Shown here piece after piece: positions 1-64,000 of a stretch of DNA of 64,000 nucleotides. Under the pieces are notes generated by a model, which was not told where the DNA came from, did no database searches, and saw only the letters and a program-made list of their open reading frames with translations. Source of the stretch: Providencia manganoxydans (GTDB lineage Bacteria > Pseudomonadota > Gammaproteobacteria > Enterobacterales > Enterobacteriaceae). A program made the position numbers and the translations under genes. The stretch spans positions 1 to 64,000 of the forward strand of contig NZ_CP067099.1 in the NCBI RefSeq assembly GCF_016618195.1, written 5' to 3'. The first letter of the stretch is position 1, and the number at the start of each line of letters is the position of its first letter.

Positions 1-1392
1 GTGTCACTTTCGCTTTGGCAGCAATGTCTTGCCCGATTGCAGGATGAACTACCTGCCACAGAATTCAGTATGTGGATACGCCCTCTTCAAGCTGAATTAA
101 ACGATAACACATTGGCACTTTATGCCCCGAATCGTTTTGTCCTTGATTGGGTGAGAGATAAATACATCAATAATATCAATGAACTACTGAATGATTTCTG
201 TGGTACTGACGTGCCTGCTCTTCGTTTCGAGGTGGGAAGCAAACCCATTTCCGTTTCTCAAACGAATACCCAGGCTCGCCCTGCACATGAAGCTCCCTCT
301 GTTGTCATTCCTTCAGCGCCGATAAAGCCAAGTTGGGATAATTCAACTAAAATACAACCTGATGTCGCCTATCGCTCAAATGTGAACCCCAAACATACTT
401 TTGATAACTTTGTTGAAGGTAAATCTAACCAGCTAGCTCGCGCAGCCGCGAGACAAGTTGCTGAAAACCCAGGGGGCGCATATAACCCATTGTTCCTCTA
501 TGGCGGCACGGGTTTAGGTAAAACACACTTACTGCACGCCGTTGGCAATAGCATCATGCAACATAAAGCCAACGCACGTGTCGTTTATATGCACTCAGAA
601 CGTTTTGTACAAGATATGGTTAAGGCTTTACAAAACAACGCGATTGAAGAATTTAAGCGTTACTACCGCTCTGTTGATGCATTGCTTATCGATGATATTC
701 AATTTTTTGCTAATAAAGAGCGCTCTCAAGAAGAGTTTTTTCATACCTTCAATGCGCTACTAGAAGGTAACCAGCAAATTATTTTAACTTCAGATCGCTA
801 TCCTAAAGAGATCAATGGCGTTGAAGATCGTTTAAAATCGCGTTTTGGTTGGGGGTTAACGGTAGCTATTGAACCACCAGAGCTTGAAACTCGCGTAGCG
901 ATCTTGATGAAAAAAGCCGATGAGAATGAGATCCAGCTTCCAGGCGAAGTGGCCTTCTTCATCGCCAAGCGACTACGTTCTAATGTCCGTGAATTAGAAG
1001 GGGCATTAAACCGCGTTATCGCCAATGCAAATTTTACCGGCCGCGCCATCACCATTGATTTTGTGCGTGAAGCGCTGCGAGATTTACTTGCACTACAAGA
1101 AAAACTGGTAACTATAGATAACATTCAGAAAACTGTGGCTGAGTATTACAAGATAAAAGTTGCAGATTTACTTTCCAAACGCCGTTCTCGTTCTGTCGCT
1201 CGTCCGCGCCAGATGGCAATGGCATTGGCAAAAGAACTGACTAATCATAGTTTACCTGAAATCGGGGATGCCTTTGGTGGCCGTGATCATACAACGGTAT
1301 TGCATGCTTGCCGTAAAATTGAACAGTTACGGGAAGAAAGCCATGACATCAAAGAGGATTTTTCTAACTTAATCAGAACATTATCATCTTAA
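1..1392 (+). CDS. dnaA: Chromosomal replication initiator protein DnaA
   Basis: DnaA binds 9-mer boxes in oriC, oligomerises as an ATP-bound filament and melts the AT-rich 13-mers. The 463-residue protein has the family's usual length (E. coli 467). Domain I occupies about residues 1-85, followed by a Pro/Ser-rich linker. The AAA+ core has Walker [10 protein letters not shown] at about residue 168 and Walker [10 protein letters not shown] near 231. The C-terminal DNA-binding domain carries [15 protein letters not shown] near 430. The start is GTG at base 1, as in E. coli; its promoter lies outside the window. It heads dnaA-dnaN-recF-gyrB, with only 5 bases before dnaN. The oriC it acts on lies about 57 kb away, between mnmG and mioC. 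Confidence 0.98.
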
Positions 1393-1397
1393 TTGCT

Positions 1398-2501
1398 ATG
1401 AAATTTACTATTGAACGTGAGCAGTTATTAAAACCGTTACAACAAGTTAGTGGCCCATTAGGCGGGCGTCCGACGCTACCTATTTTGGGCAACCTTCTGT
1501 TACAAGTAAAAGAAGGGGCTTTGCTATTGACGGGAACCGACTTAGAAATGGAGATGATGGCCAATGTTCCTCTAACACAGGAACATGAAGTTGGAGCAAC
1601 TACCGTTCCAGCACGCAAGTTTTTTGATATCTGGCGTGGGCTTCCTGATGGTTCAGAAATCCGTGTTGAACTCGATGATGACCGGTTATTGGTTCGCTCT
1701 GGGCGTAGCCGCTTCTCGTTATCAACTTTACCGGCGAGCGATTTTCCTAATTTAGATGACTGGCAAAGTGAAGTTGAATTTTCACTGCCACAGTCCATCC
1801 TGAAACGCCTGATTGAAGCTACACAGTTTTCAATGGCACATCAGGATGTCCGTTACTACCTTAATGGTATGCTATTTGAAACCGAAGGGCAGCTATTAAG
1901 AACTGTTTCAACGGATGGTCACCGCTTAGCGGTTTGTTCGATGGAAATCGCTCAAGAAGAGCTGCCATCACATTCGGTCATAGTTCCTCGTAAAGGGGTT
2001 ATTGAGTTAATGCGCCTATTAGATGGCGGCGACTCACCTGTACAGCTACAAATCGGTAGCAATAATATACGCGCCCATGTCGGTGGTTTTATTTTTACCT
2101 CAAAATTAGTTGATGGTCGTTTTCCTGACTACCGCCGAGTACTACCGAAAAATCCAGACAAAACATTAGAAGCGCGTTGTGATTTACTTAAACAAGCTTT
2201 TTCCCGGGCGGCAATTCTATCAAATGAGAAATTCCGCGGTGTTCGCTTGTATTTCAGTGAAAACCAATTACGTATTACTGCCAATAACCCAGAGCAAGAA
2301 GAAGCTGAAGAGATTGTTGATGTCAGCTATCAAGGCACTGAAATGGAAATCGGCTTTAACGTTAGCTACATCTTAGACGTGCTAAATGCATTAAAAAGCG
2401 AAAATGTGACACTATTCTTAACCGATGCTGTGTCGAGTGTGCAGATTGAAGACTCCGCGAGCAGCGCTGCTGTTTATGTTGTCATGCCAATGCGTTTGTA
2501 A
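1398..2501 (+). CDS. dnaN: DNA polymerase III beta subunit (sliding clamp)
   Basis: This is the homodimeric ring that tethers Pol III and other clamp-binding proteins to DNA. The 367 residues match the family length (366 in E. coli) and the beginning MKFTIEREQLLKPLQQVSGP is characteristic. Three clamp folds follow in tandem and the protein ends in VYVVMPMRL, the usual C-terminus near the peptide-binding cleft. It lies 5 bases after dnaA and 9 bases before recF, so co-transcription and translational coupling are likely. No truncation or odd residue was seen. Confidence 0.98.
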   Translation: MKFTIEREQLLKPLQQVSGPLGGRPTLPILGNLLLQVKEGALLLTGTDLEMEMMANVPLTQEHEVGATTVPARKFFDIWRGLPDGSEIRVELDDDRLLVRSGRSRFSLSTLPASDFPNLDDWQSEVEFSLPQSILKRLIEATQFSMAHQDVRYYLNGMLFETEGQLLRTVSTDGHRLAVCSMEIAQEELPSHSVIVPRKGVIELMRLLDGGDSPVQLQIGSNNIRAHVGGFIFTSKLVDGRFPDYRRVLPKNPDKTLEARCDLLKQAFSRAAILSNEKFRGVRLYFSENQLRITANNPEQEEAEEIVDVSYQGTEMEIGFNVSYILDVLNALKSENVTLFLTDAVSSVQIEDSASSAAVYVVMPMRL

Positions 2502-2510
2502 TCATTTTCT

Positions 2511-3605
2511 ATGATCCTTTCGCGTTTATTGATCCGCGATTTTCGTAACATTGAAGATACCGATCTCGCGCTAGCTAATGGGTTTAATTTTTTAATTGGC
2601 CCAAATGGGAGCGGTAAAACCAGTGTACTGGAAGCGATTTATACACTTGGACATGGTCGTGCTTTTCGCAGCATTCAAGCAAACCGAGTGATCCGTCACG
2701 AACAGGAACAATTTATCCTACATGGGAAATTGCGCCATCTTGATGGGTCACGCAAAGAGCTGTCACTTGGTTTAAGTAAAAACCGTGAGGGTGATAGTAA
2801 AGTAAGAATCGACGGTACAGATGGCCATAAAATTGCTGAATTGGCAAAATTACTGCCAATGCAATTGATTACCCCAGAAGGCTTTACATTACTGAATGGT
2901 GGTCCAAAGTATCGACGTGCATTTATCGACTGGGGGTGCTTTCATAATGAACCCTTGTTTTTTTCCGTTTGGTCCGATTTAAAACGGTTATTAAAGCAAC
3001 GTAATGCTGCATTACGCCAAGTCAGTCGTTATGAGCAAATACGCCATTGGGATCAACAATTGGCGCCATTAACTGAACAAATCAGTCAATGGCGTAGTGA
3101 CTATATTGCGGGTATTGCTGAAAATATTAAGCAAACTTGCCAACAATTTTTACCTGAATTTGTATTATCAGTTTCTTTTCAACGCGGTTGGGATAAAGAA
3201 ATTGAGTATTCAGAATTATTAGAGCGCCAATTTGAGCGTGATAAAGCGTTAACCTATACCGCCTCAGGGGCACATAAAGCGGATTTGCGGATCAGGGCCA
3301 ATGGCACCCCTGTGGAAGATATGCTTTCACGCGGTCAGCTAAAACTTTTAATGTGCGCTTTAAGGTTAGCGCAGGGTGAATTTTTCACCCAACAGAGCGG
3401 GCAACGATGCCTGTATCTACTGGATGATTTTGCCTCGGAACTTGATTCAGGCCGCCGTCAATTATTGGCAGCTCGTCTCAAGGCTACGCAAGCTCAAGTG
3501 TTTGTTAGTGCAATTACACCTGAGCAAGTTCAAGACATGATTGATGTAAATAGCAAGATGTTTAGCGTAGAACATGGCAAAATAGAAGTTAAACCACAGG
3601 AATAA
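2511..3605 (+). CDS. recF: DNA replication and repair protein RecF
   Basis: RecF is an SMC-like ABC ATPase that, with RecO and RecR, loads RecA at gapped DNA. The 364-residue protein has Walker [10 protein letters not shown] at about residue 30, an ABC-type signature [11 protein letters not shown] near 276 and Walker [12 protein letters not shown] near 303. It is about 7 residues longer than E. coli RecF, mostly at the C-terminal tail. ATG at 2511 follows dnaN by 9 bases, giving the classic dnaN-recF-gyrB order. The gene is intact. Confidence 0.97.
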
Positions 3606-3610
3606 TATAG

Positions 3611-6037
<2,427 letters not shown>

Positions 6038-6068
6038 TTCTTAACCATGAAATAATGTTATAAGAATG

Positions 6069-6096
6069 AAAACCCCGTGTAAAAACATGGGGTTTT
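6069..6096 (+). terminator. Rho-independent terminator of gyrB
   Basis: The arms are AAAACCCCGTGT (6069-6080) and ACATGGGGTTTT (6085-6096). They form a 12-bp stem with one G-U wobble and an AAAA loop. The stem ends in a T-rich run about 30 bases after the gyrB stop codon, so it should end the dnaA-gyrB transcript. Confidence 0.85.
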
Positions 6097-6233
6097 GTTC
6101 TTTCTATGACTTAACCTCACGCTAGTTTACAGTTTTTTACCCCGCCAATATTGATTACACACGCTTTTATTATGTTATAACCAATAAATACATACCTAAC
6201 TCACTAGAAAAAATACTGACAAATATTCTAATA

Positions 6234-7820
6234 ATGGTTATGCGTTTACTGATTATATCGATTTATTTTCTGCTGATTTCTGCGATGCCAGCGCTCTTAG
6301 GTGGTGATATTAGCTTACTGTCTAAGCTCGTCATTATAGTGACGGGTATGCTGTTGATGTTTATTTGCGCAGGAGTGTATAAAAGCTTAGCAGGCAAAAT
6401 ATTCACTGTGTTGATAAGTGCGTTATGGGCACTTAACCTATCGGTGTCTTTTTTCTTTTATCAAAAACACGATATCCGCTTTTCATCATCAATCGCTGAA
6501 ACCTTTATCAATACCAACAGTAGCGAAACTGTTGGTATGCTTTCCTATAATAAATACTACATTCTTTTTTATATTATTGTTTTTGCTGTTTATTTTATTA
6601 GCATCCATAAAAGTGCTAAATATCTCAATCGTAAGACCACATGGGCTAGCTTAGGGTTGTTTTTTGGCTACCTTGTTGTTATTCCTGCACATTCTGCGGC
6701 ACTACTTCCAAAACCTGGGAGCTATCTCTTATTAGCCGAGCAGTATCTCTCTCATACGCCTTTTTATAATGCATCAGCGCTGGTTCGAAACCTCTATGAA
6801 AATAGAGAAATCACCAAAATACCGAATACAGTTGTGCAATATCAATATGATAAAAAAGAAGCGAGTAGCGATATTTATGTGCTGATCATTGGCGAATCAG
6901 TACGCCGAGATCACTTAAGCCTTTACGGTTATCAATACGAGACAACCCCAAATTTAGATCAGCGAAAACCGCAAATGTTAGTATTTGACCAAGCCTACTC
7001 ACCCGCACCAGTAACCATTTTGTCAGTCCCTATCTCGCTGTCAAATATCAGCTTTTCGCAAATGCAAGACAAGCAACACTATGCAGACAATATTGTCGCG
7101 CTAGCCAATCATGCAGGATTTGAAACCTATTGGATAAGCAATCAAGGTAAAACCAATCGTAAAACTAGCATAATTTCCACTATTGCCAGTATGGCAAAAC
7201 ATCGAAAGTGGAATGAGTTTGTCGGTTATGATGAGGAAATTTTAGGCTATTTCAACAACGCCATTAATGATGGCGTGAAAAAGAAAAAACTGATCGTCTT
7301 ACATACCTACGGAAGCCATGAGCCATCCTGTAATCGTTTCCCTGAAGAGAAGTATCAAGAATTTAGTACTCAAGAAGATGATAACTGCTATGACAGCTCT
7401 ATCGCTTACACTGATGCGTTGATCGAAAACATCTTACAACAGCTCTCAGGTAAATCCGCCACTGTAATGTATTTTTCTGATCATGCATTACAACGTTTAG
7501 ATGATAAATATGATGTTTATTACCATCACGGAGTCAATAACCCAACTAAAGAGGCGTATGAAATTCCCTTGTTTGTTTGGTATAGCCCAAATAGTGCAAA
7601 GCCCTCGTTGGATAACACGGTACTCAACGCACCTTATTCAACAGCCAACAACTATTGGTTAATTAGCGATTGGCTCGGTATACAACAACATAGCCCTAAG
7701 GCGTGCCTATCGCCGCTAAATAGCTGTTATCAAGCACAGAAAGAAATCACTATGATTGATGGCAATCGAACTTTACTGAGTTTAAAAAACCTGCCTTCTG
7801 AGCAAAAGACTCATGATTAA
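6234..7820 (+). CDS. Phosphoethanolamine transferase, EptA/OpgE-like inner-membrane sulfatase-fold enzyme
   Basis: The protein probably transfers phosphoethanolamine from phosphatidylethanolamine to lipid A, LPS core or a periplasmic glucan. Its 528 residues match the family. Four to five hydrophobic segments lie in about residues 1-170, then a periplasmic alkaline-phosphatase-fold domain begins near LIIGESVRRDHLSLYGYQ at about 215. The nucleophile is probably the Thr in SPAPVTILSVP (about 260); the later metal ligands are FSDHAL near 414 and YYHHG near 430. The start may be ATG 6234 or ATG 6240 (MVM...). It is monocistronic, between the gyrB terminator and a terminator-like hairpin. The acceptor cannot be decided from sequence: eptA, opgE and cptA paralogues are alike in architecture, so no symbol is given. 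Confidence 0.85.
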   Translation: MVMRLLIISIYFLLISAMPALLGGDISLLSKLVIIVTGMLLMFICAGVYKSLAGKIFTVLISALWALNLSVSFFFYQKHDIRFSSSIAETFINTNSSETVGMLSYNKYYILFYIIVFAVYFISIHKSAKYLNRKTTWASLGLFFGYLVVIPAHSAALLPKPGSYLLLAEQYLSHTPFYNASALVRNLYENREITKIPNTVVQYQYDKKEASSDIYVLIIGESVRRDHLSLYGYQYETTPNLDQRKPQMLVFDQAYSPAPVTILSVPISLSNISFSQMQDKQHYADNIVALANHAGFETYWISNQGKTNRKTSIISTIASMAKHRKWNEFVGYDEEILGYFNNAINDGVKKKKLIVLHTYGSHEPSCNRFPEEKYQEFSTQEDDNCYDSSIAYTDALIENILQQLSGKSATVMYFSDHALQRLDDKYDVYYHHGVNNPTKEAYEIPLFVWYSPNSAKPSLDNTVLNAPYSTANNYWLISDWLGIQQHSPKACLSPLNSCYQAQKEITMIDGNRTLLSLKNLPSEQKTHD

Positions 7821-7845
7821 TGCTCTATTCAAAAGAGCATTAATC
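7815..7845 (+). terminator. Hairpin overlapping the stop of the phosphoethanolamine transferase gene
   Basis: A perfect 12-bp stem, GATTAATGCTCT with AGAGCATTAATC (7815-7826 / 7834-7845), and a 7-base loop span the stop codon. There is no good U-run, so it may protect the 3' end rather than terminate. A second small stem, ACCCAT/ATGGGT (7862-7867 / 7871-7876), overlaps the stop of the opposing reading frame. Confidence 0.5.
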
Positions 7846-7868
7846 TCACACAAGCTCTATGACCCATA

Positions 7869-8366
7869 TTATGGGTTATTATCTTGGAATGACGTGGATG
7901 TGTTATTACTTTCTTCAAAAAAAACAACTCGATATGTCGTATAATAAGACGCAGGGAAAATCATCGGCATAAGAATAAAGCCAAAGTAAAGAGGAATGGA
8001 TGCAATAGAAACTAAGCCAATAATGATAAAGAAAACAAAAAATGGAATAATATTTCTTTTAAAAGCAAGACAACTCGTTTTAATCGAATCCATAACAGAA
8101 AAATTATGATTAATTATCAATGCAGGGGAAAACCAAAACATTCCCACATAGATATACGTTGTAAAAATAACAAATATGGCTGAGAGTATTCTTGTTACTA
8201 TTAAAGAAGTATTTTCTAGTAAACTAGAATAATGGTATGTATTTGAATTTATAGATAAATTAATAGCAATATCATTTATAAAAGATACAATGAAACCAAA
8301 CAACACATTGATGCCGCCTAACAAAAGAAGCTTTCCTGTATTCTTTGAAGGAACTAATTTATAAAA
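7869..8366 (-). pseudogene. 5'-truncated multi-pass membrane protein (BPSS1780-like)
   Basis: The open frame reads FYKLVPSKNTGKLL at its upstream end, then LLGGINVLFGF and several transmembrane segments, ending QDNNP. It has no ATG. The stop at 8367-8369 closes it upstream, and the only possible starts are internal TTG codons such as 8324, which would give 151 residues. The segment SIKTSCLAFKRNIIPFFVFF followed by a GFILMPMIFPASYYTTYRVVF-type hydrophobic stretch (shown here as a description of positions 90-135) recalls the C-terminal half of BPSS1780/YciC-like proteins, which are usually about 230-250 residues. I infer that the 5' part was lost, with asd lying only about 90 bp away. A short functional protein from TTG 8324 cannot be excluded. 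Confidence 0.5.
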
Positions 8367-8414
8367 TTAAACATCATTGGCTGTCAGACTAATTACTGCC
8401 TGAAGTTACTTTGA

Positions 8415-8442
8415 AAGCCCCCTTATTGCTATAAGGGAGCTT
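8415..8442 (-). terminator. Probable asd terminator
   Basis: The arms 8415-8426 and 8431-8442 form a 12-bp stem with one mismatch and a TGCT loop, 13 bases beyond the asd stop on the minus strand. Only a short T stretch follows, so termination strength is uncertain. Confidence 0.5.
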
Positions 8443-8454
8443 AATGAAATGAAA

Positions 8455-9561
8455 TTACAGCAAAATATTCAGCATACGGCGTAGCGGCTCAGCGGCACCC
8501 CATAGTAGTTGGTCACCAACGGTAAATGCCGACAGGTATTCAGGCCCCATATTAAGCTTACGTAAACGACCAACAGGGGTACTCAATGTTCCGGTTACCG
8601 CAGCAGGCGTCAATTCACGCATGGTGATCTCACGATCATTAGGCACCACTTTCACCCACTCATTATGAGACGCTAATAGCTGTTCTATCTCATTCAGTGC
8701 AATGTCTTTTTTCAGCTTTAAAGTGAATGCTTGGCTATGACAACGTAGTGCACCTACACGTACACACAAACCATCCACAGGGATAATATTATTACCGGTA
8801 GCTAAGATTTTGTTAGTTTCTGCTTGGCCTTTCCATTCCTCACGGCTTTGACCATTTTCTAACGCTTTATCAATCCATGGGATAAGGCTACCCGCTAACG
8901 GCACACCAAATGCATCTGTTGGCATCGCGCCGCTACGCGTAAAGTCAGTCACTTTTTTCTCGATATCTAAAATTGCTGAGGCTGGATTTTGTAATTCTTT
9001 CGCTACTTGGCTATGTAACTCACCCATTTGTACCAATAATTCACGCATATTACGAGCGCCAGCACCGGAAGCGGCTTGGTATGTTGCAACAGACGCCCAC
9101 TCAACTAAATTATTCGCAAATAAACCACCCAGCGACATCAGCATTAAACTGACCGTACAGTTACCACCAACAAAGGTCTTAATGCCTTTATTTAATCCGT
9201 CTTGGATATGTTGTTGGTTAACTGGATCAAGGATGATAATCGCATCATCTTTCATACGTAGTGCAGATGCCGCATCAATCCAATATCCATTCCAGCCAGC
9301 TGCTCGCAGTTTTGGGTAGATCTCATTGGTATAATCACCGCCCTGACAACTAATAATAATATCTAACGCTTTTAGCGCGTCGATATCATTAGCATCTTGC
9401 AACGTTCCGCGGTGGCCACCATAAGCAGGTGCTTCTGCACCATGCTGAGAAGTGGTAAAAAATACAGGATGAATTGCATTAAAGTCACCTTCTTCTACCA
9501 TTCTCTGCATTAAAACTGAACCGACCATACCACGCCAGCCGATAAAACCTACATTTTTCAT
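8455..9561 (-). CDS. asd: Aspartate-semialdehyde dehydrogenase
   Basis: It reduces beta-aspartyl phosphate to aspartate semialdehyde with NADPH, a branch-point step for lysine, diaminopimelate, methionine and threonine. The start is ATG 9561 ([18 protein letters not shown]), 6 bases after an AGGGTGA ribosome-binding site, rather than GTG 9570. This gives 368 residues against 367 in E. coli. Visible features are the NADP-binding [11 protein letters not shown], catalytic Cys in [10 protein letters not shown] at about 135, and the C-terminal [20 protein letters not shown]. It is a single gene facing away from mdtL across an intergenic region holding two ERIC elements. Confidence 0.97.
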
Positions 9562-9641
9562 TGTATTCACCCTGTCTGTTTAAAAATTTTACGGCAATAA
9601 ATTTTGATTTCCTACTATGCAAACAGTAGAAACTGAAAATC

Positions 9642-9768
9642 TATACTCTAAATAATTCGAATTGCAGGTAGGCGACAAGCGAAGATAGTCGGGGAGCATA
9701 GATAAACTATGTGACTCGGCTAGCTGAGTGTAGTCAACACCGCTGCAATTTGAAGTATGACGAGTATA
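9642..9768 (+). repeat. ERIC element (copy 1)
   Basis: This is a 127-bp imperfect palindrome bounded by TATACTC and GAGTATA. It contains ERIC-consensus segments AATAATTCGAATTGCAGG near the left end and GCTGCAATTTGAAGTATGACG near the right. Length, ends and internal order match the enterobacterial repetitive intergenic consensus. It lies about 80 bp upstream of asd. Confidence 0.85.
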
Positions 9769-9852
9769 TCGACTACTTAAAGCTGACAAAATATCAACCA
9801 GTGTGCAAGTGAATTTCATAACTATTAATGAGAATATTAGTAATTTCGCTAA

Positions 9853-9968
9853 TATACTCGTCACACTTCACGTTGCTGCGCTTTTTGTTAAGGTATAAGG
9901 CTGCACTCACTCGGACTAGCCACCTCATTTTCTTACGCTTAGCGATTCCTCGAATGATTTTGAGCTTA
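9853..9968 (-). repeat. ERIC element (copy 2, shortened, inverted)
   Basis: It begins TATACTCGTCACACTTCACG and ends CTCGAATGATTTTGAGCTTA, that is, the ERIC consensus read on the minus strand. It is 116 bp long, about 10 bp short of a full copy. It sits 84 bp from copy 1 in the opposite orientation. Confidence 0.75.
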
Positions 9969-9981
9969 TTTACCGATGAAG

Positions 9982-9996
9982 TTTCCAAATTGGAAA
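9982..9996. promoter_or_regulatory. Palindromic operator candidate upstream of mdtL
   Basis: This is a perfect 7-bp inverted repeat with a single central base (TTTCCAA-A-TTGGAAA), about 88 bp before the mdtL start. The bound regulator is unknown; the downstream LysR gene yidZ is a possible candidate. Confidence 0.3.
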
Positions 9997-10083
9997 ATTG
10001 CCTTTTACTATTAATCAATACCTTGAATAGCACATACTGATTAAAATCGCCTCCCTGTTTTTTTATCTGGATGCTGTTATCCC

Positions 10084-11262
10084 ATGATCAAATATGTCCT
10101 TTTTAGCTTTTGGATAGTGCTAATTTATCCACTTGGCGTCGACTTACATCTTACTGGTATTCCATTGATTGCCGCTGATTTACAGGCTAGCGAAAGCCAG
10201 CTACACATTGCCTTTTCTATCTATTTAGCAGGCATGGCATCAACAATGTTAATTGCTGGATGGTGTTCAGATCATATTGGTCGTAAACCCGTCGTTTTAG
10301 TTGGCGCTTTTATGTTTGCTAGCGCATCTATCATGGCGGGCTCAGCGACGACGGTAAATGTATTCTTAAGTGCGCGCTTTTTACAGGGTATCGGGGCAGG
10401 TTTTTGCTATGTCGTCACTTTTGCTATTTTACGTGATGTTCTATCAGCGCGGATCAGAACCAAAGTACTATCAATGATGAATGGTATTACCTGTATTGCT
10501 CCAGTGCTCGCACCCGTAATAGGTTTTGGTATTCTGCTGTTTTATCATTGGTCAGTCATGTTCTACTTTATGGCGGCTTACGCAATAGTCAGTATTCTGT
10601 TTTGTTTAATTGGCATAAAAGAGACCAAACCCTCTATCAATAAACAAGCATCAAACACCACGACAGCACCACTTGCCGACGAACGTTTCCTTAATCTGTT
10701 TTTTCTTACTCGTTTAGTGATTTCTTGCTTTGGTATTGCTGTCATTTTGACCTATGTAAATGTGTCACCGATCATTTTAATGGGTAACCTTGGTTTTACT
10801 ACTGGACAGTTTTCAACATCCATGACCTTACTTGCGATGTTAAGTATGGCAACCTCATTTTCAATGCCAAAATTGATCTCAACATTTAAAAGCCAAACAC
10901 TGTTATACACCGCGCTCAGCCTATTCTTATTAAATGCGGTACTTTTATTAATTTATCTATTGGCAATTAAATATACCCCTCTGTTATTTATTGTTTTCGG
11001 TTTATGTGGCGTTGGTTTTTCAATGCTATTTGGCATCATAATGAGCCAAGCACTATCGCCTTACGCCAGAAAAGCAGGGATCGCGAGTTCTATTTTAGCT
11101 ATCTCACAATTGAGTTTCGCTTCTCTATATATTTGGATTATGGGTTGGGTAGGCATCGCTTCAGTACAGATGCTTTTTATTATCTTACTGGCAGCTGCTA
11201 TTATCGGTATGGTATTACTGAAAATATCTTCTCTGTCCAGTAAGGTTGCATCCCTTGAATAA
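10084..11262 (+). CDS. mdtL: MFS multidrug efflux transporter MdtL
   Basis: This is a proton-driven drug/H+ antiporter of the 12-helix Bcr/MdtL type in the inner membrane. The 392 residues align along their length with E. coli MdtL (391): for example LQASESQLHIAFSIYLAGMA, the motif-A loop GWCSDHIGRKPV near residue 59, and ARFLQGIGAGFCYVVTFAIL. The synteny mdtL-yidZ is the E. coli order, which supports the call. Its 3' end overlaps the yidZ start. Real substrates are unknown; the family name comes from chloramphenicol-related phenotypes in E. coli. Confidence 0.92.
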   Translation: MIKYVLFSFWIVLIYPLGVDLHLTGIPLIAADLQASESQLHIAFSIYLAGMASTMLIAGWCSDHIGRKPVVLVGAFMFASASIMAGSATTVNVFLSARFLQGIGAGFCYVVTFAILRDVLSARIRTKVLSMMNGITCIAPVLAPVIGFGILLFYHWSVMFYFMAAYAIVSILFCLIGIKETKPSINKQASNTTTAPLADERFLNLFFLTRLVISCFGIAVILTYVNVSPIILMGNLGFTTGQFSTSMTLLAMLSMATSFSMPKLISTFKSQTLLYTALSLFLLNAVLLLIYLLAIKYTPLLFIVFGLCGVGFSMLFGIIMSQALSPYARKAGIASSILAISQLSFASLYIWIMGWVGIASVQMLFIILLAAAIIGMVLLKISSLSSKVASLE

Positions 11263-12220
11263 ACAATTGCATCGATTAGATTTAAATTTACTCGTCATTT
11301 TGCAATATCTTGTCGAAGAGCGTAGTGTCACTTTAGCGGCTAAGCGACTGTCTATCACGCCTTCTTCCGTCAGCAAATCATTGGCTAAATTGCGCCAGTG
11401 GTTTGATGACCCGCTGTTTATTCGCAGCCCGCAAGGGCTAACCTCAACTCCCTTGATGCATCGTATTGAAAAATCGCTGCCTGAATTTTTAAATTTAGCC
11501 AATTACATTGCAGATATTCGTGATACAGAAAAACCTCGGGGACTAAAATTCCGTTTAATGATGGAAGCGCCACTCAACCTAATCATGCTGCATGATTTAT
11601 CGCTGAAAATTTTAAATCAATACCCTGAATCTAATGTTAATGTACGTGATTGGGATTATAACTCCTTAGCAAGTATTGTTGCTGGAGATGCGGATATTGG
11701 CGTATTAGGGCGAGAGAGTTATCATAAATCAAAAGAATCGATTAATGCCCTACCTGATATCCTCAATTTTGAAGTACTATTTATTGATAGACCGCTCGCC
11801 TTTGTGCGCACAGATCATCCACTATTAAGTGAAAAGTGGGATCTGACTAATTTATTAAAATATCCACATATCAGTACTGAATATGGCAATCGTATCCCTT
11901 GGGCATTCGATGATGTGCTGCACAGTATGGGGTTAACGCGTAATATCCAGCTATCCTATTCGTCCTTCGAACAATCATTATTAATGACATCACAATCAGG
12001 ACATTCACTACTGACCTGTGCTCCGGGCTATTGCCAACATTATGTGAATGAATTTCATCTGGATTTAGTGTGTATCCCTTTACCACTAGAACCTGAAATT
12101 TACCAACAGTTAGATATTCCTTTTTTAATGCTTTGGCATAAAAGAAATGCTTATAATTCCAAAACACGTTGGTTAAGGGAACAAATAAAAAGCGGTATCG
12201 CCAACTTTGTAAATCCTTAA
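11255..12220 (+). CDS. yidZ: LysR-family transcriptional regulator YidZ
   Basis: The protein is a LysR-type regulator with an N-terminal winged HTH (about residues 5-65, RLDLNLLVILQYLVEERSVT, ITPSSVSKSLAKLRQWF) and a C-terminal effector domain (about 90-300). I chose TTG 11255, which lies 9 bases after AAGG (11242-11245), rather than TTG 11246, which directly abuts that site. This gives 321 residues against 319 in E. coli and an 8-base overlap with mdtL. The E. coli homologue is linked to nitric-oxide tolerance; the ligand is unknown. Confidence 0.9.
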   Translation: MNKQLHRLDLNLLVILQYLVEERSVTLAAKRLSITPSSVSKSLAKLRQWFDDPLFIRSPQGLTSTPLMHRIEKSLPEFLNLANYIADIRDTEKPRGLKFRLMMEAPLNLIMLHDLSLKILNQYPESNVNVRDWDYNSLASIVAGDADIGVLGRESYHKSKESINALPDILNFEVLFIDRPLAFVRTDHPLLSEKWDLTNLLKYPHISTEYGNRIPWAFDDVLHSMGLTRNIQLSYSSFEQSLLMTSQSGHSLLTCAPGYCQHYVNEFHLDLVCIPLPLEPEIYQQLDIPFLMLWHKRNAYNSKTRWLREQIKSGIANFVNP

Positions 12221-12226
12221 AAAAAA

Positions 12227-12254
12227 CCATCACGGCACAGGACTGCCGCGATGG
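12227..12254 (-). terminator. Terminator of rpmE2-rpmJ2
   Basis: The arms 12227-12237 and 12244-12254 (CCATCACGGCA with TGCCGCGATGG) pair fully on the minus strand, with one G-U wobble. On that strand they are followed by a run of seven T, so this is a strong intrinsic terminator. It abuts the convergent yidZ stop. Confidence 0.85.
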
Positions 12255-12305
12255 ATCAGGAAAACTGAAGTCGGTAAATCGAAGACCAACAGTTTCAAGA
12301 TAAAA

Positions 12306-12446
12306 TTAACGTTTCTTTTTACAGCCTTGTACTGCTTTGAAGCGCGGGTTAGCTTTACAAATCACATAAACTCGACCACGGCGGCGAACGACTTGGCAAT
12401 CAGGGTGGCGCTGTTTAGCTGTTTTTAACGAGCTCAGTACTTTCAT
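12306..12446 (-). CDS. rpmJ2: 50S ribosomal protein L36, type 2 (zinc-independent)
   Basis: This 46-codon gene translates to a basic protein starting [20 protein letters not shown] and ending [10 protein letters not shown], matching E. coli YkgO as I remember it. It replaces the zinc-binding RpmJ when zinc is scarce. The start has a good AGGAG ribosome-binding site within the end of rpmE2, and only 2 bases separate the two genes, so they are co-translated. A Zur-type box sits upstream of the pair. Confidence 0.96.
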
Positions 12447-12448
12447 GT

Positions 12449-12709
12449 TTATTTCTCCTCTTTTGACAAGAAGCGAGCAAAACGTTTCTGGAACTGCGCA
12501 GTCTTCCCTTCTTGTGAGATCATTTTTTGTTTACCGGTATAAAACGGATGTGATTGCGAAGACACATCCAAGGTGACATATGGAAAATGTTCACCTTCAA
12601 ATTCAATCGTTTTTTCCGTTTTAATCGTTGAGCCAACTTTAAAGTACGCATCAGCACTCGTGTCATGGAACACGACAGTGCGATATTGAGGATGGATCCC
12701 ATGTTTCAT
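12449..12709 (-). CDS. rpmE2: 50S ribosomal protein L31 type B (zinc-independent)
   Basis: This is the L31 paralogue that lacks the zinc-binding cysteines and substitutes for RpmE in zinc starvation, freeing zinc. The protein has no Cys at all. It shows [38 protein letters not shown] and [13 protein letters not shown], as in E. coli YkgM. The start could be either of two consecutive ATG codons (12712 or 12709); the second gives 86 residues. It forms an operon with rpmJ2. Confidence 0.95.
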
Positions 12710-12728
12710 CATAATGCACCATTTGTTA

Positions 12729-12743
12729 TGTTATAATATAACA
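12729..12743. promoter_or_regulatory. Zur box upstream of rpmE2-rpmJ2
   Basis: The perfect palindrome TGTTATA-A-TATAACA equals the core of the Zur consensus (GAAATGTTATANTATAACATTTC, from memory). It lies about 20 bp upstream of the rpmE2 start, where Zur would block the promoter when zinc is sufficient. The context of zinc-free ribosomal paralogues makes the assignment strong. Confidence 0.85.
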
Positions 12744-13027
12744 ATATAAAATTTAAAATAACGATGCAACTGTTTTATGGGACATACCACACGGATATTT
12801 ATTAACTCTATATTTTTAATAGAAAAATAATATGTAAGACTATAACTAATTTTTAAATTAGGGATTAAAACCCGCCTCTTATTCACACTCCACAAATAAA
12901 TCTAAAAACACTAATTCAACCTGCTAAGAACTTTTGTATAATTAAGCAACTATATATTTAATATGCATTATTTATCAAATAGATATAGAATAATTGACGA
13001 TAAATAAATCTTTGAGGGGAAATCAAA
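12744..13027. other. AT-rich intergenic region between rpmE2 and nagK
   Basis: The stretch separates two divergent genes and is very AT-rich. It should carry both promoters. Apart from the Zur box at its left edge and the nagK ribosome-binding site (GAGGGGA, 13014-13020), I see no ordered element and no gene. Confidence 0.5.
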
Positions 13028-13939
13028 ATGTACTATGGCTTTGATATGGGCGGTACAAAAATTGAGCTCGCGGTATTTGATGAGTCACTGAACCCTATCT
13101 GGCAAAAGCGGGTTCCAACGCCAAAAGAGGATTATCAAGAACTGCTAAGCACCTTTCAGCGTCTTACAGAAGAGGCCGATACAAAATTTAGCTGTATTGG
13201 TAAAGTTGGAGTCGGCGTACCCGGTATCGTTAATCATCAAACAGGAACAGTTTTTACCACCAATGTTCCTGCGGCAAAATATAAACCACTGATCCCTGAT
13301 CTCGCTAACATGCTACAGCGCCCAGTAAAAGTAGAAAACGATGCAAACTGCTTTGCGCTTTCAGAAGCATGGGCAACAGATTTTCAACATTATCCAACCG
13401 TACTTGGACTCATTTTAGGTACTGGTGTTGGTGGCGGTTTTATTTCTCACGGTAAAGTTCTTTCTGGAAAAAATGGTATTGCGGGTGAAATTGGCCATAT
13501 GAATATCACCTTACAAGGCGCACAACATTTAGGCGATCGTGTGCCAGAAATCACCTGTGGCTGTGGAAAGAAGGCCTGTTTTGAAACTTATTTATCAGGC
13601 CCAGGCTTTGAACGTATCTATAGCGCTTTTAGTGAAGAAAAGCGTTCGGCAATTGAAATCATTCAGCTTTATCAACAAGGTGATATAACGGCTAAACAAC
13701 ATGTCGAGCGTTACATTGATTTATTAGGGATGTTTTTAGGGCAAATCATCACCGTGTTAGATCCTGATTTAGTCGTTCTTGGTGGTGGATTATCCCAATT
13801 TGAAGGAATTTACCAATTATTGCCAAATATCGTACCCAAATACTTATATGGCACCGCAACTGTTCCTGCCATAGAAAGAGCAAGGTATGGGGAATCAGGA
13901 GGCGCCAGAGGTGCTGCATGTTTAAATTTACGTGATTAA
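13028..13939 (+). CDS. nagK: N-acetyl-D-glucosamine kinase
   Basis: It phosphorylates GlcNAc released by murein recycling to GlcNAc-6-phosphate in the cytoplasm. The 303 residues equal the E. coli NagK length. Features are the ROK ATP-binding FDMGGTKIELAVFD at the start, GVGVPG near 62, ENDANCFALSEAW near 104, ILGTGVGGGF near 133, and the ROK zinc motif CGCGKKACFE near 178-187. The start has GAGGGGA 7 bases upstream. It stands alone here; in E. coli it neighbours cobB. Confidence 0.93.
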   Translation: MYYGFDMGGTKIELAVFDESLNPIWQKRVPTPKEDYQELLSTFQRLTEEADTKFSCIGKVGVGVPGIVNHQTGTVFTTNVPAAKYKPLIPDLANMLQRPVKVENDANCFALSEAWATDFQHYPTVLGLILGTGVGGGFISHGKVLSGKNGIAGEIGHMNITLQGAQHLGDRVPEITCGCGKKACFETYLSGPGFERIYSAFSEEKRSAIEIIQLYQQGDITAKQHVERYIDLLGMFLGQIITVLDPDLVVLGGGLSQFEGIYQLLPNIVPKYLYGTATVPAIERARYGESGGARGAACLNLRD

Positions 13940-13979
13940 TTAAATTAACATTATCAAAAAAAGCTTATCTTTTTAATAT

Positions 13980-14025
13980 CTATCTACATCATATAGCGAA
14001 ATATTTCCTTATATGATGTAGATAG
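13980..14025 (+). terminator. Long perfect hairpin downstream of nagK
   Basis: The arms CTATCTACATCATATA (13980-13995) and TATATGATGTAGATAG (14010-14025) form a perfect 16-bp stem with a 14-base loop. The loop itself contains the self-complementary GAAATATTTC. There is no clear U-run, so it may be a terminator, an mRNA-stabilising end or a cruciform. It lies 40 bp after the nagK stop. Confidence 0.45.
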
Positions 14026-14378
14026 TAATAATTTGAATTTATAGTAAATAACGGCTCAATCATTCATATCCCCTCTATATTTAACAATAGTCATCCGTAT
14101 TTTTCGGAGTTTTTTTAATCATACAATTTCAATGAGTTATAATGTTTTATTACATATTAGACCGCTGATTGATTATCTTTTTCTATGAATTAATGGCATG
14201 ATAAAACACTGTCTAATGAATTTTTATCAGTTATTGATAACGCAAGAAGCCATTGAGAAATAATTGATAAAAATCAGCCAGATAATAGAGACTAGTCCGA
14301 TATTGTTAATCATTAAAATAGATATGATGACAATAAAAGTAATAATAAAATACAACTCTAAATATAGAGAGAAAATTT
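14026..14378. other. Intergenic region upstream of the flotillin operon
   Basis: About 350 bp of AT-rich sequence lie between the nagK hairpin and the first gene of the flotillin operon. It must carry that operon's promoter; GAGAGAAAA at 14365-14373 is a plausible ribosome-binding site. No gene, repeat or clear operator was seen. Confidence 0.45.
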
Positions 14379-15020
14379 ATGAGTTTGTTTCTACAAAACT
14401 GCCTGACCTTCCCCGCCATTATTTTTAGCGGCTTATTTATCATTATGATGTTTTATTGGGTTTGTGCAGCTTTTGGTCTATTAGATATTGATTTATTTAG
14501 TGTTGATACCTCTGTTGATGGTGGAGGTTTTGATGCAACTGGCTTTGCAGGCTGGCTGACCAAACTTGGGCTTGCAGGCATTCCTATCACTATCATTTTG
14601 ACTTTATTCACATTATTTGGCTGGTTGCTGAGCTATTTTAGTGTGCATTGGTTTATCCGCTTCATCGATATCACCCTACTGCGCTACCTAGTGGGTTTCG
14701 TTGTATTATTAGTCGCGTCATTTATTTCAATTCACCTAACCGCTTGGTGTCTAAAACCTCTACGCGAAAAATTAGCAAAATCCAACCCACCCAAAAGCGC
14801 CCATCAATTAATGGGGAAATTAGCTACAGTACGCTCAGGCGAAGTCACCGAATATAAAGGGGAAGCCATTTTAGAAGATGGTGGAGCCGGGCTGATTTTA
14901 CAAATACGCGCTGCTGCAACTGAAAATCTAAAACGAGGTGACCGTGTGGTTATTATCAGCTATGACGCTGCATCACACAGCTATCTTGTTGTGACTGAAG
15001 AAGAATTTCGTAGTTTATAA
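14379..15020 (+). CDS. YqiJ/NfeD-like OB-fold membrane protein
   Basis: This 213-residue protein has an N-terminal hydrophobic segment (about 10-32), two or three more between about 65 and 130, and a soluble C-terminal OB-fold-like domain (about 140-213, LMGKLATVRSGEVTEYKGEA, RGDRVVIISYD). This is the short NfeD/YqiJ type, without the ClpP-like protease domain of long NfeD proteins. Such proteins are co-encoded with flotillins, as E. coli yqiJ-yqiK, and are thought to anchor or position them. It is the first gene of the four-gene operon reaching 23092. The symbol is left empty because similarity to E. coli YqiJ is architectural rather than close. Confidence 0.82.
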   Translation: MSLFLQNCLTFPAIIFSGLFIIMMFYWVCAAFGLLDIDLFSVDTSVDGGGFDATGFAGWLTKLGLAGIPITIILTLFTLFGWLLSYFSVHWFIRFIDITLLRYLVGFVVLLVASFISIHLTAWCLKPLREKLAKSNPPKSAHQLMGKLATVRSGEVTEYKGEAILEDGGAGLILQIRAAATENLKRGDRVVIISYDAASHSYLVVTEEEFRSL

Positions 15021-15024
15021 AATT

Positions 15025-15156
15025 TATACTCAAGGAGCTGTTAGTCGAAAAAAACATAAATTTCTAGAAGCATAGAAAAACAATGAGGCTGGCGCGAATG
15101 AGCGTAGTCACCATACCTCAGCGCAAGACGCTGTGACTTGCAGTATAACAAATATA
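15025..15156 (+). repeat. ERIC element (copy 3, degenerate), inside the flotillin operon
   Basis: It begins TATACTCAA and ends AACAAATATA, with an internal segment GCATAGAAAAACAATGAGGCT and GAGCGTAGTCA that align with the same parts of copy 1. At about 132 bp it is the most diverged of the four copies. It sits between the NfeD-like gene and the flotillin gene. Confidence 0.65.
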
Positions 15157-15206
15157 AATACCTTAAATAATCAACGACGATATACCTAAACCCACGGAGA
15201 GAAAAT

Positions 15207-17405
15207 ATGGAATTGGCTGATCTAATGCCCTTTTTAACCATTATTGGGGGCATAATTATAGTCATACTGGGCTTCTTTGGGCTATTCAAAGCCTTCTATA
15301 TCAAGGTCCCGCAAGGAACTGCGCTTATTGTCAACGACATGTCATCGCAGCCAAAAGTCCATTTTACAGGCGCCTTAGTTTATCCTGTCATCTACAAAAA
15401 AGAGTTCATGCGTATCTCTCTTTTGACCTTAGAGGTTGATCGCCGTGGTAAAGATGGCCTGATATGCCAAGACAATTTACGTGCAGACATTACTGTCGCC
15501 TTTTACCTACGCGTTAACGAAACCACTGAAGACGTTCTAAAAGTTGCAAAAGCGATTGGTGTCGATCGCGCATCTGACCACCAAGCCGTCAGCACGCTAT
15601 TTAGCGCTAAGTTCTCTGAAGCACTAAAAACCGTTGGTAAACAGTTTGAATTAGCCAAGCTATTTGAAGACCGACAAAACTTCCGTGATCGCATTGTTGA
15701 TGTTATTGGTAAAGATCTTAACGGTTATGCACTTGAAGACGTGGCAATTGATTATTTAGAACAAACACCAAAAGTCGCTCTTGATCCAAACAATATTTTC
15801 GACTCCGAAGGTATTCGTAAAATCACCGAAATTACAGCCATCCACAATATTGAAACTAACCAAAAAGAACGCGACCAAGAGTTAGCGATCCAGAAGAAAA
15901 ATGTGGAAACCCGCGAAGCAAGTTTAGCGCTTGAGCGACAACAAGCAGATGCAGAAGCACGCCAAAAACGTGAAATCGATAATATTCGTGCTCGCGAACA
16001 AGCGGAAACTCTTCGTGTACAAGAAGAAGAACGCCTCAAATCCGAACAAGCGCGTATTCAAACTCAACAAGAAATTGAAATCCGCGAAGAAAACCGGATG
16101 CGTGAAGTAGAGGTCGCTCAACAAAACCGTACACGTGCCGTTGCCATTGAAGAAGAACGCGTTAATCGTGCTCGTGATCTCGAAATTGTCGCCCGTGAAC
16201 GTGAAGTAGAACTACAACGCATTGAAAAAGAAAAAGCATTAGAAGAAGAACGCAAAAACATTTCCAATGTGATCCGTGAACGCGTCATTGTTGAGAAAAG
16301 CGTCGCTCAAGAAGAAGAGCGCATTAAAGAAGTTCGTGAAATTTCAGAAGCTGACCGCTTACGCCAAGTCACCGTGATCAACGCACAAGCGGAAGCTGAA
16401 GAGTCTTTAGTCCGCCAAGTGAAAAAAGCAGAAGCGGATGAAGCCAGTGCAAAACATAGAGCTGAAGAAATTAGCACTATGGCACAAGCTGAGCTAGAGG
16501 CATCGGCAAAACAAGCTGAAGCGAAAAAACGTTTAGCTGAAGGGGTGGAAGCCGAACATGCGGCATTAGGCCTTGCAGAGGCTCGTGTACGCCAAGCAAC
16601 CGCTGAAGCTGAAGAGAAAGAAGGCTTAGTACAAGCTAACATCACTGCTGAAAAATTGCTTGCAGAAGCGCGTGGTTTGAAAGAAAAAGGCTTAACTGAA
16701 GCACAGGTCATGGAAGCCAAGGCACTAGCCGAGCAACAACAAGGCTTTGCAGAAGCGAAAATTCTTGAAGAAAAATTGGCTGCTCAAGCACGTGGTGAAG
16801 AGCAACAAGCTAACGCCAAAGAAAAATTGGGTCTGGCTGATGCCAAAGTTCTTGAAGAAAAACTGGCAGCGCAAGCTCGTGGTGAAGGCCAGTTGGGTGC
16901 AGCACAAGCTGAAGTTATCCGCCAACGCTTGAAAGCAGAGGCAGACGGTCTAACTGACAAGTTTAAATCAATGGATCACCTCAGTGATACTGCTCGTGCG
17001 CATGAAGAATTCCGTATGCGTCTTGAAAAAGAGTTCGAACAATCCATGGCTTCTATTGATGCCAACAAAGAAATTGCCCGTGAACAAGCTGATGTTCTGG
17101 CAGCCGCATTAACCAAAACCAATATCGAAATTGTGGGTGGTGATGGCAGCTTCTTTAACACCTTCTCTAAAGCATTGAGCTTAGGTAAAGCTGTCGATGG
17201 TTTTATGGATAAAAGCAGCTTCGCAAAGGAAAGCGTGGAAAAGCTGATGAATCGTAAAACTGATCAAAAAATAGATATTGCATCATTGCTTAAAAACCCA
17301 GAAATTCAAGATTTGATCAATGGGTTTATGGCTGCGAAAGGTGCTGGACAGCAAGCAAAAGTTGTCACAGAAAAACCAAAAACACCAACTGATGATTTAT
17401 TTTAA
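15207..17405 (+). CDS. Flotillin family protein (YqiK-like, large)
   Basis: This SPFH-domain scaffold protein is expected to assemble large oligomers in membrane microdomains. The 732 residues have one N-terminal transmembrane helix (about 8-32), an SPFH/band-7 domain (about 35-215, with VPQGTALIVND and RADITVAFYLRV) and a very long charged Glu/Ala/Arg coiled coil (about 220-620). A C-terminal domain contains IEVVGG-like IEIVGGDGSFF near 640 and a Lys-rich tail. E. coli YqiK is about 553 residues, so this coiled coil is much longer. Tandem 29-residue repeats occur around 16670-16890. ATG 15207 follows GGAGAGAAA. It is preceded and followed in the operon by ERIC elements. Confidence 0.9.
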   Translation: MELADLMPFLTIIGGIIIVILGFFGLFKAFYIKVPQGTALIVNDMSSQPKVHFTGALVYPVIYKKEFMRISLLTLEVDRRGKDGLICQDNLRADITVAFYLRVNETTEDVLKVAKAIGVDRASDHQAVSTLFSAKFSEALKTVGKQFELAKLFEDRQNFRDRIVDVIGKDLNGYALEDVAIDYLEQTPKVALDPNNIFDSEGIRKITEITAIHNIETNQKERDQELAIQKKNVETREASLALERQQADAEARQKREIDNIRAREQAETLRVQEEERLKSEQARIQTQQEIEIREENRMREVEVAQQNRTRAVAIEEERVNRARDLEIVAREREVELQRIEKEKALEEERKNISNVIRERVIVEKSVAQEEERIKEVREISEADRLRQVTVINAQAEAEESLVRQVKKAEADEASAKHRAEEISTMAQAELEASAKQAEAKKRLAEGVEAEHAALGLAEARVRQATAEAEEKEGLVQANITAEKLLAEARGLKEKGLTEAQVMEAKALAEQQQGFAEAKILEEKLAAQARGEEQQANAKEKLGLADAKVLEEKLAAQARGEGQLGAAQAEVIRQRLKAEADGLTDKFKSMDHLSDTARAHEEFRMRLEKEFEQSMASIDANKEIAREQADVLAAALTKTNIEIVGGDGSFFNTFSKALSLGKAVDGFMDKSSFAKESVEKLMNRKTDQKIDIASLLKNPEIQDLINGFMAAKGAGQQAKVVTEKPKTPTDDLF
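16668..16886 (+). repeat. Internal 87-bp tandem repeats in the flotillin coding sequence
   Basis: Two clear units, encoding AKILEEKLAAQARGE (16755-16799) and AKVLEEKLAAQARGE (16842-16886), lie exactly 87 bp (29 codons) apart. A more diverged unit around AEKLLAEARG lies one period upstream. Third-base differences show the duplication is not recent. The repeats extend the coiled coil in a fixed register. Confidence 0.7.
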
Positions 17406-17415
17406 TTAAAGCATT

Positions 17416-17542
17416 TATACTCAAAATAATTCGAGATGCAGCTAGACGACCAGTAAGTACGTCACTAGGAGCCTACAAAAATAGGTAACTAGTACACATG
17501 TACCTAGTCAATAATGCTGCAACTTGAATTATAACGAATATA
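17416..17542 (+). repeat. ERIC element (copy 4), between flotillin and AAA+ genes
   Basis: This 127-bp copy begins TATACTCAAAATAATTCGAG and ends ACTTGAATTATAACGAATATA (3' segment 17522-17542), close to the ERIC consensus. It lies 10 bases after the flotillin stop and 37 bases before the AAA+ gene start. It would be transcribed as a large hairpin within the operon. Confidence 0.85.
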
Positions 17543-17579
17543 AGTATGCCTTTGTTATAGCCAAGGGAATCAGCGATAC

Positions 17580-20500
17580 ATGTCAATTCAGGATACGGAT
17601 CACGAACAGGAAATACTGGATAGTGCTGTTGCACAAGGTGGTGCTTATGAAATATTACGCAAGCGCCTTACCGAGCAAGGGCAACAGCTTCATCAAAAAG
17701 CCGCGCAGCTCAATGACAGTCGCTTGCAAGAGTTCGGCCAAAGTCAAATGGACATTATTGGTCGTATCCGTATTCGCACAGAAAATAACTGCCAAGCAAG
17801 AGATATTGTCCGTGTCGGTGATTGGTTGTTATTTGGCTATAACGTTTTCCTTGGCTTAAAACGAGAAACACATCTTGAAGATGTGTTTTCTTTGTATCGT
17901 TTGATTGATAATCAAGGCGACTTCGATGTTGAAGCCGTGCCTTATGAAGGCACCTTTCTCAGTGATACCCGCTTTGTTCAAGACTTCACCGAATTATATA
18001 CCTACTATAAGAATACCCAATTATTACAGCTGGTTGAACGTGATGGTAAGCTATTAGCTAGCTTCCAAATCGGTGATCGTATTAGCGACGTACGTGTGTT
18101 CCGTTGGTCTATTTCCAGTGATAAAAGTAAAATAGATTATATTGATAACCGCGGTGAACGCGATATTGCCCTTCCTCCTGCTTATGATTTTGAATGGGTT
18201 AAAACGACACGTGAAGACACGGTAAATGGTCGTTTTCCCCATATCAATATTTTAGATACCGTTTTTGTTGAAACTATCGGTGGCGATCTCACTATCAAGT
18301 GTGAAAATAATACCGAAGATGGATTGGGGATTTATCGTGAAGCAGTTCTCGATAAAAACCAATCACTTGATGATGCACAAATCGAGTATGCGCAAACAGG
18401 TAGTTTGATCCTCCTTAAAATCTTACCTTATCGAGAGGAAAGTTGGCGTTATTTGGTTTACAACACGCTCACTCAAACAGTTCAACGCATTGATGCCATT
18501 GGCCAAGCTTGTGTGCAATTACCTGAAGATCACGGCATTATTTTCCCCGGTGGCTATTATCTACAAAATGGTGAATATAAAACCTTCGACCAACCGATGG
18601 ATGGCATGCGTTTTCGTCGTCTCCGTCGTTCACCTAATGGTGAAGATGTCCTATATGTATTCTATTCACCAAATCAAGGCCGCATCGCCCTATTTAACTA
18701 CAACTTAATTGAGCGAAAACTGGCTATTCCGTTGATCGGCCATGGTTATGCCATGCTCGAAGATGGCAAGATGGTGCTATTTGAAGGTGAAGGTGACGAA
18801 GCAACTCGTGTTCATCCAATGCAAGTATGGCAAACACCTTTTTATACTGAGGAATTCGCGGATCAACAACCTGCTCGAGGCGGCTTTTTCGGCAAAATTG
18901 GTAATGCTGATTTGGTACGTGGTATCTCTGAAATATTGCATATCGCCAAAGAGATTGAAGGCAATCAAGTATCCGTTGCTCGCTATGAACAACTTAGCCA
19001 ACAACCCAAGAATCTATTAGATATCTATTACTGGTTCAATGATGAACAGTGTTTAGGTATTGGTAAATTACTCAAAGAAATCACACAAACCAGTGAGTTG
19101 GTGTTAGACGAATATGAAAAAGTAGAAAGTATTCGCCAACAATCTGCGAAATCAATGAGTGAAGCGATTAGCCGCCAAAAATCATTACTTTCACTAACTC
19201 TACCCGAGAGTTGGAATGATATTCAACAATTTGTTGATGGACTAAATGCACTCAGTGCACAACGCGGTCATCTTATTTCCTTACGCGAATTCCGTTATAT
19301 GGATTTGACCAAACTAGGTCAAATGGAAGAAGAGATCACTCAAACTCAGCAACAAGTTTCCCAAGCAACCGCGGCATTTCTTGCGAGTGATAAAGCACTA
19401 CAACCGTTTAAAACACAGTTAGCCGCCTTTGAAGAACAGATGGAAGGCGCACAAAATAGCGCTCAGCTCGACATTCCTATGAATGGAATGGAAACCATGT
19501 CTAACGATTTAGACATGCTATCAAATTTAATGGCATCACTAAAATTCGAGGATGTGACACAACAAACTCATATCATTGATGCTATTTCACAGATTTATGC
19601 GCAATTAAACCAGTCAAGAGCACGCTTACAACAAAAACGTAAATCACAAAGTAGCGTCGAAACGGTTGCCCAATTTGGCGCACAATTTCGCTTATTTAGC
19701 CAAGGCATCACTAATGCTTTATCACTTTCGACCGACCCTGAACGTTGTGATGACCAATTATCGCGGCTGTTAGTACAATTAGAAGAACTCGAAAGCCAAT
19801 TCAGCAACCATGATCAATTTCTCGATGACATTTTAGCCAAACGTGAAGAGCTATTAGAGACTTTTGAATCACATAAACAGGCACTACTGGATGACCGTCA
19901 ACGCCGTTCCCAAAACTTACAAACAGCAGCAGAACGGTTGTTAGAAAGCTTACAGCGCCGTACTTTACGCCTACAATCGCAAGATGAATTGAATGCTTTT
20001 TTTGCCTCAGATCCATTAGCAGCAAAAACTCGTGAAATCATTGAAAAATTAAGAGAAATCAATGATAACGTTAAAGCCGATGATATCGATGCTAAATTGA
20101 AAGCAGCGCGCGACCAAGCAATTCGTACATTACGCGATAAAACAGACATCTTTGAAGATGGTGGCAACATTATTAAATTGGGGCCTCGCCATCGCTTTAG
20201 CGTAAATACCCAAGAGCTAGACTTAACCATCCTGCCAAAAGAAAACCAGCTATGGTTATATCTGACCGGTACTGATTTCCAAGAGCCAATCGACAACCCA
20301 CAATTAGCAGATTTACAACCCTATTGGTCAGCCACATTAGAATCTGAGTCAGAAAGCGTTTACCGTGCAGAGTATTTGGCTTACTCAATCATTTATGCAG
20401 CCAGTAAACGTCAAGATGGCCTTGACTACAATATGCTGAAATCCGCATTATCCGTGCCTGAAAAACTGGATAAAATTGTGCGTGATTTTGCCGCTCCTCG

Positions 20501-22517
20501 CTATAAAGAGGGTTATGAAAAAGGTATCCATGACCATGATGCCATTGCCATTTTGAAAAAATTGATCCCTGTTGGTGAAAGTGCAGATTTACTACGTTAT
20601 AACCCAACAGCACGAGCAATTGCGGCCATTTTCTGGGAACAAGCACAAACAAACGCATATCCGGCACTATGGCCTGAGCGCGCTCGAACAGCAATGAATA
20701 TCCAACAACTATTCCACAATGACGATGCCTTACTTGATTTGCAGGCAGAAATCGAAGCGGATATTAGCCTTTTCCTACAAAAGCACCCGATAGCATGTGA
20801 AGGTTATCAACAAACCCAAGCTGCTGAATACCTTAGCTTTGCTTTGGCGCGTAGCCCAATCGACCTTATATACAGTAAATATGCACGGGATCTTGTTTCT
20901 GCGCTACAAAGCAGATTAGAAGACGCACATATGTGGATTGATTTTAACCGCTCACAGCAAAATCTATCGGATCGCTATGCACAACGTTGGGCATTAATCC
21001 AAAATTGGTTACAAGGGCTGTGCTCTATTGCTGAATTTGCCCATTTGACGCCATACATTCCAGGTGCAATTGCGATCATTATTTTAGATAAAGCCGCTTC
21101 AGCACGTTACAGTGAAGCAGACCTTTACTTCAAAGTGAATGGCTTGCTCGGTGAGCACCCAACAATAGAAAATCAAACACTTTCACTGAGTTTAGATAAC
21201 TATTTCAGCCGCATGCGTCGTCAACGCAAACAATTTATCCCCGCTTTCCGTGAGTATCAATCATTACGTCAGCGTATCGTAGCAGAAGAGCGACGTCGTT
21301 TGAAACTCCACGAGTTCAAAGCACGGCCTCTAAGTTCTTTTGTGCGTAACAAATTGATTAACGATGTTTACTTACCGATCATCGGTGACAACATGGCGAA
21401 ACAAATCGGTGCACTAGGTGAAGGTAAACGCACCGATTTAATGGGACTGTTGCTGATGATTTCACCACCGGGCTACGGTAAGACAACATTAATGGAATAT
21501 GTTGCCGACCGCTTAGGCCTGATCTTCATGAAGGTCAATGGCCCCGCATTAGGGCATGACGTCCTCTCTCTCGATCCAGCTCAAGCCCCCAATGCAACCG
21601 CAAGGCAAGAACTTGAAAAACTCAATTTAGCCTTAGAGATGGGGAATAATGTCATGCTGTATGTTGATGATATTCAACATACTCATCCTGAGTTTTTACA
21701 GAAATTTATTTCATTGTGTGATGGAACAAGGCGTATAGAAGGTGTTTGGAAAGGGCAAACCAAAACATACGATATGCGCGGTAAAAAATTCTGCGTCGTC
21801 ATGGCAGGTAACCCATATACCGAATCAGGCGAGGTTTTCCGCATTCCTGATATGTTAGCTAACCGTGCAGATATCTATAACTTAGGGGAAGTGCTCGGTG
21901 GTATGGATGAAGCATTTGCATTAAGTTATATCGAAAATAGCCTGACCTCTAACCCAGTACTTGCTCCTCTTGCATTACGTGATTTAAATGACCTTTACCT
22001 GCTCGTTGATAAAGCGATGGGTAAATCAGTCTCGACTAATACCTTGAGTTACCCATACTCAGATGCAGAAATCAGTGAAATCGTTGCAGTTATTAGCCAT
22101 TTGCTCACGCTACGCGATGTGGTATTAAAAGTTAACCAACAATATATCGCAAGCGCTGCACAGTCCGATAAATACCGTACTGAGCCTGCATTCCGTCTAC
22201 AAGGCAGTTATCGTAATATGAATAAATTAAGCGAAAAAGTGTCTTCAGTGATGAATGCAGAAGAGCTAGAGCGTTTATTAGATGATCACTACCTTGGGGA
22301 AGCACAGCTACTCACAACAGGCGCAGAAGAGAACTTACTAAAACTCGCGGAAATTCGTGGTGTACTAACCGAGCAAGAAGCGTCACGTTGGCAGCAAATT
22401 AAGCGTGATTTCATGCGAAATAAAGCGCTTGGTGGTGACAATGCTGACGTAGGTGATCGTGTTGTTGCGCAGTTAGCCGATCTAGTCGAAAGCGTACAAG
22501 CACTTGGTCAGCAGTGA
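17580..22517 (+). CDS. Giant coiled-coil AAA+ ATPase ("DNA repair ATPase", DUF3686-type)
   Basis: This 1645-residue cytoplasmic protein has no signal peptide or membrane segment. Residues 1-75 are helical. About 75-440 are beta-rich, of the type annotated as DUF3686 or DNA repair ATPase. About 490-860 form long coiled coils (MEEEITQTQQQVSQATAAFL, KREELLETFESHKQALLDD). About 880-1250 are mixed helical. The C-terminal AAA+ module has Walker A ISPPGYGKTTL near 1296, Walker B NVMLYVDDIQH near 1356 and a sensor-like VVMAGNPYTESGE near 1408. The name 'DNA repair' is a legacy of SMC-like coiled coils; I see no nuclease or DNA-binding motif. The gene follows flotillin by 174 bp and overlaps or abuts the rhomboid gene, so a membrane-linked remodelling role is more plausible. 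Function is unknown. Confidence 0.85.
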   Translation: MSIQDTDHEQEILDSAVAQGGAYEILRKRLTEQGQQLHQKAAQLNDSRLQEFGQSQMDIIGRIRIRTENNCQARDIVRVGDWLLFGYNVFLGLKRETHLEDVFSLYRLIDNQGDFDVEAVPYEGTFLSDTRFVQDFTELYTYYKNTQLLQLVERDGKLLASFQIGDRISDVRVFRWSISSDKSKIDYIDNRGERDIALPPAYDFEWVKTTREDTVNGRFPHINILDTVFVETIGGDLTIKCENNTEDGLGIYREAVLDKNQSLDDAQIEYAQTGSLILLKILPYREESWRYLVYNTLTQTVQRIDAIGQACVQLPEDHGIIFPGGYYLQNGEYKTFDQPMDGMRFRRLRRSPNGEDVLYVFYSPNQGRIALFNYNLIERKLAIPLIGHGYAMLEDGKMVLFEGEGDEATRVHPMQVWQTPFYTEEFADQQPARGGFFGKIGNADLVRGISEILHIAKEIEGNQVSVARYEQLSQQPKNLLDIYYWFNDEQCLGIGKLLKEITQTSELVLDEYEKVESIRQQSAKSMSEAISRQKSLLSLTLPESWNDIQQFVDGLNALSAQRGHLISLREFRYMDLTKLGQMEEEITQTQQQVSQATAAFLASDKALQPFKTQLAAFEEQMEGAQNSAQLDIPMNGMETMSNDLDMLSNLMASLKFEDVTQQTHIIDAISQIYAQLNQSRARLQQKRKSQSSVETVAQFGAQFRLFSQGITNALSLSTDPERCDDQLSRLLVQLEELESQFSNHDQFLDDILAKREELLETFESHKQALLDDRQRRSQNLQTAAERLLESLQRRTLRLQSQDELNAFFASDPLAAKTREIIEKLREINDNVKADDIDAKLKAARDQAIRTLRDKTDIFEDGGNIIKLGPRHRFSVNTQELDLTILPKENQLWLYLTGTDFQEPIDNPQLADLQPYWSATLESESESVYRAEYLAYSIIYAASKRQDGLDYNMLKSALSVPEKLDKIVRDFAAPRYKEGYEKGIHDHDAIAILKKLIPVGESADLLRYNPTARAIAAIFWEQAQTNAYPALWPERARTAMNIQQLFHNDDALLDLQAEIEADISLFLQKHPIACEGYQQTQAAEYLSFALARSPIDLIYSKYARDLVSALQSRLEDAHMWIDFNRSQQNLSDRYAQRWALIQNWLQGLCSIAEFAHLTPYIPGAIAIIILDKAASARYSEADLYFKVNGLLGEHPTIENQTLSLSLDNYFSRMRRQRKQFIPAFREYQSLRQRIVAEERRRLKLHEFKARPLSSFVRNKLINDVYLPIIGDNMAKQIGALGEGKRTDLMGLLLMISPPGYGKTTLMEYVADRLGLIFMKVNGPALGHDVLSLDPAQAPNATARQELEKLNLALEMGNNVMLYVDDIQHTHPEFLQKFISLCDGTRRIEGVWKGQTKTYDMRGKKFCVVMAGNPYTESGEVFRIPDMLANRADIYNLGEVLGGMDEAFALSYIENSLTSNPVLAPLALRDLNDLYLLVDKAMGKSVSTNTLSYPYSDAEISEIVAVISHLLTLRDVVLKVNQQYIASAAQSDKYRTEPAFRLQGSYRNMNKLSEKVSSVMNAEELERLLDDHYLGEAQLLTTGAEENLLKLAEIRGVLTEQEASRWQQIKRDFMRNKALGGDNADVGDRVVAQLADLVESVQALGQQ

Positions 22518-22519
22518 CT

Positions 22520-23092
22520 ATGAAACCATGGTTAAGCCAACGTATTAAATTATTGGTTATTCTGTCGGGGCTATTAATTTTAATCCAAATTATTAATAGC
22601 CTAACAGGTGCATTAACGCATTTTGGGATCATACCCAGACGTTTCGATGGGTTAATCGGCATTGTGTTTGCCCCCTTTATCCACGGTAGTTGGGGCCATT
22701 TACTGAGTAACCTCCCACCTTTACTGGTTTTAAGCGCATTACTCCTTCATGGCCGAATCCGTGATTATATATACGCCTCTATGTTTATTATTATGACTAG
22801 TGGTTTAGCTGTCTGGCTAGTAGGCCGCTATGCGGTGCATGTAGGAGCCAGTGGTTGGATTTTTGGCCTTTGGGGACTGCTTATTGCACAAGGTTTTTTT
22901 CGCCGCCAAATATCTGATATAGCCATTGCAATCATCGTATTGTTTTACTTTGGTGCAATGGCCGCAGGGCTATTACCTGTACATGAATATATTTCAACTG
23001 AATCACATATCGCAGGTGCATTATCTGGTTGCTTTTATGCATGGTGGATCAACCACAAAAAAAATAAAAGAAATATATCTACAAAACACTAA
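22520..23092 (+). CDS. Rhomboid family intramembrane serine protease
   Basis: This 190-residue polytopic protein has six predicted transmembrane segments. It shows the rhomboid hallmarks: HGSWGHLLSN in the second helix (His and Asn of the oxyanion region), the catalytic GASGWIFG (Ser in GxSG) and the catalytic His in ESHIAGALSG. It should cleave transmembrane substrates in the bilayer. The start is either ATG 22520 or GTG 22514, which overlaps the ATPase stop as GTGA; either way translation is coupled. It is not glpG, which lies with glpE/glpR elsewhere in relatives and has an extra N-terminal domain. Its presence in this operon suggests that a partner in the flotillin complex is its substrate. 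Confidence 0.88.
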   Translation: MKPWLSQRIKLLVILSGLLILIQIINSLTGALTHFGIIPRRFDGLIGIVFAPFIHGSWGHLLSNLPPLLVLSALLLHGRIRDYIYASMFIIMTSGLAVWLVGRYAVHVGASGWIFGLWGLLIAQGFFRRQISDIAIAIIVLFYFGAMAAGLLPVHEYISTESHIAGALSGCFYAWWINHKKNKRNISTKH

Positions 23093-23131
23093 CAATTAAC
23101 AACTTATATAAATCATAAAATGAGATTTAGT

Positions 23132-24117
23132 TTATTTCATAGATATACCAAGAATATTATTCTTTTCTAAATAACCAGACCAATCATTGTTATCGCTATC
23201 TGTATACCCATAAAAAAATGGAAAAGCACTAGATACTTGATTAACTTTATCGACAATCAACTTATTGTATATATTATATACTAAACGGCTAGATTCATTA
23301 TTTGAAAAGTAATCACTTTCGTGAACTTTTATTCCACCTAAAAAACAAATGGTATCTGGATTTTTTATTTTAAATCCTGAGAAATGATAAACCAGCGCTT
23401 TATTTTCACCAAAAAAACATCATTATTTCTACGTTTCCACTCTCTTTTTAATACATTCCAAGGACCTATGTTTATCACTGTTGATGGTTCATAAAATACA
23501 TTATCAAATAGTGAAGGTACTTCATTCAAATACTTTTGATCGCCAAACGTCACATCATTGACATCACAACTTTCAATACATTTATTTTGCCACCAAGATA
23601 AAATCTGTTTACCTTTAGCATCTTTTTTAAAACTAATGAAACCACTATTAAAATCACCTACTATACTTTTTATATTATTATATTCTTTCTTTTTATCGTG
23701 TTTGTTTTTAGGTAAAAACTGCTCTTCAAAAGTAAAAAACACAGAATAATCTTTTGAAGATAAATAACTGGAAGCATTACCCATAAAAAAGAGATCTGAA
23801 TCTGTGTATGTAACACAATCATGTTCATTTATTAAATCGAGTATGAACATACAAAATATCGATTTCAATGTCCAACAATATGAAAAATAATGGCGCGTAT
23901 TTTTAAGATCACGAATATTATCATTAATAATATTCTCTTCTTTTAAGATAAAAACATTGGCATAGCTCTGAGTAAAAGAAGAAATTATCTCATAGGATTC
24001 ATCATCCATAGATAAAACATAAATATTTGATTTATCACCATTCTTTATTATTGAATCGATTAAAACAAGGGCTTGGTAAACTCTCATTTTTGATGAAATT
24101 ATTGCCCAATTATTCAT
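23132..24117 (-). pseudogene. Frameshifted glycosyltransferase
   Basis: The intact reading begins MNNWAIISSKMRVYQALVLI at 24117 and carries a DxD motif in TYTDSDLFFMG near residue 105, a sugar-nucleotide-binding signature. At the seven-T tract in the coding strand (23411-23417) the frame is lost and a stop occurs at 23365. With one more T the frame would continue as FGENKALVYHFSGFKIKNPD, through CFLGGIKVHESDYF to a stop at 23132, a 328-residue enzyme. Total length is exactly one base short of 329 codons. This could be a true pseudogene, slipped-strand phase variation or a homopolymer sequencing error. It is the last gene of the CDP-sugar operon, 10 bases after rfbG. Confidence 0.8.
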
Positions 24118-24127
24118 AAGTGCTCCT

Positions 24128-25204
24128 TTAATTTATAATTAATGATTCTTTATTGAATTTACTAGAAAATAATCTTAATTGTTCCAAGGTTATACTTTCA
24201 CTTTTTTGATTTTTATAAAAATATGCTTCATACCATTCAACGGTATATCTCATCACTTCATTAATAGTGAAAACATTACTCCAACCTAGATGATAAGCAG
24301 ACTTATGACTATCTAATTTCAATAAATTACTTTCATTGATAAGTGATGGCGATACTTTGGCTTTAAGGTCATTTTTCTTCCATAAACTAAATAAAATATC
24401 AACAACCTCTTTTACAGTAACGGATTGATTTGTTCCAAAATTCCAACTATCAAATTTAATCGTTGTTTTATACATTGATTCTGCTAAAAGCATATATCCA
24501 GCTAATGGTTCAATAACATGTTGCCAAGGTCGAATACTATTAGGAAACCTAATGGATATATCACAATCACTAACAAATGACTTGATACAATCAGGTATTA
24601 ATCTATTTTCTGACCAATCTCCTCCCCCAACAACATTCCCAGCTCTAACTGTTGAAAAGCTGATATCAAGATCTTTAAAAAAAGATCTTGCATACATCTC
24701 GGTTACCATTTCAGAACAAGCTTTACTGCATGAATACGGATCTAACCCTCCTAATTGGTCGGTTTCCCTATAACCCCATATCCATTCTTTATTTTTATAA
24801 ACTTTATCTGTTGTAACGTTCAAGAAAACTTTTGTCTTCAAACCTTGCTTTTTAAGTTCATACAATTCCTTTAACAAACAGTTTGTACCTAACACATTCG
24901 TTTTCATTGTTTCATGAGGATCTAAATAGGATGCCAAAACTAAAGGCTGAGCCGCCATATGAATAATAACATCAGGGTTACTTTCACTTAAAATAAAGTT
25001 TATTAACTTATCATCATTGATATCTCCATAAAAATTTAAAATATTATTATTTATGTTATCAAAAATATTGCTTGTACAATCGACATGTTTACTTAAACCT
25101 ACAACTTTAACACCTAAATTACTTAACCAAATAGACAACCAACTTCCTTTAAAGCCATTAGCACCAGTAATTAAAATGGTTTTATTCTCCCAAAACCTCT
25201 CCAT
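24128..25204 (-). CDS. rfbG: CDP-glucose 4,6-dehydratase
   Basis: It converts CDP-D-glucose to CDP-4-keto-6-deoxy-D-glucose, using bound NAD. The 358 residues match RfbG/DdhB. There is an N-terminal Rossmann motif ITGANGFKGSWL (about 12-23), the SDR catalytic pair in DPYSCSKACSEM (Tyr-x3-Lys, about 158), and the family landmarks FLNVTTDKVYKN and NVVGGGDWSENRLIPD. It starts directly after the epimerase gene stop. Very AT-rich codon use differs from the flanking core genes, suggesting acquisition with the rest of the island. Confidence 0.9.
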   Translation of the reverse strand: MERFWENKTILITGANGFKGSWLSIWLSNLGVKVVGLSKHVDCTSNIFDNINNNILNFYGDINDDKLINFILSESNPDVIIHMAAQPLVLASYLDPHETMKTNVLGTNCLLKELYELKKQGLKTKVFLNVTTDKVYKNKEWIWGYRETDQLGGLDPYSCSKACSEMVTEMYARSFFKDLDISFSTVRAGNVVGGGDWSENRLIPDCIKSFVSDCDISIRFPNSIRPWQHVIEPLAGYMLLAESMYKTTIKFDSWNFGTNQSVTVKEVVDILFSLWKKNDLKAKVSPSLINESNLLKLDSHKSAYHLGWSNVFTINEVMRYTVEWYEAYFYKNQKSESITLEQLRLFSSKFNKESLIIN

Positions 25205-26020
25205 TTAAAAATCCTTATTTTTAAATAAATAATAATAGAACTCAACTATTGGAAATAATTTATACTCAACCGCTGATAACCCCTCTAAATTAGAATCATT
25301 ATCAATGATAGACACTAATTTTAATAAAATATTTTTCAATTCTAATATTGAAATTTTAAATTCATATTTAATACTCATCACATCACTAGATTTAAATTCA
25401 CCTATTAAGATAAGATAGATAGTATTAACTACCTCATCAACAGAACAAAACTCAATTTCTTCTAATAATGATGATTTAGTTTTGATCGCTTTATTACTTA
25501 TTATACACTCCATTATAAATGGTATTATTCTAGTTATAATCTTATCTCTTCCATATATGTTGCATAACCTTAAGGAATGATAGTTCTTACTATATTTATG
25601 ATTACAATAGCGGATCATGTCCTCACAAATTCGCTTACTTAAAGAATATGCATCAAAATAAAGCTCATCAACTAAAACCTTTTTGCTTGATAAGTAAATA
25701 AATTTAGATATATTATTTTCTATTGCATATTTTAATAGTAATGATGTTGATTTAATATTAAAATAAAGAGTATTAAGACAATTACTATCGTTTGTAGACT
25801 CTCCAGCACAATGAATTAAGGCAGACACATTTTTTATTTCGTATAATAAATCTATATTTTCATCTACTGTTAAATCCATATACTTAATGTTAAAACTATT
25901 TGTATTATATGGAGATTCCCTCCTAGATATTCCAACAGTTTCAATGTTTTTTTTATTTAAAAAGTTAATTAGGTTTCCACCAATAAAACCAGAACTACCT
26001 GTAACGATTATCGTTCCCAT
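25205..26020 (-). CDS. NAD-dependent epimerase/dehydratase family protein (sugar reductase)
   Basis: This 271-residue extended SDR protein has the nucleotide-binding GSSGFIGGNLI at about residue 8 and the catalytic DAYSLSKRICEDM (Tyr-x3-Lys) near 130. Its position between glucose-1-phosphate cytidylyltransferase and CDP-glucose dehydratase suggests it reduces or epimerises CDP-4-keto-6-deoxyglucose. It could be an abequose/tyvelose-synthase-like 4-reductase, but no RfbH dehydrase is encoded here. The start overlaps the rfbF end by 13 bp. The exact product cannot be told from sequence. Confidence 0.75.
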   Translation of the reverse strand: MGTIIVTGSSGFIGGNLINFLNKKNIETVGISRRESPYNTNSFNIKYMDLTVDENIDLLYEIKNVSALIHCAGESTNDSNCLNTLYFNIKSTSLLLKYAIENNISKFIYLSSKKVLVDELYFDAYSLSKRICEDMIRYCNHKYSKNYHSLRLCNIYGRDKIITRIIPFIMECIISNKAIKTKSSLLEEIEFCSVDEVVNTIYLILIGEFKSSDVMSIKYEFKISILELKNILLKLVSIIDNDSNLEGLSAVEYKLFPIVEFYYYLFKNKDF

Positions 26021-26760
26021 AAAGATTTCGATAAGTTATTAATATCCGATAAATCTTTCTGTGTATCAATACATTTCCAAAAACCTTTATGATGATAAAC
26101 AGATAGTTGATTATCTTTTGCTAGTTTTTTTAACGGTAAGTCTTCAAAAATACAATCTTTAGAGTCAGTTAAATAATTAAAAACATCAAACTTACAACAA
26201 AAGAAACCACCATTAATAATCTCTTCACTCTTTTCTTTCTCTTTAAATGACGTAACCAATTTATTTTCAACGTCTAAAACACCAAATTGGCTTTCTCTAT
26301 TAACTCCAGTAACTGTAACTATTTTATTTTCTTTTTTATGATGATTTATCAACTTATCAATACTTATATCACTTAATCCATCACTGTAAGTCAGTAAAAA
26401 ATCCTCATTATTAACTAATTTTCTACACTGGTTTATTCTATACCCTGTTTGTGAGTTTAACCCTGTATCGATAAAATGAATATTAAAATCAAGATTATCA
26501 TTATAAATCTCAATTACATTATTTTTCATTGTTAATTTAAAATCATTAATTTTCCATTTTAAATTAACAAAATATTCTTTAATCAAATCACCCTTATAGC
26601 CTAGAGGGAGAATAAAATCATTCACACCATACTTTAAATATATTTTTATTATATGTAATATTAGGCTTTCATCTTTTACTTTCACTAATGGTTTGGGTAA
26701 TGGAGACACATCACCTCCCATTCTCATACCTTTACCACCACATAAAATAATACATTTCAT
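26008..26760 (-). CDS. rfbF: Glucose-1-phosphate cytidylyltransferase
   Basis: It makes CDP-glucose from CTP and glucose-1-phosphate, the entry step to CDP-6-deoxysugars of O antigens. I chose ATG 26760 (MKCIILCGGKGMRMGG), which has AAAGGTG 5 bases upstream, rather than an earlier in-frame ATG at 26820. This gives 250 residues, near the usual 257. Visible are the nucleotidyltransferase signature CGGKGMRM, the PLPKPLVKV lysine and the DFLLTYSDGLSD metal-binding segment near 110. It is the first gene of the four-gene minus-strand operon. Confidence 0.88.
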   Translation of the reverse strand: MKCIILCGGKGMRMGGDVSPLPKPLVKVKDESLILHIIKIYLKYGVNDFILPLGYKGDLIKEYFVNLKWKINDFKLTMKNNVIEIYNDNLDFNIHFIDTGLNSQTGYRINQCRKLVNNEDFLLTYSDGLSDISIDKLINHHKKENKIVTVTGVNRESQFGVLDVENKLVTSFKEKEKSEEIINGGFFCCKFDVFNYLTDSKDCIFEDLPLKKLAKDNQLSVYHHKGFWKCIDTQKDLSDINNLSKSLWER

Positions 26761-26941
26761 ATAAACACCTTTAATAAAGATAATAGAAATAAATTTATTA
26801 TTAAAGGCAATATGAATCAATTATAAAAACAATTAATTACTAATAAAATGAGTTATTATTTTATGATATAATCATGAATAATGTATCTAGTATGTGATTT
26901 ATTATTCATGATCTTTATTCTAGGTGGTTTAATAGTTTCAG

Positions 26942-27604
26942 TTATCCAATCTTTTGGACTCGATAAACACAACGACCCGCACCATCTAGTAAATACTGTT
27001 CTCTTTCAATAGTGACGTCTTTTCCCATAACCTCTTGAAATAATTTTAATTCTGAACGACAAAAATTTTGACAGGCTGTTGCTGCTGCACAGATAGGACA
27101 ATGATTTTCAATAAACAGCCAACTATTGCCATCTTGTTCAACTCTAGCCATATACCCTTCTTCGCTACGAACATCGGCTAACATTCGTAATTTTTCAACA
27201 AAAGATAATCCCCCACACCGAGAGAGGTATTTATCTTTCATCTCTTTCTCGCGCTGGGTGATCAATTTTTCTAAACCTTCACCACCAAAAATATTTTTTA
27301 CAGAATCAATTAATTGCAAAGTCAATTGAGCATGAGTGTCAGGAAAACGTTGATGGCCTAATTCAGTTAATACCCAATTTTGTCTAGGTCTTCCCGCACC
27401 TAACTGTGAAGTACACTGAACACCTTCAACCAAGCCTAGTGCAGACAATTTTTGAATGTGCTGGCGAGCAGCTTCACCAGTCATATTGAGATCTTTTGCT
27501 ATCACTGCGGTTGATATAGGGCCTTTAGTTTTAATACAAAACAGCACCTTATCTACCGCTTGGCTAAGGTTTAAATTATCAAAGTAATTACTTGCATTAA
27601 TCAT
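26942..27604 (-). CDS. Winged-HTH transcriptional regulator with C-terminal cysteine cluster (SufR/COG2345-like)
   Basis: The 220-residue protein has an N-terminal winged HTH (about 15-80, GPISTAVIAKDLNMTGEAAR) and a C-terminal domain carrying Cys in HCPICAAATACQNFCRSEL (about 173-190) and a further GRCVYRV near 212. This spacing resembles the Fe-S-binding cysteines of SufR-type regulators, so redox or Fe-S sensing is plausible. It is divergent from an MFS gene across 74 bp containing a perfect 12-bp inverted repeat, the likely operator. The ligand is not known. Confidence 0.8.
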   Translation of the reverse strand: MINASNYFDNLNLSQAVDKVLFCIKTKGPISTAVIAKDLNMTGEAARQHIQKLSALGLVEGVQCTSQLGAGRPRQNWVLTELGHQRFPDTHAQLTLQLIDSVKNIFGGEGLEKLITQREKEMKDKYLSRCGGLSFVEKLRMLADVRSEEGYMARVEQDGNSWLFIENHCPICAAATACQNFCRSELKLFQEVMGKDVTIEREQYLLDGAGRCVYRVQKIG

Positions 27605-27614
27605 TGTGTCACTC

Positions 27615-27642
27615 TAATATCCAAGTCAATACTTGGATATTA
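27615..27642. promoter_or_regulatory. Operator candidate between the SufR-like regulator and its MFS pump
   Basis: Two perfect 12-bp arms, TAATATCCAAGT (27615-27626) and ACTTGGATATTA (27631-27642), are separated by CAAT. The site begins 10 bp upstream of the regulator start and ends 36 bp before the MFS start. Autoregulation and control of the pump by the same dimer are inferred. Confidence 0.7.
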
Positions 27643-27678
27643 ACGTTTTTTTAACCCTTTCGTCTAGCAGGTCTCGCT

Positions 27679-29088
27679 ATGAGCAATGATCCATCAACCA
27701 TAACTCAAGCCAAATGGGCTGATTTACTTCGGGGAACTAACGCACTATTAACGATAGCCCTTACTGGCGGTGTCGCACTCCATGCCATTAATATCTATAT
27801 AGTTACGACTATTTTACCCAGTGTCGTCAATGATATTGGAGGGCTCGAATACTATGCCTGGAATACCACCATATTTGTGGCGACGTCAATTGTTGGCTCT
27901 GCCTTATCGAGTAAAATACTCAATAACTTAGGGCCTAAATTTGCTTATTTGATCGCGCTATTATTATTCTCATTAGGATCTATTTGGTGTGCAGCATCTC
28001 CCTCAATGCTATCTCTATTAGTAGGCCGAGCATTTCAAGGTCTAGGAGGAGGAATACTATTCGCATTAAGTTATGCTTTGATCCGCGTCGTTTTCCCTGA
28101 AAACCTTTGGTCAAGAGCAATGGGGATTGTTTCAGGTATGTGGGGTATAGCAACTCTTTGTGGCCCTGCGATTGGAGGAATATTTGCTCAGGGCGGCCAT
28201 TGGCGTTGGGCATTTTGGTCATTGCTACCCGTTGCGATCCTGCTCGCATTAATAGTGATAAACCAACTACCAAGAAAAAACAACCATGCACAACAAGCCA
28301 ATAAGCTACCTTTACTAGCCATTATATTATTAGTTGCCTCCGTGTTAACTATATCCATAGGCAGTCTCTCTAGTGATCTCTTATCAAATACTATTGGTCT
28401 ATTGGTCGGTATTGGTATCTTAGTCACTATCGCACTCATTGATGGCAAAAATGGTAAACGCCTACTGCCAACAGGCTCATATTCACTGAAAAGTGCACTT
28501 GGTATCATTTATCTGACCATGAGTTTGCTAGTTGGAGGAATGACAACCGAAATCTATGTCCCATATTTTCTACAAACTATTCATCATTTTTCTCCACTAT
28601 CTGCTGGCTACCTGACAGCGATTATGGCAGCAGGTTGGACAATCGGTGCTTTATTCAGTGCAAACAAAACTGGCTCAATAGTACTAAAGATATTAAGAGC
28701 GGGTCCGGTCATCATATTTATGTCATTAGTTGTTCTCGCAATATTGACACCTAACTTACAACTCGTGCATTCAATCGCACTGTTCATTATTTACTTAATA
28801 GCGATGATGGGAGTCGGACTAGGTATTGGTATTTGCTGGCCACACCTTGTCCTAAGAGTTTTCAATGCCGCCCCTAAAGGCGAGGAAAACCTTGCATCCT
28901 CTTCTGTTATTACCGTTCAATTATATGCAACCGCGCTGTCCGCGGCCCTCGTTGGTGTGGTTGTTAACAATACTGGTCTCATTAATCCAAGAGGCGTAGA
29001 AGGGGCACAACAAGCGTCTGTTTGGCTATTTTCACTATTCGCTATCTGCCCATTCCTTGGCATATTCTTAATTAGAAAAGTGAAATAG
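27679..29088 (+). CDS. MFS efflux transporter (DHA2-like, drug export)
   Basis: This 469-residue inner-membrane protein has 12-14 predicted helices. The N-terminal half has the pattern of drug:H+ antiporters, including GRAFQGLGGGILFALSYALI near 116 and GMWGIATLCGPAIGGIFA near 154 (motif C). It lacks a close well-known name. It is divergently paired with the Cys-rich regulator, so efflux of a redox-active or Fe-S-damaging compound is a reasonable guess. ATG 27679 lies 8 bases after CAGGT. Confidence 0.82.
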   Translation: MSNDPSTITQAKWADLLRGTNALLTIALTGGVALHAINIYIVTTILPSVVNDIGGLEYYAWNTTIFVATSIVGSALSSKILNNLGPKFAYLIALLLFSLGSIWCAASPSMLSLLVGRAFQGLGGGILFALSYALIRVVFPENLWSRAMGIVSGMWGIATLCGPAIGGIFAQGGHWRWAFWSLLPVAILLALIVINQLPRKNNHAQQANKLPLLAIILLVASVLTISIGSLSSDLLSNTIGLLVGIGILVTIALIDGKNGKRLLPTGSYSLKSALGIIYLTMSLLVGGMTTEIYVPYFLQTIHHFSPLSAGYLTAIMAAGWTIGALFSANKTGSIVLKILRAGPVIIFMSLVVLAILTPNLQLVHSIALFIIYLIAMMGVGLGIGICWPHLVLRVFNAAPKGEENLASSSVITVQLYATALSAALVGVVVNNTGLINPRGVEGAQQASVWLFSLFAICPFLGIFLIRKVK

Positions 29089-29122
29089 ATAATTGTTAAA
29101 TACACTCAAAATATGATGTGTA

Positions 29123-29164
29123 TATCATGGTGGTTAAACTAGTACTTATTTAATCACCATGATA
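29123..29164. terminator. Strong hairpin downstream of the MFS gene
   Basis: The arms TATCATGGTGGTTAA (29123-29137) and TTAATCACCATGATA (29150-29164) pair with one G-U wobble. No U-run follows on the plus strand. It lies 35 bp after the stop, so an mRNA 3'-end or terminator role is likely. Confidence 0.45.
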
Positions 29165-29170
29165 AATGCT

Positions 29171-29341
29171 TACCCCTCTTGTTTGAGTAAGAAAAGAGGA
29201 TTACATAGCCTTTGAGTGGTTTTCATTTCTTGTACTCTGTTATCATAATCAACAATTTCACTATTATTTTTTAATTGCATTAAATTTAGACACACTAATG
29301 GTATATCAGGTTTAAATAGATTATATATTATTACGTCAATT
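29171..29341 (-). pseudogene. Possible remnant of a protein-coding gene
   Basis: Reading on the minus strand gives an open frame with protein-like composition: YNLFKPDIPLVCLNLMQLKN, then EIVDYDNRVQEMKTTQR, ending LFLLKQEG and a stop at 29171. It has no start codon and no upstream continuation past a TGA. I do not recognise it. It may be a decayed C-terminus, or chance in AT-rich DNA. The rest of the 29089-29427 gap holds only the hairpin at 29123-29164. Confidence 0.25.
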
Positions 29342-29427
29342 CATTTTAAATAAACAATCTAATTTATTATACGTTAATAAAAAAGAATAACCGTATGCTA
29401 AAGGTTAGCACACGGTTTATATCAAAT

Positions 29428-30909
29428 TTAATTTTTTCTGAAAAATAAAGGAAGTAATAATGTGCTTAGTATCAAAATAACCAACGTTGATATCATGACC
29501 CCCGTGAATGCTTGGTCAAAAGCAATATTAGCCTGCGTGATTAATACATTAGCACTATCACTAGGCAAGCTTTCTGCAACGATAAATGCTTCATCAATAC
29601 TGTCATAAGCTTTTGTATCAACAATAACGTCATCAGGTAACGATAGTTTCATAGTATAAATGGCACTCATCAGCCCTCCCATGAAGGTCACACCTAGAAC
29701 ACTACCGATTTCATAAGCAACCTCTTCAATAGATGCAGCCATACCTGCTTTACTATCTGGAGCATTTAACATAACAGTGGTTGATGCTGTGGTGAACGCA
29801 ACTCCTAGCCCAAAGCCAATAAAAAATAAGAATGCTAATAATATGGCTCCAGTTGAGCTTTGATATACATATGTAAGGCCGATCACCCCAATCAATGTAC
29901 AAACAAAGCCAAAAATAGTGAGATATCTTTCACCTATTTTATGTAAAAACATACCTGCTAAAGGACCGGCTAATACCGATGCCAATGGAATAGGAATGAT
30001 ATACATCGCGGCTTGAAGGGGGGTATACCCCATCACGAGTTGCAGTCTTTGGCTTAACAGCAATTCAATACCAACAATAATCACCATTGATAATATGGCC
30101 ATAATAACGCCAGCGCTAAAACGTGGGTTAGCAAATAATTTAAAATCAATCATTGGCGATTGAGAACCCATTTGTCTACGGGTAAATATTGTCAAAAATA
30201 CGCCACCAATTACCGCTGCAATAACAAATTCCCACCAGTTTGTATAAGGTTTACCGAGTTCTTTTAAAGCATAAATAGCTCCTATCAAGCCAATCAGCAC
30301 CAAACCAGAACCCATATAATCAATTTTTTGCGAACCTTCACCACCACATTTAGGAATGAGAAAACACGCAAAAGGTAATACAAGTAATACAACAGGCACA
30401 TTAATTAAAAAAACCGATCCCCACCAGAAATGGTTAAGCAAGATCCCTCCAACTAAAGGCCCTATTGCGGCTCCACCGGAAGCAACCGCAGACCAAATAC
30501 CAATTGCTAACGCACGTTCTTTTGGCTCTAGAAAAACATGTCTAACGATCGATAAGGTGGCAGGCATACTCATTGCAGCCCCAACAGCCAAAAAACCACG
30601 TGATAAAATCAAACTCGTGGCTGTAGGCGAAAATGCAGCACAAAGTGATGCAAGTGCAAATAGGGGTAATCCCATCAAAAACATGGTCTTATGACCAATA
30701 CGATCACTTAACATACCCGCAGCAGGCAATAACCCAGCCACAATCAATGGATAAGCATTCATGATCCATAATTTTTCGGAAGATGTTGCTCCTAAATCAT
30801 GTGTTAATCGAGGTAAAGCGGTATATAACACAGTGACATCGATAACGATGAGGAAAAGTACACTTGAAACTAGAAGTAAAATAATCCAGCGTTTGTAATC
30901 TGCTAGCAT
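29428..30909 (-). CDS. smvA: MFS efflux pump SmvA (14-TM, cationic biocide/methyl viologen export)
   Basis: The 493-residue protein has 14 predicted helices (DHA2/QacA type). It contains motif A GMLSDRIGHKTMF near 65, motif C GIWSAVASGGAAIGPLVGG near 136 and AAMSMPATLSIVRHVF. It resembles SmvA of Salmonella and Klebsiella, which exports methyl viologen, chlorhexidine and other cationic biocides. The adjacent divergent TetR gene is the smvR arrangement known from those genera. In Providencia and Proteus such pumps contribute to biocide tolerance in published work; I infer the same here. The operator candidate lies in the 94-bp gap. Confidence 0.85.
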   Translation of the reverse strand: MLADYKRWIILLLVSSVLFLIVIDVTVLYTALPRLTHDLGATSSEKLWIMNAYPLIVAGLLPAAGMLSDRIGHKTMFLMGLPLFALASLCAAFSPTATSLILSRGFLAVGAAMSMPATLSIVRHVFLEPKERALAIGIWSAVASGGAAIGPLVGGILLNHFWWGSVFLINVPVVLLVLPFACFLIPKCGGEGSQKIDYMGSGLVLIGLIGAIYALKELGKPYTNWWEFVIAAVIGGVFLTIFTRRQMGSQSPMIDFKLFANPRFSAGVIMAILSMVIIVGIELLLSQRLQLVMGYTPLQAAMYIIPIPLASVLAGPLAGMFLHKIGERYLTIFGFVCTLIGVIGLTYVYQSSTGAILLAFLFFIGFGLGVAFTTASTTVMLNAPDSKAGMAASIEEVAYEIGSVLGVTFMGGLMSAIYTMKLSLPDDVIVDTKAYDSIDEAFIVAESLPSDSANVLITQANIAFDQAFTGVMISTLVILILSTLLLPLFFRKN

Positions 30910-30967
30910 AAAATAATCTCTACACGTTTATTTAATCACTATTCATTAATGATCGTGCTACAATATA

Positions 30968-30985
30968 AATCCATACGTATGTATT
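30968..30985. promoter_or_regulatory. SmvR operator candidate
   Basis: AAT-C-CATACGTATG-T-ATT is an 18-bp palindrome with one mismatched pair around a perfect 10-bp core CATACGTATG (30972-30981). It lies 18 bp upstream of smvR and 58 bp from smvA, suiting a TetR dimer that represses both promoters. Confidence 0.65.
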
Positions 30986-31003
30986 GAAAAGAGGTTTTTT
31001 TAA

Positions 31004-31540
31004 ATGGGACGTCAACGAACGATTGATCGCGATAAAGTACTTGATGCTGCTGAAGACATTGTCATTAAACAAGGTGCTGCGGCTCTGACTATTGATGCTG
31101 TTGCAAAATCAATGGGAATTTCTAAAGGTGGAGTTCAATATTGTTTTGGAAACAAAGAAGCTTTAATCGACGCTATGTTTGATCGCTGGAGCTACTCCTA
31201 TGATCAAATATTTAACCGTGAAATTGAAAAAGATGACTCCCCTGAAAACCGTATCAATGCCCATCGACTCGCAACATACGAGCACGATAAAACCGCCATT
31301 GCAAAAGGAGCCGCATTAATGGCTTCATTATTACAAACACCTGAATACTTAGAAAGTACACGAACTTGGTATCGAGATCGTTTACGTAACCTAGACACGT
31401 CAACAGATCAAGGGAAACGCGCTCGTTTAATGTTTCTTGCCACCGAAGGTGCTTTTATACTGCGCTACTTTGGGTTAATGGATATTGATGATAACGAATG
31501 GCAAGAAATGTTCCGTGATATGTCACGTTTCTTAGGTTAA
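31004..31540 (+). CDS. smvR: TetR-family repressor SmvR
   Basis: This 178-residue TetR protein has an N-terminal HTH (about 8-55, IDRDKVLDAAEDIVIKQGAA, SMGISKGGVQYCFGNKEALI) and a helical C-terminal ligand domain. It is divergent from smvA with a palindrome between them, matching the smvA-smvR pairs of other Enterobacterales, where SmvR represses the pump. Start ATG 31004 has GAGG 9 bases upstream. The symbol rests on the pairing and on similarity recalled, not on a search. Confidence 0.82.
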   Translation: MGRQRTIDRDKVLDAAEDIVIKQGAAALTIDAVAKSMGISKGGVQYCFGNKEALIDAMFDRWSYSYDQIFNREIEKDDSPENRINAHRLATYEHDKTAIAKGAALMASLLQTPEYLESTRTWYRDRLRNLDTSTDQGKRARLMFLATEGAFILRYFGLMDIDDNEWQEMFRDMSRFLG

Positions 31541-31589
31541 GTAATCCCATTAAAAAATTAAAAGATAACAGTGATAACTTGAGTTCCCA

Positions 31590-32426
31590 TCATCCATCTA
31601 ACCATCGTTTTGCTTGCAAAATTAGCGGTAAATCGACCATTTTCCCATCGACTTTAAATGCATATTGGTCTTGAGCTTTATGTAACACAGCTTTAGACCA
31701 AGCGACCTGCTGCTCGCTTATATCAAACGACTGTTTGATTATTGGAACTTGAGCCGGATGGATTGCTAATTTAGCAGTGAAACCTAAAGCTTTACCATGT
31801 AAGCATTCGGCCTCAAGTACTGATAACTCATCAATATCCGGTGTTACACAATCAATGGGAGATAAAAGCCCCGCTAAGCGTGAAGCAAGCACTACCTGTG
31901 TTCTTGCAAATAACAACGATTCTCGTGACATGTCACACTGCATATCTAATGAGAAATCTAACGAACCAAATGCCAAACGGTAAACCCCTGAACTCGCAAT
32001 CTCATGTATACGATGTAGCCCCCATGCCGTTTCAATAATCGCGATGATGGGGCAATCTTTATCGGCAGATAAGTGAGAAAGCAGATGTGTTCTCACTTTA
32101 TTAACCATGATTGCAGATTCAACTTTAGGTATAACAAGATAAGACAAATAAGGTAATAAATGATTATTGGTTATCCAATCAATATCTTTTTGATATTCAA
32201 CACTATCTGGTTGGTTAATTCGAATCGCTATTTTGGGTGATTGCCCATTCTGTTGATAATTTATTAGCCAGCTTGCAATTTCTTGTCTAGCTATAGGTTT
32301 ATGTAAAGGATGAACTGAATCTTCTAGGTCTAAAATCAATACATTTGAACCACTAATACAAGCTTTATCAAAGAATTGAGGATGATCACCGGGAACAAAT
32401 AAATAAACCGTTGCATAATCAGCCAT
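31590..32426 (-). CDS. HpcH/HpaI aldolase / CitE-like lyase, siderophore locus
   Basis: This 278-residue TIM-barrel protein is of the citrate lyase beta-subunit/HpcH type. It contains VYLFVPGDHPQFFDKACIS at the start, metal/substrate motifs LILDLEDSVHP near 30, AIIETAWGLHRI near 128, and FGSLDFSLDM near 150. In staphyloferrin B loci SbnG, from a related fold, makes the citrate unit; this protein is nearer CitE. It faces the NIS synthetase gene across a Fur-like box and so likely belongs to the same regulon. Whether it makes citrate, cleaves a CoA ester or supplies another acid is open. Confidence 0.75.
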   Translation of the reverse strand: MADYATVYLFVPGDHPQFFDKACISGSNVLILDLEDSVHPLHKPIARQEIASWLINYQQNGQSPKIAIRINQPDSVEYQKDIDWITNNHLLPYLSYLVIPKVESAIMVNKVRTHLLSHLSADKDCPIIAIIETAWGLHRIHEIASSGVYRLAFGSLDFSLDMQCDMSRESLLFARTQVVLASRLAGLLSPIDCVTPDIDELSVLEAECLHGKALGFTAKLAIHPAQVPIIKQSFDISEQQVAWSKAVLHKAQDQYAFKVDGKMVDLPLILQAKRWLDG

Positions 32427-32500
32427 GGTTGTACCTTTCTTGTTAATTATTTGAATAGCATATTTATTTCCTTTCGCTCACATCTGAGAATAAAAAAAAG

Positions 32501-32515
32501 AATAATTATCATTTA
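32501..32515. promoter_or_regulatory. Fur-box-like site in the siderophore divergent promoter
   Basis: AATAATTATCATTTA resembles degenerate Fur boxes (GATAAT-type hexamers on both strands). It lies between the divergent lyase gene (start 32426) and the NIS synthetase gene (start 32645). The match is partial, but the locus is a siderophore operon. Confidence 0.6.
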
Positions 32516-32644
32516 CTATTTTTTTTTGTAATGCTAACGTTATTAGAATCTTCTTTCAAGTATTCTTATCTATATTCTCTCGTTAATGAATATAGATTAT
32601 ATATGACGTTAATTGATTCATTTTCACAGCTTAAGAGGCTGATT

Positions 32645-34519
32645 ATGATAAATAACCCTATAAATAAAGCAGCTTTTAGCATTAATGAAAAACACTCGAA
32701 TAATAATAGTCTTAGACGCTTTATTCATTGTTTATTTGCTGAGAACCTCATTGATAAAAAACGAATTTATTGGGATACAGATCATTGCGGATATATTTAC
32801 AAACTCAAGAACGCTCCTGATAAAATCCTTTTTAATAATATGGAAATCTACCCGGCAGATACATTCTTTAATTATGGGGATATTTATTTAATTAATAAAA
32901 ACAATCAAAAAGAAATTATTCAAACGACAGATTATCTTCTGGATAAGTTAGTCGATGAATTAGATATAAAATTTAATCATAATAATATAAATAAATTAAA
33001 ATCAGATATTAAAAATAGTATCAATAATGATATTAACGCACGCAACTATCGTACCAAATGGTTAACACAGATTAACTCTCAAATGGAAGAAGGCAATATC
33101 CGCTACTTCACTGATTGGGTTGCTGAACAATATAGTGTACGTAATGCAGCTTTGTTTCTTGATCAATGGGGGTCATTAGAAGGTCATCCTTATTATCCGA
33201 CATGGAAAAGTAGACCAAACATGAGTTTTCAAGATGTCGCCGCTTACTCTCCTGAATTTAATGCAACCGTCAATTTAACAATTATGGCTCTTCGCCGAGA
33301 TATGGCCTATGTTGAATCACTACCGCATGTGTCAAATATTCACGAGTGGTTCCTTCAACAATTCCCTATCGTCGCTCAGCAATGGGTTAAATGGCTCAGC
33401 CAACAAGGGAAAGATCCGCAACAATGGCTACCCCTTCCCGTTCATGAATGGCATTTAAATCATTGGGTAAAACAACAAGCAGCTTCACTAATTGAAGATG
33501 AGATTCTATTGATTGATGGCCCTCAGTTAGAAACAAAACCTACTATGTCATTTCGAACAATGCTACCAACAGATGCGGCTAATCGCGCATTTATCAAGCT
33601 ACCCATCGCCGTTTGGATGACTAGCGAAATGCGTAGCTTACAAGCGAAATCTATTCATATGGGGCCTAGGATCAGTCAGCTCATTGACGATATTTTAAAT
33701 CACGAACATGGTTTCAATGGAAAAATCCAGTCTCTGCGTGAAGATATGGGAATTTATTACCGCCATGCGATCGAGCAAGATGATGCCGCAGGCCGCTTTC
33801 TTTCAGTCGTATTTCGTTGCGCCGAGGTTTATGAAAACAACGATCATTTACTGCCCATAACTGTAGCAACTCTGTTTACTGATTTACCCTATCAGCCTCG
33901 GCCAATATTTACTGAACTGATTGAAAAATCAAGTTTAACACCTAGACAATGGTTTAACCATTATGCAACTGTGATTTTAGAGCCTTGTATTTCACTGTTT
34001 TTACTTTATGGGGTGGCTCTGGAAGCCCACCAGCAAAATACGCAAGTACTTTTCACTGCCCAAGGCATTCCTGAAAAGTTTTTAATACGCGATTATGGTG
34101 ATGGACGAACTTTTTTACCGCTATTGAACCAACGAGATTATCAGCTACAAGCTTATCGCTGGCCTGGTATCTTACCGACTGTTTTTGAAGAAGATATAGA
34201 GCCAGTTAGAACGTTTTTAATCGATGCTTGTTTAGTCAGTCATTTACATGAATTAGCCGTGCATCTAACCCGATATTATCGATTGACCAATCATCAACTC
34301 TGGGGAGAATTAAAAACCATTGTCCATGATATTTTTAAACAACTCCAACCTCGAATTGATGCCAATTTATGGCAGCATGAATATCAAATATTTATGAATG
34401 CGCCTTGGCAAACGCGTTCGCTACTTAGTATGCATATTCAACAATATACTAATTATCGAATACAACATGGGTTAACCAATCCTTTTCGGTTATTCCCCGA
34501 AATAATTAGCACTCCATAA
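32645..34519 (+). CDS. NRPS-independent siderophore (NIS) synthetase, IucA/IucC family
   Basis: This ATP-dependent enzyme condenses a carboxylate such as citrate with an amine. Of the possible starts I choose ATG 32645 (MINNPINKAAFSINE), with AAGAGG 6 bases upstream, not ATG 32531 lying in the promoter region. It is 624 residues long. The family shows GHPYYPTWKSRPNMSF near 180 (substrate loop), KLPIAVWMTSEMRSLQ near 355 and the C-terminal FhuF-like domain with AHQQNTQVLF and FLIRDYGDGRTFLPL near 510. It is the only NIS synthetase in the locus, so a simple siderophore with one or two amine couplings is suggested. Confidence 0.9.
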   Translation: MINNPINKAAFSINEKHSNNNSLRRFIHCLFAENLIDKKRIYWDTDHCGYIYKLKNAPDKILFNNMEIYPADTFFNYGDIYLINKNNQKEIIQTTDYLLDKLVDELDIKFNHNNINKLKSDIKNSINNDINARNYRTKWLTQINSQMEEGNIRYFTDWVAEQYSVRNAALFLDQWGSLEGHPYYPTWKSRPNMSFQDVAAYSPEFNATVNLTIMALRRDMAYVESLPHVSNIHEWFLQQFPIVAQQWVKWLSQQGKDPQQWLPLPVHEWHLNHWVKQQAASLIEDEILLIDGPQLETKPTMSFRTMLPTDAANRAFIKLPIAVWMTSEMRSLQAKSIHMGPRISQLIDDILNHEHGFNGKIQSLREDMGIYYRHAIEQDDAAGRFLSVVFRCAEVYENNDHLLPITVATLFTDLPYQPRPIFTELIEKSSLTPRQWFNHYATVILEPCISLFLLYGVALEAHQQNTQVLFTAQGIPEKFLIRDYGDGRTFLPLLNQRDYQLQAYRWPGILPTVFEEDIEPVRTFLIDACLVSHLHELAVHLTRYYRLTNHQLWGELKTIVHDIFKQLQPRIDANLWQHEYQIFMNAPWQTRSLLSMHIQQYTNYRIQHGLTNPFRLFPEIISTP

Positions 34520-34585
34520 AATAAGAAGGCGATTATAACGCTGTTCCCTTCATTTTATTAAAAATTAATTGAATGATATTTAAAT

Positions 34586-36757
34586 ATGAAAAATAAACCA
34601 ATAATGAAAAAAAGCAAATACACAGCTAAAAATATAAACATATATTCTACGTGGTTATATGTTGTTATAGGGCTATCCAGTACAATAACTGCACATGCTC
34701 AAACTAACGAGCCTAAAAATAAAGATAGTCTCTTTGTAACCACAAAAAGTAATAATAACCAACAACCTAATAATTTTTCATCTCGAACAATGCAAGCTGG
34801 GTTATTAGGTGATAAAGATATTATGGATATTCCATTTAATATCTCGAATTACAATTCTACCTATATGCAGTCACAACAAGCACAGCAAATTTCAGATATT
34901 TTATCCCATGATACCTCAATACAGATTAGTAGCTCAAAAGGTGGGCTTCTTGATTCTTTATATATTCGAGGATTTCCGATTACTGAAGGTAATATCGGCG
35001 AGTTTGCATTAAATGGAATTTATGGTGTATCTCCTAATTTTCAGCTGTTAACTGATTATGCAGAGCGTGTTGATATCTTAAAAGGGCCAGCTTCACTGCT
35101 ATACGGTATGTCTCCTGAAGGAGGTGTCGGTGGCGTTATCAACGTCGTGACTAAGCGTGCAAGTGCCCAGCCTATTACGCAATTAACCGCTCAGTACCTC
35201 AGTGATTCACAATTAGGCGGCAAACTGGATGTAGGACGCCTCTATGACCTAGGGAATAACCAATATTTTGGTATCCGTATTAACGGTAGCTACACCAATG
35301 GTGATACCCCCGTAGACCATCAAAAACGTAGGCTAGGTGTTGGTGCAATTGCCTTAGATTACTCTAATGAACGTTTTCGCGCGTCCTTAGATTTAATTAC
35401 TCAAAACCAAAACATGAATGCGAGTAACCGGCCTTTTTATTTAGGTGCTGATGGCATTGTTCCTTCTGCCCCAAATGGAAAAACTAATTTAGCCAGCCCT
35501 TGGACATGGTGGAAATCTAATGATGATTCCGCACTACTGCATATGGAATATGACATATTAAGTAATACTTCTCTATTTATGGACATAGGCGGAGCACATA
35601 CCCGTATTGATCGAGTTAGTGAACAAACCTATACCATTCTTAACGACCAAGGTGATATATCAACCTATATCATGAATTTTCAAAGCAAAACTCAACGCTA
35701 TTCAATGGGGACTGGGGTTAAAAGCGAATTCATGACAGGGGATATATCACACCAACTCGCATTACAATGGAATCAATATTTTGATCGCTATAATGTCGGT
35801 ACTACAGCAGGGACACCTTATATAACCAATCTATTTAACCCTACTTATATTGATAAACAGATCCCGACTTACCCTGAAATAACTAAGCGCTCTGAAAATA
35901 CACTGTCAGGAATCTCCTTCGTCGATACTATTGGTTTCTTTAATGATGATTTTATGGTGACTCCAGGAGTTCGCTATCAAAAAGTACAGTCTGATAACTT
36001 TACTTCAGGCCAGCTTTCAACGCGTTATGATGAGTCCGCAATAACACCTCTCATCGGAGTATTATTTAAACCTACAGAAGATATTTCTCTATATGCAAAT
36101 TATGTAGAAGGGCTAAGTAAAGGCAGTGCAGCACCAGCCAATGCAAAAAACAGTGGCGAAATGATGAAACCATTTCGTTCAAAACAGTACGAGTTAGGTG
36201 TGAAATATGAACGACCTTCCGCAATAACAACATTAAGCCTATTCCAAATTAGTAAACCAAGTGGGTCATTAGATCCTCACAGTATGATTTATTCAGCAAA
36301 TGATGAACAAAGAAATAGGGGGATAGAACTGAGCATATCAGGTAAACCTTTTGAATCTCTTCGTTTAACGGGAGGAGTTACTTATATTCAAGCTGAGCTG
36401 ACTAAAACTGCATCAGGACAAAATAAAGGTCATGAACCAATAGGTGTATCACCGTGGGTAGCGAATATTGGTGCAGAATATGATATTCCCTCAGTTTCTG
36501 GTTTAAGTATCAATGGCAATGTTAATTATCACACTCGCCAATACGTAAACAAAGAAAATACGCATTCAATTCCTTCATGGACAACTGTTGATGTCGGTTC
36601 TGCTTACAAAACAACGGTGTCTAATACCCCTGTCACTTTAAGGTTAAATATCAACAATATTTTAAATGAACGTTATTGGTCTGGTGTAGCGTCTTATAGC
36701 ACTTTCGCTCAAGGCTCACCAAGAACGGTAATGGGATCAATCACTGTTGACTTTTAA
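34586..36757 (+). CDS. TonB-dependent siderophore receptor
   Basis: This 723-residue outer-membrane receptor has an N-terminal signal sequence (about 1-40; LYVVIGLSSTITAHA, then a likely cut), a plug domain (about 75-200, SLYIRGFPITEGNIGEFALN and GPASLLYGMSPEGGVGGVIN) and a 22-strand barrel ending in aromatic ...GSITVDF. It imports a ferric siderophore using TonB energy. It follows the NIS synthetase gene by 66 bp in the operon and is the probable receptor for the locus's own product. The order synthetase-receptor-decarboxylase recalls the pbtA-ireA region of Proteus mirabilis, from memory only. Confidence 0.9.
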   Translation: MKNKPIMKKSKYTAKNINIYSTWLYVVIGLSSTITAHAQTNEPKNKDSLFVTTKSNNNQQPNNFSSRTMQAGLLGDKDIMDIPFNISNYNSTYMQSQQAQQISDILSHDTSIQISSSKGGLLDSLYIRGFPITEGNIGEFALNGIYGVSPNFQLLTDYAERVDILKGPASLLYGMSPEGGVGGVINVVTKRASAQPITQLTAQYLSDSQLGGKLDVGRLYDLGNNQYFGIRINGSYTNGDTPVDHQKRRLGVGAIALDYSNERFRASLDLITQNQNMNASNRPFYLGADGIVPSAPNGKTNLASPWTWWKSNDDSALLHMEYDILSNTSLFMDIGGAHTRIDRVSEQTYTILNDQGDISTYIMNFQSKTQRYSMGTGVKSEFMTGDISHQLALQWNQYFDRYNVGTTAGTPYITNLFNPTYIDKQIPTYPEITKRSENTLSGISFVDTIGFFNDDFMVTPGVRYQKVQSDNFTSGQLSTRYDESAITPLIGVLFKPTEDISLYANYVEGLSKGSAAPANAKNSGEMMKPFRSKQYELGVKYERPSAITTLSLFQISKPSGSLDPHSMIYSANDEQRNRGIELSISGKPFESLRLTGGVTYIQAELTKTASGQNKGHEPIGVSPWVANIGAEYDIPSVSGLSINGNVNYHTRQYVNKENTHSIPSWTTVDVGSAYKTTVSNTPVTLRLNINNILNERYWSGVASYSTFAQGSPRTVMGSITVDF

Positions 36758-36768
36758 GAGGTAAAATC

Positions 36769-38163
36769 ATGGTGGATCAAACTAGCTTAGTCGATATCTC
36801 AACTGTTACTCTTTTATCAGCAAAAACAATCGCCCCAATAGAGCTTCCTCCTATTATGGATCCTCTAATTCATCAATTATGTTTTGCTAATAATGAACAG
36901 CTTGTCGGCTTGATTAAGCGGTATGGTTCACCATTGAACTTAGTTTTTCCTCATACAATGAAACAAAATATCCTAAAATTGAAAGCCGTTTTTCAAGAAC
37001 ATCACGTGAAAGGATGCATTTTATATGGCGTAAAAGTTAATCAATCAAATATCCTACTCAAAACAGCTATCGAAGAAAATATTGGCGTTGATGTTTCAAG
37101 CCTCCATGAATGGAGAGACGCTTACCAATACGGTATTTCACCTGAAAAACTCTGCGCGACAGGGCCCGCCAAAACAGATGATTTCCTCTGGCAACTTATA
37201 TTACATCATTCGCTGATTGTCGTAGATTCCCTTGAAGAGCTACACGATATTCTGCGTTTATTAGGATCTCATTCACGTAAAGCAAGAATATTATTGCGCT
37301 ATCAACCGCATTCAAGCCATTCACGATTTGGTATGAAATACCCAGCTTTTGTTAGTGCTCTTAAATTAGTTAAACAACATAATCAATTACAATGGCAAGG
37401 TATTCACTTCCATTTAGGTGGCTATACACTAACCTCACGGGTGCAAGCTTTTCACGAAATATTACCACTGATTGAATTATCCCAACAATTAGGGCTTAAC
37501 ATCCAAACTATCGATATCGGAGGTGGGCTACCGATTCAATATGTCCCAACAGAACACTATCAAACTTGGATTAATAATCAAACTACTGAAACTTATCAAA
37601 ATCACTGTATTCCAGCCGATTTTTATCCTTATGGTAGTGAACAATCCGCCGAACAATGGCTTAACGCCTTACTGACAAGCCAATGTACGGATAATGAGAC
37701 TATAGCCCAATACATTAATAGGCTAAATATCACACTAACGATAGAACCTGGCCGTAGCCTTGTCGATCAAAGTGCTATCACTCTATTTCGAGTAGTGCGT
37801 ACCTGCCAGCAATCCAAACACCCTATTATATTTGTTGAAGGCAGTAGTTTTAGCGCCTGTGAAACATGGTTTAACTCTGAGTTTTTAATCGACCCCTTTC
37901 ATATTGTTACTAAGCACGCAAAACAACAACCTATCCGAGCTTGGATAGCGGGACATAGTTGTTTAGAAGATGACGTTATTACTCACAGGCTTATTTTATT
38001 TAATAACCTTCCCCAAGCAGGTGACTTATTAGGATTCGTTAATACTGCGGGATATCAAATGGATTTGCTTGAAAATCAATTTCATCGACACCCAATACCT
38101 TGTCGGTTATATGCACAGGAAAACAATGTTGGGCAGTTTATCTTTTTCAAAGACACTAAATAG
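36769..38163 (+). CDS. PLP-dependent decarboxylase (group III, Orn/DAP/SbnH-like)
   Basis: This 464-residue alanine-racemase-fold protein is of the Orn/Lys/diaminopimelate decarboxylase type. The PLP lysine lies in CILYGVKVNQSNILL near 85. GIHFHLGGY near 220, TIDIGGGLP near 250 and IEPGRSLVDQS near 328 are standard landmarks. It has the SbnH feature set and thus probably decarboxylates a diaminopropionyl- or amino-acid-citrate intermediate, or a free amino acid. ATG 36769 has AAGAGG 9 bases upstream and follows the receptor by 11 bp. Confidence 0.82.
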   Translation: MVDQTSLVDISTVTLLSAKTIAPIELPPIMDPLIHQLCFANNEQLVGLIKRYGSPLNLVFPHTMKQNILKLKAVFQEHHVKGCILYGVKVNQSNILLKTAIEENIGVDVSSLHEWRDAYQYGISPEKLCATGPAKTDDFLWQLILHHSLIVVDSLEELHDILRLLGSHSRKARILLRYQPHSSHSRFGMKYPAFVSALKLVKQHNQLQWQGIHFHLGGYTLTSRVQAFHEILPLIELSQQLGLNIQTIDIGGGLPIQYVPTEHYQTWINNQTTETYQNHCIPADFYPYGSEQSAEQWLNALLTSQCTDNETIAQYINRLNITLTIEPGRSLVDQSAITLFRVVRTCQQSKHPIIFVEGSSFSACETWFNSEFLIDPFHIVTKHAKQQPIRAWIAGHSCLEDDVITHRLILFNNLPQAGDLLGFVNTAGYQMDLLENQFHRHPIPCRLYAQENNVGQFIFFKDTK

Positions 38164-38171
38164 GTAAGCTT

Positions 38172-39188
38172 ATGATCTACAGCAAAATCACTGATTTGAT
38201 AGGCAATACGCCCATTTTACGTATTGCAATTCCCCATAAGAAAAGTGCCCTATTTTTTAAAATAGAAAAGAACAATCCCGGCGGAAGTATGAAAGACAGA
38301 ATGGCTCGCAATATGGTCATAGCTGGCCTTAAGTCTGGAAAAATTAAACCTAAAAGCACCATCGTAGAATCATCATCAGGCAATACTGGAATAGGCCTTG
38401 CACTTGCTGCCATCGAGTTTGGTTTGCATTTTATTGCTGTTGTTGATCATCACGCCTCCCCTGACAAAATCGCAATAATGAAAGCATTAGGTGCTGAAAT
38501 CCGTTATGTCACAGGCAACTATCAGGAAAATGAAGTGGCTGTTGTCGAACGCCAACGCCTAGCGAATGAACTCGCATCTCAGCTCCCCAATGCAACATTT
38601 ATGAATCAATCTGACAATGCAGCAAATTCAGGTGGTTATGCTGCATTAGTTTGTGAACTGATAGAACAAATTGGCAGAATTGATGCTTATGTAGGCTGCG
38701 TTGGTACCGGTGGTTCAATAACAGGTGTATCCCAAGGATTAAAGTCACATAATCCACAAACTATCACAGTTGCTGTTGAACCAGAGGGATCCATTGTTTT
38801 TGGGCATCAAGGAAAACCTTATTATCAATCAGGAACAGGAACCCCTGAAGGGGATGTCGTTGGGTTAGTACTAGACTACAGCTGTATTGACCATAATGCA
38901 CAAGTTTCAGATATTCAAGCATTTGAAACGGCACGATATCTTGCTAGCCAATATGGTTTGTTAGTCGGAGGCTCAACTGGCGGAATTGTTTATAAAGCTT
39001 TAGAGTTCATTAATAACGATACTATTCACGGTAATATTGTTGTCATCGTTGCCGATGGCGGTGAAAAATACCTTAACACCGTATTCAATGAGCAGTGGCT
39101 CAGCGCTCGAAATCTGATCTCACCTGATATATCTCACCAGCTTAATTATTGGCTCACTAATACGATTTCATTAGAGAAAGCTAGCTAA
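38172..39188 (+). CDS. SbnA-like PLP synthase (cysteine-synthase fold, diaminopropionate biosynthesis)
   Basis: The 338-residue protein is of the cysteine synthase/beta-synthase fold. NNPGGSMKDRMA near 35-46 carries the PLP-binding Lys; VESSSGNTGIGLALAAIEFG near 66 is the substrate loop; VGCVGTGGSITG near 176 holds the phosphate. SbnA joins O-phosphoserine to glutamate in the first step to L-2,3-diaminopropionate. A plain cysteine synthase cannot be excluded by fold, but the setting beside a decarboxylase and an opine dehydrogenase argues for the SbnA role. It lies 8 bp after the decarboxylase. Confidence 0.82.
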   Translation: MIYSKITDLIGNTPILRIAIPHKKSALFFKIEKNNPGGSMKDRMARNMVIAGLKSGKIKPKSTIVESSSGNTGIGLALAAIEFGLHFIAVVDHHASPDKIAIMKALGAEIRYVTGNYQENEVAVVERQRLANELASQLPNATFMNQSDNAANSGGYAALVCELIEQIGRIDAYVGCVGTGGSITGVSQGLKSHNPQTITVAVEPEGSIVFGHQGKPYYQSGTGTPEGDVVGLVLDYSCIDHNAQVSDIQAFETARYLASQYGLLVGGSTGGIVYKALEFINNDTIHGNIVVIVADGGEKYLNTVFNEQWLSARNLISPDISHQLNYWLTNTISLEKAS

Positions 39189-39198
39189 GGGGGAAGTG

Positions 39199-40368
39199 AT
39201 GTCCAAAGACAAACATCTTAATATAGTGATTTGTGGTGGAGGTCAAACAGGCCACCTTGCTGTAGCTTTGTTTAGTCAATATCCTAATATAAAAGCATCA
39301 CTACTCACCCAAAATACCACAACAGTTGAACGCCACCAGCAACAAAATAATATCCTGTCCGTTCATTACAATAATGGCGAGATAAAAAACTATCCTGTAG
39401 AGCTAATAACCCATTCACCACAACAGGTGATACCTGAAGCCGACATTATTATTCTTACTGTTCCTTCTCACCGCCAAACAAACTGGTTACGTTTTATCTC
39501 TCCTTATTTATCTTCTGATAAAACTGTTTTTATTGGGGCTATTCCTGGGATCAATGGCTTTGACTGGCTTGCTGAACAGTTTTTTAAAGATAATCCTAAT
39601 ATCGTGATTTGGGGAATGAAAGATGTCCCTCATATTGCATGGGGGTTAGAGCCTGGGGTCAAAATCTGTTTCGGTGGTGAAAAATCGGCATTATTTATTG
39701 CTTTTCATCATCGAGAAAATCAAACCAATAAGAAGCGACTTCATGAATGGTTATCAAGGCTATATTCAGCTCCTATTAGTATTCTCGATAATTATTTAGA
39801 AATTACGCTAACACCAGCAAACCCCATCATGCATAGCTCAGTGATCTATGGGCTAATCGGCCCATACGCTCAATGGCATAATAGCTATTTTGAATCGCCT
39901 ATCTGCTGGTGGAATGATTGCACTGAACTTAGTGCCTATTATTTACAGCGTTGCGATGAAGAACGACTCGCTATTTGCCGACATTTAGTCAATTGCGCAG
40001 GTATTTCTTTAGCTACAGTAAAATCCTTAATTGATGAATTACGCGAAGTCTATCCCAACCAAATTGGTGACACAAAAACACTTTGGTCGATCCTGCGTAC
40101 CAATGAAGCCTATCATGGGATCCAATTACCATTAATAAAGTGTGAGCAAAATGGTTGGGCTTTTAATAAACAACATCGAGTATTTCAAGAAGATATTGCT
40201 TATGGGCTAAGTTTACTGGTTCGTATAGGTGAGCATCTCAATATTCCGCTCCCTTATACAAATGAAATATATAACTGGTGTATGAGCTATCTAGGGCTAG
40301 ATCCTAGCATTCCTCATCCAGCCTTCAGTAAACTAAATCTATCCCAATATCAGGTGAACAAACAGTGA
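39199..40368 (+). CDS. Opine/octopine dehydrogenase-family NAD(P) enzyme
   Basis: This 389-residue enzyme has an N-terminal Rossmann fold with IVICGGGQTGHLAVALF near residue 10 and a helical C-terminal octopine/nopaline-dehydrogenase domain (about 195-380, with LTPANPIMHSSVIYGL and SAYYLQRCDEERLA). I chose ATG 39199, 5 bases after AAGGGGGAAG; the GTG 39196 is too close. In staphyloferrin B loci the second diaminopropionate step is by SbnB, an ornithine-cyclodeaminase-fold enzyme, and its substrate is itself opine-like. I infer that this protein is a non-homologous stand-in, or makes an opine-type intermediate. It overlaps the MFS gene by 4 bp. Confidence 0.82.
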   Translation: MSKDKHLNIVICGGGQTGHLAVALFSQYPNIKASLLTQNTTTVERHQQQNNILSVHYNNGEIKNYPVELITHSPQQVIPEADIIILTVPSHRQTNWLRFISPYLSSDKTVFIGAIPGINGFDWLAEQFFKDNPNIVIWGMKDVPHIAWGLEPGVKICFGGEKSALFIAFHHRENQTNKKRLHEWLSRLYSAPISILDNYLEITLTPANPIMHSSVIYGLIGPYAQWHNSYFESPICWWNDCTELSAYYLQRCDEERLAICRHLVNCAGISLATVKSLIDELREVYPNQIGDTKTLWSILRTNEAYHGIQLPLIKCEQNGWAFNKQHRVFQEDIAYGLSLLVRIGEHLNIPLPYTNEIYNWCMSYLGLDPSIPHPAFSKLNLSQYQVNKQ

Positions 40369-41552
40369 ATTTACTGAAAAGCCATCTGATTATCGGGTTC
40401 TTATTTGGTATCCAACTTATTTCAATGGGAGCGATGGAAATGAGTGGGCCTTTTTGGCCTATTCATTTACAAAATAATAGCTCAGATTGGCTATTGTCTT
40501 TTGCTTTGACGATGGTTTATGTCGCGCCAATGGCTGGGATCATGTTAACCAGTACATTTTGGGGGCGAATGGGTGATCGAATGGGTAATAAAGCAATGAT
40601 GATCCGTGCATTGCTTGGCTTAGCAATTACCCAAATTTTATTATCATTTTGTAACGACCCTTGGCTAATTTTATTATTGAGAACTGTGCAAGGAGCTTGC
40701 GCAGGGTATATTGCTCCGGCTCAAGCTTATGGCGTTTCAGTCACCGAGCCTAAAAAGCGAACACAACTTTTTGCCTTCCTGCAAGTCTCTACAAATATCG
40801 GATCTTTACTGGGAGCACTGTGTGGTGGGTTAATCTTAGATTATCTCAATTTCTTTTGGATCAATATGATTGCAGGGCTACTCTGCGCTGTTTGTGCTGT
40901 CACTGTATTTGTTTTTTTACCTTCAGATAAAAAAACAAATACAGTGATGCAGGCAAAAAAATCATCTAACAACTCAAAAAAATACCGCCCTCAACAAATA
41001 GTGAAACATCTTATATTGTTAATGGGGCTTTTATTAATGAGTCGAATGATCACTCTCCCCAGTTTTTCATTATACCTTAATCATACCTACTCAATAGATT
41101 ATTGGGTTATTGGATTGATTTATGGTCTACAAGCTATGGGGGTTATTCTCTCAGCCCAACGATGGGCTAAATGGTTCGAATTTCAATCCATAACTGTATC
41201 ATTGATTCGTTTAAAATGGATTACCTTTGCCTGCATCATTGTTGTTATTGGTCTAGCAATAACCCCTATAATCTGGGGATTCGCCTTACTGTATTTGCTT
41301 TGGGGGATTTTACTTGGTGCAACAACACCAATACTCACTGCATTAATCTCTTCTGCTACATCTTCTGAATATCAAGGCTATGTACTTGGTTTATCACAAA
41401 GTATCAATCAATTCGCCTCTATAGGAGGAATTGCCTTAGGAAGCATATTTATTCTATTTCCTGGAATAGATTGGCTTTTTTATTATGTTTCAATTAGTTA
41501 TATCGCATCCTTAATTGCAATCATTTTACTGATAAAACATTCTCATAAATAA
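40365..41552 (+). CDS. MFS transporter, probable siderophore exporter
   Basis: This 395-residue protein has 12 predicted helices. It starts at GTG 40365, overlapping the previous stop as GTGA. Typical landmarks are the loop-2 motif GRMGDRMGNKAM near 66 and RTVQGACAGYIAPAQAYGVS near 105. It takes the place of SbnD/IucD-adjacent exporters in related loci, so export of the siderophore across the inner membrane is the natural role. Its position between a biosynthetic gene and the binding-protein gene supports this. It could instead be an importer of the ferric complex. Confidence 0.8.
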   Translation: MNLLKSHLIIGFLFGIQLISMGAMEMSGPFWPIHLQNNSSDWLLSFALTMVYVAPMAGIMLTSTFWGRMGDRMGNKAMMIRALLGLAITQILLSFCNDPWLILLLRTVQGACAGYIAPAQAYGVSVTEPKKRTQLFAFLQVSTNIGSLLGALCGGLILDYLNFFWINMIAGLLCAVCAVTVFVFLPSDKKTNTVMQAKKSSNNSKKYRPQQIVKHLILLMGLLLMSRMITLPSFSLYLNHTYSIDYWVIGLIYGLQAMGVILSAQRWAKWFEFQSITVSLIRLKWITFACIIVVIGLAITPIIWGFALLYLLWGILLGATTPILTALISSATSSEYQGYVLGLSQSINQFASIGGIALGSIFILFPGIDWLFYYVSISYIASLIAIILLIKHSHK

Positions 41553-41560
41553 GGGACAAT

Positions 41561-42706
41561 ATGAAAGGAAAACATAAGCTATCTAGCAAAATAATCTCTC
41601 TGTTATTGTTTACTTTTACCTTGCTATTCTCTACGGCCACGTCAGCAAAGCCTATTGTTGTTACTGATATTTTAAATAGAAGAGTTACTGTCAACGTTCC
41701 AGTAAATAAAGTCATTTTAGGCGAAGGCCGCATGCTTTATCTTGTTGCCATGCTAGATAAAGAGAATCCTGCAAAACGGATTGTTGCAATGGGGAACGAC
41801 CTGCAAACTTCTGATCCTGCAACATGGCGTCAATATAGTCAGCATTTTCCTCAACTCAAAAATATCCCAACATTCAGTGGGACAGAAAAACGCTCTTTGA
41901 ACATAGAACATGCGTTAGCTTTGCAACCAGATGTCATCATTATGAATATCGAAGCAAAAACTGCAATTGAAGAACAAGGGCACGATAAGGCATTACAGAA
42001 AGCAGGTATTCCGGTTATCTATGTTGATTTTCGCTATAACCCATCAAACAATACGCCACTTACCATGCGCTTATTTGGTGCTTTATGGGGTGAAGAAAAA
42101 ATCGCAGAGCAATTTATTGAATTTAGAGAACAGCAATTAAAGCGAGTTAGTGATGTACTCGCAAAGAACACCCCAAAGAAACCCAGAGTTTTTATTGAAC
42201 GCATTGGCGGTTATACCGATGAATGTTGCCTTACTTTTGGTGATGGTAATTTTGGCCGCTTTGTTTCGCTTGCTGGCGGTGACAATATTGGTGCAAAAAA
42301 TGCCCCTAACACATTCTACATGATGAACCCTGAACAAGTACTTGTCGCAGATCCAGATAAAATTGTTATTACCAGTGCTAATTTTTCAAAGTTTATGCCT
42401 GAAGGAGATTGGATTGGCTTAGGCCCCAATGAAGACCTCAATGCAGCCAAAATAAAATTAGAGAAATACTTAAAAAAACCGGCTTATACCGGCAGTAATG
42501 CAGTTAAAAACCAACAGTTTTATGCTATTTGGCATCAATTTTATAATAGCCCTTACGATTTTATTGCCATACAGCAGCTCGCACACTGGATCCATCCAGA
42601 GATATTTGCTGATTTAAATGCAGATGACACTTTTAAAATATTCTATGAAAAATTTTTATCTATTCCTTATGAACCTGGATACTTTGTAAGCTTAGAGAAT
42701 AAGTAG
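41561..42706 (+). CDS. Periplasmic iron-siderophore substrate-binding protein (FhuD/TroA-like)
   Basis: The protein is 381 residues with a signal peptide (about 1-29; LLLFTFTLLFSTATSA then K-P). It belongs to the helical-backbone metal-receptor class: VTDILNRRVTVNVPVNKVIL at the mature N-terminus, ALALQPDVIIMN near 120, YVDFRYNP near 150, and FGRFVSLAGGDNIGAKN near 225. It should carry the ferric siderophore to an ABC permease. No permease or ATPase is in the window, so it must rely on partners elsewhere. Confidence 0.83.
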   Translation: MKGKHKLSSKIISLLLFTFTLLFSTATSAKPIVVTDILNRRVTVNVPVNKVILGEGRMLYLVAMLDKENPAKRIVAMGNDLQTSDPATWRQYSQHFPQLKNIPTFSGTEKRSLNIEHALALQPDVIIMNIEAKTAIEEQGHDKALQKAGIPVIYVDFRYNPSNNTPLTMRLFGALWGEEKIAEQFIEFREQQLKRVSDVLAKNTPKKPRVFIERIGGYTDECCLTFGDGNFGRFVSLAGGDNIGAKNAPNTFYMMNPEQVLVADPDKIVITSANFSKFMPEGDWIGLGPNEDLNAAKIKLEKYLKKPAYTGSNAVKNQQFYAIWHQFYNSPYDFIAIQQLAHWIHPEIFADLNADDTFKIFYEKFLSIPYEPGYFVSLENK

Positions 42707-42729
42707 CTTTTTTTAAGGAGGGTGATGTT

Positions 42730-43140
42730 ATGGCTAGCAATACCTACCATATTGAATTAAAACCAATACAATTTCTTTGCTCATCAGAAGAAACAGATGA
42801 ACGGCATATTGATTATCTGAGTCACAAAATTGCCTGTGACGGGACTTGGACAACACCAATTCCATGTGAAATACACACAGGTATTATTATGGATGGCAAC
42901 CATCGCTACCAAGTCGCTAAACAACTAAATTTGTCGCTATTACCTTGTATATTACTGAGTTACCAAGATAACCGAGTCAAAGTTAACTACCAAAACTCTG
43001 ATAAACCTTATGATATACAAAAAATTTTTGAAGCCATTTTATATCAAAACAAGCTATTGCCTTATAAAACAACAAAACATCATTTTTCGCCATTCTTACC
43101 GACAATTAATGTAAATTTAGACCTACTAAAAAGGCTGTAA
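42730..43140 (+). CDS. SerK/SbnI-like ParB-fold protein (probable free-serine kinase)
   Basis: This small 136-residue ParB/sulfiredoxin-fold protein has MDGNHRYQVAKQLNLSLLPC near residues 57-76, matching the DGxHR motif of SerK and the N-terminal part of SbnI. In staphyloferrin B loci SbnI phosphorylates free serine to give the SbnA substrate O-phosphoserine. That fits the SbnA-like gene here. It is much shorter than SbnI (about 254), so it may lack the heme-sensing C-terminal part. It is the last gene of the operon, 23 bp after the binding protein, with AAGGAGGGTG upstream. Confidence 0.78.
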   Translation: MASNTYHIELKPIQFLCSSEETDERHIDYLSHKIACDGTWTTPIPCEIHTGIIMDGNHRYQVAKQLNLSLLPCILLSYQDNRVKVNYQNSDKPYDIQKIFEAILYQNKLLPYKTTKHHFSPFLPTINVNLDLLKRL

Positions 43141-43148
43141 ATATAAAT

Positions 43149-43184
43149 AAATCCGATTATGCGCTCAGCTGCATAATCGGATTT
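43149..43184. terminator. Bidirectional terminator between the siderophore operon and glmS
   Basis: A perfect 14-bp stem, AAATCCGATTATGC with GCATAATCGGATTT (43149-43162 / 43171-43184), has an 8-base loop. Both flanks are A/T rich, so it should serve both converging transcripts. It lies 9 bp after the plus-strand stop and 25 bp from the glmS stop. Confidence 0.85.
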
Positions 43185-43208
43185 GGTTTATTCATATTAT
43201 TTAAGAAG

Positions 43209-45041
43209 TTACTCAACCGTTACCGATTTAGCCAAATTACGTGGTTGGTCAACATCAGTACCTTTAATCAATGCAACATGGTAAGACAACAACTGTAGAG
43301 GCACTGTATAGAAAATTGGGGCAATCAGTTCTTCAACATGAGGTAGAGGAATAATTTTCATATTTTCACTCTCCTCAAAACCAGCATCTTGATCAGCAAA
43401 TACGTATAGTAAGCCACCACGAGCGCGAACCTCTTCAATGTTAGATTTTAATTTTTCTAACAGTTCGTTGTTTGGCGCGATTATAATGACTGGCATATCC
43501 GCATCAATTAACGCTAGAGGGCCATGCTTCAATTCACCTGCCGCATACGCTTCAGCGTGAATATAAGAGATCTCTTTAAGTTTCAGCGCACCCTCAACCG
43601 CAATTGGGTATTGCTCACCACGACCAAGGAACAAAGCATGGTTTTTATCAGAAAAATCTTCCGCCAGCGCTTCAATCACTTTATCGTGAGATAACATACT
43701 TTCGATACGTGCAGGTAATGCATGCAGAGCATTAGCAATATCTTGCTCTAATGCAGGATCACCGCCTTTAATGCGTCCCATATATGCCACTAGCATCAGC
43801 AACACAGTTAACTGTGTAGTAAACGCTTTAGTTGAAGCAACACCAATCTCTGCACCTGCTTTAGTCATGAGTGCAAAGTCTGATTCACGAACCAATGAAG
43901 AACCTGATACGTTACACACCGCAAGAGACGTCAAATAACCTAATTCTTTAGATAAACGTAATGCCGCCAATGTATCAGCTGTTTCACCTGATTGTGAAAG
44001 TGTGATCATCAAGCTACCTTTACGATGGGCAGGTTTACGGTAGCGATATTCAGAAGCGATTTCCACATCACAAGGGATACCAGCTAGAGATTCAAACCAG
44101 TAACGAGCAACCATTCCAGCGTTGTAAGAGGTACCACAAGCAACAATTTGAATATGCTCAACTTGCGATAAAATTTCAGCTGCTTTAGGGCCTAATTCAC
44201 TGAGATCGATACCATTACTTTGACTAAAACGCCCTTCTAGGGTGTTTTTAATTGCCATTGGTTGTTCATAGATCTCTTTTTGCATATAGTGACGGTAAAC
44301 ACCTTTATCACCTGCATCGTATTGAACGTTTGATTCAATTTGCTCACGTTCAACCGCTTCCCCTTGCTGATCAAATACACGTACTGTACGGCGTGTAACT
44401 TCAGCAACATCCCCTTCTTCAAGGTAAATAAAACGGCGAGTAACTGGCAATAAAGCAAGCTGATCTGATGCTAGGAAGTTTTCACCAACACCCAGACCTA
44501 TCACTAATGGGCTTCCCGAACGGGCCGCCACTAATAATTCAGGAGTACGGCTATCCATGATCACGGTGCCGTAAGCACCACGTAATTGAGGAATAACACG
44601 CTGAACCACTTCAACTAAAGAGCCACCTTTTTGCTGCTCATGATGAACAAGGTGAGCAATCACTTCAGTATCTGTTTCAGAGCTAAACACATAACCAAGT
44701 TGTTTTAACTCATCCTTCAGTTCTAAGTAGTTTTCAATAATGCCGTTATGAACAACAGCAATATAACCAGAAGTATGAGGATGAGCATTGCGTTCGCTTG
44801 GAACACCATGTGTAGCCCAACGAGTATGCGCGATCCCGGTTCCGCCTGATACTGGATTTTTTTCTGCTTCTTCCGCCAGCATTTGAACTTTACCAACTTC
44901 ACGCAAACGTTGAAGATGGCCTTCATGGTCAACTACAGCCATACCCGCAGAGTCATAACCACGATACTCAAGGCGACGAAGGCCTTCTATTAGAATTTCT
45001 GCGATATCACGTTGTGCGACAGCACCTACAATTCCACACAT
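43209..45041 (-). CDS. glmS: Glutamine-fructose-6-phosphate aminotransferase (isomerizing)
   Basis: It makes glucosamine-6-phosphate from fructose-6-phosphate and glutamine, the first step to UDP-GlcNAc. The 610 residues equal the family length. [12 protein letters not shown] carries the N-terminal nucleophile Cys after Met removal. The glutaminase domain is about 2-240, followed by two SIS domains ([15 protein letters not shown] near 302, [13 protein letters not shown] near 350, and the C-terminal KSVTVE). It lies downstream of glmU in the same direction, the usual glmUS order, with a 201-bp leader holding stem-loops that could act with a GlmZ-type sRNA. Confidence 0.98.
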
Positions 45042-45242
45042 ATTAATTAATTCCTAAACAAAGGGCTCCTGCCCTTATGATGTCGCTACCTGATTGTTGT
45101 TGCAGCTTTGCTGCGCCCCGAGCCTTTGTAGAGAGTGGGGTTTATTATTTATATATTCATGCCGCGTTCTAGCTACACCCTGAATTATTTCAAATATGGC
45201 TAGAACTAACGGAGGAGAAACATAATCTCCCCCTAAAATTTT
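45042..45242 (-). promoter_or_regulatory. glmU-glmS intergenic leader with stem-loops
   Basis: Between glmU and glmS lie several stem-loops on the coding strand. AAGGGC-AGGA-GCCCTT (45061-45076) is just upstream of the glmS ribosome-binding site, and GCAGC-AAA-GCTGC lies at 45102-45114. GTTCTAGC with GCTAGAAC (45166-45173 / 45199-45206) forms a larger outer pair. In E. coli the glmS leader is controlled by the GlmZ/GlmY sRNAs through an inhibitory hairpin; a similar role is inferred here. No glmS ribozyme features are seen. Confidence 0.5.
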
Positions 45243-46613
45243 TTATTTTTTCTTCACTGGACGTTGCCAGTTTTTGATATGAACTTGCTTAACACGACTC
45301 ACAACGAGTTCGCCTTCATTCACATCACGGGTTACCGTTGTACCAGCACCAATAGTTACACCATTAGCAATGGAAACAGGAGCAACTAATTGCGTATCTG
45401 AACCAACAAATACATCATCACCAATCACTGTTTTGTGTTTATTAGCGCCATCGTAGTTACAGGTAATCGTACCTGCACCAATATTCACGTTATCGCCAAT
45501 TTGTGCATCACCGAGATAGCTTAAATGACCCGCTTTAGAACCTAAGCCTAACGAGGCATTCTTCATTTCAACAAAGTTGCCTACATGTGCTTTTGCTGCC
45601 AATTTAGCACCTGGACGTAAACGAGCAAAAGGACCAACAGTACATTCCGCCGATAATTCAGAGTTTTCTATCACCGAGTAAGGGCTAATTACTGAGTTAT
45701 CGCCAATCACACAATCTTTAAGAATACAGCCTGACTGGATATGTACGTTATTGCCTAAAGTGACATGGCCTTCGATGATAACGTTAGTATCAATGATAAT
45801 ATCGCGCCCATGCGTTAAGGTACCGCGAATATCAAAACGTTCAGGGTCAATTAACATCACACCCGCAAGTAATAGCTTTTCTGCTTGTTCTTTTTGATAA
45901 ATACGTTCAAGAGCAGCAAGTTGCAAACGGTTATTAACACCTTCCATTTCACTGAGGCGACTAGGGTGAACGGTTTCGATTTTGTTACCTTCTTTATGCG
46001 CTAAAGCAATAATGTCAGTGATGTAATATTCACCTTGGGCATTATTATTATCAAGCTGCGCTAACCAACGTTTAAAATCTTTACCACTTGCAACCATGAT
46101 CCCAGTATTGATTTCTTGGATCTGACGTTGTTCTTCAGTTGCATCTTTTTGTTCAACAATACCAACAACTTCACCATTTTCACGAATGATGCGGCCATAG
46201 CCTGTTGGGTTATCTAAAATAACCGTTAATAAGCCAATACCACCTTCCGGCTTAGCATCAACAAGGCGTTTTAAGGTATCTTGAGCAATCAGAGGAACAT
46301 CACCATAAAGCATGATGATATCTTCATCATCTTGGAAGTTTGGTGCTGCTTGTTGCATTGCATGGCCCGTACCTAATTGCTCAGCCTGCAATACCCAATT
46401 AAGGTTTTGCTCACCCAATTTTTCTTTCAGTAAATCACCACCATGACCATAAACAAGGTGGATGTCTGATGCCCCAACAGATTTAGCGGTATCAATAACA
46501 TGCTGAACCATTGATTTTCCTGCCAATAAATGCAGGACTTTAGGCAATTCTGAATACATTCGAGTGCCTTTACCAGCAGCTAGAATGACGACACTTTTTC
46601 TTTGCACAGTCAT
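45243..46613 (-). CDS. glmU: Bifunctional UDP-GlcNAc pyrophosphorylase / glucosamine-1-phosphate acetyltransferase
   Basis: It acetylates glucosamine-1-phosphate and then uridylates it to UDP-GlcNAc. The start is ATG 46613 ([19 protein letters not shown]) with AGGA 6 bases upstream, not 46631; this gives 456 residues exactly as E. coli. The N-terminal GT-A domain has [17 protein letters not shown] near 13. The left-handed beta-helix domain (about 250-456) ends in the usual NWQRPVKKK, with [20 protein letters not shown] near 365. It is followed by glmS. Confidence 0.98.
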
Positions 46614-46690
46614 AATTTCCTGAAACTCCAACTTTGGGATGAAAGTAAACCTATTTCCTACATAAAATACTACATATTTCGCACAAATAA

Positions 46691-46723
46691 AAAAGCCAGT
46701 CAGGGATTAACCGACTGGCTTTT
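46691..46723 (-). terminator. Terminator of the atp operon
   Basis: A perfect 11-bp stem, AAAAGCCAGTC with GACTGGCTTTT (46691-46701 / 46713-46723), lies 17 bp beyond the atpC stop and has a T run on the minus strand. It separates atpC from glmU. Confidence 0.9.
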
Positions 46724-46739
46724 CTTTATACTGCCGTCA

Positions 46740-47165
46740 TTACATCAGCTTTTTAGTTAACTCGATCACTCGAAGTTTCGCTATTGCTTTCGCAAGCTCT
46801 GCCGATGCTTGAGCATAATCAACATCACCGTGAGCTTTACGGACATGTTCTTCCGCTTTGCGTTTAGATTCCAGCGCACGGGCTTCATCTAAATCTTTAC
46901 CACGGATAGCTGTATCAGCCAGTACGATAACACCATTTGGTTGAACTTCTAAAATACCGCCGGAGAGATAAATTAGTTCTTCTTCACCAAACTGCTTAGT
47001 AATACGTACCATGCCCGGTTTTATGGCAGTCAGCAGAGGGGTGTGCTGTGGGTAAATACCCAGTTCACCTTCACTGCCTGTCACCTGAACTTTTTGTACC
47101 AGACCGTCAAACATCTGTTTTTCAGCACTGACAACTTTCAGGTGGTATGTCATTGCAGCTACCAT
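46740..47165 (-). CDS. atpC: F1F0 ATP synthase epsilon subunit
   Basis: The epsilon subunit of F1 couples rotation and inhibits ATP hydrolysis. The 141 residues (E. coli 139) show an N-terminal beta-sandwich ([39 protein letters not shown]) and a helical C-terminal pair ending [17 protein letters not shown] 47165 follows GGGAGG by 6 bases; ATG 47153 would also give a plausible protein. It is the last gene of atpIBEFHAGDC. Confidence 0.97.
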
Positions 47166-47186
47166 ATCAACCTCCCGTCAGCCAGA

Positions 47187-48596
<1,410 letters not shown>

Positions 48597-48603
48597 CTAG
48601 CTG

Positions 48604-49467
48604 TTAAACCGCGGATGCACCCGAAACGATTTCGGTAAGCTCCTGAGTAATGCTGGCCTGACGAGCTTTGTTGTAAACCAACTGCAACTCTTTGATCAGG
48701 TTTCCACCATTATCAGTAGCAGCTTTCATTGCTACCATTCGTGCGGCCTGCTCACTAGCCAGGTTTTCAACGACGCCCTGATAAACCTGCGACTCGATAT
48801 AACGACGCAGCAGGGTATCCAGCAACGCCTTAGGATCGGGTTCGTATATATAATCCCAAGATTTCTTCTTCAATGTCTCATCATTACTTGCAGGTAATGG
48901 CAGTAATTGAAGAATAGTCGGCTCTTGAGACATTGTATTGATGAACTTGTTAGTCACCACATACAGTTTATCCAAACGCCCTTCATCATAGGCTTGTAGC
49001 ATAGAGTTAACTGGGCCGATCAAATCAGACAGTGTAGGGTTATCACCCATCCCTGTAACCTGAGTGACAACATTGCCACCAACAGATCCAAAGAATGACA
49101 CTGCTTTAGAACCGATCAAAGCCAAATCAACTTGAACGTTTTTTTCAGACCATGTTTTCATGTCTGCTAATAGTTTTTTGAACAAGTTAATGTTCAAGCC
49201 ACCACACAAACCACGGTCTGTAGAAACAACCAGATACCCGACACGCTTAACTTCACGCTCTTCGAGATATGGATGTTTATATTCCAGATTACCTAATGCT
49301 AAGTGACCAATTACACTGCGCATGGTCTCTGCATAAGGACGGCTGGCCGCCATGCGTTCCTGCGATTTACGCATTTTGGACGCAGCGACCATTTCCATCG
49401 CTTTAGTGATCTTCTGCGTGTTTTGCACGCTGGCGATCTTGGAACGTATCTCTTTTGCGCCGGCCAT
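48604..49467 (-). CDS. atpG: F1F0 ATP synthase gamma subunit
   Basis: The central stalk of F1 rotates within the alpha3beta3 ring. The 287 residues match the family. It starts [20 protein letters not shown] and ends [20 protein letters not shown] (the conserved coiled-coil C-terminus). [11 protein letters not shown] near 80 is the usual signature. It lies between atpA and atpD. Confidence 0.97.
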
Positions 49468-49523
49468 TTCTGCTTCTCCTTATTTAACCAGACGGCCCAT
49501 AAAAATTCATGGGCCGAATAGTA

Positions 49524-51065
49524 TTACCAGGACTGGGTTGCTTTAAATGATTCGAGCAGTTGTTTCAACTTAGCTTCGATATCATCGTTATAGTTACCCG
49601 CCGGGCCGATTTGTTTCATAAGGTCAGCATGCTCGCGCAGTGCATAAGAAACTAATGCAGCTTCAAACGCACCAATTTTCGCTAGTTCAACATCATCCAA
49701 GAATCCACGTTCTGCCGCAAACAGAGACAATGCTTGTTCTGCTACTGACATAGGTGCATATTGTTTCTGTTTCAGCAATTCAGTTACTTTTTGACCGTGG
49801 CTCAACTGCTTACGCGTTGCATCATCAAGGTCTGAAGCAAACTGAGCAAATGCTGCCAGTTCACGATATTGAGCAAGTGCAGTACGGATACCACCAGACA
49901 ATTTCTTGATAATTTTAGTCTGAGCAGCACCACCAACACGAGATACTGAAATACCCGGGTTAACCGCTGGACGAATACCAGAGTTAAACAGGTTAGATTC
50001 CAGGAAGATCTGACCATCTGTAATTGAAATTACGTTAGTCGGAACGAATGCAGAAACGTCACCGCCTTGAGTTTCAATGATAGGCAATGCTGTCAATGAA
50101 CCAGTCTGGCCTTTAACTTCACCTTTAGTGAATGCTTCAACGTATTCAGCGTTAACACGAGCAGCACGCTCAAGTAAACGGGAATGCAGATAGAAAACAT
50201 CACCTGGGTATGCTTCACGTCCAGGTGGACGACGTAGCAACAGTGAAATTTGACGGTATGCAACGGCTTGTTTAGACAGATCATCATAAACAATCAGAGC
50301 ATCTTCACCGCGGTCACGGAAATATTCACCCATTGCGCAGCCTGCATAGGCTGACAGGTATTGCAGTGCTGCTGATTCAGATGCAGTAGCAACAACAACA
50401 ATGGTATTTGCCAGTGCGCCGTGTTCTTCAAGCTTACGAACTACGTTAGCAACAGTTGATGCTTTTTGACCAATAGCGACGTAAACACATTTGATACCAG
50501 AATCGCGTTGGTTGATGATTGCATCGATAGCCAAAGCAGTTTTACCTGTTTGACGGTCACCGATAACAAGCTCACGCTGTCCACGACCGATTGGGATCAT
50601 TGCATCGACTGATTTATAACCAGTTTGTACCGGCTGATCAACGGATTGACGCTCGATAACACCTGGAGCGATAACTTCAATTGGAGAGAAGCCATCGTTT
50701 TCGACAGGGCCTTTACCATCAATTGGTTGACCTAGTGTATTCACAACACGTCCAAGCAGGCCACGGCCAACTGGAACTTCAAGAATACGACCAGTACATT
50801 TAACCTTCATGCCTTCCGCTAGGTCAGCATAAGGGCCCATAACTACAGCACCAACGGAGTCGCGCTCCAAGTTCAGTGCAATTGCGTAACGGTTGCCAGG
50901 CAGCGCGATCATTTCACCCTGCATAACTTCGGCTAAGCCGTGAATACGAATGATACCGTCATTGACGGATACAATCGTACCTTCATTGTGAGCTTCACTC
51001 ACAACATCGAACTGAGCAATACGCTGTTTGATCAGTTCGCTGATTTCGGTGGAATTCAGTTGCAT
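49524..51065 (-). CDS. atpA: F1F0 ATP synthase alpha subunit
   Basis: This is the non-catalytic nucleotide-binding F1 subunit. The 513 residues equal E. coli. [20 protein letters not shown] begins the family. The P-loop [15 protein letters not shown] is near 169, and [17 protein letters not shown] near 363 is the alpha/beta signature. It follows atpH by 14 bp. Confidence 0.98.
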
Positions 51066-51079
51066 ATGCTCCAGTCCCC

Positions 51080-51613
51080 TTAAGACTGCAAGACGTCTGT
51101 TAGACGATCTAAGCGACCGCGGATACTCCCATCAATGACGAGATCTCCCGCACGAATAATCACTCCAGAGATAACAGACTTATCAATTTTGCAATTCAGC
51201 TTAACTTTGCGTGACAGACGTTTTTCCATCGCTGCAGAAATTTTGGCTAACTGCTGTTCATTCAATTCGCTGGCAGAAATAACATCAACTTCAATCGTTG
51301 ATTCCAGAGCGTCACGCAGTTGAATAAACTGAGCCAGCACTTCTGGTAGCGTACTTAGACGCCCATTTTCAGCCATAATTCGAATCAGATTTTGAACATG
51401 CTCGTCAATTTCATCTCCACAAACAGAGATAAACGTTTTAGCTAATCTTTCTGATGCAATAGAACCAGAAAGTAACTCACCAACCTGTTCATTGCGCGTC
51501 ACCTCAGAGGTGAAGGCCAGCATATTCTGCCACTTTTCAACAGACTGGTTTTCCACAGCAAAGTCAAAAGCTGCTTTGGCGTAGGGGCGAGCTACAGTAG
51601 CGATTTCAGACAT
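51080..51613 (-). CDS. atpH: F1F0 ATP synthase delta subunit
   Basis: This is the peripheral-stalk subunit linking F1 to b2. It has 177 residues as in E. coli, starting [19 protein letters not shown] and ending [16 protein letters not shown], with [19 protein letters not shown] the OSCP/delta C-terminal signature. It lies 12 bp after atpF. Confidence 0.97.
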
Positions 51614-51625
51614 GCCCCTCCCTCC

Positions 51626-52096
51626 TTACAGTTCAGCGACTAGTTTATCAACGATGTCGCTGTTAGCAGCTTCATCCACGGAACGTTCGATGATCTTCTC
51701 GGCACCTGCGACAGCAAGCATCGCAACCTGTTTACGTAGCTCTTCACGTGCACGTTTACGCTCAGCATCAATTTCTGCTTGAGCTTGTGCGACGATTTTT
51801 GCACGCTCTGTTTCGGCTTCTGCTTTGGCTTCTTCAATCATCTGGTTGCGTTGTTTATTCGCTTGCTCGATGATGACTTGAGCTTCTGCTTTCGCTTTTT
51901 TCAGTCGGTCGGTTGCGTCGGTTTGCGCCAGTTCCAGGTTCTTTTTAGCACGTTCTGCGGAAGATAAACCATCAGCAATTTCTTTTTGACGTTTTTCTAT
52001 GGCCGCCATAATCGGTGGCCATACATACTTCATACAGAACCAAACAAACAGGACAAACGCGATAGCCTGGCCGAGGATTGTTGCATTTAGATTCAC
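51626..52096 (-). CDS. atpF: F1F0 ATP synthase subunit b
   Basis: The dimeric b stalk has one N-terminal transmembrane helix (about 4-26, [20 protein letters not shown]) and a long Ala/Glu/Lys coiled coil. I chose GTG 52096 (MNLNATIL), which lies 8 bases after AGAGG and is the E. coli start; TTG 52102 would be too near that site. It has 156 residues, the same as E. coli. Confidence 0.96.
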
Positions 52097-52152
52097 AGAC
52101 AATACCTCTTGTTAATTAATGAGTTAATGTTCTTAGTGTTCTGTAACAAAAG

Positions 52153-52410
<258 letters not shown>

Positions 52411-52437
52411 TCAGTTAAGACAATATTAATAGTGAAA

Positions 52438-53289
<852 letters not shown>

Positions 53290-53667
53290 TTACCGTTTAA
53301 AAACGGCTGGTGCAACAATCTGAACAATTAGCACCGCTAAATAGGTCAAACCCAGTGGTGTTAATGACGCTTTAAACACACCGAAAGCAACAACTAACAC
53401 AGTTATGGTTGTCACAACCTTTAACCCTGCTCCTAATGCAAAGAACCAGGCAATGCGGACAGGTTCATCCTCTTCTTTTGCTTTCTGGAAGTGGGTTAGC
53501 AGCATAAATACGATATTTGGTAACCAGCATGCTAAACCACCCGCAAGAGCAGAGGCCCCCCATTCTATACTATTTGCACAGAAAGCCCCACTGAGGATAA
53601 CAAAAGTTATTAGCTGAAGAGACAACAGCTTTACCGCGTGCTTGTTGTCATAAAGGGATACAGACAT
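53290..53667 (-). CDS. atpI: ATP synthase assembly protein AtpI
   Basis: This small protein of the atp operon helps assemble the c-ring and ion supply. It has 125 residues and four hydrophobic segments. It begins MSVSLYDNKHAVKLLSLQLI and has GGLACWLPNIVFMLL; it ends VQIVAPAVFKR. It resembles E. coli AtpI (126). It is the first gene of the operon. Confidence 0.94.
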   Translation of the reverse strand: MSVSLYDNKHAVKLLSLQLITFVILSGAFCANSIEWGASALAGGLACWLPNIVFMLLTHFQKAKEEDEPVRIAWFFALGAGLKVVTTITVLVVAFGVFKASLTPLGLTYLAVLIVQIVAPAVFKR

Positions 53668-53902
53668 AACTTTTTGTACTCCCAGCTGTTCTCAGCCTCA
53701 GAAACGCTAAGTGTTGTATAAAACTGCCTTTGCTTAAATGTGTCAAGAGACAAAAACGAGCAAATTATACGGGCAGGCGAAATGAATTCAATCAGTAAGT
53801 AGCGAAAAGGTGAATAAATATTTAATTTTTTCGAGATAGCGCAGAAATGTCGCAATAATAATTAATAAATAGTTAATGACTCGACATGCACAAACATTTT
53901 TT

Positions 53903-53918
53903 TGTGACTAATATCACA
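53903..53918. promoter_or_regulatory. CRP-type palindrome upstream of the atp operon
   Basis: TGTGA-CTAATA-TCACA has both CRP half-sites perfect with the 6-bp spacer. FNR (TTGAT-N4-ATCAA) fits worse. It lies 236 bp upstream of atpI, farther than a typical class I or II CRP site, so a distal or other-promoter role is possible. Confidence 0.6.
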
Positions 53919-54201
53919 ATAATTATTCCGTTCTTTATTTGCAGCTCTTCGCTTTGCTATACACAAAAAAAATATTTGAGCAGTAAATCAAATAATTAAA
54001 AGCGATAATTTTTAATCAAAAAAAAGATTTAATAAATCAAATATTTCATTATTAATCATTAGAAGCACAGTTGTGTTTTATCCTAAATATCCATTTAGAG
54101 ATATTTTTTAGTTCCAAATGTTTATTTTTGATAGTTATTCGTTATTACCGTGTAAATATCACGTAAAATCCGAATTGATAAAATAGAGCTGAAAATAAAA
54201 A

Positions 54202-54230
54202 TAGCAGTAACATTGTAAATGCGACTGCTA
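54202..54230 (-). terminator. Terminator of mnmG-rsmG
   Basis: The arms TAGCAGT (54202-54208) and ACTGCTA (54224-54230) are followed on the minus strand by TTTTTATTTT. An outer pair AGAGCT/AGCTCT (54185-54190 / 54232-54237) can extend the fold. It lies 40 bp beyond the rsmG stop. Confidence 0.7.
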
Positions 54231-54269
54231 AAGCTCTAAAAGATAAAATTTTATTGATACAAAGCAACT

Positions 54270-54893
54270 TTATTTTAAGGATAAAATGACTAAATGACGC
54301 TGCTCATCAAGTTCAGGTACTTTCAATTCAGTGACAGAGTCAACTAAGAAACCATCAGGTAACTCCGCTAACTCTTCTTCACGTACCACACCTTTCAAGG
54401 CGTAGAATTTTCCTGAAGAGCTAGGGAGATGGTGGCACCAATTCAACATGTCACTCAAAGAAGCAAATGCACGGCTGATCACACCATCAAAACCGATATC
54501 GGGTTGGTATTCTTCAACACGTGATTGAATCGGTTCTATGTTAGTTAGCCCTAGTTCATGTTGCACTTGCTTCAGAAAGCGAATTCGTTTACCTAAGCTA
54601 TCTAATAAAACAAAATGTGAATCAGGGCGCACAATAGCAAGTGGGACTCCAGGTAACCCAGGCCCTGTACCAACATCAATAAATGATGTTCCCTTGAGCT
54701 GACCGTTCACCACTATGCTATCCATAATATGGCGGATCAACATTTGTTGAGGGTCACGAACTGATGTCAAATTATAAGCTTTGTTCCACTTATCTAATAG
54801 TTCAACATATCCGACAAGTTGTTGTAATTGCTTCTCTGTCAGTTCAATACTAGCTTGTTTTGCTAAACGAGTTAGTTGTACTAATAAACTCAT
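54270..54893 (-). CDS. rsmG: 16S rRNA (guanine527-N7)-methyltransferase
   Basis: It methylates G527 of 16S rRNA with SAM. The 207 residues equal E. coli (207). The SAM motif [20 protein letters not shown] is near 65, and [12 protein letters not shown] near 135 is typical. It is 2 bp from mnmG, so they form one operon. Loss of its G527 methylation gives low-level streptomycin resistance in relatives. Confidence 0.97.
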
Positions 54894-54895
54894 CG

Positions 54896-56785
54896 TTAAG
54901 CGCTCCTACGCAACATACCTTGTTTTTTCAACCAGACAAGCAAAATAGAAATAGCCGCTGGTGTGATCCCTGAAATTCGAGATGCTTGGCCAATCGATGT
55001 TGGTTTATGATCATTCAATTTAGCCATAACTTCATTCGATAAACCTTTCACTTGCTTATAATCAAGGTCAACAGGCAGTAACGTATTTTCATTGCGTAAT
55101 TGACGCTCGATCTCTTCTTGCTGACGAGCGATATAACCTTCATATTTGACTTGGATTTCTACTTGATCGGCAGCTTGAGGATCGGTAATACCAGGAGCAA
55201 AACGACTGAGCGATATTAGTGTTTGGTAATCCATCTCAGGGCGACGCAATAAATCTTCCCCATTTGCTTCCTTAGACAAAGGAACTGACAATATTTGGTC
55301 AATTTCATCATGCCCTTCTGCTTTAGGGTGAACCCAAATATCTTTTAAGCGTTGGCGTTCTTTTTCAATCAACTCAACTTTATGATTAAAATGAGCCCAG
55401 CGAACATCATCAACCAGTCCTAGTTCACGACCTTTTTCTGTTAAGCGGAGATCGGCATTGTCTTCACGTAGCATTAAACGATATTCTGCACGGGAGGTGA
55501 ACATACGGTAAGGTTCTTTTGTACCTAAAGTACAAAGATCATCGACTAATACCCCCATGTAGGCTTGATCGCGACGTGGGAACCAACCTTCTAAATCAAA
55601 TGCATATTGAGCAGCATTTAAACCTGCTAATAAACCTTGAGCACCTGCTTCTTCGTACCCTGTAGTACCGTTAATTTGACCAGCAAAGAATAGTCCATTG
55701 ATAAATTTGCTTTCTAGCGTTTGTTTTAGATCTCTAGGGTCAAAGAAATCATACTCGATCGCATAACCTGGACGAACGATCCGAGCATTCTCCATTCCTT
55801 TCATGGAGTGAACAATTTGCATTTGTACATCAAATGGTAAGCTGGTGGATATACCATTTGGATATATTTCATTACTGGTTAACCCTTCAGGCTCTAAGAA
55901 GATCTGATGAGTGTCACGATCAGCAAAACGCATGACTTTATCTTCGATCGAAGGGCAATAACGTGGGCCGATCCCTTCAATGATCCCCGCATACATTGGG
56001 CTGCGATCTAAGTTATTTCTGATCACATCATGTGTTTTTTCATTAGTATGCGTGATATAGCATGGCATTTGCTGTGGATGTTGATCTTGAGATCCCAAAA
56101 AAGAAAACACTGGCATTGGGTCATCACCCAGTTGCTGACCTAATTGACTAAAATCGATAGTACGTGCATCAATACGTGGTGGTGTTCCTGTTTTTAAACG
56201 ATTAACTCGTAACGGTAATTCTCTTAAACGTTGAGACAGAGAAATCGAAGGTGGATCACCAGCTCGGCCACCACTGTAATTTTCTAAACCAATATGGATT
56301 TTACCGTCAAGGAAAGTCCCTACGGTTAATACCACTGCTTTAGCTTTAAATTTCAAACCCATACGGGTTATAGCACCTGTGACTACATTGTTCTCAACAA
56401 TTAAGTCTTCAACTGGTTGTTGAAAAATCATTAAGTTAGGCTGATTTTCTAAAGCTGTTCTAACTGCTTGGCGATAAAGAACACGGTCTGCTTGTGCTCG
56501 AGTTGCACGAACAGCAGGCCCTTTACTGGCATTGAGGGTTCTAAATTGGATCCCTGCTTTATCAGTGGCGATTGCCATTAAGCCGCCAAGTGCATCAATT
56601 TCTTTTACCAGATGCCCCTTACCGATCCCACCGATGGCTGGGTTGCAAGACATCTGGCCCAATGTATCAATATTGTGAGTCAGTAATAGGGTTTGACGCC
56701 CCATACGTGCAGCTGCCATTGCTGCTTCTGTGCCGGCATGACCACCACCAATTACGATGACGTCAAATTGCTCTGGATAAAACAT
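54896..56785 (-). CDS. mnmG: tRNA 5-carboxymethylaminomethyluridine synthase subunit MnmG
   Basis: With MnmE it makes cmnm5U34 in several tRNAs. The 629 residues equal E. coli. It begins [20 protein letters not shown], an FAD-binding dinucleotide motif. Conserved [20 protein letters not shown] (about 364) contains the signature. It lies next to oriC, whose leftward boundary is its promoter side, so its transcription may affect initiation as in E. coli. Confidence 0.98.
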
Positions 56786-56882
56786 GTGTGAACCTTAACG
56801 TTAGAAAAATGCTGAGTGTCGCATTTGAGGAGAGGAATTCTACTCAAGTTTTAAGGATAGACCAAGCCCAGTTGATCCGTGC

Positions 56883-57150
56883 CTTATAATATAAAGATCT
56901 TTTTATTTAAAGATCTCTTTATTAGATCTTTTATTAGGATCATCGATATCTGTGGATAACTGAATATTCACTTTAAAGATCATCAAAGTGTAAAGGATCA
57001 TATACTGTGAATGATCCGTGATCCTTTTGCGTATAAGCTGGGATCAAAAAGGGTACTTATGCACAGGCAACGGATGTCCTAAAACTTATACTATGGATAA
57101 CTACGGGTTAATACCGTGATCTTACCAGAGTTATCCACAGTCGATCGATG
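56883..57150. other. oriC: Chromosomal replication origin oriC
   Basis: The region has the E. coli oriC architecture. The AT-rich 13-mers start at 56896 (GATCTTTTTATTT), 56912 (GATCTCTTTATTA) and 56925 (GATCTTTTATTAG). DnaA box R1, TGTGGATAA, is at 56951-56959; an R2-like TTATGCACA is at 57058-57066; and R4, TTATCCACA, is at 57131-57139. A further near-box, TATGGATAAC, lies near 57092. At least 11 GATC Dam/SeqA sites are present. It sits between mnmG and mioC as in E. coli, about 57 kb from dnaA. Confidence 0.96.
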
Positions 57151-57164
57151 CTATTTTAAGCAAA

Positions 57165-57605
57165 TCAGAGTTCGTTTGCCCAAATTTTAACCCATTCCCC
57201 TGCTGGATCCTCGGGGATTTCATGCTGCTGTACATCAATTTCAAGTGTTTCTCCGATCTTTTTAGCACCATGATCTTGTAATAAAGCATTCAATTTATGG
57301 ATCGCACCACAGAAGGTGTCGTATTCCGAACTGCCAATACCAACAGATCCAAATTGAACATTGCTAAGATCAGGTGATTGAGCTTCTATTTCTTCAGCGA
57401 AAGACTGAATACTTTCAGGGAGATCACCTGCACCATGAGTAGAGCTCACCACCAGCCATAAGCCTTCATTAGGTAGTGAATCTAAATCAGGACCATGTTG
57501 CACATCGGTTTCATAGCCAAGTTCTTCTAAGATCTCTGCCATATGCTCTGCAACATATTCAGCACTACCCATTGTGCTGCCACTTATTAGGGTTACTTTT
57601 GTCAT
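57165..57605 (-). CDS. mioC: Flavodoxin-like protein MioC
   Basis: This FMN-binding flavodoxin-fold protein has 146 residues (E. coli 147). I chose ATG 57605 (MTKVTLISGSTMGSAEYVAE), with GGGAA upstream; an earlier in-frame start at 57623 adds 6 residues. LISGSTMG is the FMN-phosphate loop and SSTHGAGDLPES near 60 is the second. Transcription runs from mioC toward oriC, and a DnaA box lies upstream, as in E. coli where DnaA controls it. Confidence 0.95.
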   Translation of the reverse strand: MTKVTLISGSTMGSAEYVAEHMAEILEELGYETDVQHGPDLDSLPNEGLWLVVSSTHGAGDLPESIQSFAEEIEAQSPDLSNVQFGSVGIGSSEYDTFCGAIHKLNALLQDHGAKKIGETLEIDVQQHEIPEDPAGEWVKIWANEL

Positions 57606-57666
57606 GGTGATTCCCAATAGCAATATTAAGGCGCTATTGTACGCTGTGAATGAGCTGGGATCTACC

Positions 57667-57675
57667 TGTGGATAA
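57667..57675. promoter_or_regulatory. DnaA box upstream of mioC
   Basis: TGTGGATAA is a perfect DnaA box 62 bp upstream of the mioC start, matching the DnaA-controlled mioC promoter of E. coli. It lies outside the core oriC. Confidence 0.7.
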
Positions 57676-57696
57676 TGTGGTTATATAAATTTTTTT

Positions 57697-58158
57697 TTAA
57701 GGGCTAATCGTTCTCATGATCGGGTTCTGTAGCGAGATTAGCGTTTCTGTGGATTGAATTTCATCAATCGTTTGAATTTTGTTGATAAGTACATCTTGAA
57801 GGGAATCGATCGATCGACACATTACTTTGATAAAAATACTGTATTGGCCTGTTGTGTAATACACCTCAACCACTTCTTCTAAAGCATCCAATTTTTTGAG
57901 CGCTGTGTGATAGTCTTTGGCACTTTTTAAAATAATGCCAATAAAACAGCAGACATCAAAGCCGAGTTGTTTCGGGCTGATATCAATGCGAGTTCCGGTA
58001 ATGATCCCTGCTTGCTTCATTTTTTCAACACGAACGTGAATTGTTCCTGGGCTAACAGAGAATTTTTTCGCTAATTCGGCGTAAGCGGTTCGTGCATTTT
58101 TCATTAACTCGTGAAGTATGTCACGATCGAGATTATCGATTTGATAATTTTCAGGCAT
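57697..58158 (-). CDS. asnC: Transcriptional regulator AsnC
   Basis: This Lrp/AsnC family regulator has 153 residues (E. coli 152). It has an N-terminal HTH (about 7-55, IDNLDRDILHELMKNARTAY, FSVSPGTIHVRVEKMKQAG) and a C-terminal RAM ligand domain that senses asparagine. It is divergent from asnA, which it activates in E. coli. Confidence 0.96.
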   Translation of the reverse strand: MPENYQIDNLDRDILHELMKNARTAYAELAKKFSVSPGTIHVRVEKMKQAGIITGTRIDISPKQLGFDVCCFIGIILKSAKDYHTALKKLDALEEVVEVYYTTGQYSIFIKVMCRSIDSLQDVLINKIQTIDEIQSTETLISLQNPIMRTISP

Positions 58159-58319
58159 TATTAACCCTCTATTTTAACGATTTGTTATTTTTATACCTAT
58201 TTTTTTAAATAAAATAAACGATAAAGTGTTTTTTTAATGATGCATATTGAATTTATACCCCATTTTGTTGCTTAATCTACACATCGGCTAACACAGCTAA
58301 CAAATTATGGGTGAACACA

Positions 58320-59312
58320 ATGGACAAATCATTTATCGAACAACAACAGCAAATCAGCTTTGTTAAATCTTATTTCTCACGTTTGCTTGAAAAAGAGCTT
58401 GGCTTAATTGAAGTTCAAGGACCTATCCTGAGTCGTTTAGGTGATGGTACTCAGGACAACTTATCAGGTCATGAAAAAGCCGTTCAAGTGAAAGTGAAAT
58501 CAATTCCTGATGCAACCTTTGAAGTGGTTCACTCTTTGGCTAAATGGAAACGTAAAACATTAGGTCGTTTCGATTTTAAACAAGGCCAAGGACTGTATAC
58601 ACATATGAAAGCGTTACGTCCGGACGAAGATCGCTTAACACCAATCCATTCCGTCTATGTCGATCAATGGGATTGGGAAAAAGTGATGGCAGATGAGGAG
58701 CGTACACTTCTTTATCTGAAGCAGACAGTGGGTAAAATCTATCAGGCAATAAAACAAACAGAAGCCGCTATTAGTACTGAATTTGGACTGGCACCGTTCC
58801 TGCCAGAACAAATTCACTTTATCCACAGTGAAGAGCTGTTACAACGTTACCCTGATTTAGATGCGAAAGGCCGTGAGCGTGCGATTGCTAAAGAATTAGG
58901 GGCTGTTTTCCTGATCGGTATCGGCGGTAAACTTTCTAGTGGCGAAGCACATGATGTACGTGCTCCTGATTACGATGACTGGACTACTGAAAACGAAGAA
59001 GGCTTTAAAGGCTTGAACGGCGATATCATTGTGTGGAACCCTGTTTTACAAGATGCATTTGAAATTTCTTCAATGGGGATCCGTGTTAGCCCTGAATGCT
59101 TGACTCGCCAGTTAGGGTTAACAGGTGATGAGAAACGTATGGAGCTAGATTGGCACCAAGCATTGGTTCAAGGCAAAATGCCTCAAACTATCGGCGGTGG
59201 AATTGGCCAATCACGTTTAGTGATGCTTCTCCTACAACGTCAGCACATTGGTCAGGTTCAGTGTGGTGTTTGGTCACCTGAGATGCGTGAATCAGTTGCA
59301 GGTATGCTTTAA
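58320..59312 (+). CDS. asnA: Aspartate-ammonia ligase (asparagine synthetase A)
   Basis: It makes asparagine from aspartate and ammonia with ATP. I chose ATG 58320 over the GTG at 58311, giving 330 residues as in E. coli. [36 protein letters not shown] and [20 protein letters not shown] are family hallmarks. It is activated by the divergent AsnC in relatives. Confidence 0.97.
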
Positions 59313-59315
59313 TCT

Positions 59316-60773
59316 CTAGCGACTGAAACGGCGCAGTAATCTACTTTTTAACCCGGTATCGAAGCGCCAGATATGATCAAATATTTTCATGATACCGGGC
59401 TTCCCATAATTTGAGACTGATACCGCATGGAAGCGGTATTTTCCTACCTTTTGTAGCGATTTTATTTTCTGAACTAACTCATCTGGTAAACGTTGAGAAA
59501 CAAAATCAGAAATTACCACTGCATCAGCATCTGCCCACGAAGGGGACTCTAATCTTTTCACTGTTTCTTGAAGGCAAGCCGCTAAATCAGTACCTCCACG
59601 AAATGTTTTATGTAAAAAGCGCATACATTGCTCTAATCCATCCACTGAGAGTAGATCATAGTGAACAATTTCAGTGGAAAATAACATAACGTGGCAAGAA
59701 CGATTATCCGCTAGCGCAATCTTCATCAAAGCAAGGCAAAATGCTTTTGCACAACGTTCATTCAATCCTCCCATTGACCCTGATGTATCTATACAAACAA
59801 TAAAAGGGCCTCTTGGTTGCTCTTCATCTTGATGATGAGTGACAGGGCGTAGCACATGCCTTTCTTGCCAACTCTCTCCTTGTAAACGATAAGTAAGGAG
59901 TTGTTTTTCCAGTAACTTACGATAGAACTCCAATTCGATTTCTTCTATCCCTAGCATTGCTAGCTCAGTGGGTAACAATCGCAAGATATCGTCACTTTGT
60001 CCTATACCATCAACTTGCTCAGGAACAGTTTCTGGGACTTTTTCCATAATAGTGACCGGTTCCAAAAGGACGCTATCTTCAGGTAATGAGCGGGCGGATT
60101 GGCTTCGACCGAGTAATTGTGCAATTTTTTCTAATTCAGGCTGCTGGCGTAAAAACTCACTATAACGATTTAATAATTTATCGTTATAAGCAGAAGTGGT
60201 ATTGAGTCCTTTACTTAAATCCCATAATCGCCCTGCGGCTCTTTCGTTTTCGCCTAAAATCTCTTCTAAGTTGCCGCTTAAAGCCAACCGGCGTTGCAAT
60301 TCAGCCAATAATTGCTCTTTTTCTTGCTCTAATAATTCTTTATGTAAGGTGGTGACTTGTAAAATTAAGCTAATTCGCCAACGCTGAATAAATAAGCTTT
60401 GTCTAGCGCTACGATTATCTATTTTTCCTGAACTTAATTTGCTTGCCTCTGCATAAAAAGGCGAATCAATTTTCTCTAACTTTTCAATTAGCGAGGGCAA
60501 TTGTTCAAAAAATAATGTCGTTGGTTGACCCAAGGATTGTTGGTAAAGCTGAAATTCTTCGGTTAATTGAGCAGGAACTAACGCATCTTGTAACTTTTGT
60601 TTGAGATCCTTTTTCCATTCAGACAAATCTTTTAACAATGCTTTTTTTAATCTCGGATGTTTTTCAAAGAAAACGGCTAATTGAGGTGTAGCGAGAAGAG
60701 ATATAATAATCTCTTCTATTAGTTGGCTTTCATTTACTGAGAGCAATAAGTCTAGCGTGGCTAAACTAAGCAT
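59316..60773 (-). CDS. viaA: RavA-stimulating protein ViaA (VWA domain)
   Basis: ViaA is the VWA-domain partner of the MoxR ATPase RavA. The 485 residues (E. coli 483) have a helical N-terminal part and a C-terminal VWA domain from about 320. The MIDAS is [20 protein letters not shown] near 326. It lies 3 bp from the convergent asnA stop and overlaps ravA by 8 bp. Confidence 0.96.
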
Positions 60774-62289
60774 TATTGTCCGCCACTTTGCCAGTTATTT
60801 GATTACGTAACTGTGACAGCTTTTCTGAAAGTTTAATAAAGCTTCCTTCTATACCTGCTAGCCAATAGGATTCTATAAACAGATTAGGTTGCTGTTTTTC
60901 AAATTGATATCGTGCTGACTGGATATCTTGTTGGATTTTATCAAGCTTTTCTAACCAAACAGTGTTGTCAGTTTTATCTACACGGGTTGCTGACTGCTGT
61001 AAATAGAGCGTTGAGGTTTGATGGCTAACATCAAGTAATTGTATTTGATTCAAATTATTAATTTCAGCAGCAATTTCTTGTGCAAAGCCAATCCCATTTA
61101 GGTGAGCTGAGAGTGTTGTTCCTTTAGTTAAAAATTGGGTTAACAGCTTTTTGTCAGTGGTAATAAAGGTCACTTTCATATCATGCAGCTGTAATGGTTT
61201 GTGTAAAAACAGTGTTAAGCGACCTTCTTGAATATCTTCAGGTAATGTATAGGTTGGACGTCGAGCAAACATAGGTGTGCTTTTATTGACTTTAAAAGCA
61301 TTCTGGTTGTTTTGATCTTGAGTTGATGATGTCCATTCTTGATAGAGCATCTCCATTTCACGTGATAATTTTCTTTGCTGCCATCCATCCTCTTCCAGAA
61401 TTGATTTTAGTAATTGAGGTAATGCATTCATTGATTGCATGTCATGCCATAAACAATCTTTTAGCAGGATAATATCGAGAGGTGAAATGGTATTCCTGCC
61501 ATTAAAAAAGGCACTGGCTTGTAGCAAATAAATCGCTTTTTTCCAACGTCGGTCGGAAACATAGAGTTGTTTATCGGTTGCGTCTAATTGTTGACGTAGC
61601 TGATAAATCAACTCAAAACAGTGATCGGGCAGCGTAATTTGGGGGATCTGTTGCTGCCATTCATAATATTCATCATCGCTGATTTTTAAATGTTCAGGTA
61701 CTAACGAATCATCTGGTAATGATTTACTGGTTAATAGCGCACGAAAATTTTGTTTTTCTTGGACTTTATCCAGCCAAATACGTATTAACATTCTATCGAA
61801 TAGAGCTTCTAAGCTATTATCTGCGTCGGGTAATTCATTAGAAGCGGTGACGAGTAATCGCATCGGGATATTACTTTCACCATCGCCATTACGAAATTTG
61901 CGCTCATTTATTGCTGTCAGTAAGGTATTTAATATAGCAGGGCCTGCTTTCCAAATTTCATCTAGAAATACGACTTCAGCATCAGGTAAATAACCTTTTG
62001 TTAGGCGTTGATAGCGACCTTCATCTTTTAAGGCTTGAATAGAGAGAGGACCAAAGATCTCTTCCGGTGTGGAAAATCGGGTCATTAAATATTCAAATGC
62101 ATTAGCATGACGGAATGCATACTTCATGCGGCGTGCAATTAAGCTTTTAGCGATACCTGGGGGCCCTAAAAGAAAAACGCTTTCTCCACTTAACGTTGCA
62201 AGTAGGCATAAACGGATCGCATGTTGGCGTTCATATAAGCCACTTTCAAGATAGTTGCTAAGTTGGGCAATTCGTTCCGCTAGCTGCAT
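60766..62289 (-). CDS. ravA: MoxR-family ATPase RavA
   Basis: This AAA+ ATPase forms hexamers and, in E. coli, a cage with lysine decarboxylase LdcI. It has 507 residues (E. coli 498). Walker A is [16 protein letters not shown] near 40, Walker [16 protein letters not shown] near 107. The C-terminal part (about 330-440) is the LARA-like domain. It is co-translated with viaA. Confidence 0.96.
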
Positions 62290-62593
62290 GTTTTTTCCTT
62301 GATGCTTTTAATTATTACTTAGGCAATATATTCCCTAGGTTAGCGATCTTAAGACAAATAGTGCAACGTATTTTGTCATTTTTCTTTGATTGCTAATATG
62401 TTCGTTATATTTCAAATCACAGCATTGCTGGCTTCATTTACTCGTTCTAGTTGCATATTTATCTATATTTCAAGCAACTCACGTATTGAATGCTTAGCTG
62501 TACTTCTAATTATCAATATTATATTTAATCACAAAAACGATTCAGCCTTAATTAATTCAATACATTCATTTTTTTAGTACTTTTTTTTGTCAA

Positions 62594-62605
62594 CGAAACG
62601 TTTCG
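62594..62605. promoter_or_regulatory. RbsR operator candidate (distal)
   Basis: The perfect 12-bp palindrome CGAAACGTTTCG is the core of LacI-family RbsR operators. It lies 102 bp before rbsD. Confidence 0.7.
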
Positions 62606-62669
62606 ATAGCGATCACAAATCTTGCGTAATAAGATTGAGTTGTTCAATTTTTTATCTATGATTAAGTTT

Positions 62670-62685
62670 AGCGAAACGTTTCGCT
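62670..62685. promoter_or_regulatory. RbsR operator (proximal)
   Basis: The perfect 16-bp palindrome AGCGAAACGTTTCGCT matches the E. coli rbs operator core. It lies 22 bp before rbsD and 78 bp centre-to-centre from the distal site. Confidence 0.85.
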
Positions 62686-62706
62686 AACAAGGAAATGGCG
62701 GGAACA

Positions 62707-63126
62707 ATGAAGAAAGGTATATTGCTTAATTCTAATATTACGTCAGTGATTGCTAAGTTAGGCCATACAGACCATATCACTATTGCTGATGCTGGGCTGC
62801 CTATCCCTCAGCAAGTTGAGCGAATAGATCTAGCAGTCACCCATGGTTTACCTGATTTTATGTCTGTATTGAATGTGGTAACGCAGGAAATGCAGATAGA
62901 AAAAGTGATTTTGGCAGGGGAAATTACGACCATTAATCCTCAGATGGAACAGGCAATATTGACACATTTAAAAGCGTTAGAGCTAACTCAAGGAAAAGCT
63001 ATAGAGGTGGAATATTGTAGCCATGAAAGCTTTAAACAGCTAACACGCGACAGTAAAGCCGTTATTAGAACAGGGGAATGTTCACCTTTTGCCAATGTAA
63101 TTCTCTGTTCTGGTGTGACTTTCTGA
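62707..63126 (+). CDS. rbsD: D-ribose pyranase
   Basis: RbsD interconverts beta-pyranose and beta-furanose forms of ribose for uptake and phosphorylation. I chose ATG 62707 ([20 protein letters not shown]) over ATG 62695, giving 139 residues as in E. coli. The active His is in KLGHTDHI near 20; the end [17 protein letters not shown] is typical. It is the first gene of the rbs operon. Confidence 0.97.
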
Positions 63127-63133
63127 GGTGTAT

Positions 63134-64000
63134 ATGCAACCTTTATTAGAACTTATCGGTATTGATAAATCTTTTCCGGGTGTAAAAGCGCTAAATGGAG
63201 CCGCTCTTAAAGTTTATCCCGGGAAAGTGATGGCTCTTGTTGGGGAAAATGGTGCGGGTAAATCCACCATGATGAAAGTATTAACAGGGATCTACAGTAA
63301 AGATGCCGGCGCTATCCGTTATTTAGGCAAAGAAGTAGTCTTCCATGGCCCTAAGAATTCACAAGAAGCTGGTATTGGTATCATCCATCAAGAACTGAAT
63401 CTAATTCCTGAACTCACCATTGCTGAAAATATTTTTCTCGGCCGTGAATTTGTGAATAGATTTGGCAAAATTGATTGGAAAACGATGTTTAGTGAGTCCG
63501 ATAAGCTCCTAAAACGCCTTAATCTTGATTATGACAGCCACCAGCTGATCGCTGAACTCTCTATTGGTGAGCAGCAAATGGTTGAGATAGCGAAAGTATT
63601 AAGCTTTGAATCCCAAGTTATTATTATGGATGAGCCAACGGATGCATTAACGGATACTGAAACCGCTTCATTATTCCGTGTTATTGAAGAACTTAAAACA
63701 CAAGGTCGTGGCATTGTTTATATCTCTCATCGTTTAAAAGAGATCTTTGAAATTTGTGATGATGTGACGGTTTTCAGGGATGGGCAATTCATTGGTGAGA
63801 AATCAGTGAATGAATTAGAAGAAGAAACATTAATTGAAATGATGGTTGGTCGTAAATTAGAAGACCAATATCCACGCATTGATATTCCTGTTGGTGAAGT
63901 GCGTTTACAAGTTGAAAATTTATCAGGCGTAGGTGTAGAACATGCCAATTTCTCTCTACGTAGTGGTGAGATTTTAGGCGTTTCAGGACTTATGGGGGCT
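63134..64000 (+). CDS. rbsA: Ribose import ATP-binding protein RbsA (partial)
   Basis: RbsA is the tandem ABC ATPase of the ribose importer. Only the first 289 codons are in the window. Walker [10 protein letters not shown] is near 36, signature [13 protein letters not shown] near 140, and Walker [11 protein letters not shown] near 160. The second ABC domain begins near GEILGVSGL at the window's edge. ATG 63134 follows GAGGTG and lies 7 bp after rbsD. Confidence 0.97.

Follow-up and report, generated by a model that had tools for sequence, protein, structure and literature searches.

This gene cluster of Providencia manganoxydans is probably the Providencia copy of the Proteus pbt (proteobactin) locus and would make a rhizobactin-type aminopolycarboxylate siderophore, where we infer both the product and the directions of the enzymes. 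The most likely product is rhizobactin or the closely related rhizobactin B; the opine dehydrogenase of the locus would then build the siderophore itself and not stand in for a missing precursor enzyme. Two observations point this way. Pseudomonas sp. FEN, a rhizobactin maker, carries an orthologous locus in which all IucA/IucC, Octopine_DH, and RipC-like matches of its genome lie, and the rhizobactin skeleton calls for one enzyme of each kind present at the locus. The building blocks in Providencia may differ, since the chemistry comes from FEN and Caballeronia and Providencia is known from its genes.

The window analyzed is a stretch of 64,000 nucleotides. Open reading frame and profile checks found genuine reading frames of the expected families for all genes named (Table 1), which confirms the observation of an earlier note at 31590..43140. 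A single NIS synthetase is accompanied there by an SbnA-like enzyme, a decarboxylase, an octopine-type dehydrogenase, and a short protein resembling SerK. The likely start of the NIS synthetase is an ATG behind AAGAGG; in 70 of 73 related loci, similarity to this protein starts no earlier than residue 35 (residues 7 to 28 in the other three). The best Fur-like site before the NIS gene was equalled in 123 of 1,000 shuffles of the 218-base stretch and is not significant. The receptor, binding protein, and MFS exporter would serve siderophore traffic.

Table 1. Features of the pbt-type locus in the window (bits are given as score/cut-off where two numbers appear)
Feature	Coordinates	Strand	Evidence and remarks
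HpcH/CitE-like lyase	31590..32426	-	PF03328, E 5.2e-32; pbtI equivalent; closest NCBIfam model RipC, below cut-off
Weak Fur-box-like site upstream of NIS gene	32498..32516	+	13/19 matches
NIS synthetase, pbtA type	32531..34519	+	PF04183 (IucA_IucC) and PF06276 (FhuF); likely true start 32645
TonB-dependent siderophore receptor	34586..36757	+	TIGR01783, 374 bits, above cut-off
PLP decarboxylase, Orn/Arg/DAP type	36769..38163	+	PF02784; alanine-racemase-type fold
SbnA-like PLP (PALP) beta-replacement enzyme	38172..39188	+	PF00291; TIGR03945, 250/350 bits
Octopine-type opine dehydrogenase	39196..40368	+	PF02317 (Octopine_DH), E 5.5e-30
MFS exporter, FslB-like	40365..41552	+	PF07690; NF041040 (FslB), 146/600 bits
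Periplasmic ferri-siderophore binding protein	41561..42706	+	PF01497; ferrichrome/ferrioxamine B periplasmic model, 213/374 bits
Short SerK/ParB-like protein, 136 aa	42730..43140	+	No Pfam match; SerK model, E 2.3e-6, 27/380 bits

The 73 loci of relatives were fetched by the dehydrogenase alone, so this gene is present in them by construction. The NIS synthetase, the decarboxylase, and the SbnA-like enzyme each matched in all 73, with a match to less than 75% of the window protein in two cases, the NIS synthetase of L028 and the decarboxylase of L065. The MFS exporter was found in 72, the SerK-like protein and the receptor in 68 each, the binding protein in 64, and the CitE-like lyase in 26. 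The grouping of these genes is not chance. Loci of this type were seen in Providencia, Proteus, Serratia, Pseudomonas, Burkholderiales, Thalassospira, and rhizobia. IucA_IucC matches in seven genomes amounted to one in each of six and two in the seventh (G006). Of the 73 loci, 21 (20 Pseudomonas and 1 Paraburkholderia) also hold a class V aminotransferase; it is superfluous to the proposed rhizobactin route and counts against that route.

The link to rhizobactin comes from strains with known chemistry. Two siderophores of Pseudomonas sp. FEN were identified by mass spectrometry and NMR, rhizobactin (C15H27N3O8, m/z 378.1866) and the more abundant rhizobactin B (m/z 392.2020); the two are closely related and differ solely in the hydroxyacid, with citramalate replacing malate in rhizobactin B (PMC7676072, cited from excerpts). 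Rhizobactin consists of lysine, ethylenediamine, alanine, and malate, and both compounds contain alanine and a single amide to a hydroxyacid (excerpts of PMC7676072). The entire locus is present in FEN (L033) at 39 to 69% identity per gene, and IucA_IucC, Octopine_DH, and RipC-like each match once in the draft assembly, in every case inside this locus. PF10100 found no match in the FEN genome in a profile search run without a positive control. The authors of the FEN study instead assigned rhizobactin B to rhbAB homologues (excerpts of PMC7676072), which counts against the assignment to this locus. The rhizobactin 1021 genes were considered as the FEN source and dropped, given the one IucA_IucC match in FEN. 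The rhizobactin 1021 pathway uses two IucA/IucC enzymes.

Rhizobactin was also found in S. meliloti DM4 (excerpts of PMC7676072), and the plasmid loci read here belong to other S. meliloti records. The dehydrogenase search matched four S. meliloti plasmids, and the core is present in both plasmid loci that were read. In Caballeronia mineralivorans PML1(12), rhizobactin is reportedly an NIS siderophore, according to the title of a 2023 study by Blanco Nouche et al., which is said to have used targeted mutagenesis and LC-MS; the rhizobactin genes may therefore already be published. A Caballeronia sp. protein (P0177) is an SbnA-like enzyme of the locus type, 88% identical to that of L008, with the E and S residues described below present by eye. 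Among the papers listed in our literature search, none joined rhizobactin with proteobactin or pbt, and the two listed with both rhizobactin and opine concerned, in the parts retrieved, rhizobactin 1021 and mentioned opine in unrelated matters. The pbt/proteobactin-rhizobactin link and the idea that the CitE-like gene supplies citramalate are new here.

The opine dehydrogenase described in the earlier note is genuine. It scores above the PF02317 cut-off, is the sole PF02317 match in the Providencia genome, and finds octopine dehydrogenase in the PDB at E 1.4e-20. Its AF2 model (pLDDT 90.9) has octopine dehydrogenase and N-(1-D-carboxyethyl)-L-norvaline dehydrogenase (CENDH) at fold ranks 1 to 4, with the staphylopine, yersinopine, and pseudopaline dehydrogenases at ranks 5 to 14. 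CENDH is a pyruvate enzyme. H213, R328, and D333 are invariant in all 77 dehydrogenases aligned, so that the His-Asp dyad and the Arg sensor of octopine dehydrogenase are kept; excerpts of PMC2924402 name His212 and Arg324 in that pyruvate enzyme, and the number of the Asp was taken from the alignment with the PDB octopine dehydrogenase.

The headline of the earlier note was that this enzyme could be a non-homologous SbnB run in the oxidative direction. In that reading, the SbnA-like enzyme would join O-phosphoserine and glutamate to ACEGA, which the dehydrogenase would oxidize to 2-oxoglutarate and diaminopropionate. The NIS synthetase and decarboxylase would then yield a staphyloferrin- or rhizoferrin-like product, e.g., dicitryl-ethylenediamine (m/z 409.109). 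In its favour, ACEGA counts formally as an opine, the reaction of opine dehydrogenases can run both ways, a SerK-like gene is present, SbnA is the top NCBIfam model for the PALP enzyme, and the NIS synthetase and MFS exporter are nearest to FslA and FslB of rhizoferrin. The Providencia genome also shows no SbnB match: neither PF02423 nor TIGR03944 matched anywhere in the complete assembly (one contig, 4.34 Mb, 100% complete), and PF02423 matched in 8 of 14 control genomes. The earlier note was correct that SbnB is missing from the locus, and the idea of an SbnB elsewhere in the genome was dropped. Among 19 genomes searched with TIGR03944 (18 of the 73 locus genomes and our own), 16 had a match at E 0.001 and 2 a match above cut-off, both on contigs other than that of the locus.

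Against the stand-in for SbnB, the orthologous locus with the sole IucA_IucC and Octopine_DH matches of FEN belongs to a strain whose reported siderophores are rhizobactins, with their alanine unit and single hydroxyacid amide, and a dehydrogenase spent on diaminopropionate would leave the locus without a maker of the opine bond. Staphyloferrin B, moreover, takes three NIS synthetases (SbnE, SbnF, and SbnC, in the source excerpts), against one here. The SbnA-like enzyme itself points the same way. SbnA (TIGR03945) is its top model, yet the score is under the cut-off, and the locus enzymes form a clade of their own (22 of 22 rows, support 100/98) apart from SbnB-paired SbnA. E121 and S147 are fixed in all 77 locus enzymes, against R and Y in all three SbnB-paired SbnAs, and by its sequence the enzyme is not of the SbnB-paired type. 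We therefore consider the SbnB replacement very improbable; the other option in the earlier note, a dehydrogenase that builds an opine-type metallophore, gains support from the orthologous locus in the maker of the alanine-bearing rhizobactin and rhizobactin B.

R132, Y152, and S185 of SbnA are reported to be key to O-phosphoserine binding. R132 and Y152 correspond to E121 and S147 of the locus enzymes, and the S185 position is G in the locus and SbnB-paired groups alike. These O-phosphoserine residues are thus not kept, which counts against the O-phosphoserine step of the rhizobactin route as well. The SerK-like protein is proposed as the supplier of O-phospho-L-serine, with a presumed kinase activity. 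Where the earlier note saw a SerK/SbnI-like kinase gene, a short protein with weak SerK similarity is indeed present, and it misses the SerK family cut-off, a further point against the rhizobactin route; its FEN orthologue matches SerK at E 1.3e-11 and has a subthreshold ParB_N match. D55, G56, H58, and R59 are invariant in all 32 proteins aligned, and the AF2 model has a pLDDT of 95.5.

A survey of 197 Enterobacterales genomes sought an either-or swapping of SbnB and opine dehydrogenase and found Octopine_DH in 18 and SbnB above cut-off in 1. Around the PF02317 genes, 20 loci of about 3.4 kb were fetched (of 21 matches), and an SbnA-like neighbour occurred in 2, the window among them, so most octopine-type dehydrogenases in these genomes are not of the pbt-type locus.

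The NIS synthetase, the only IucA_IucC match in the genome, has FslA of rhizoferrin (296/1000 bits) and not the Sbn synthetases as its top NCBIfam model. The decarboxylase matches LysA and, more weakly, FslC, both below cut-offs; its PDB matches are diaminopimelate (DAP) decarboxylases and the N-citrylornithine decarboxylase 7kh2, and orthologues on Sinorhizobium and Serratia plasmids are annotated as the Y4yA family. FslA is a citrate enzyme, and the same enzyme logic could act on other blocks to give an opine-NIS hybrid outside the rhizobactins, for example one in which citrate replaces (citra)malate (m/z 436.193), ornithine replaces lysine, or 2-oxoglutarate replaces pyruvate. The dehydrogenase is 39 to 52% identical to the non-Providencia dehydrogenases among the matches listed, which leaves room for substrate shifts, and the CitE-like gene might serve a different acid. 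We judge such a hybrid unlikely, because the orthologous locus of FEN goes with two closely related compounds that differ in the hydroxyacid alone and because 70 dehydrogenase positions, the catalytic ones among them, are invariant in 77 of 77 sequences.

For the rhizobactins, the CitE/RipC-like lyase may be the supplier of citramalate (or malate), a role suggested by its distribution. It is nearest to RipC, the citramalyl-CoA lyase of itaconate degradation (RipC_Ccl, 164/375 bits), and its best PDB matches are the acyl-CoA lyases 8khl and 9nzb. The gene occurs at all 23 Pseudomonas loci, including that of the rhizobactin B maker, at all 3 Enterobacterales loci, and at none of the 47 others, a distribution that tracks taxonomy and represents few independent events; it is absent from both S. 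meliloti plasmid loci read. FEN carries the gene yet makes both rhizobactin and rhizobactin B. RipC-like matches numbered three in our genome, five in Ensifer BR816, two in the Bradyrhizobium tested, and one in FEN (in the locus), and since several genomes have such matches elsewhere, a locus without CitE need not mean an organism without citramalate.

The proposed route to a rhizobactin would begin with the phosphorylation of serine by the SerK-like protein. The SbnA-like enzyme would turn the activated serine into aminoacrylate and add the alpha-amine of lysine or N6-acyl-lysine, giving N2-(2-amino-2-carboxyethyl)lysine, and the decarboxylase would strip the new carboxyl of the diaminopropionyl unit to leave an aminoethyl arm (the ethylenediamine bridge). 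The opine dehydrogenase, in its ordinary reductive direction, would join pyruvate to the terminal amine to form the N-(1-carboxyethyl) (alanine) end; the fold and catalytic residues are those of such an enzyme, and the direction and substrate are predicted. The single NIS synthetase, clear in its family and putative in its substrate, would amidate the epsilon-amine of lysine with malate or citramalate. The four steps after the phosphorylation of serine may run in a different order. Judging from its distribution, the CitE/RipC-like lyase might act as a synthase that makes citramalate from acetyl-CoA and pyruvate, and the Providencia siderophore would then resemble rhizobactin B.

We lean, by a narrow margin, toward a broader view in which the pbt-type locus is a rhizobactin-family cluster, composed of a lysine-primed beta-replacement/decarboxylation/opine-dehydrogenase module and one NIS synthetase, the CitE/RipC-like protein is a dedicated citramalate synthase setting rhizobactin versus rhizobactin B, and proteobactin is rhizobactin B or a near analogue. 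If true, this would supply the missing structure, with exact masses, of a siderophore that received its name in a urinary pathogen in 2010. The opine dehydrogenase would have an ordinary reductive job, the CitE-like gene would be a building-block supplier, and the assignment of rhizobactin B to the rhizobactin 1021 genes would come into question. The combination of Y4yA decarboxylase, cysteine synthase-like protein, octopine dehydrogenase, and IucA/IucC would then be a signature for genome mining.

Among known systems, the pbt locus of Proteus mirabilis has the same gene set. The excerpts of a review list pbtA-I (PMI0229-0239) in the same order, with the CitE-like gene on the opposite strand followed by NIS synthetase, receptor, decarboxylase, PLP enzyme, octopine/opine dehydrogenase, MFS, binding protein, and a hypothetical protein, and in the P. 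mirabilis locus examined here (L002) each of the nine genes is present and their order is kept, at 44 to 73% identity to the window. This bears out the likeness drawn in the earlier note. The P. mirabilis region adds an ABC permease and ATPase in the review excerpts, neither seen among the flanking window reading frames scanned. In line with the earlier note, no structure of proteobactin is given in these excerpts, which predict a hydroxycarboxylate with oxaloacetate as a likely substrate. The rhizobactin and rhizobactin B makers are represented by FEN and the S. meliloti plasmids, which carry the orthologous core, and Providencia is likened to them from its genes alone. Rhizobactin 1021 (rhbABCDEF) shares the name and the NIS chemistry and is a hydroxamate of different structure (excerpts of PMC7676072); it is called plain rhizobactin in PMC12815270 and drawn as a hydroxamate in PMC9694258, so the two are easily confused. 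The staphyloferrin B cluster (sbnA-I) resembles the locus in the SbnA-like fold, LysA-type decarboxylase, SerK/SbnI-like protein, and NIS synthetase, whereas the locus lacks SbnB, has one NIS synthetase and not three, places its SbnA-like enzyme in another clade, and adds the opine dehydrogenase. The rhizoferrin cluster of Francisella (fslABC) provides the top models for the NIS synthetase and MFS exporter and a weak one for the decarboxylase, and rhizoferrin proper was dropped with all Fsl models under cut-off. To our knowledge, fsl has neither an SbnA-like enzyme nor an opine dehydrogenase. Staphylopine and pseudopaline (CntLM type) are likewise metallophores built by an opine dehydrogenase, but the dehydrogenase here is PF02317 and not PF10100, so a staphylopine-type pathway was dropped, and the locus families include no nicotianamine-synthase-like gene and do include an NIS synthetase.

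The nine-gene locus probably specifies a rhizobactin-type siderophore with an opine dehydrogenase working reductively; the gene functions are predicted, and the argument is carried by one producer. A scan with the window dehydrogenase as the query recovered 73 loci, one of which (L033) belongs to Pseudomonas sp. FEN. This strain makes rhizobactin and rhizobactin B, both identified by HR-MS, MS/MS, and NMR; the former is ethylenediamine joined to alanine, lysine, and malic acid, and in the latter malate is replaced by citramalate (PMC7676072). Our calculated values of 378.1871 and 392.2027 agree with the published m/z of 378.1866 and 392.2020 (PMC7676072), which checks the formulae alone. The FEN draft genome has one match each to IucA_IucC, Octopine_DH, and RipC-like models, and all three fall within L033.

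The full name of rhizobactin gives its alanine as an N-(1-carboxyethyl) group. In the proposed pathway, this N-(1-carboxyethyl)amine would be formed by the pyruvate-using opine dehydrogenase, the hydroxyacid amide on a lysine amine by the NIS synthetase, and the two-carbon bridge between the two amines from a serine-derived aminoacrylate followed by decarboxylation (SbnA-like enzyme and decarboxylase). The step order could vary, and N6 acylation first would leave the alpha-amine alone free. Matches to the NIS synthetase, decarboxylase, and SbnA-like enzyme were present at all 73 loci, one NIS and one decarboxylase match being short. A class V aminotransferase, which perhaps supplies pyruvate or glyoxylate, is encoded close to the core in 21 of the 73 relatives (20 Pseudomonas and 1 Paraburkholderia) and is also annotated at a Serratia marcescens plasmid locus (L100); tblastn found no match to it in the window.

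The candidates of the FEN authors were rhbAB homologues of rhizobactin 1021, with the biosynthesis left open (PMC7676072). One of the two is annotated as a diaminopimelate decarboxylase (PMC7676072) and could, as a guess, be the locus decarboxylase. Rhizobactin as an NIS product is already in print: a 2023 paper describes it, by title, as an NIS siderophore of Caballeronia mineralivorans, and that study may already give its genes, pathway, or homologous clusters. A Caballeronia sp. protein (P0177) is an SbnA-like enzyme of the locus type, with 88% identity to that of one relative (L008). The name rhizobactin is applied to the 1021 hydroxamate in PMC12815270. Unlike in the window, genes for an ECF sigma factor and a FecR-like protein stand ahead of the receptor gene in FEN, and FEN uptake therefore looks to be under cell-surface signalling.

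Positions of features in the window and in related loci
Sequence	Position	Strand	Feature	Basis
Window	start of window		dnaA, dnaN, recF, gyrB	Pfam
Window	15207-17405		732-aa ORF, no Pfam match at 1e-5; then genes for a DUF3686 protein of 1645 aa and a rhomboid protein	
Window	23365-26820	minus	Small sugar-nucleotide cluster upstream: a nucleotidyltransferase gene, two genes of the epimerase/dehydratase kind, and an ORF with no Pfam match at 1e-5	
Window	27679-30909	opposite strands	Two more MFS transporter genes, before the TetR gene	
Window	31004-31540		TetR gene, flanking the locus on one side	
Window	31590-43140		Nine-gene locus	
Window	43209-45041		GATase/SIS-domain gene, glmS by appearance, flanking the locus on the other side	
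FEN, L033	13840-15504		Class V aminotransferase	
FEN, L033	15111-19622		ECF sigma factor, FecR-like gene, receptor	
FEN draft genome, G001:C13	158412		RipC-like match	
FEN draft genome, G001:C13	162924		Octopine_DH match	
FEN draft genome, G001:C13	164039		IucA_IucC match	
S. marcescens pE28_003, L100	5498-7964		IS903B-type transposase gene and decarboxylase gene	
S. marcescens pE28_003, L100	12501-13685		Class V aminotransferase	
S. fredii NGR234 pNGR234a, L078	87333-94378		Core locus	

The earlier note had mainly proposed that the dehydrogenase, run oxidatively, replaces SbnB in making diaminopropionate. Its nine ORFs are all open and of the families claimed, and SbnB is indeed absent, with no match to PF02423 or TIGR03944 in the organism's own genome (a single 4.34 Mb contig), which has one IucA_IucC and one Octopine_DH match. 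The dehydrogenase sequence matches octopine dehydrogenase (E 1.4e-20) and N-(1-D-carboxyethyl)-L-norvaline dehydrogenase (CENDH; E 0.0011). Its structure model (mean pLDDT 90.9) retrieved octopine dehydrogenase and CENDH from the PDB at ranks 1 to 4 and staphylopine-, yersinopine-, and pseudopaline-type enzymes at ranks 5 to 14, and SbnB entries were absent from the best 50 of 1800 fold matches. A published study of octopine dehydrogenase (PMC2924402) describes a His-Asp relay, with Arg324 as the NADH sensor and His212 at the amino acid carboxylate. Residues H213, R328, and D333 align with its His212, Arg324, and Asp329 and are invariant in all 77 rows (the window, the 73 loci, and 3 plasmid loci); this conservation shows that the dehydrogenase is intact and is compatible with either reaction direction. 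An oxidative substitute for SbnB is unlikely, and the locus fits a rhizobactin-type cluster instead; the note's second option, a dehydrogenase building an opine-type metallophore, was right in kind.

The SbnA-like enzyme is the best conserved member of the locus (58 to 88% identity over 73 loci). SbnAs adjoining a true SbnB (L074, L075, and L099) are 29 to 30% identical to it and stand no nearer to it than do CysK/CysM-type enzymes (31 to 34%). A 31-row tree, to be read with a long-branch warning, separated 22 locus enzymes (100/98), 3 SbnB-paired enzymes, and 6 CysK/M-type enzymes. SbnA residues R132, Y152, and S185 are named as key to O-phosphoserine selectivity (PMC12414870). The R132/Y152 sites are E/S in 77/77 locus enzymes and R/Y in 3/3 SbnB-paired ones; both groups have G at the S185 site, which therefore does not separate them. 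With the phosphate-binding residues lost, the donor could be either O-phosphoserine or O-acetylserine. The SerK-like protein argues for O-phosphoserine, though it reaches 27 of 380 bits against the SerK family model, a weak match, and its FEN orthologue 44 bits; its structure model is confident (pLDDT 95.5). Speculatively, the fixed acidic pair E119 and E121 could suit lysine over glutamate.

RipC is the citramalyl-CoA lyase of itaconate degradation. It is the best model for the CitE-like protein, at less than half the RipC cut-off, and the own genome has further RipC-like matches, as do genomes of Ensifer and Bradyrhizobium. Counted within about 10 kb, with some loci cut by contig ends, the CitE-like gene accompanies 23/23 Pseudomonas, 3/3 Enterobacterales, and 0/47 other loci. 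It is also present at the Serratia plasmid locus and is missing from the loci of S. meliloti strains AK83 and USDA1021 and of S. fredii plasmid pNGR234a; S. meliloti, in which the two plasmid loci examined have no such gene, is the species of malate-type rhizobactin. FEN, which has the gene, makes mostly rhizobactin B, yet makes both compounds. With two chemotypes and a taxon-bound gene, the citramalate link is a lead, not a test.

The window dehydrogenase is 87% identical to that of P. rettgeri and 75% to that of P. stuartii, its nearest named relatives. The locus is accessory in the genus, since the dehydrogenase occurs in 3/24 genus genomes (own included) and in 3/60 relatives altogether. 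The Serratia pE28_003 copy may be broken, its decarboxylase gene being overlapped at the start by a transposase gene of the IS903B type. The S. fredii NGR234 core locus lies in a type III secretion/nodulation region, in the nopX-nopL interval.

In the open-access literature examined, we found neither a structure for the product of the proteobactin (pbt) locus nor a role for its dehydrogenase, and no paper naming both rhizobactin and proteobactin. Judged by its genes, the window locus is the pbt locus. The pbt gene list is given in a review (PMC11026637), P. mirabilis pbt (L002) has all nine window genes in unchanged order, and proteobactin genes in Providencia are in a survey (PMC7652902); the gene set, the opine dehydrogenase within it, and its occurrence in Providencia are therefore already known.
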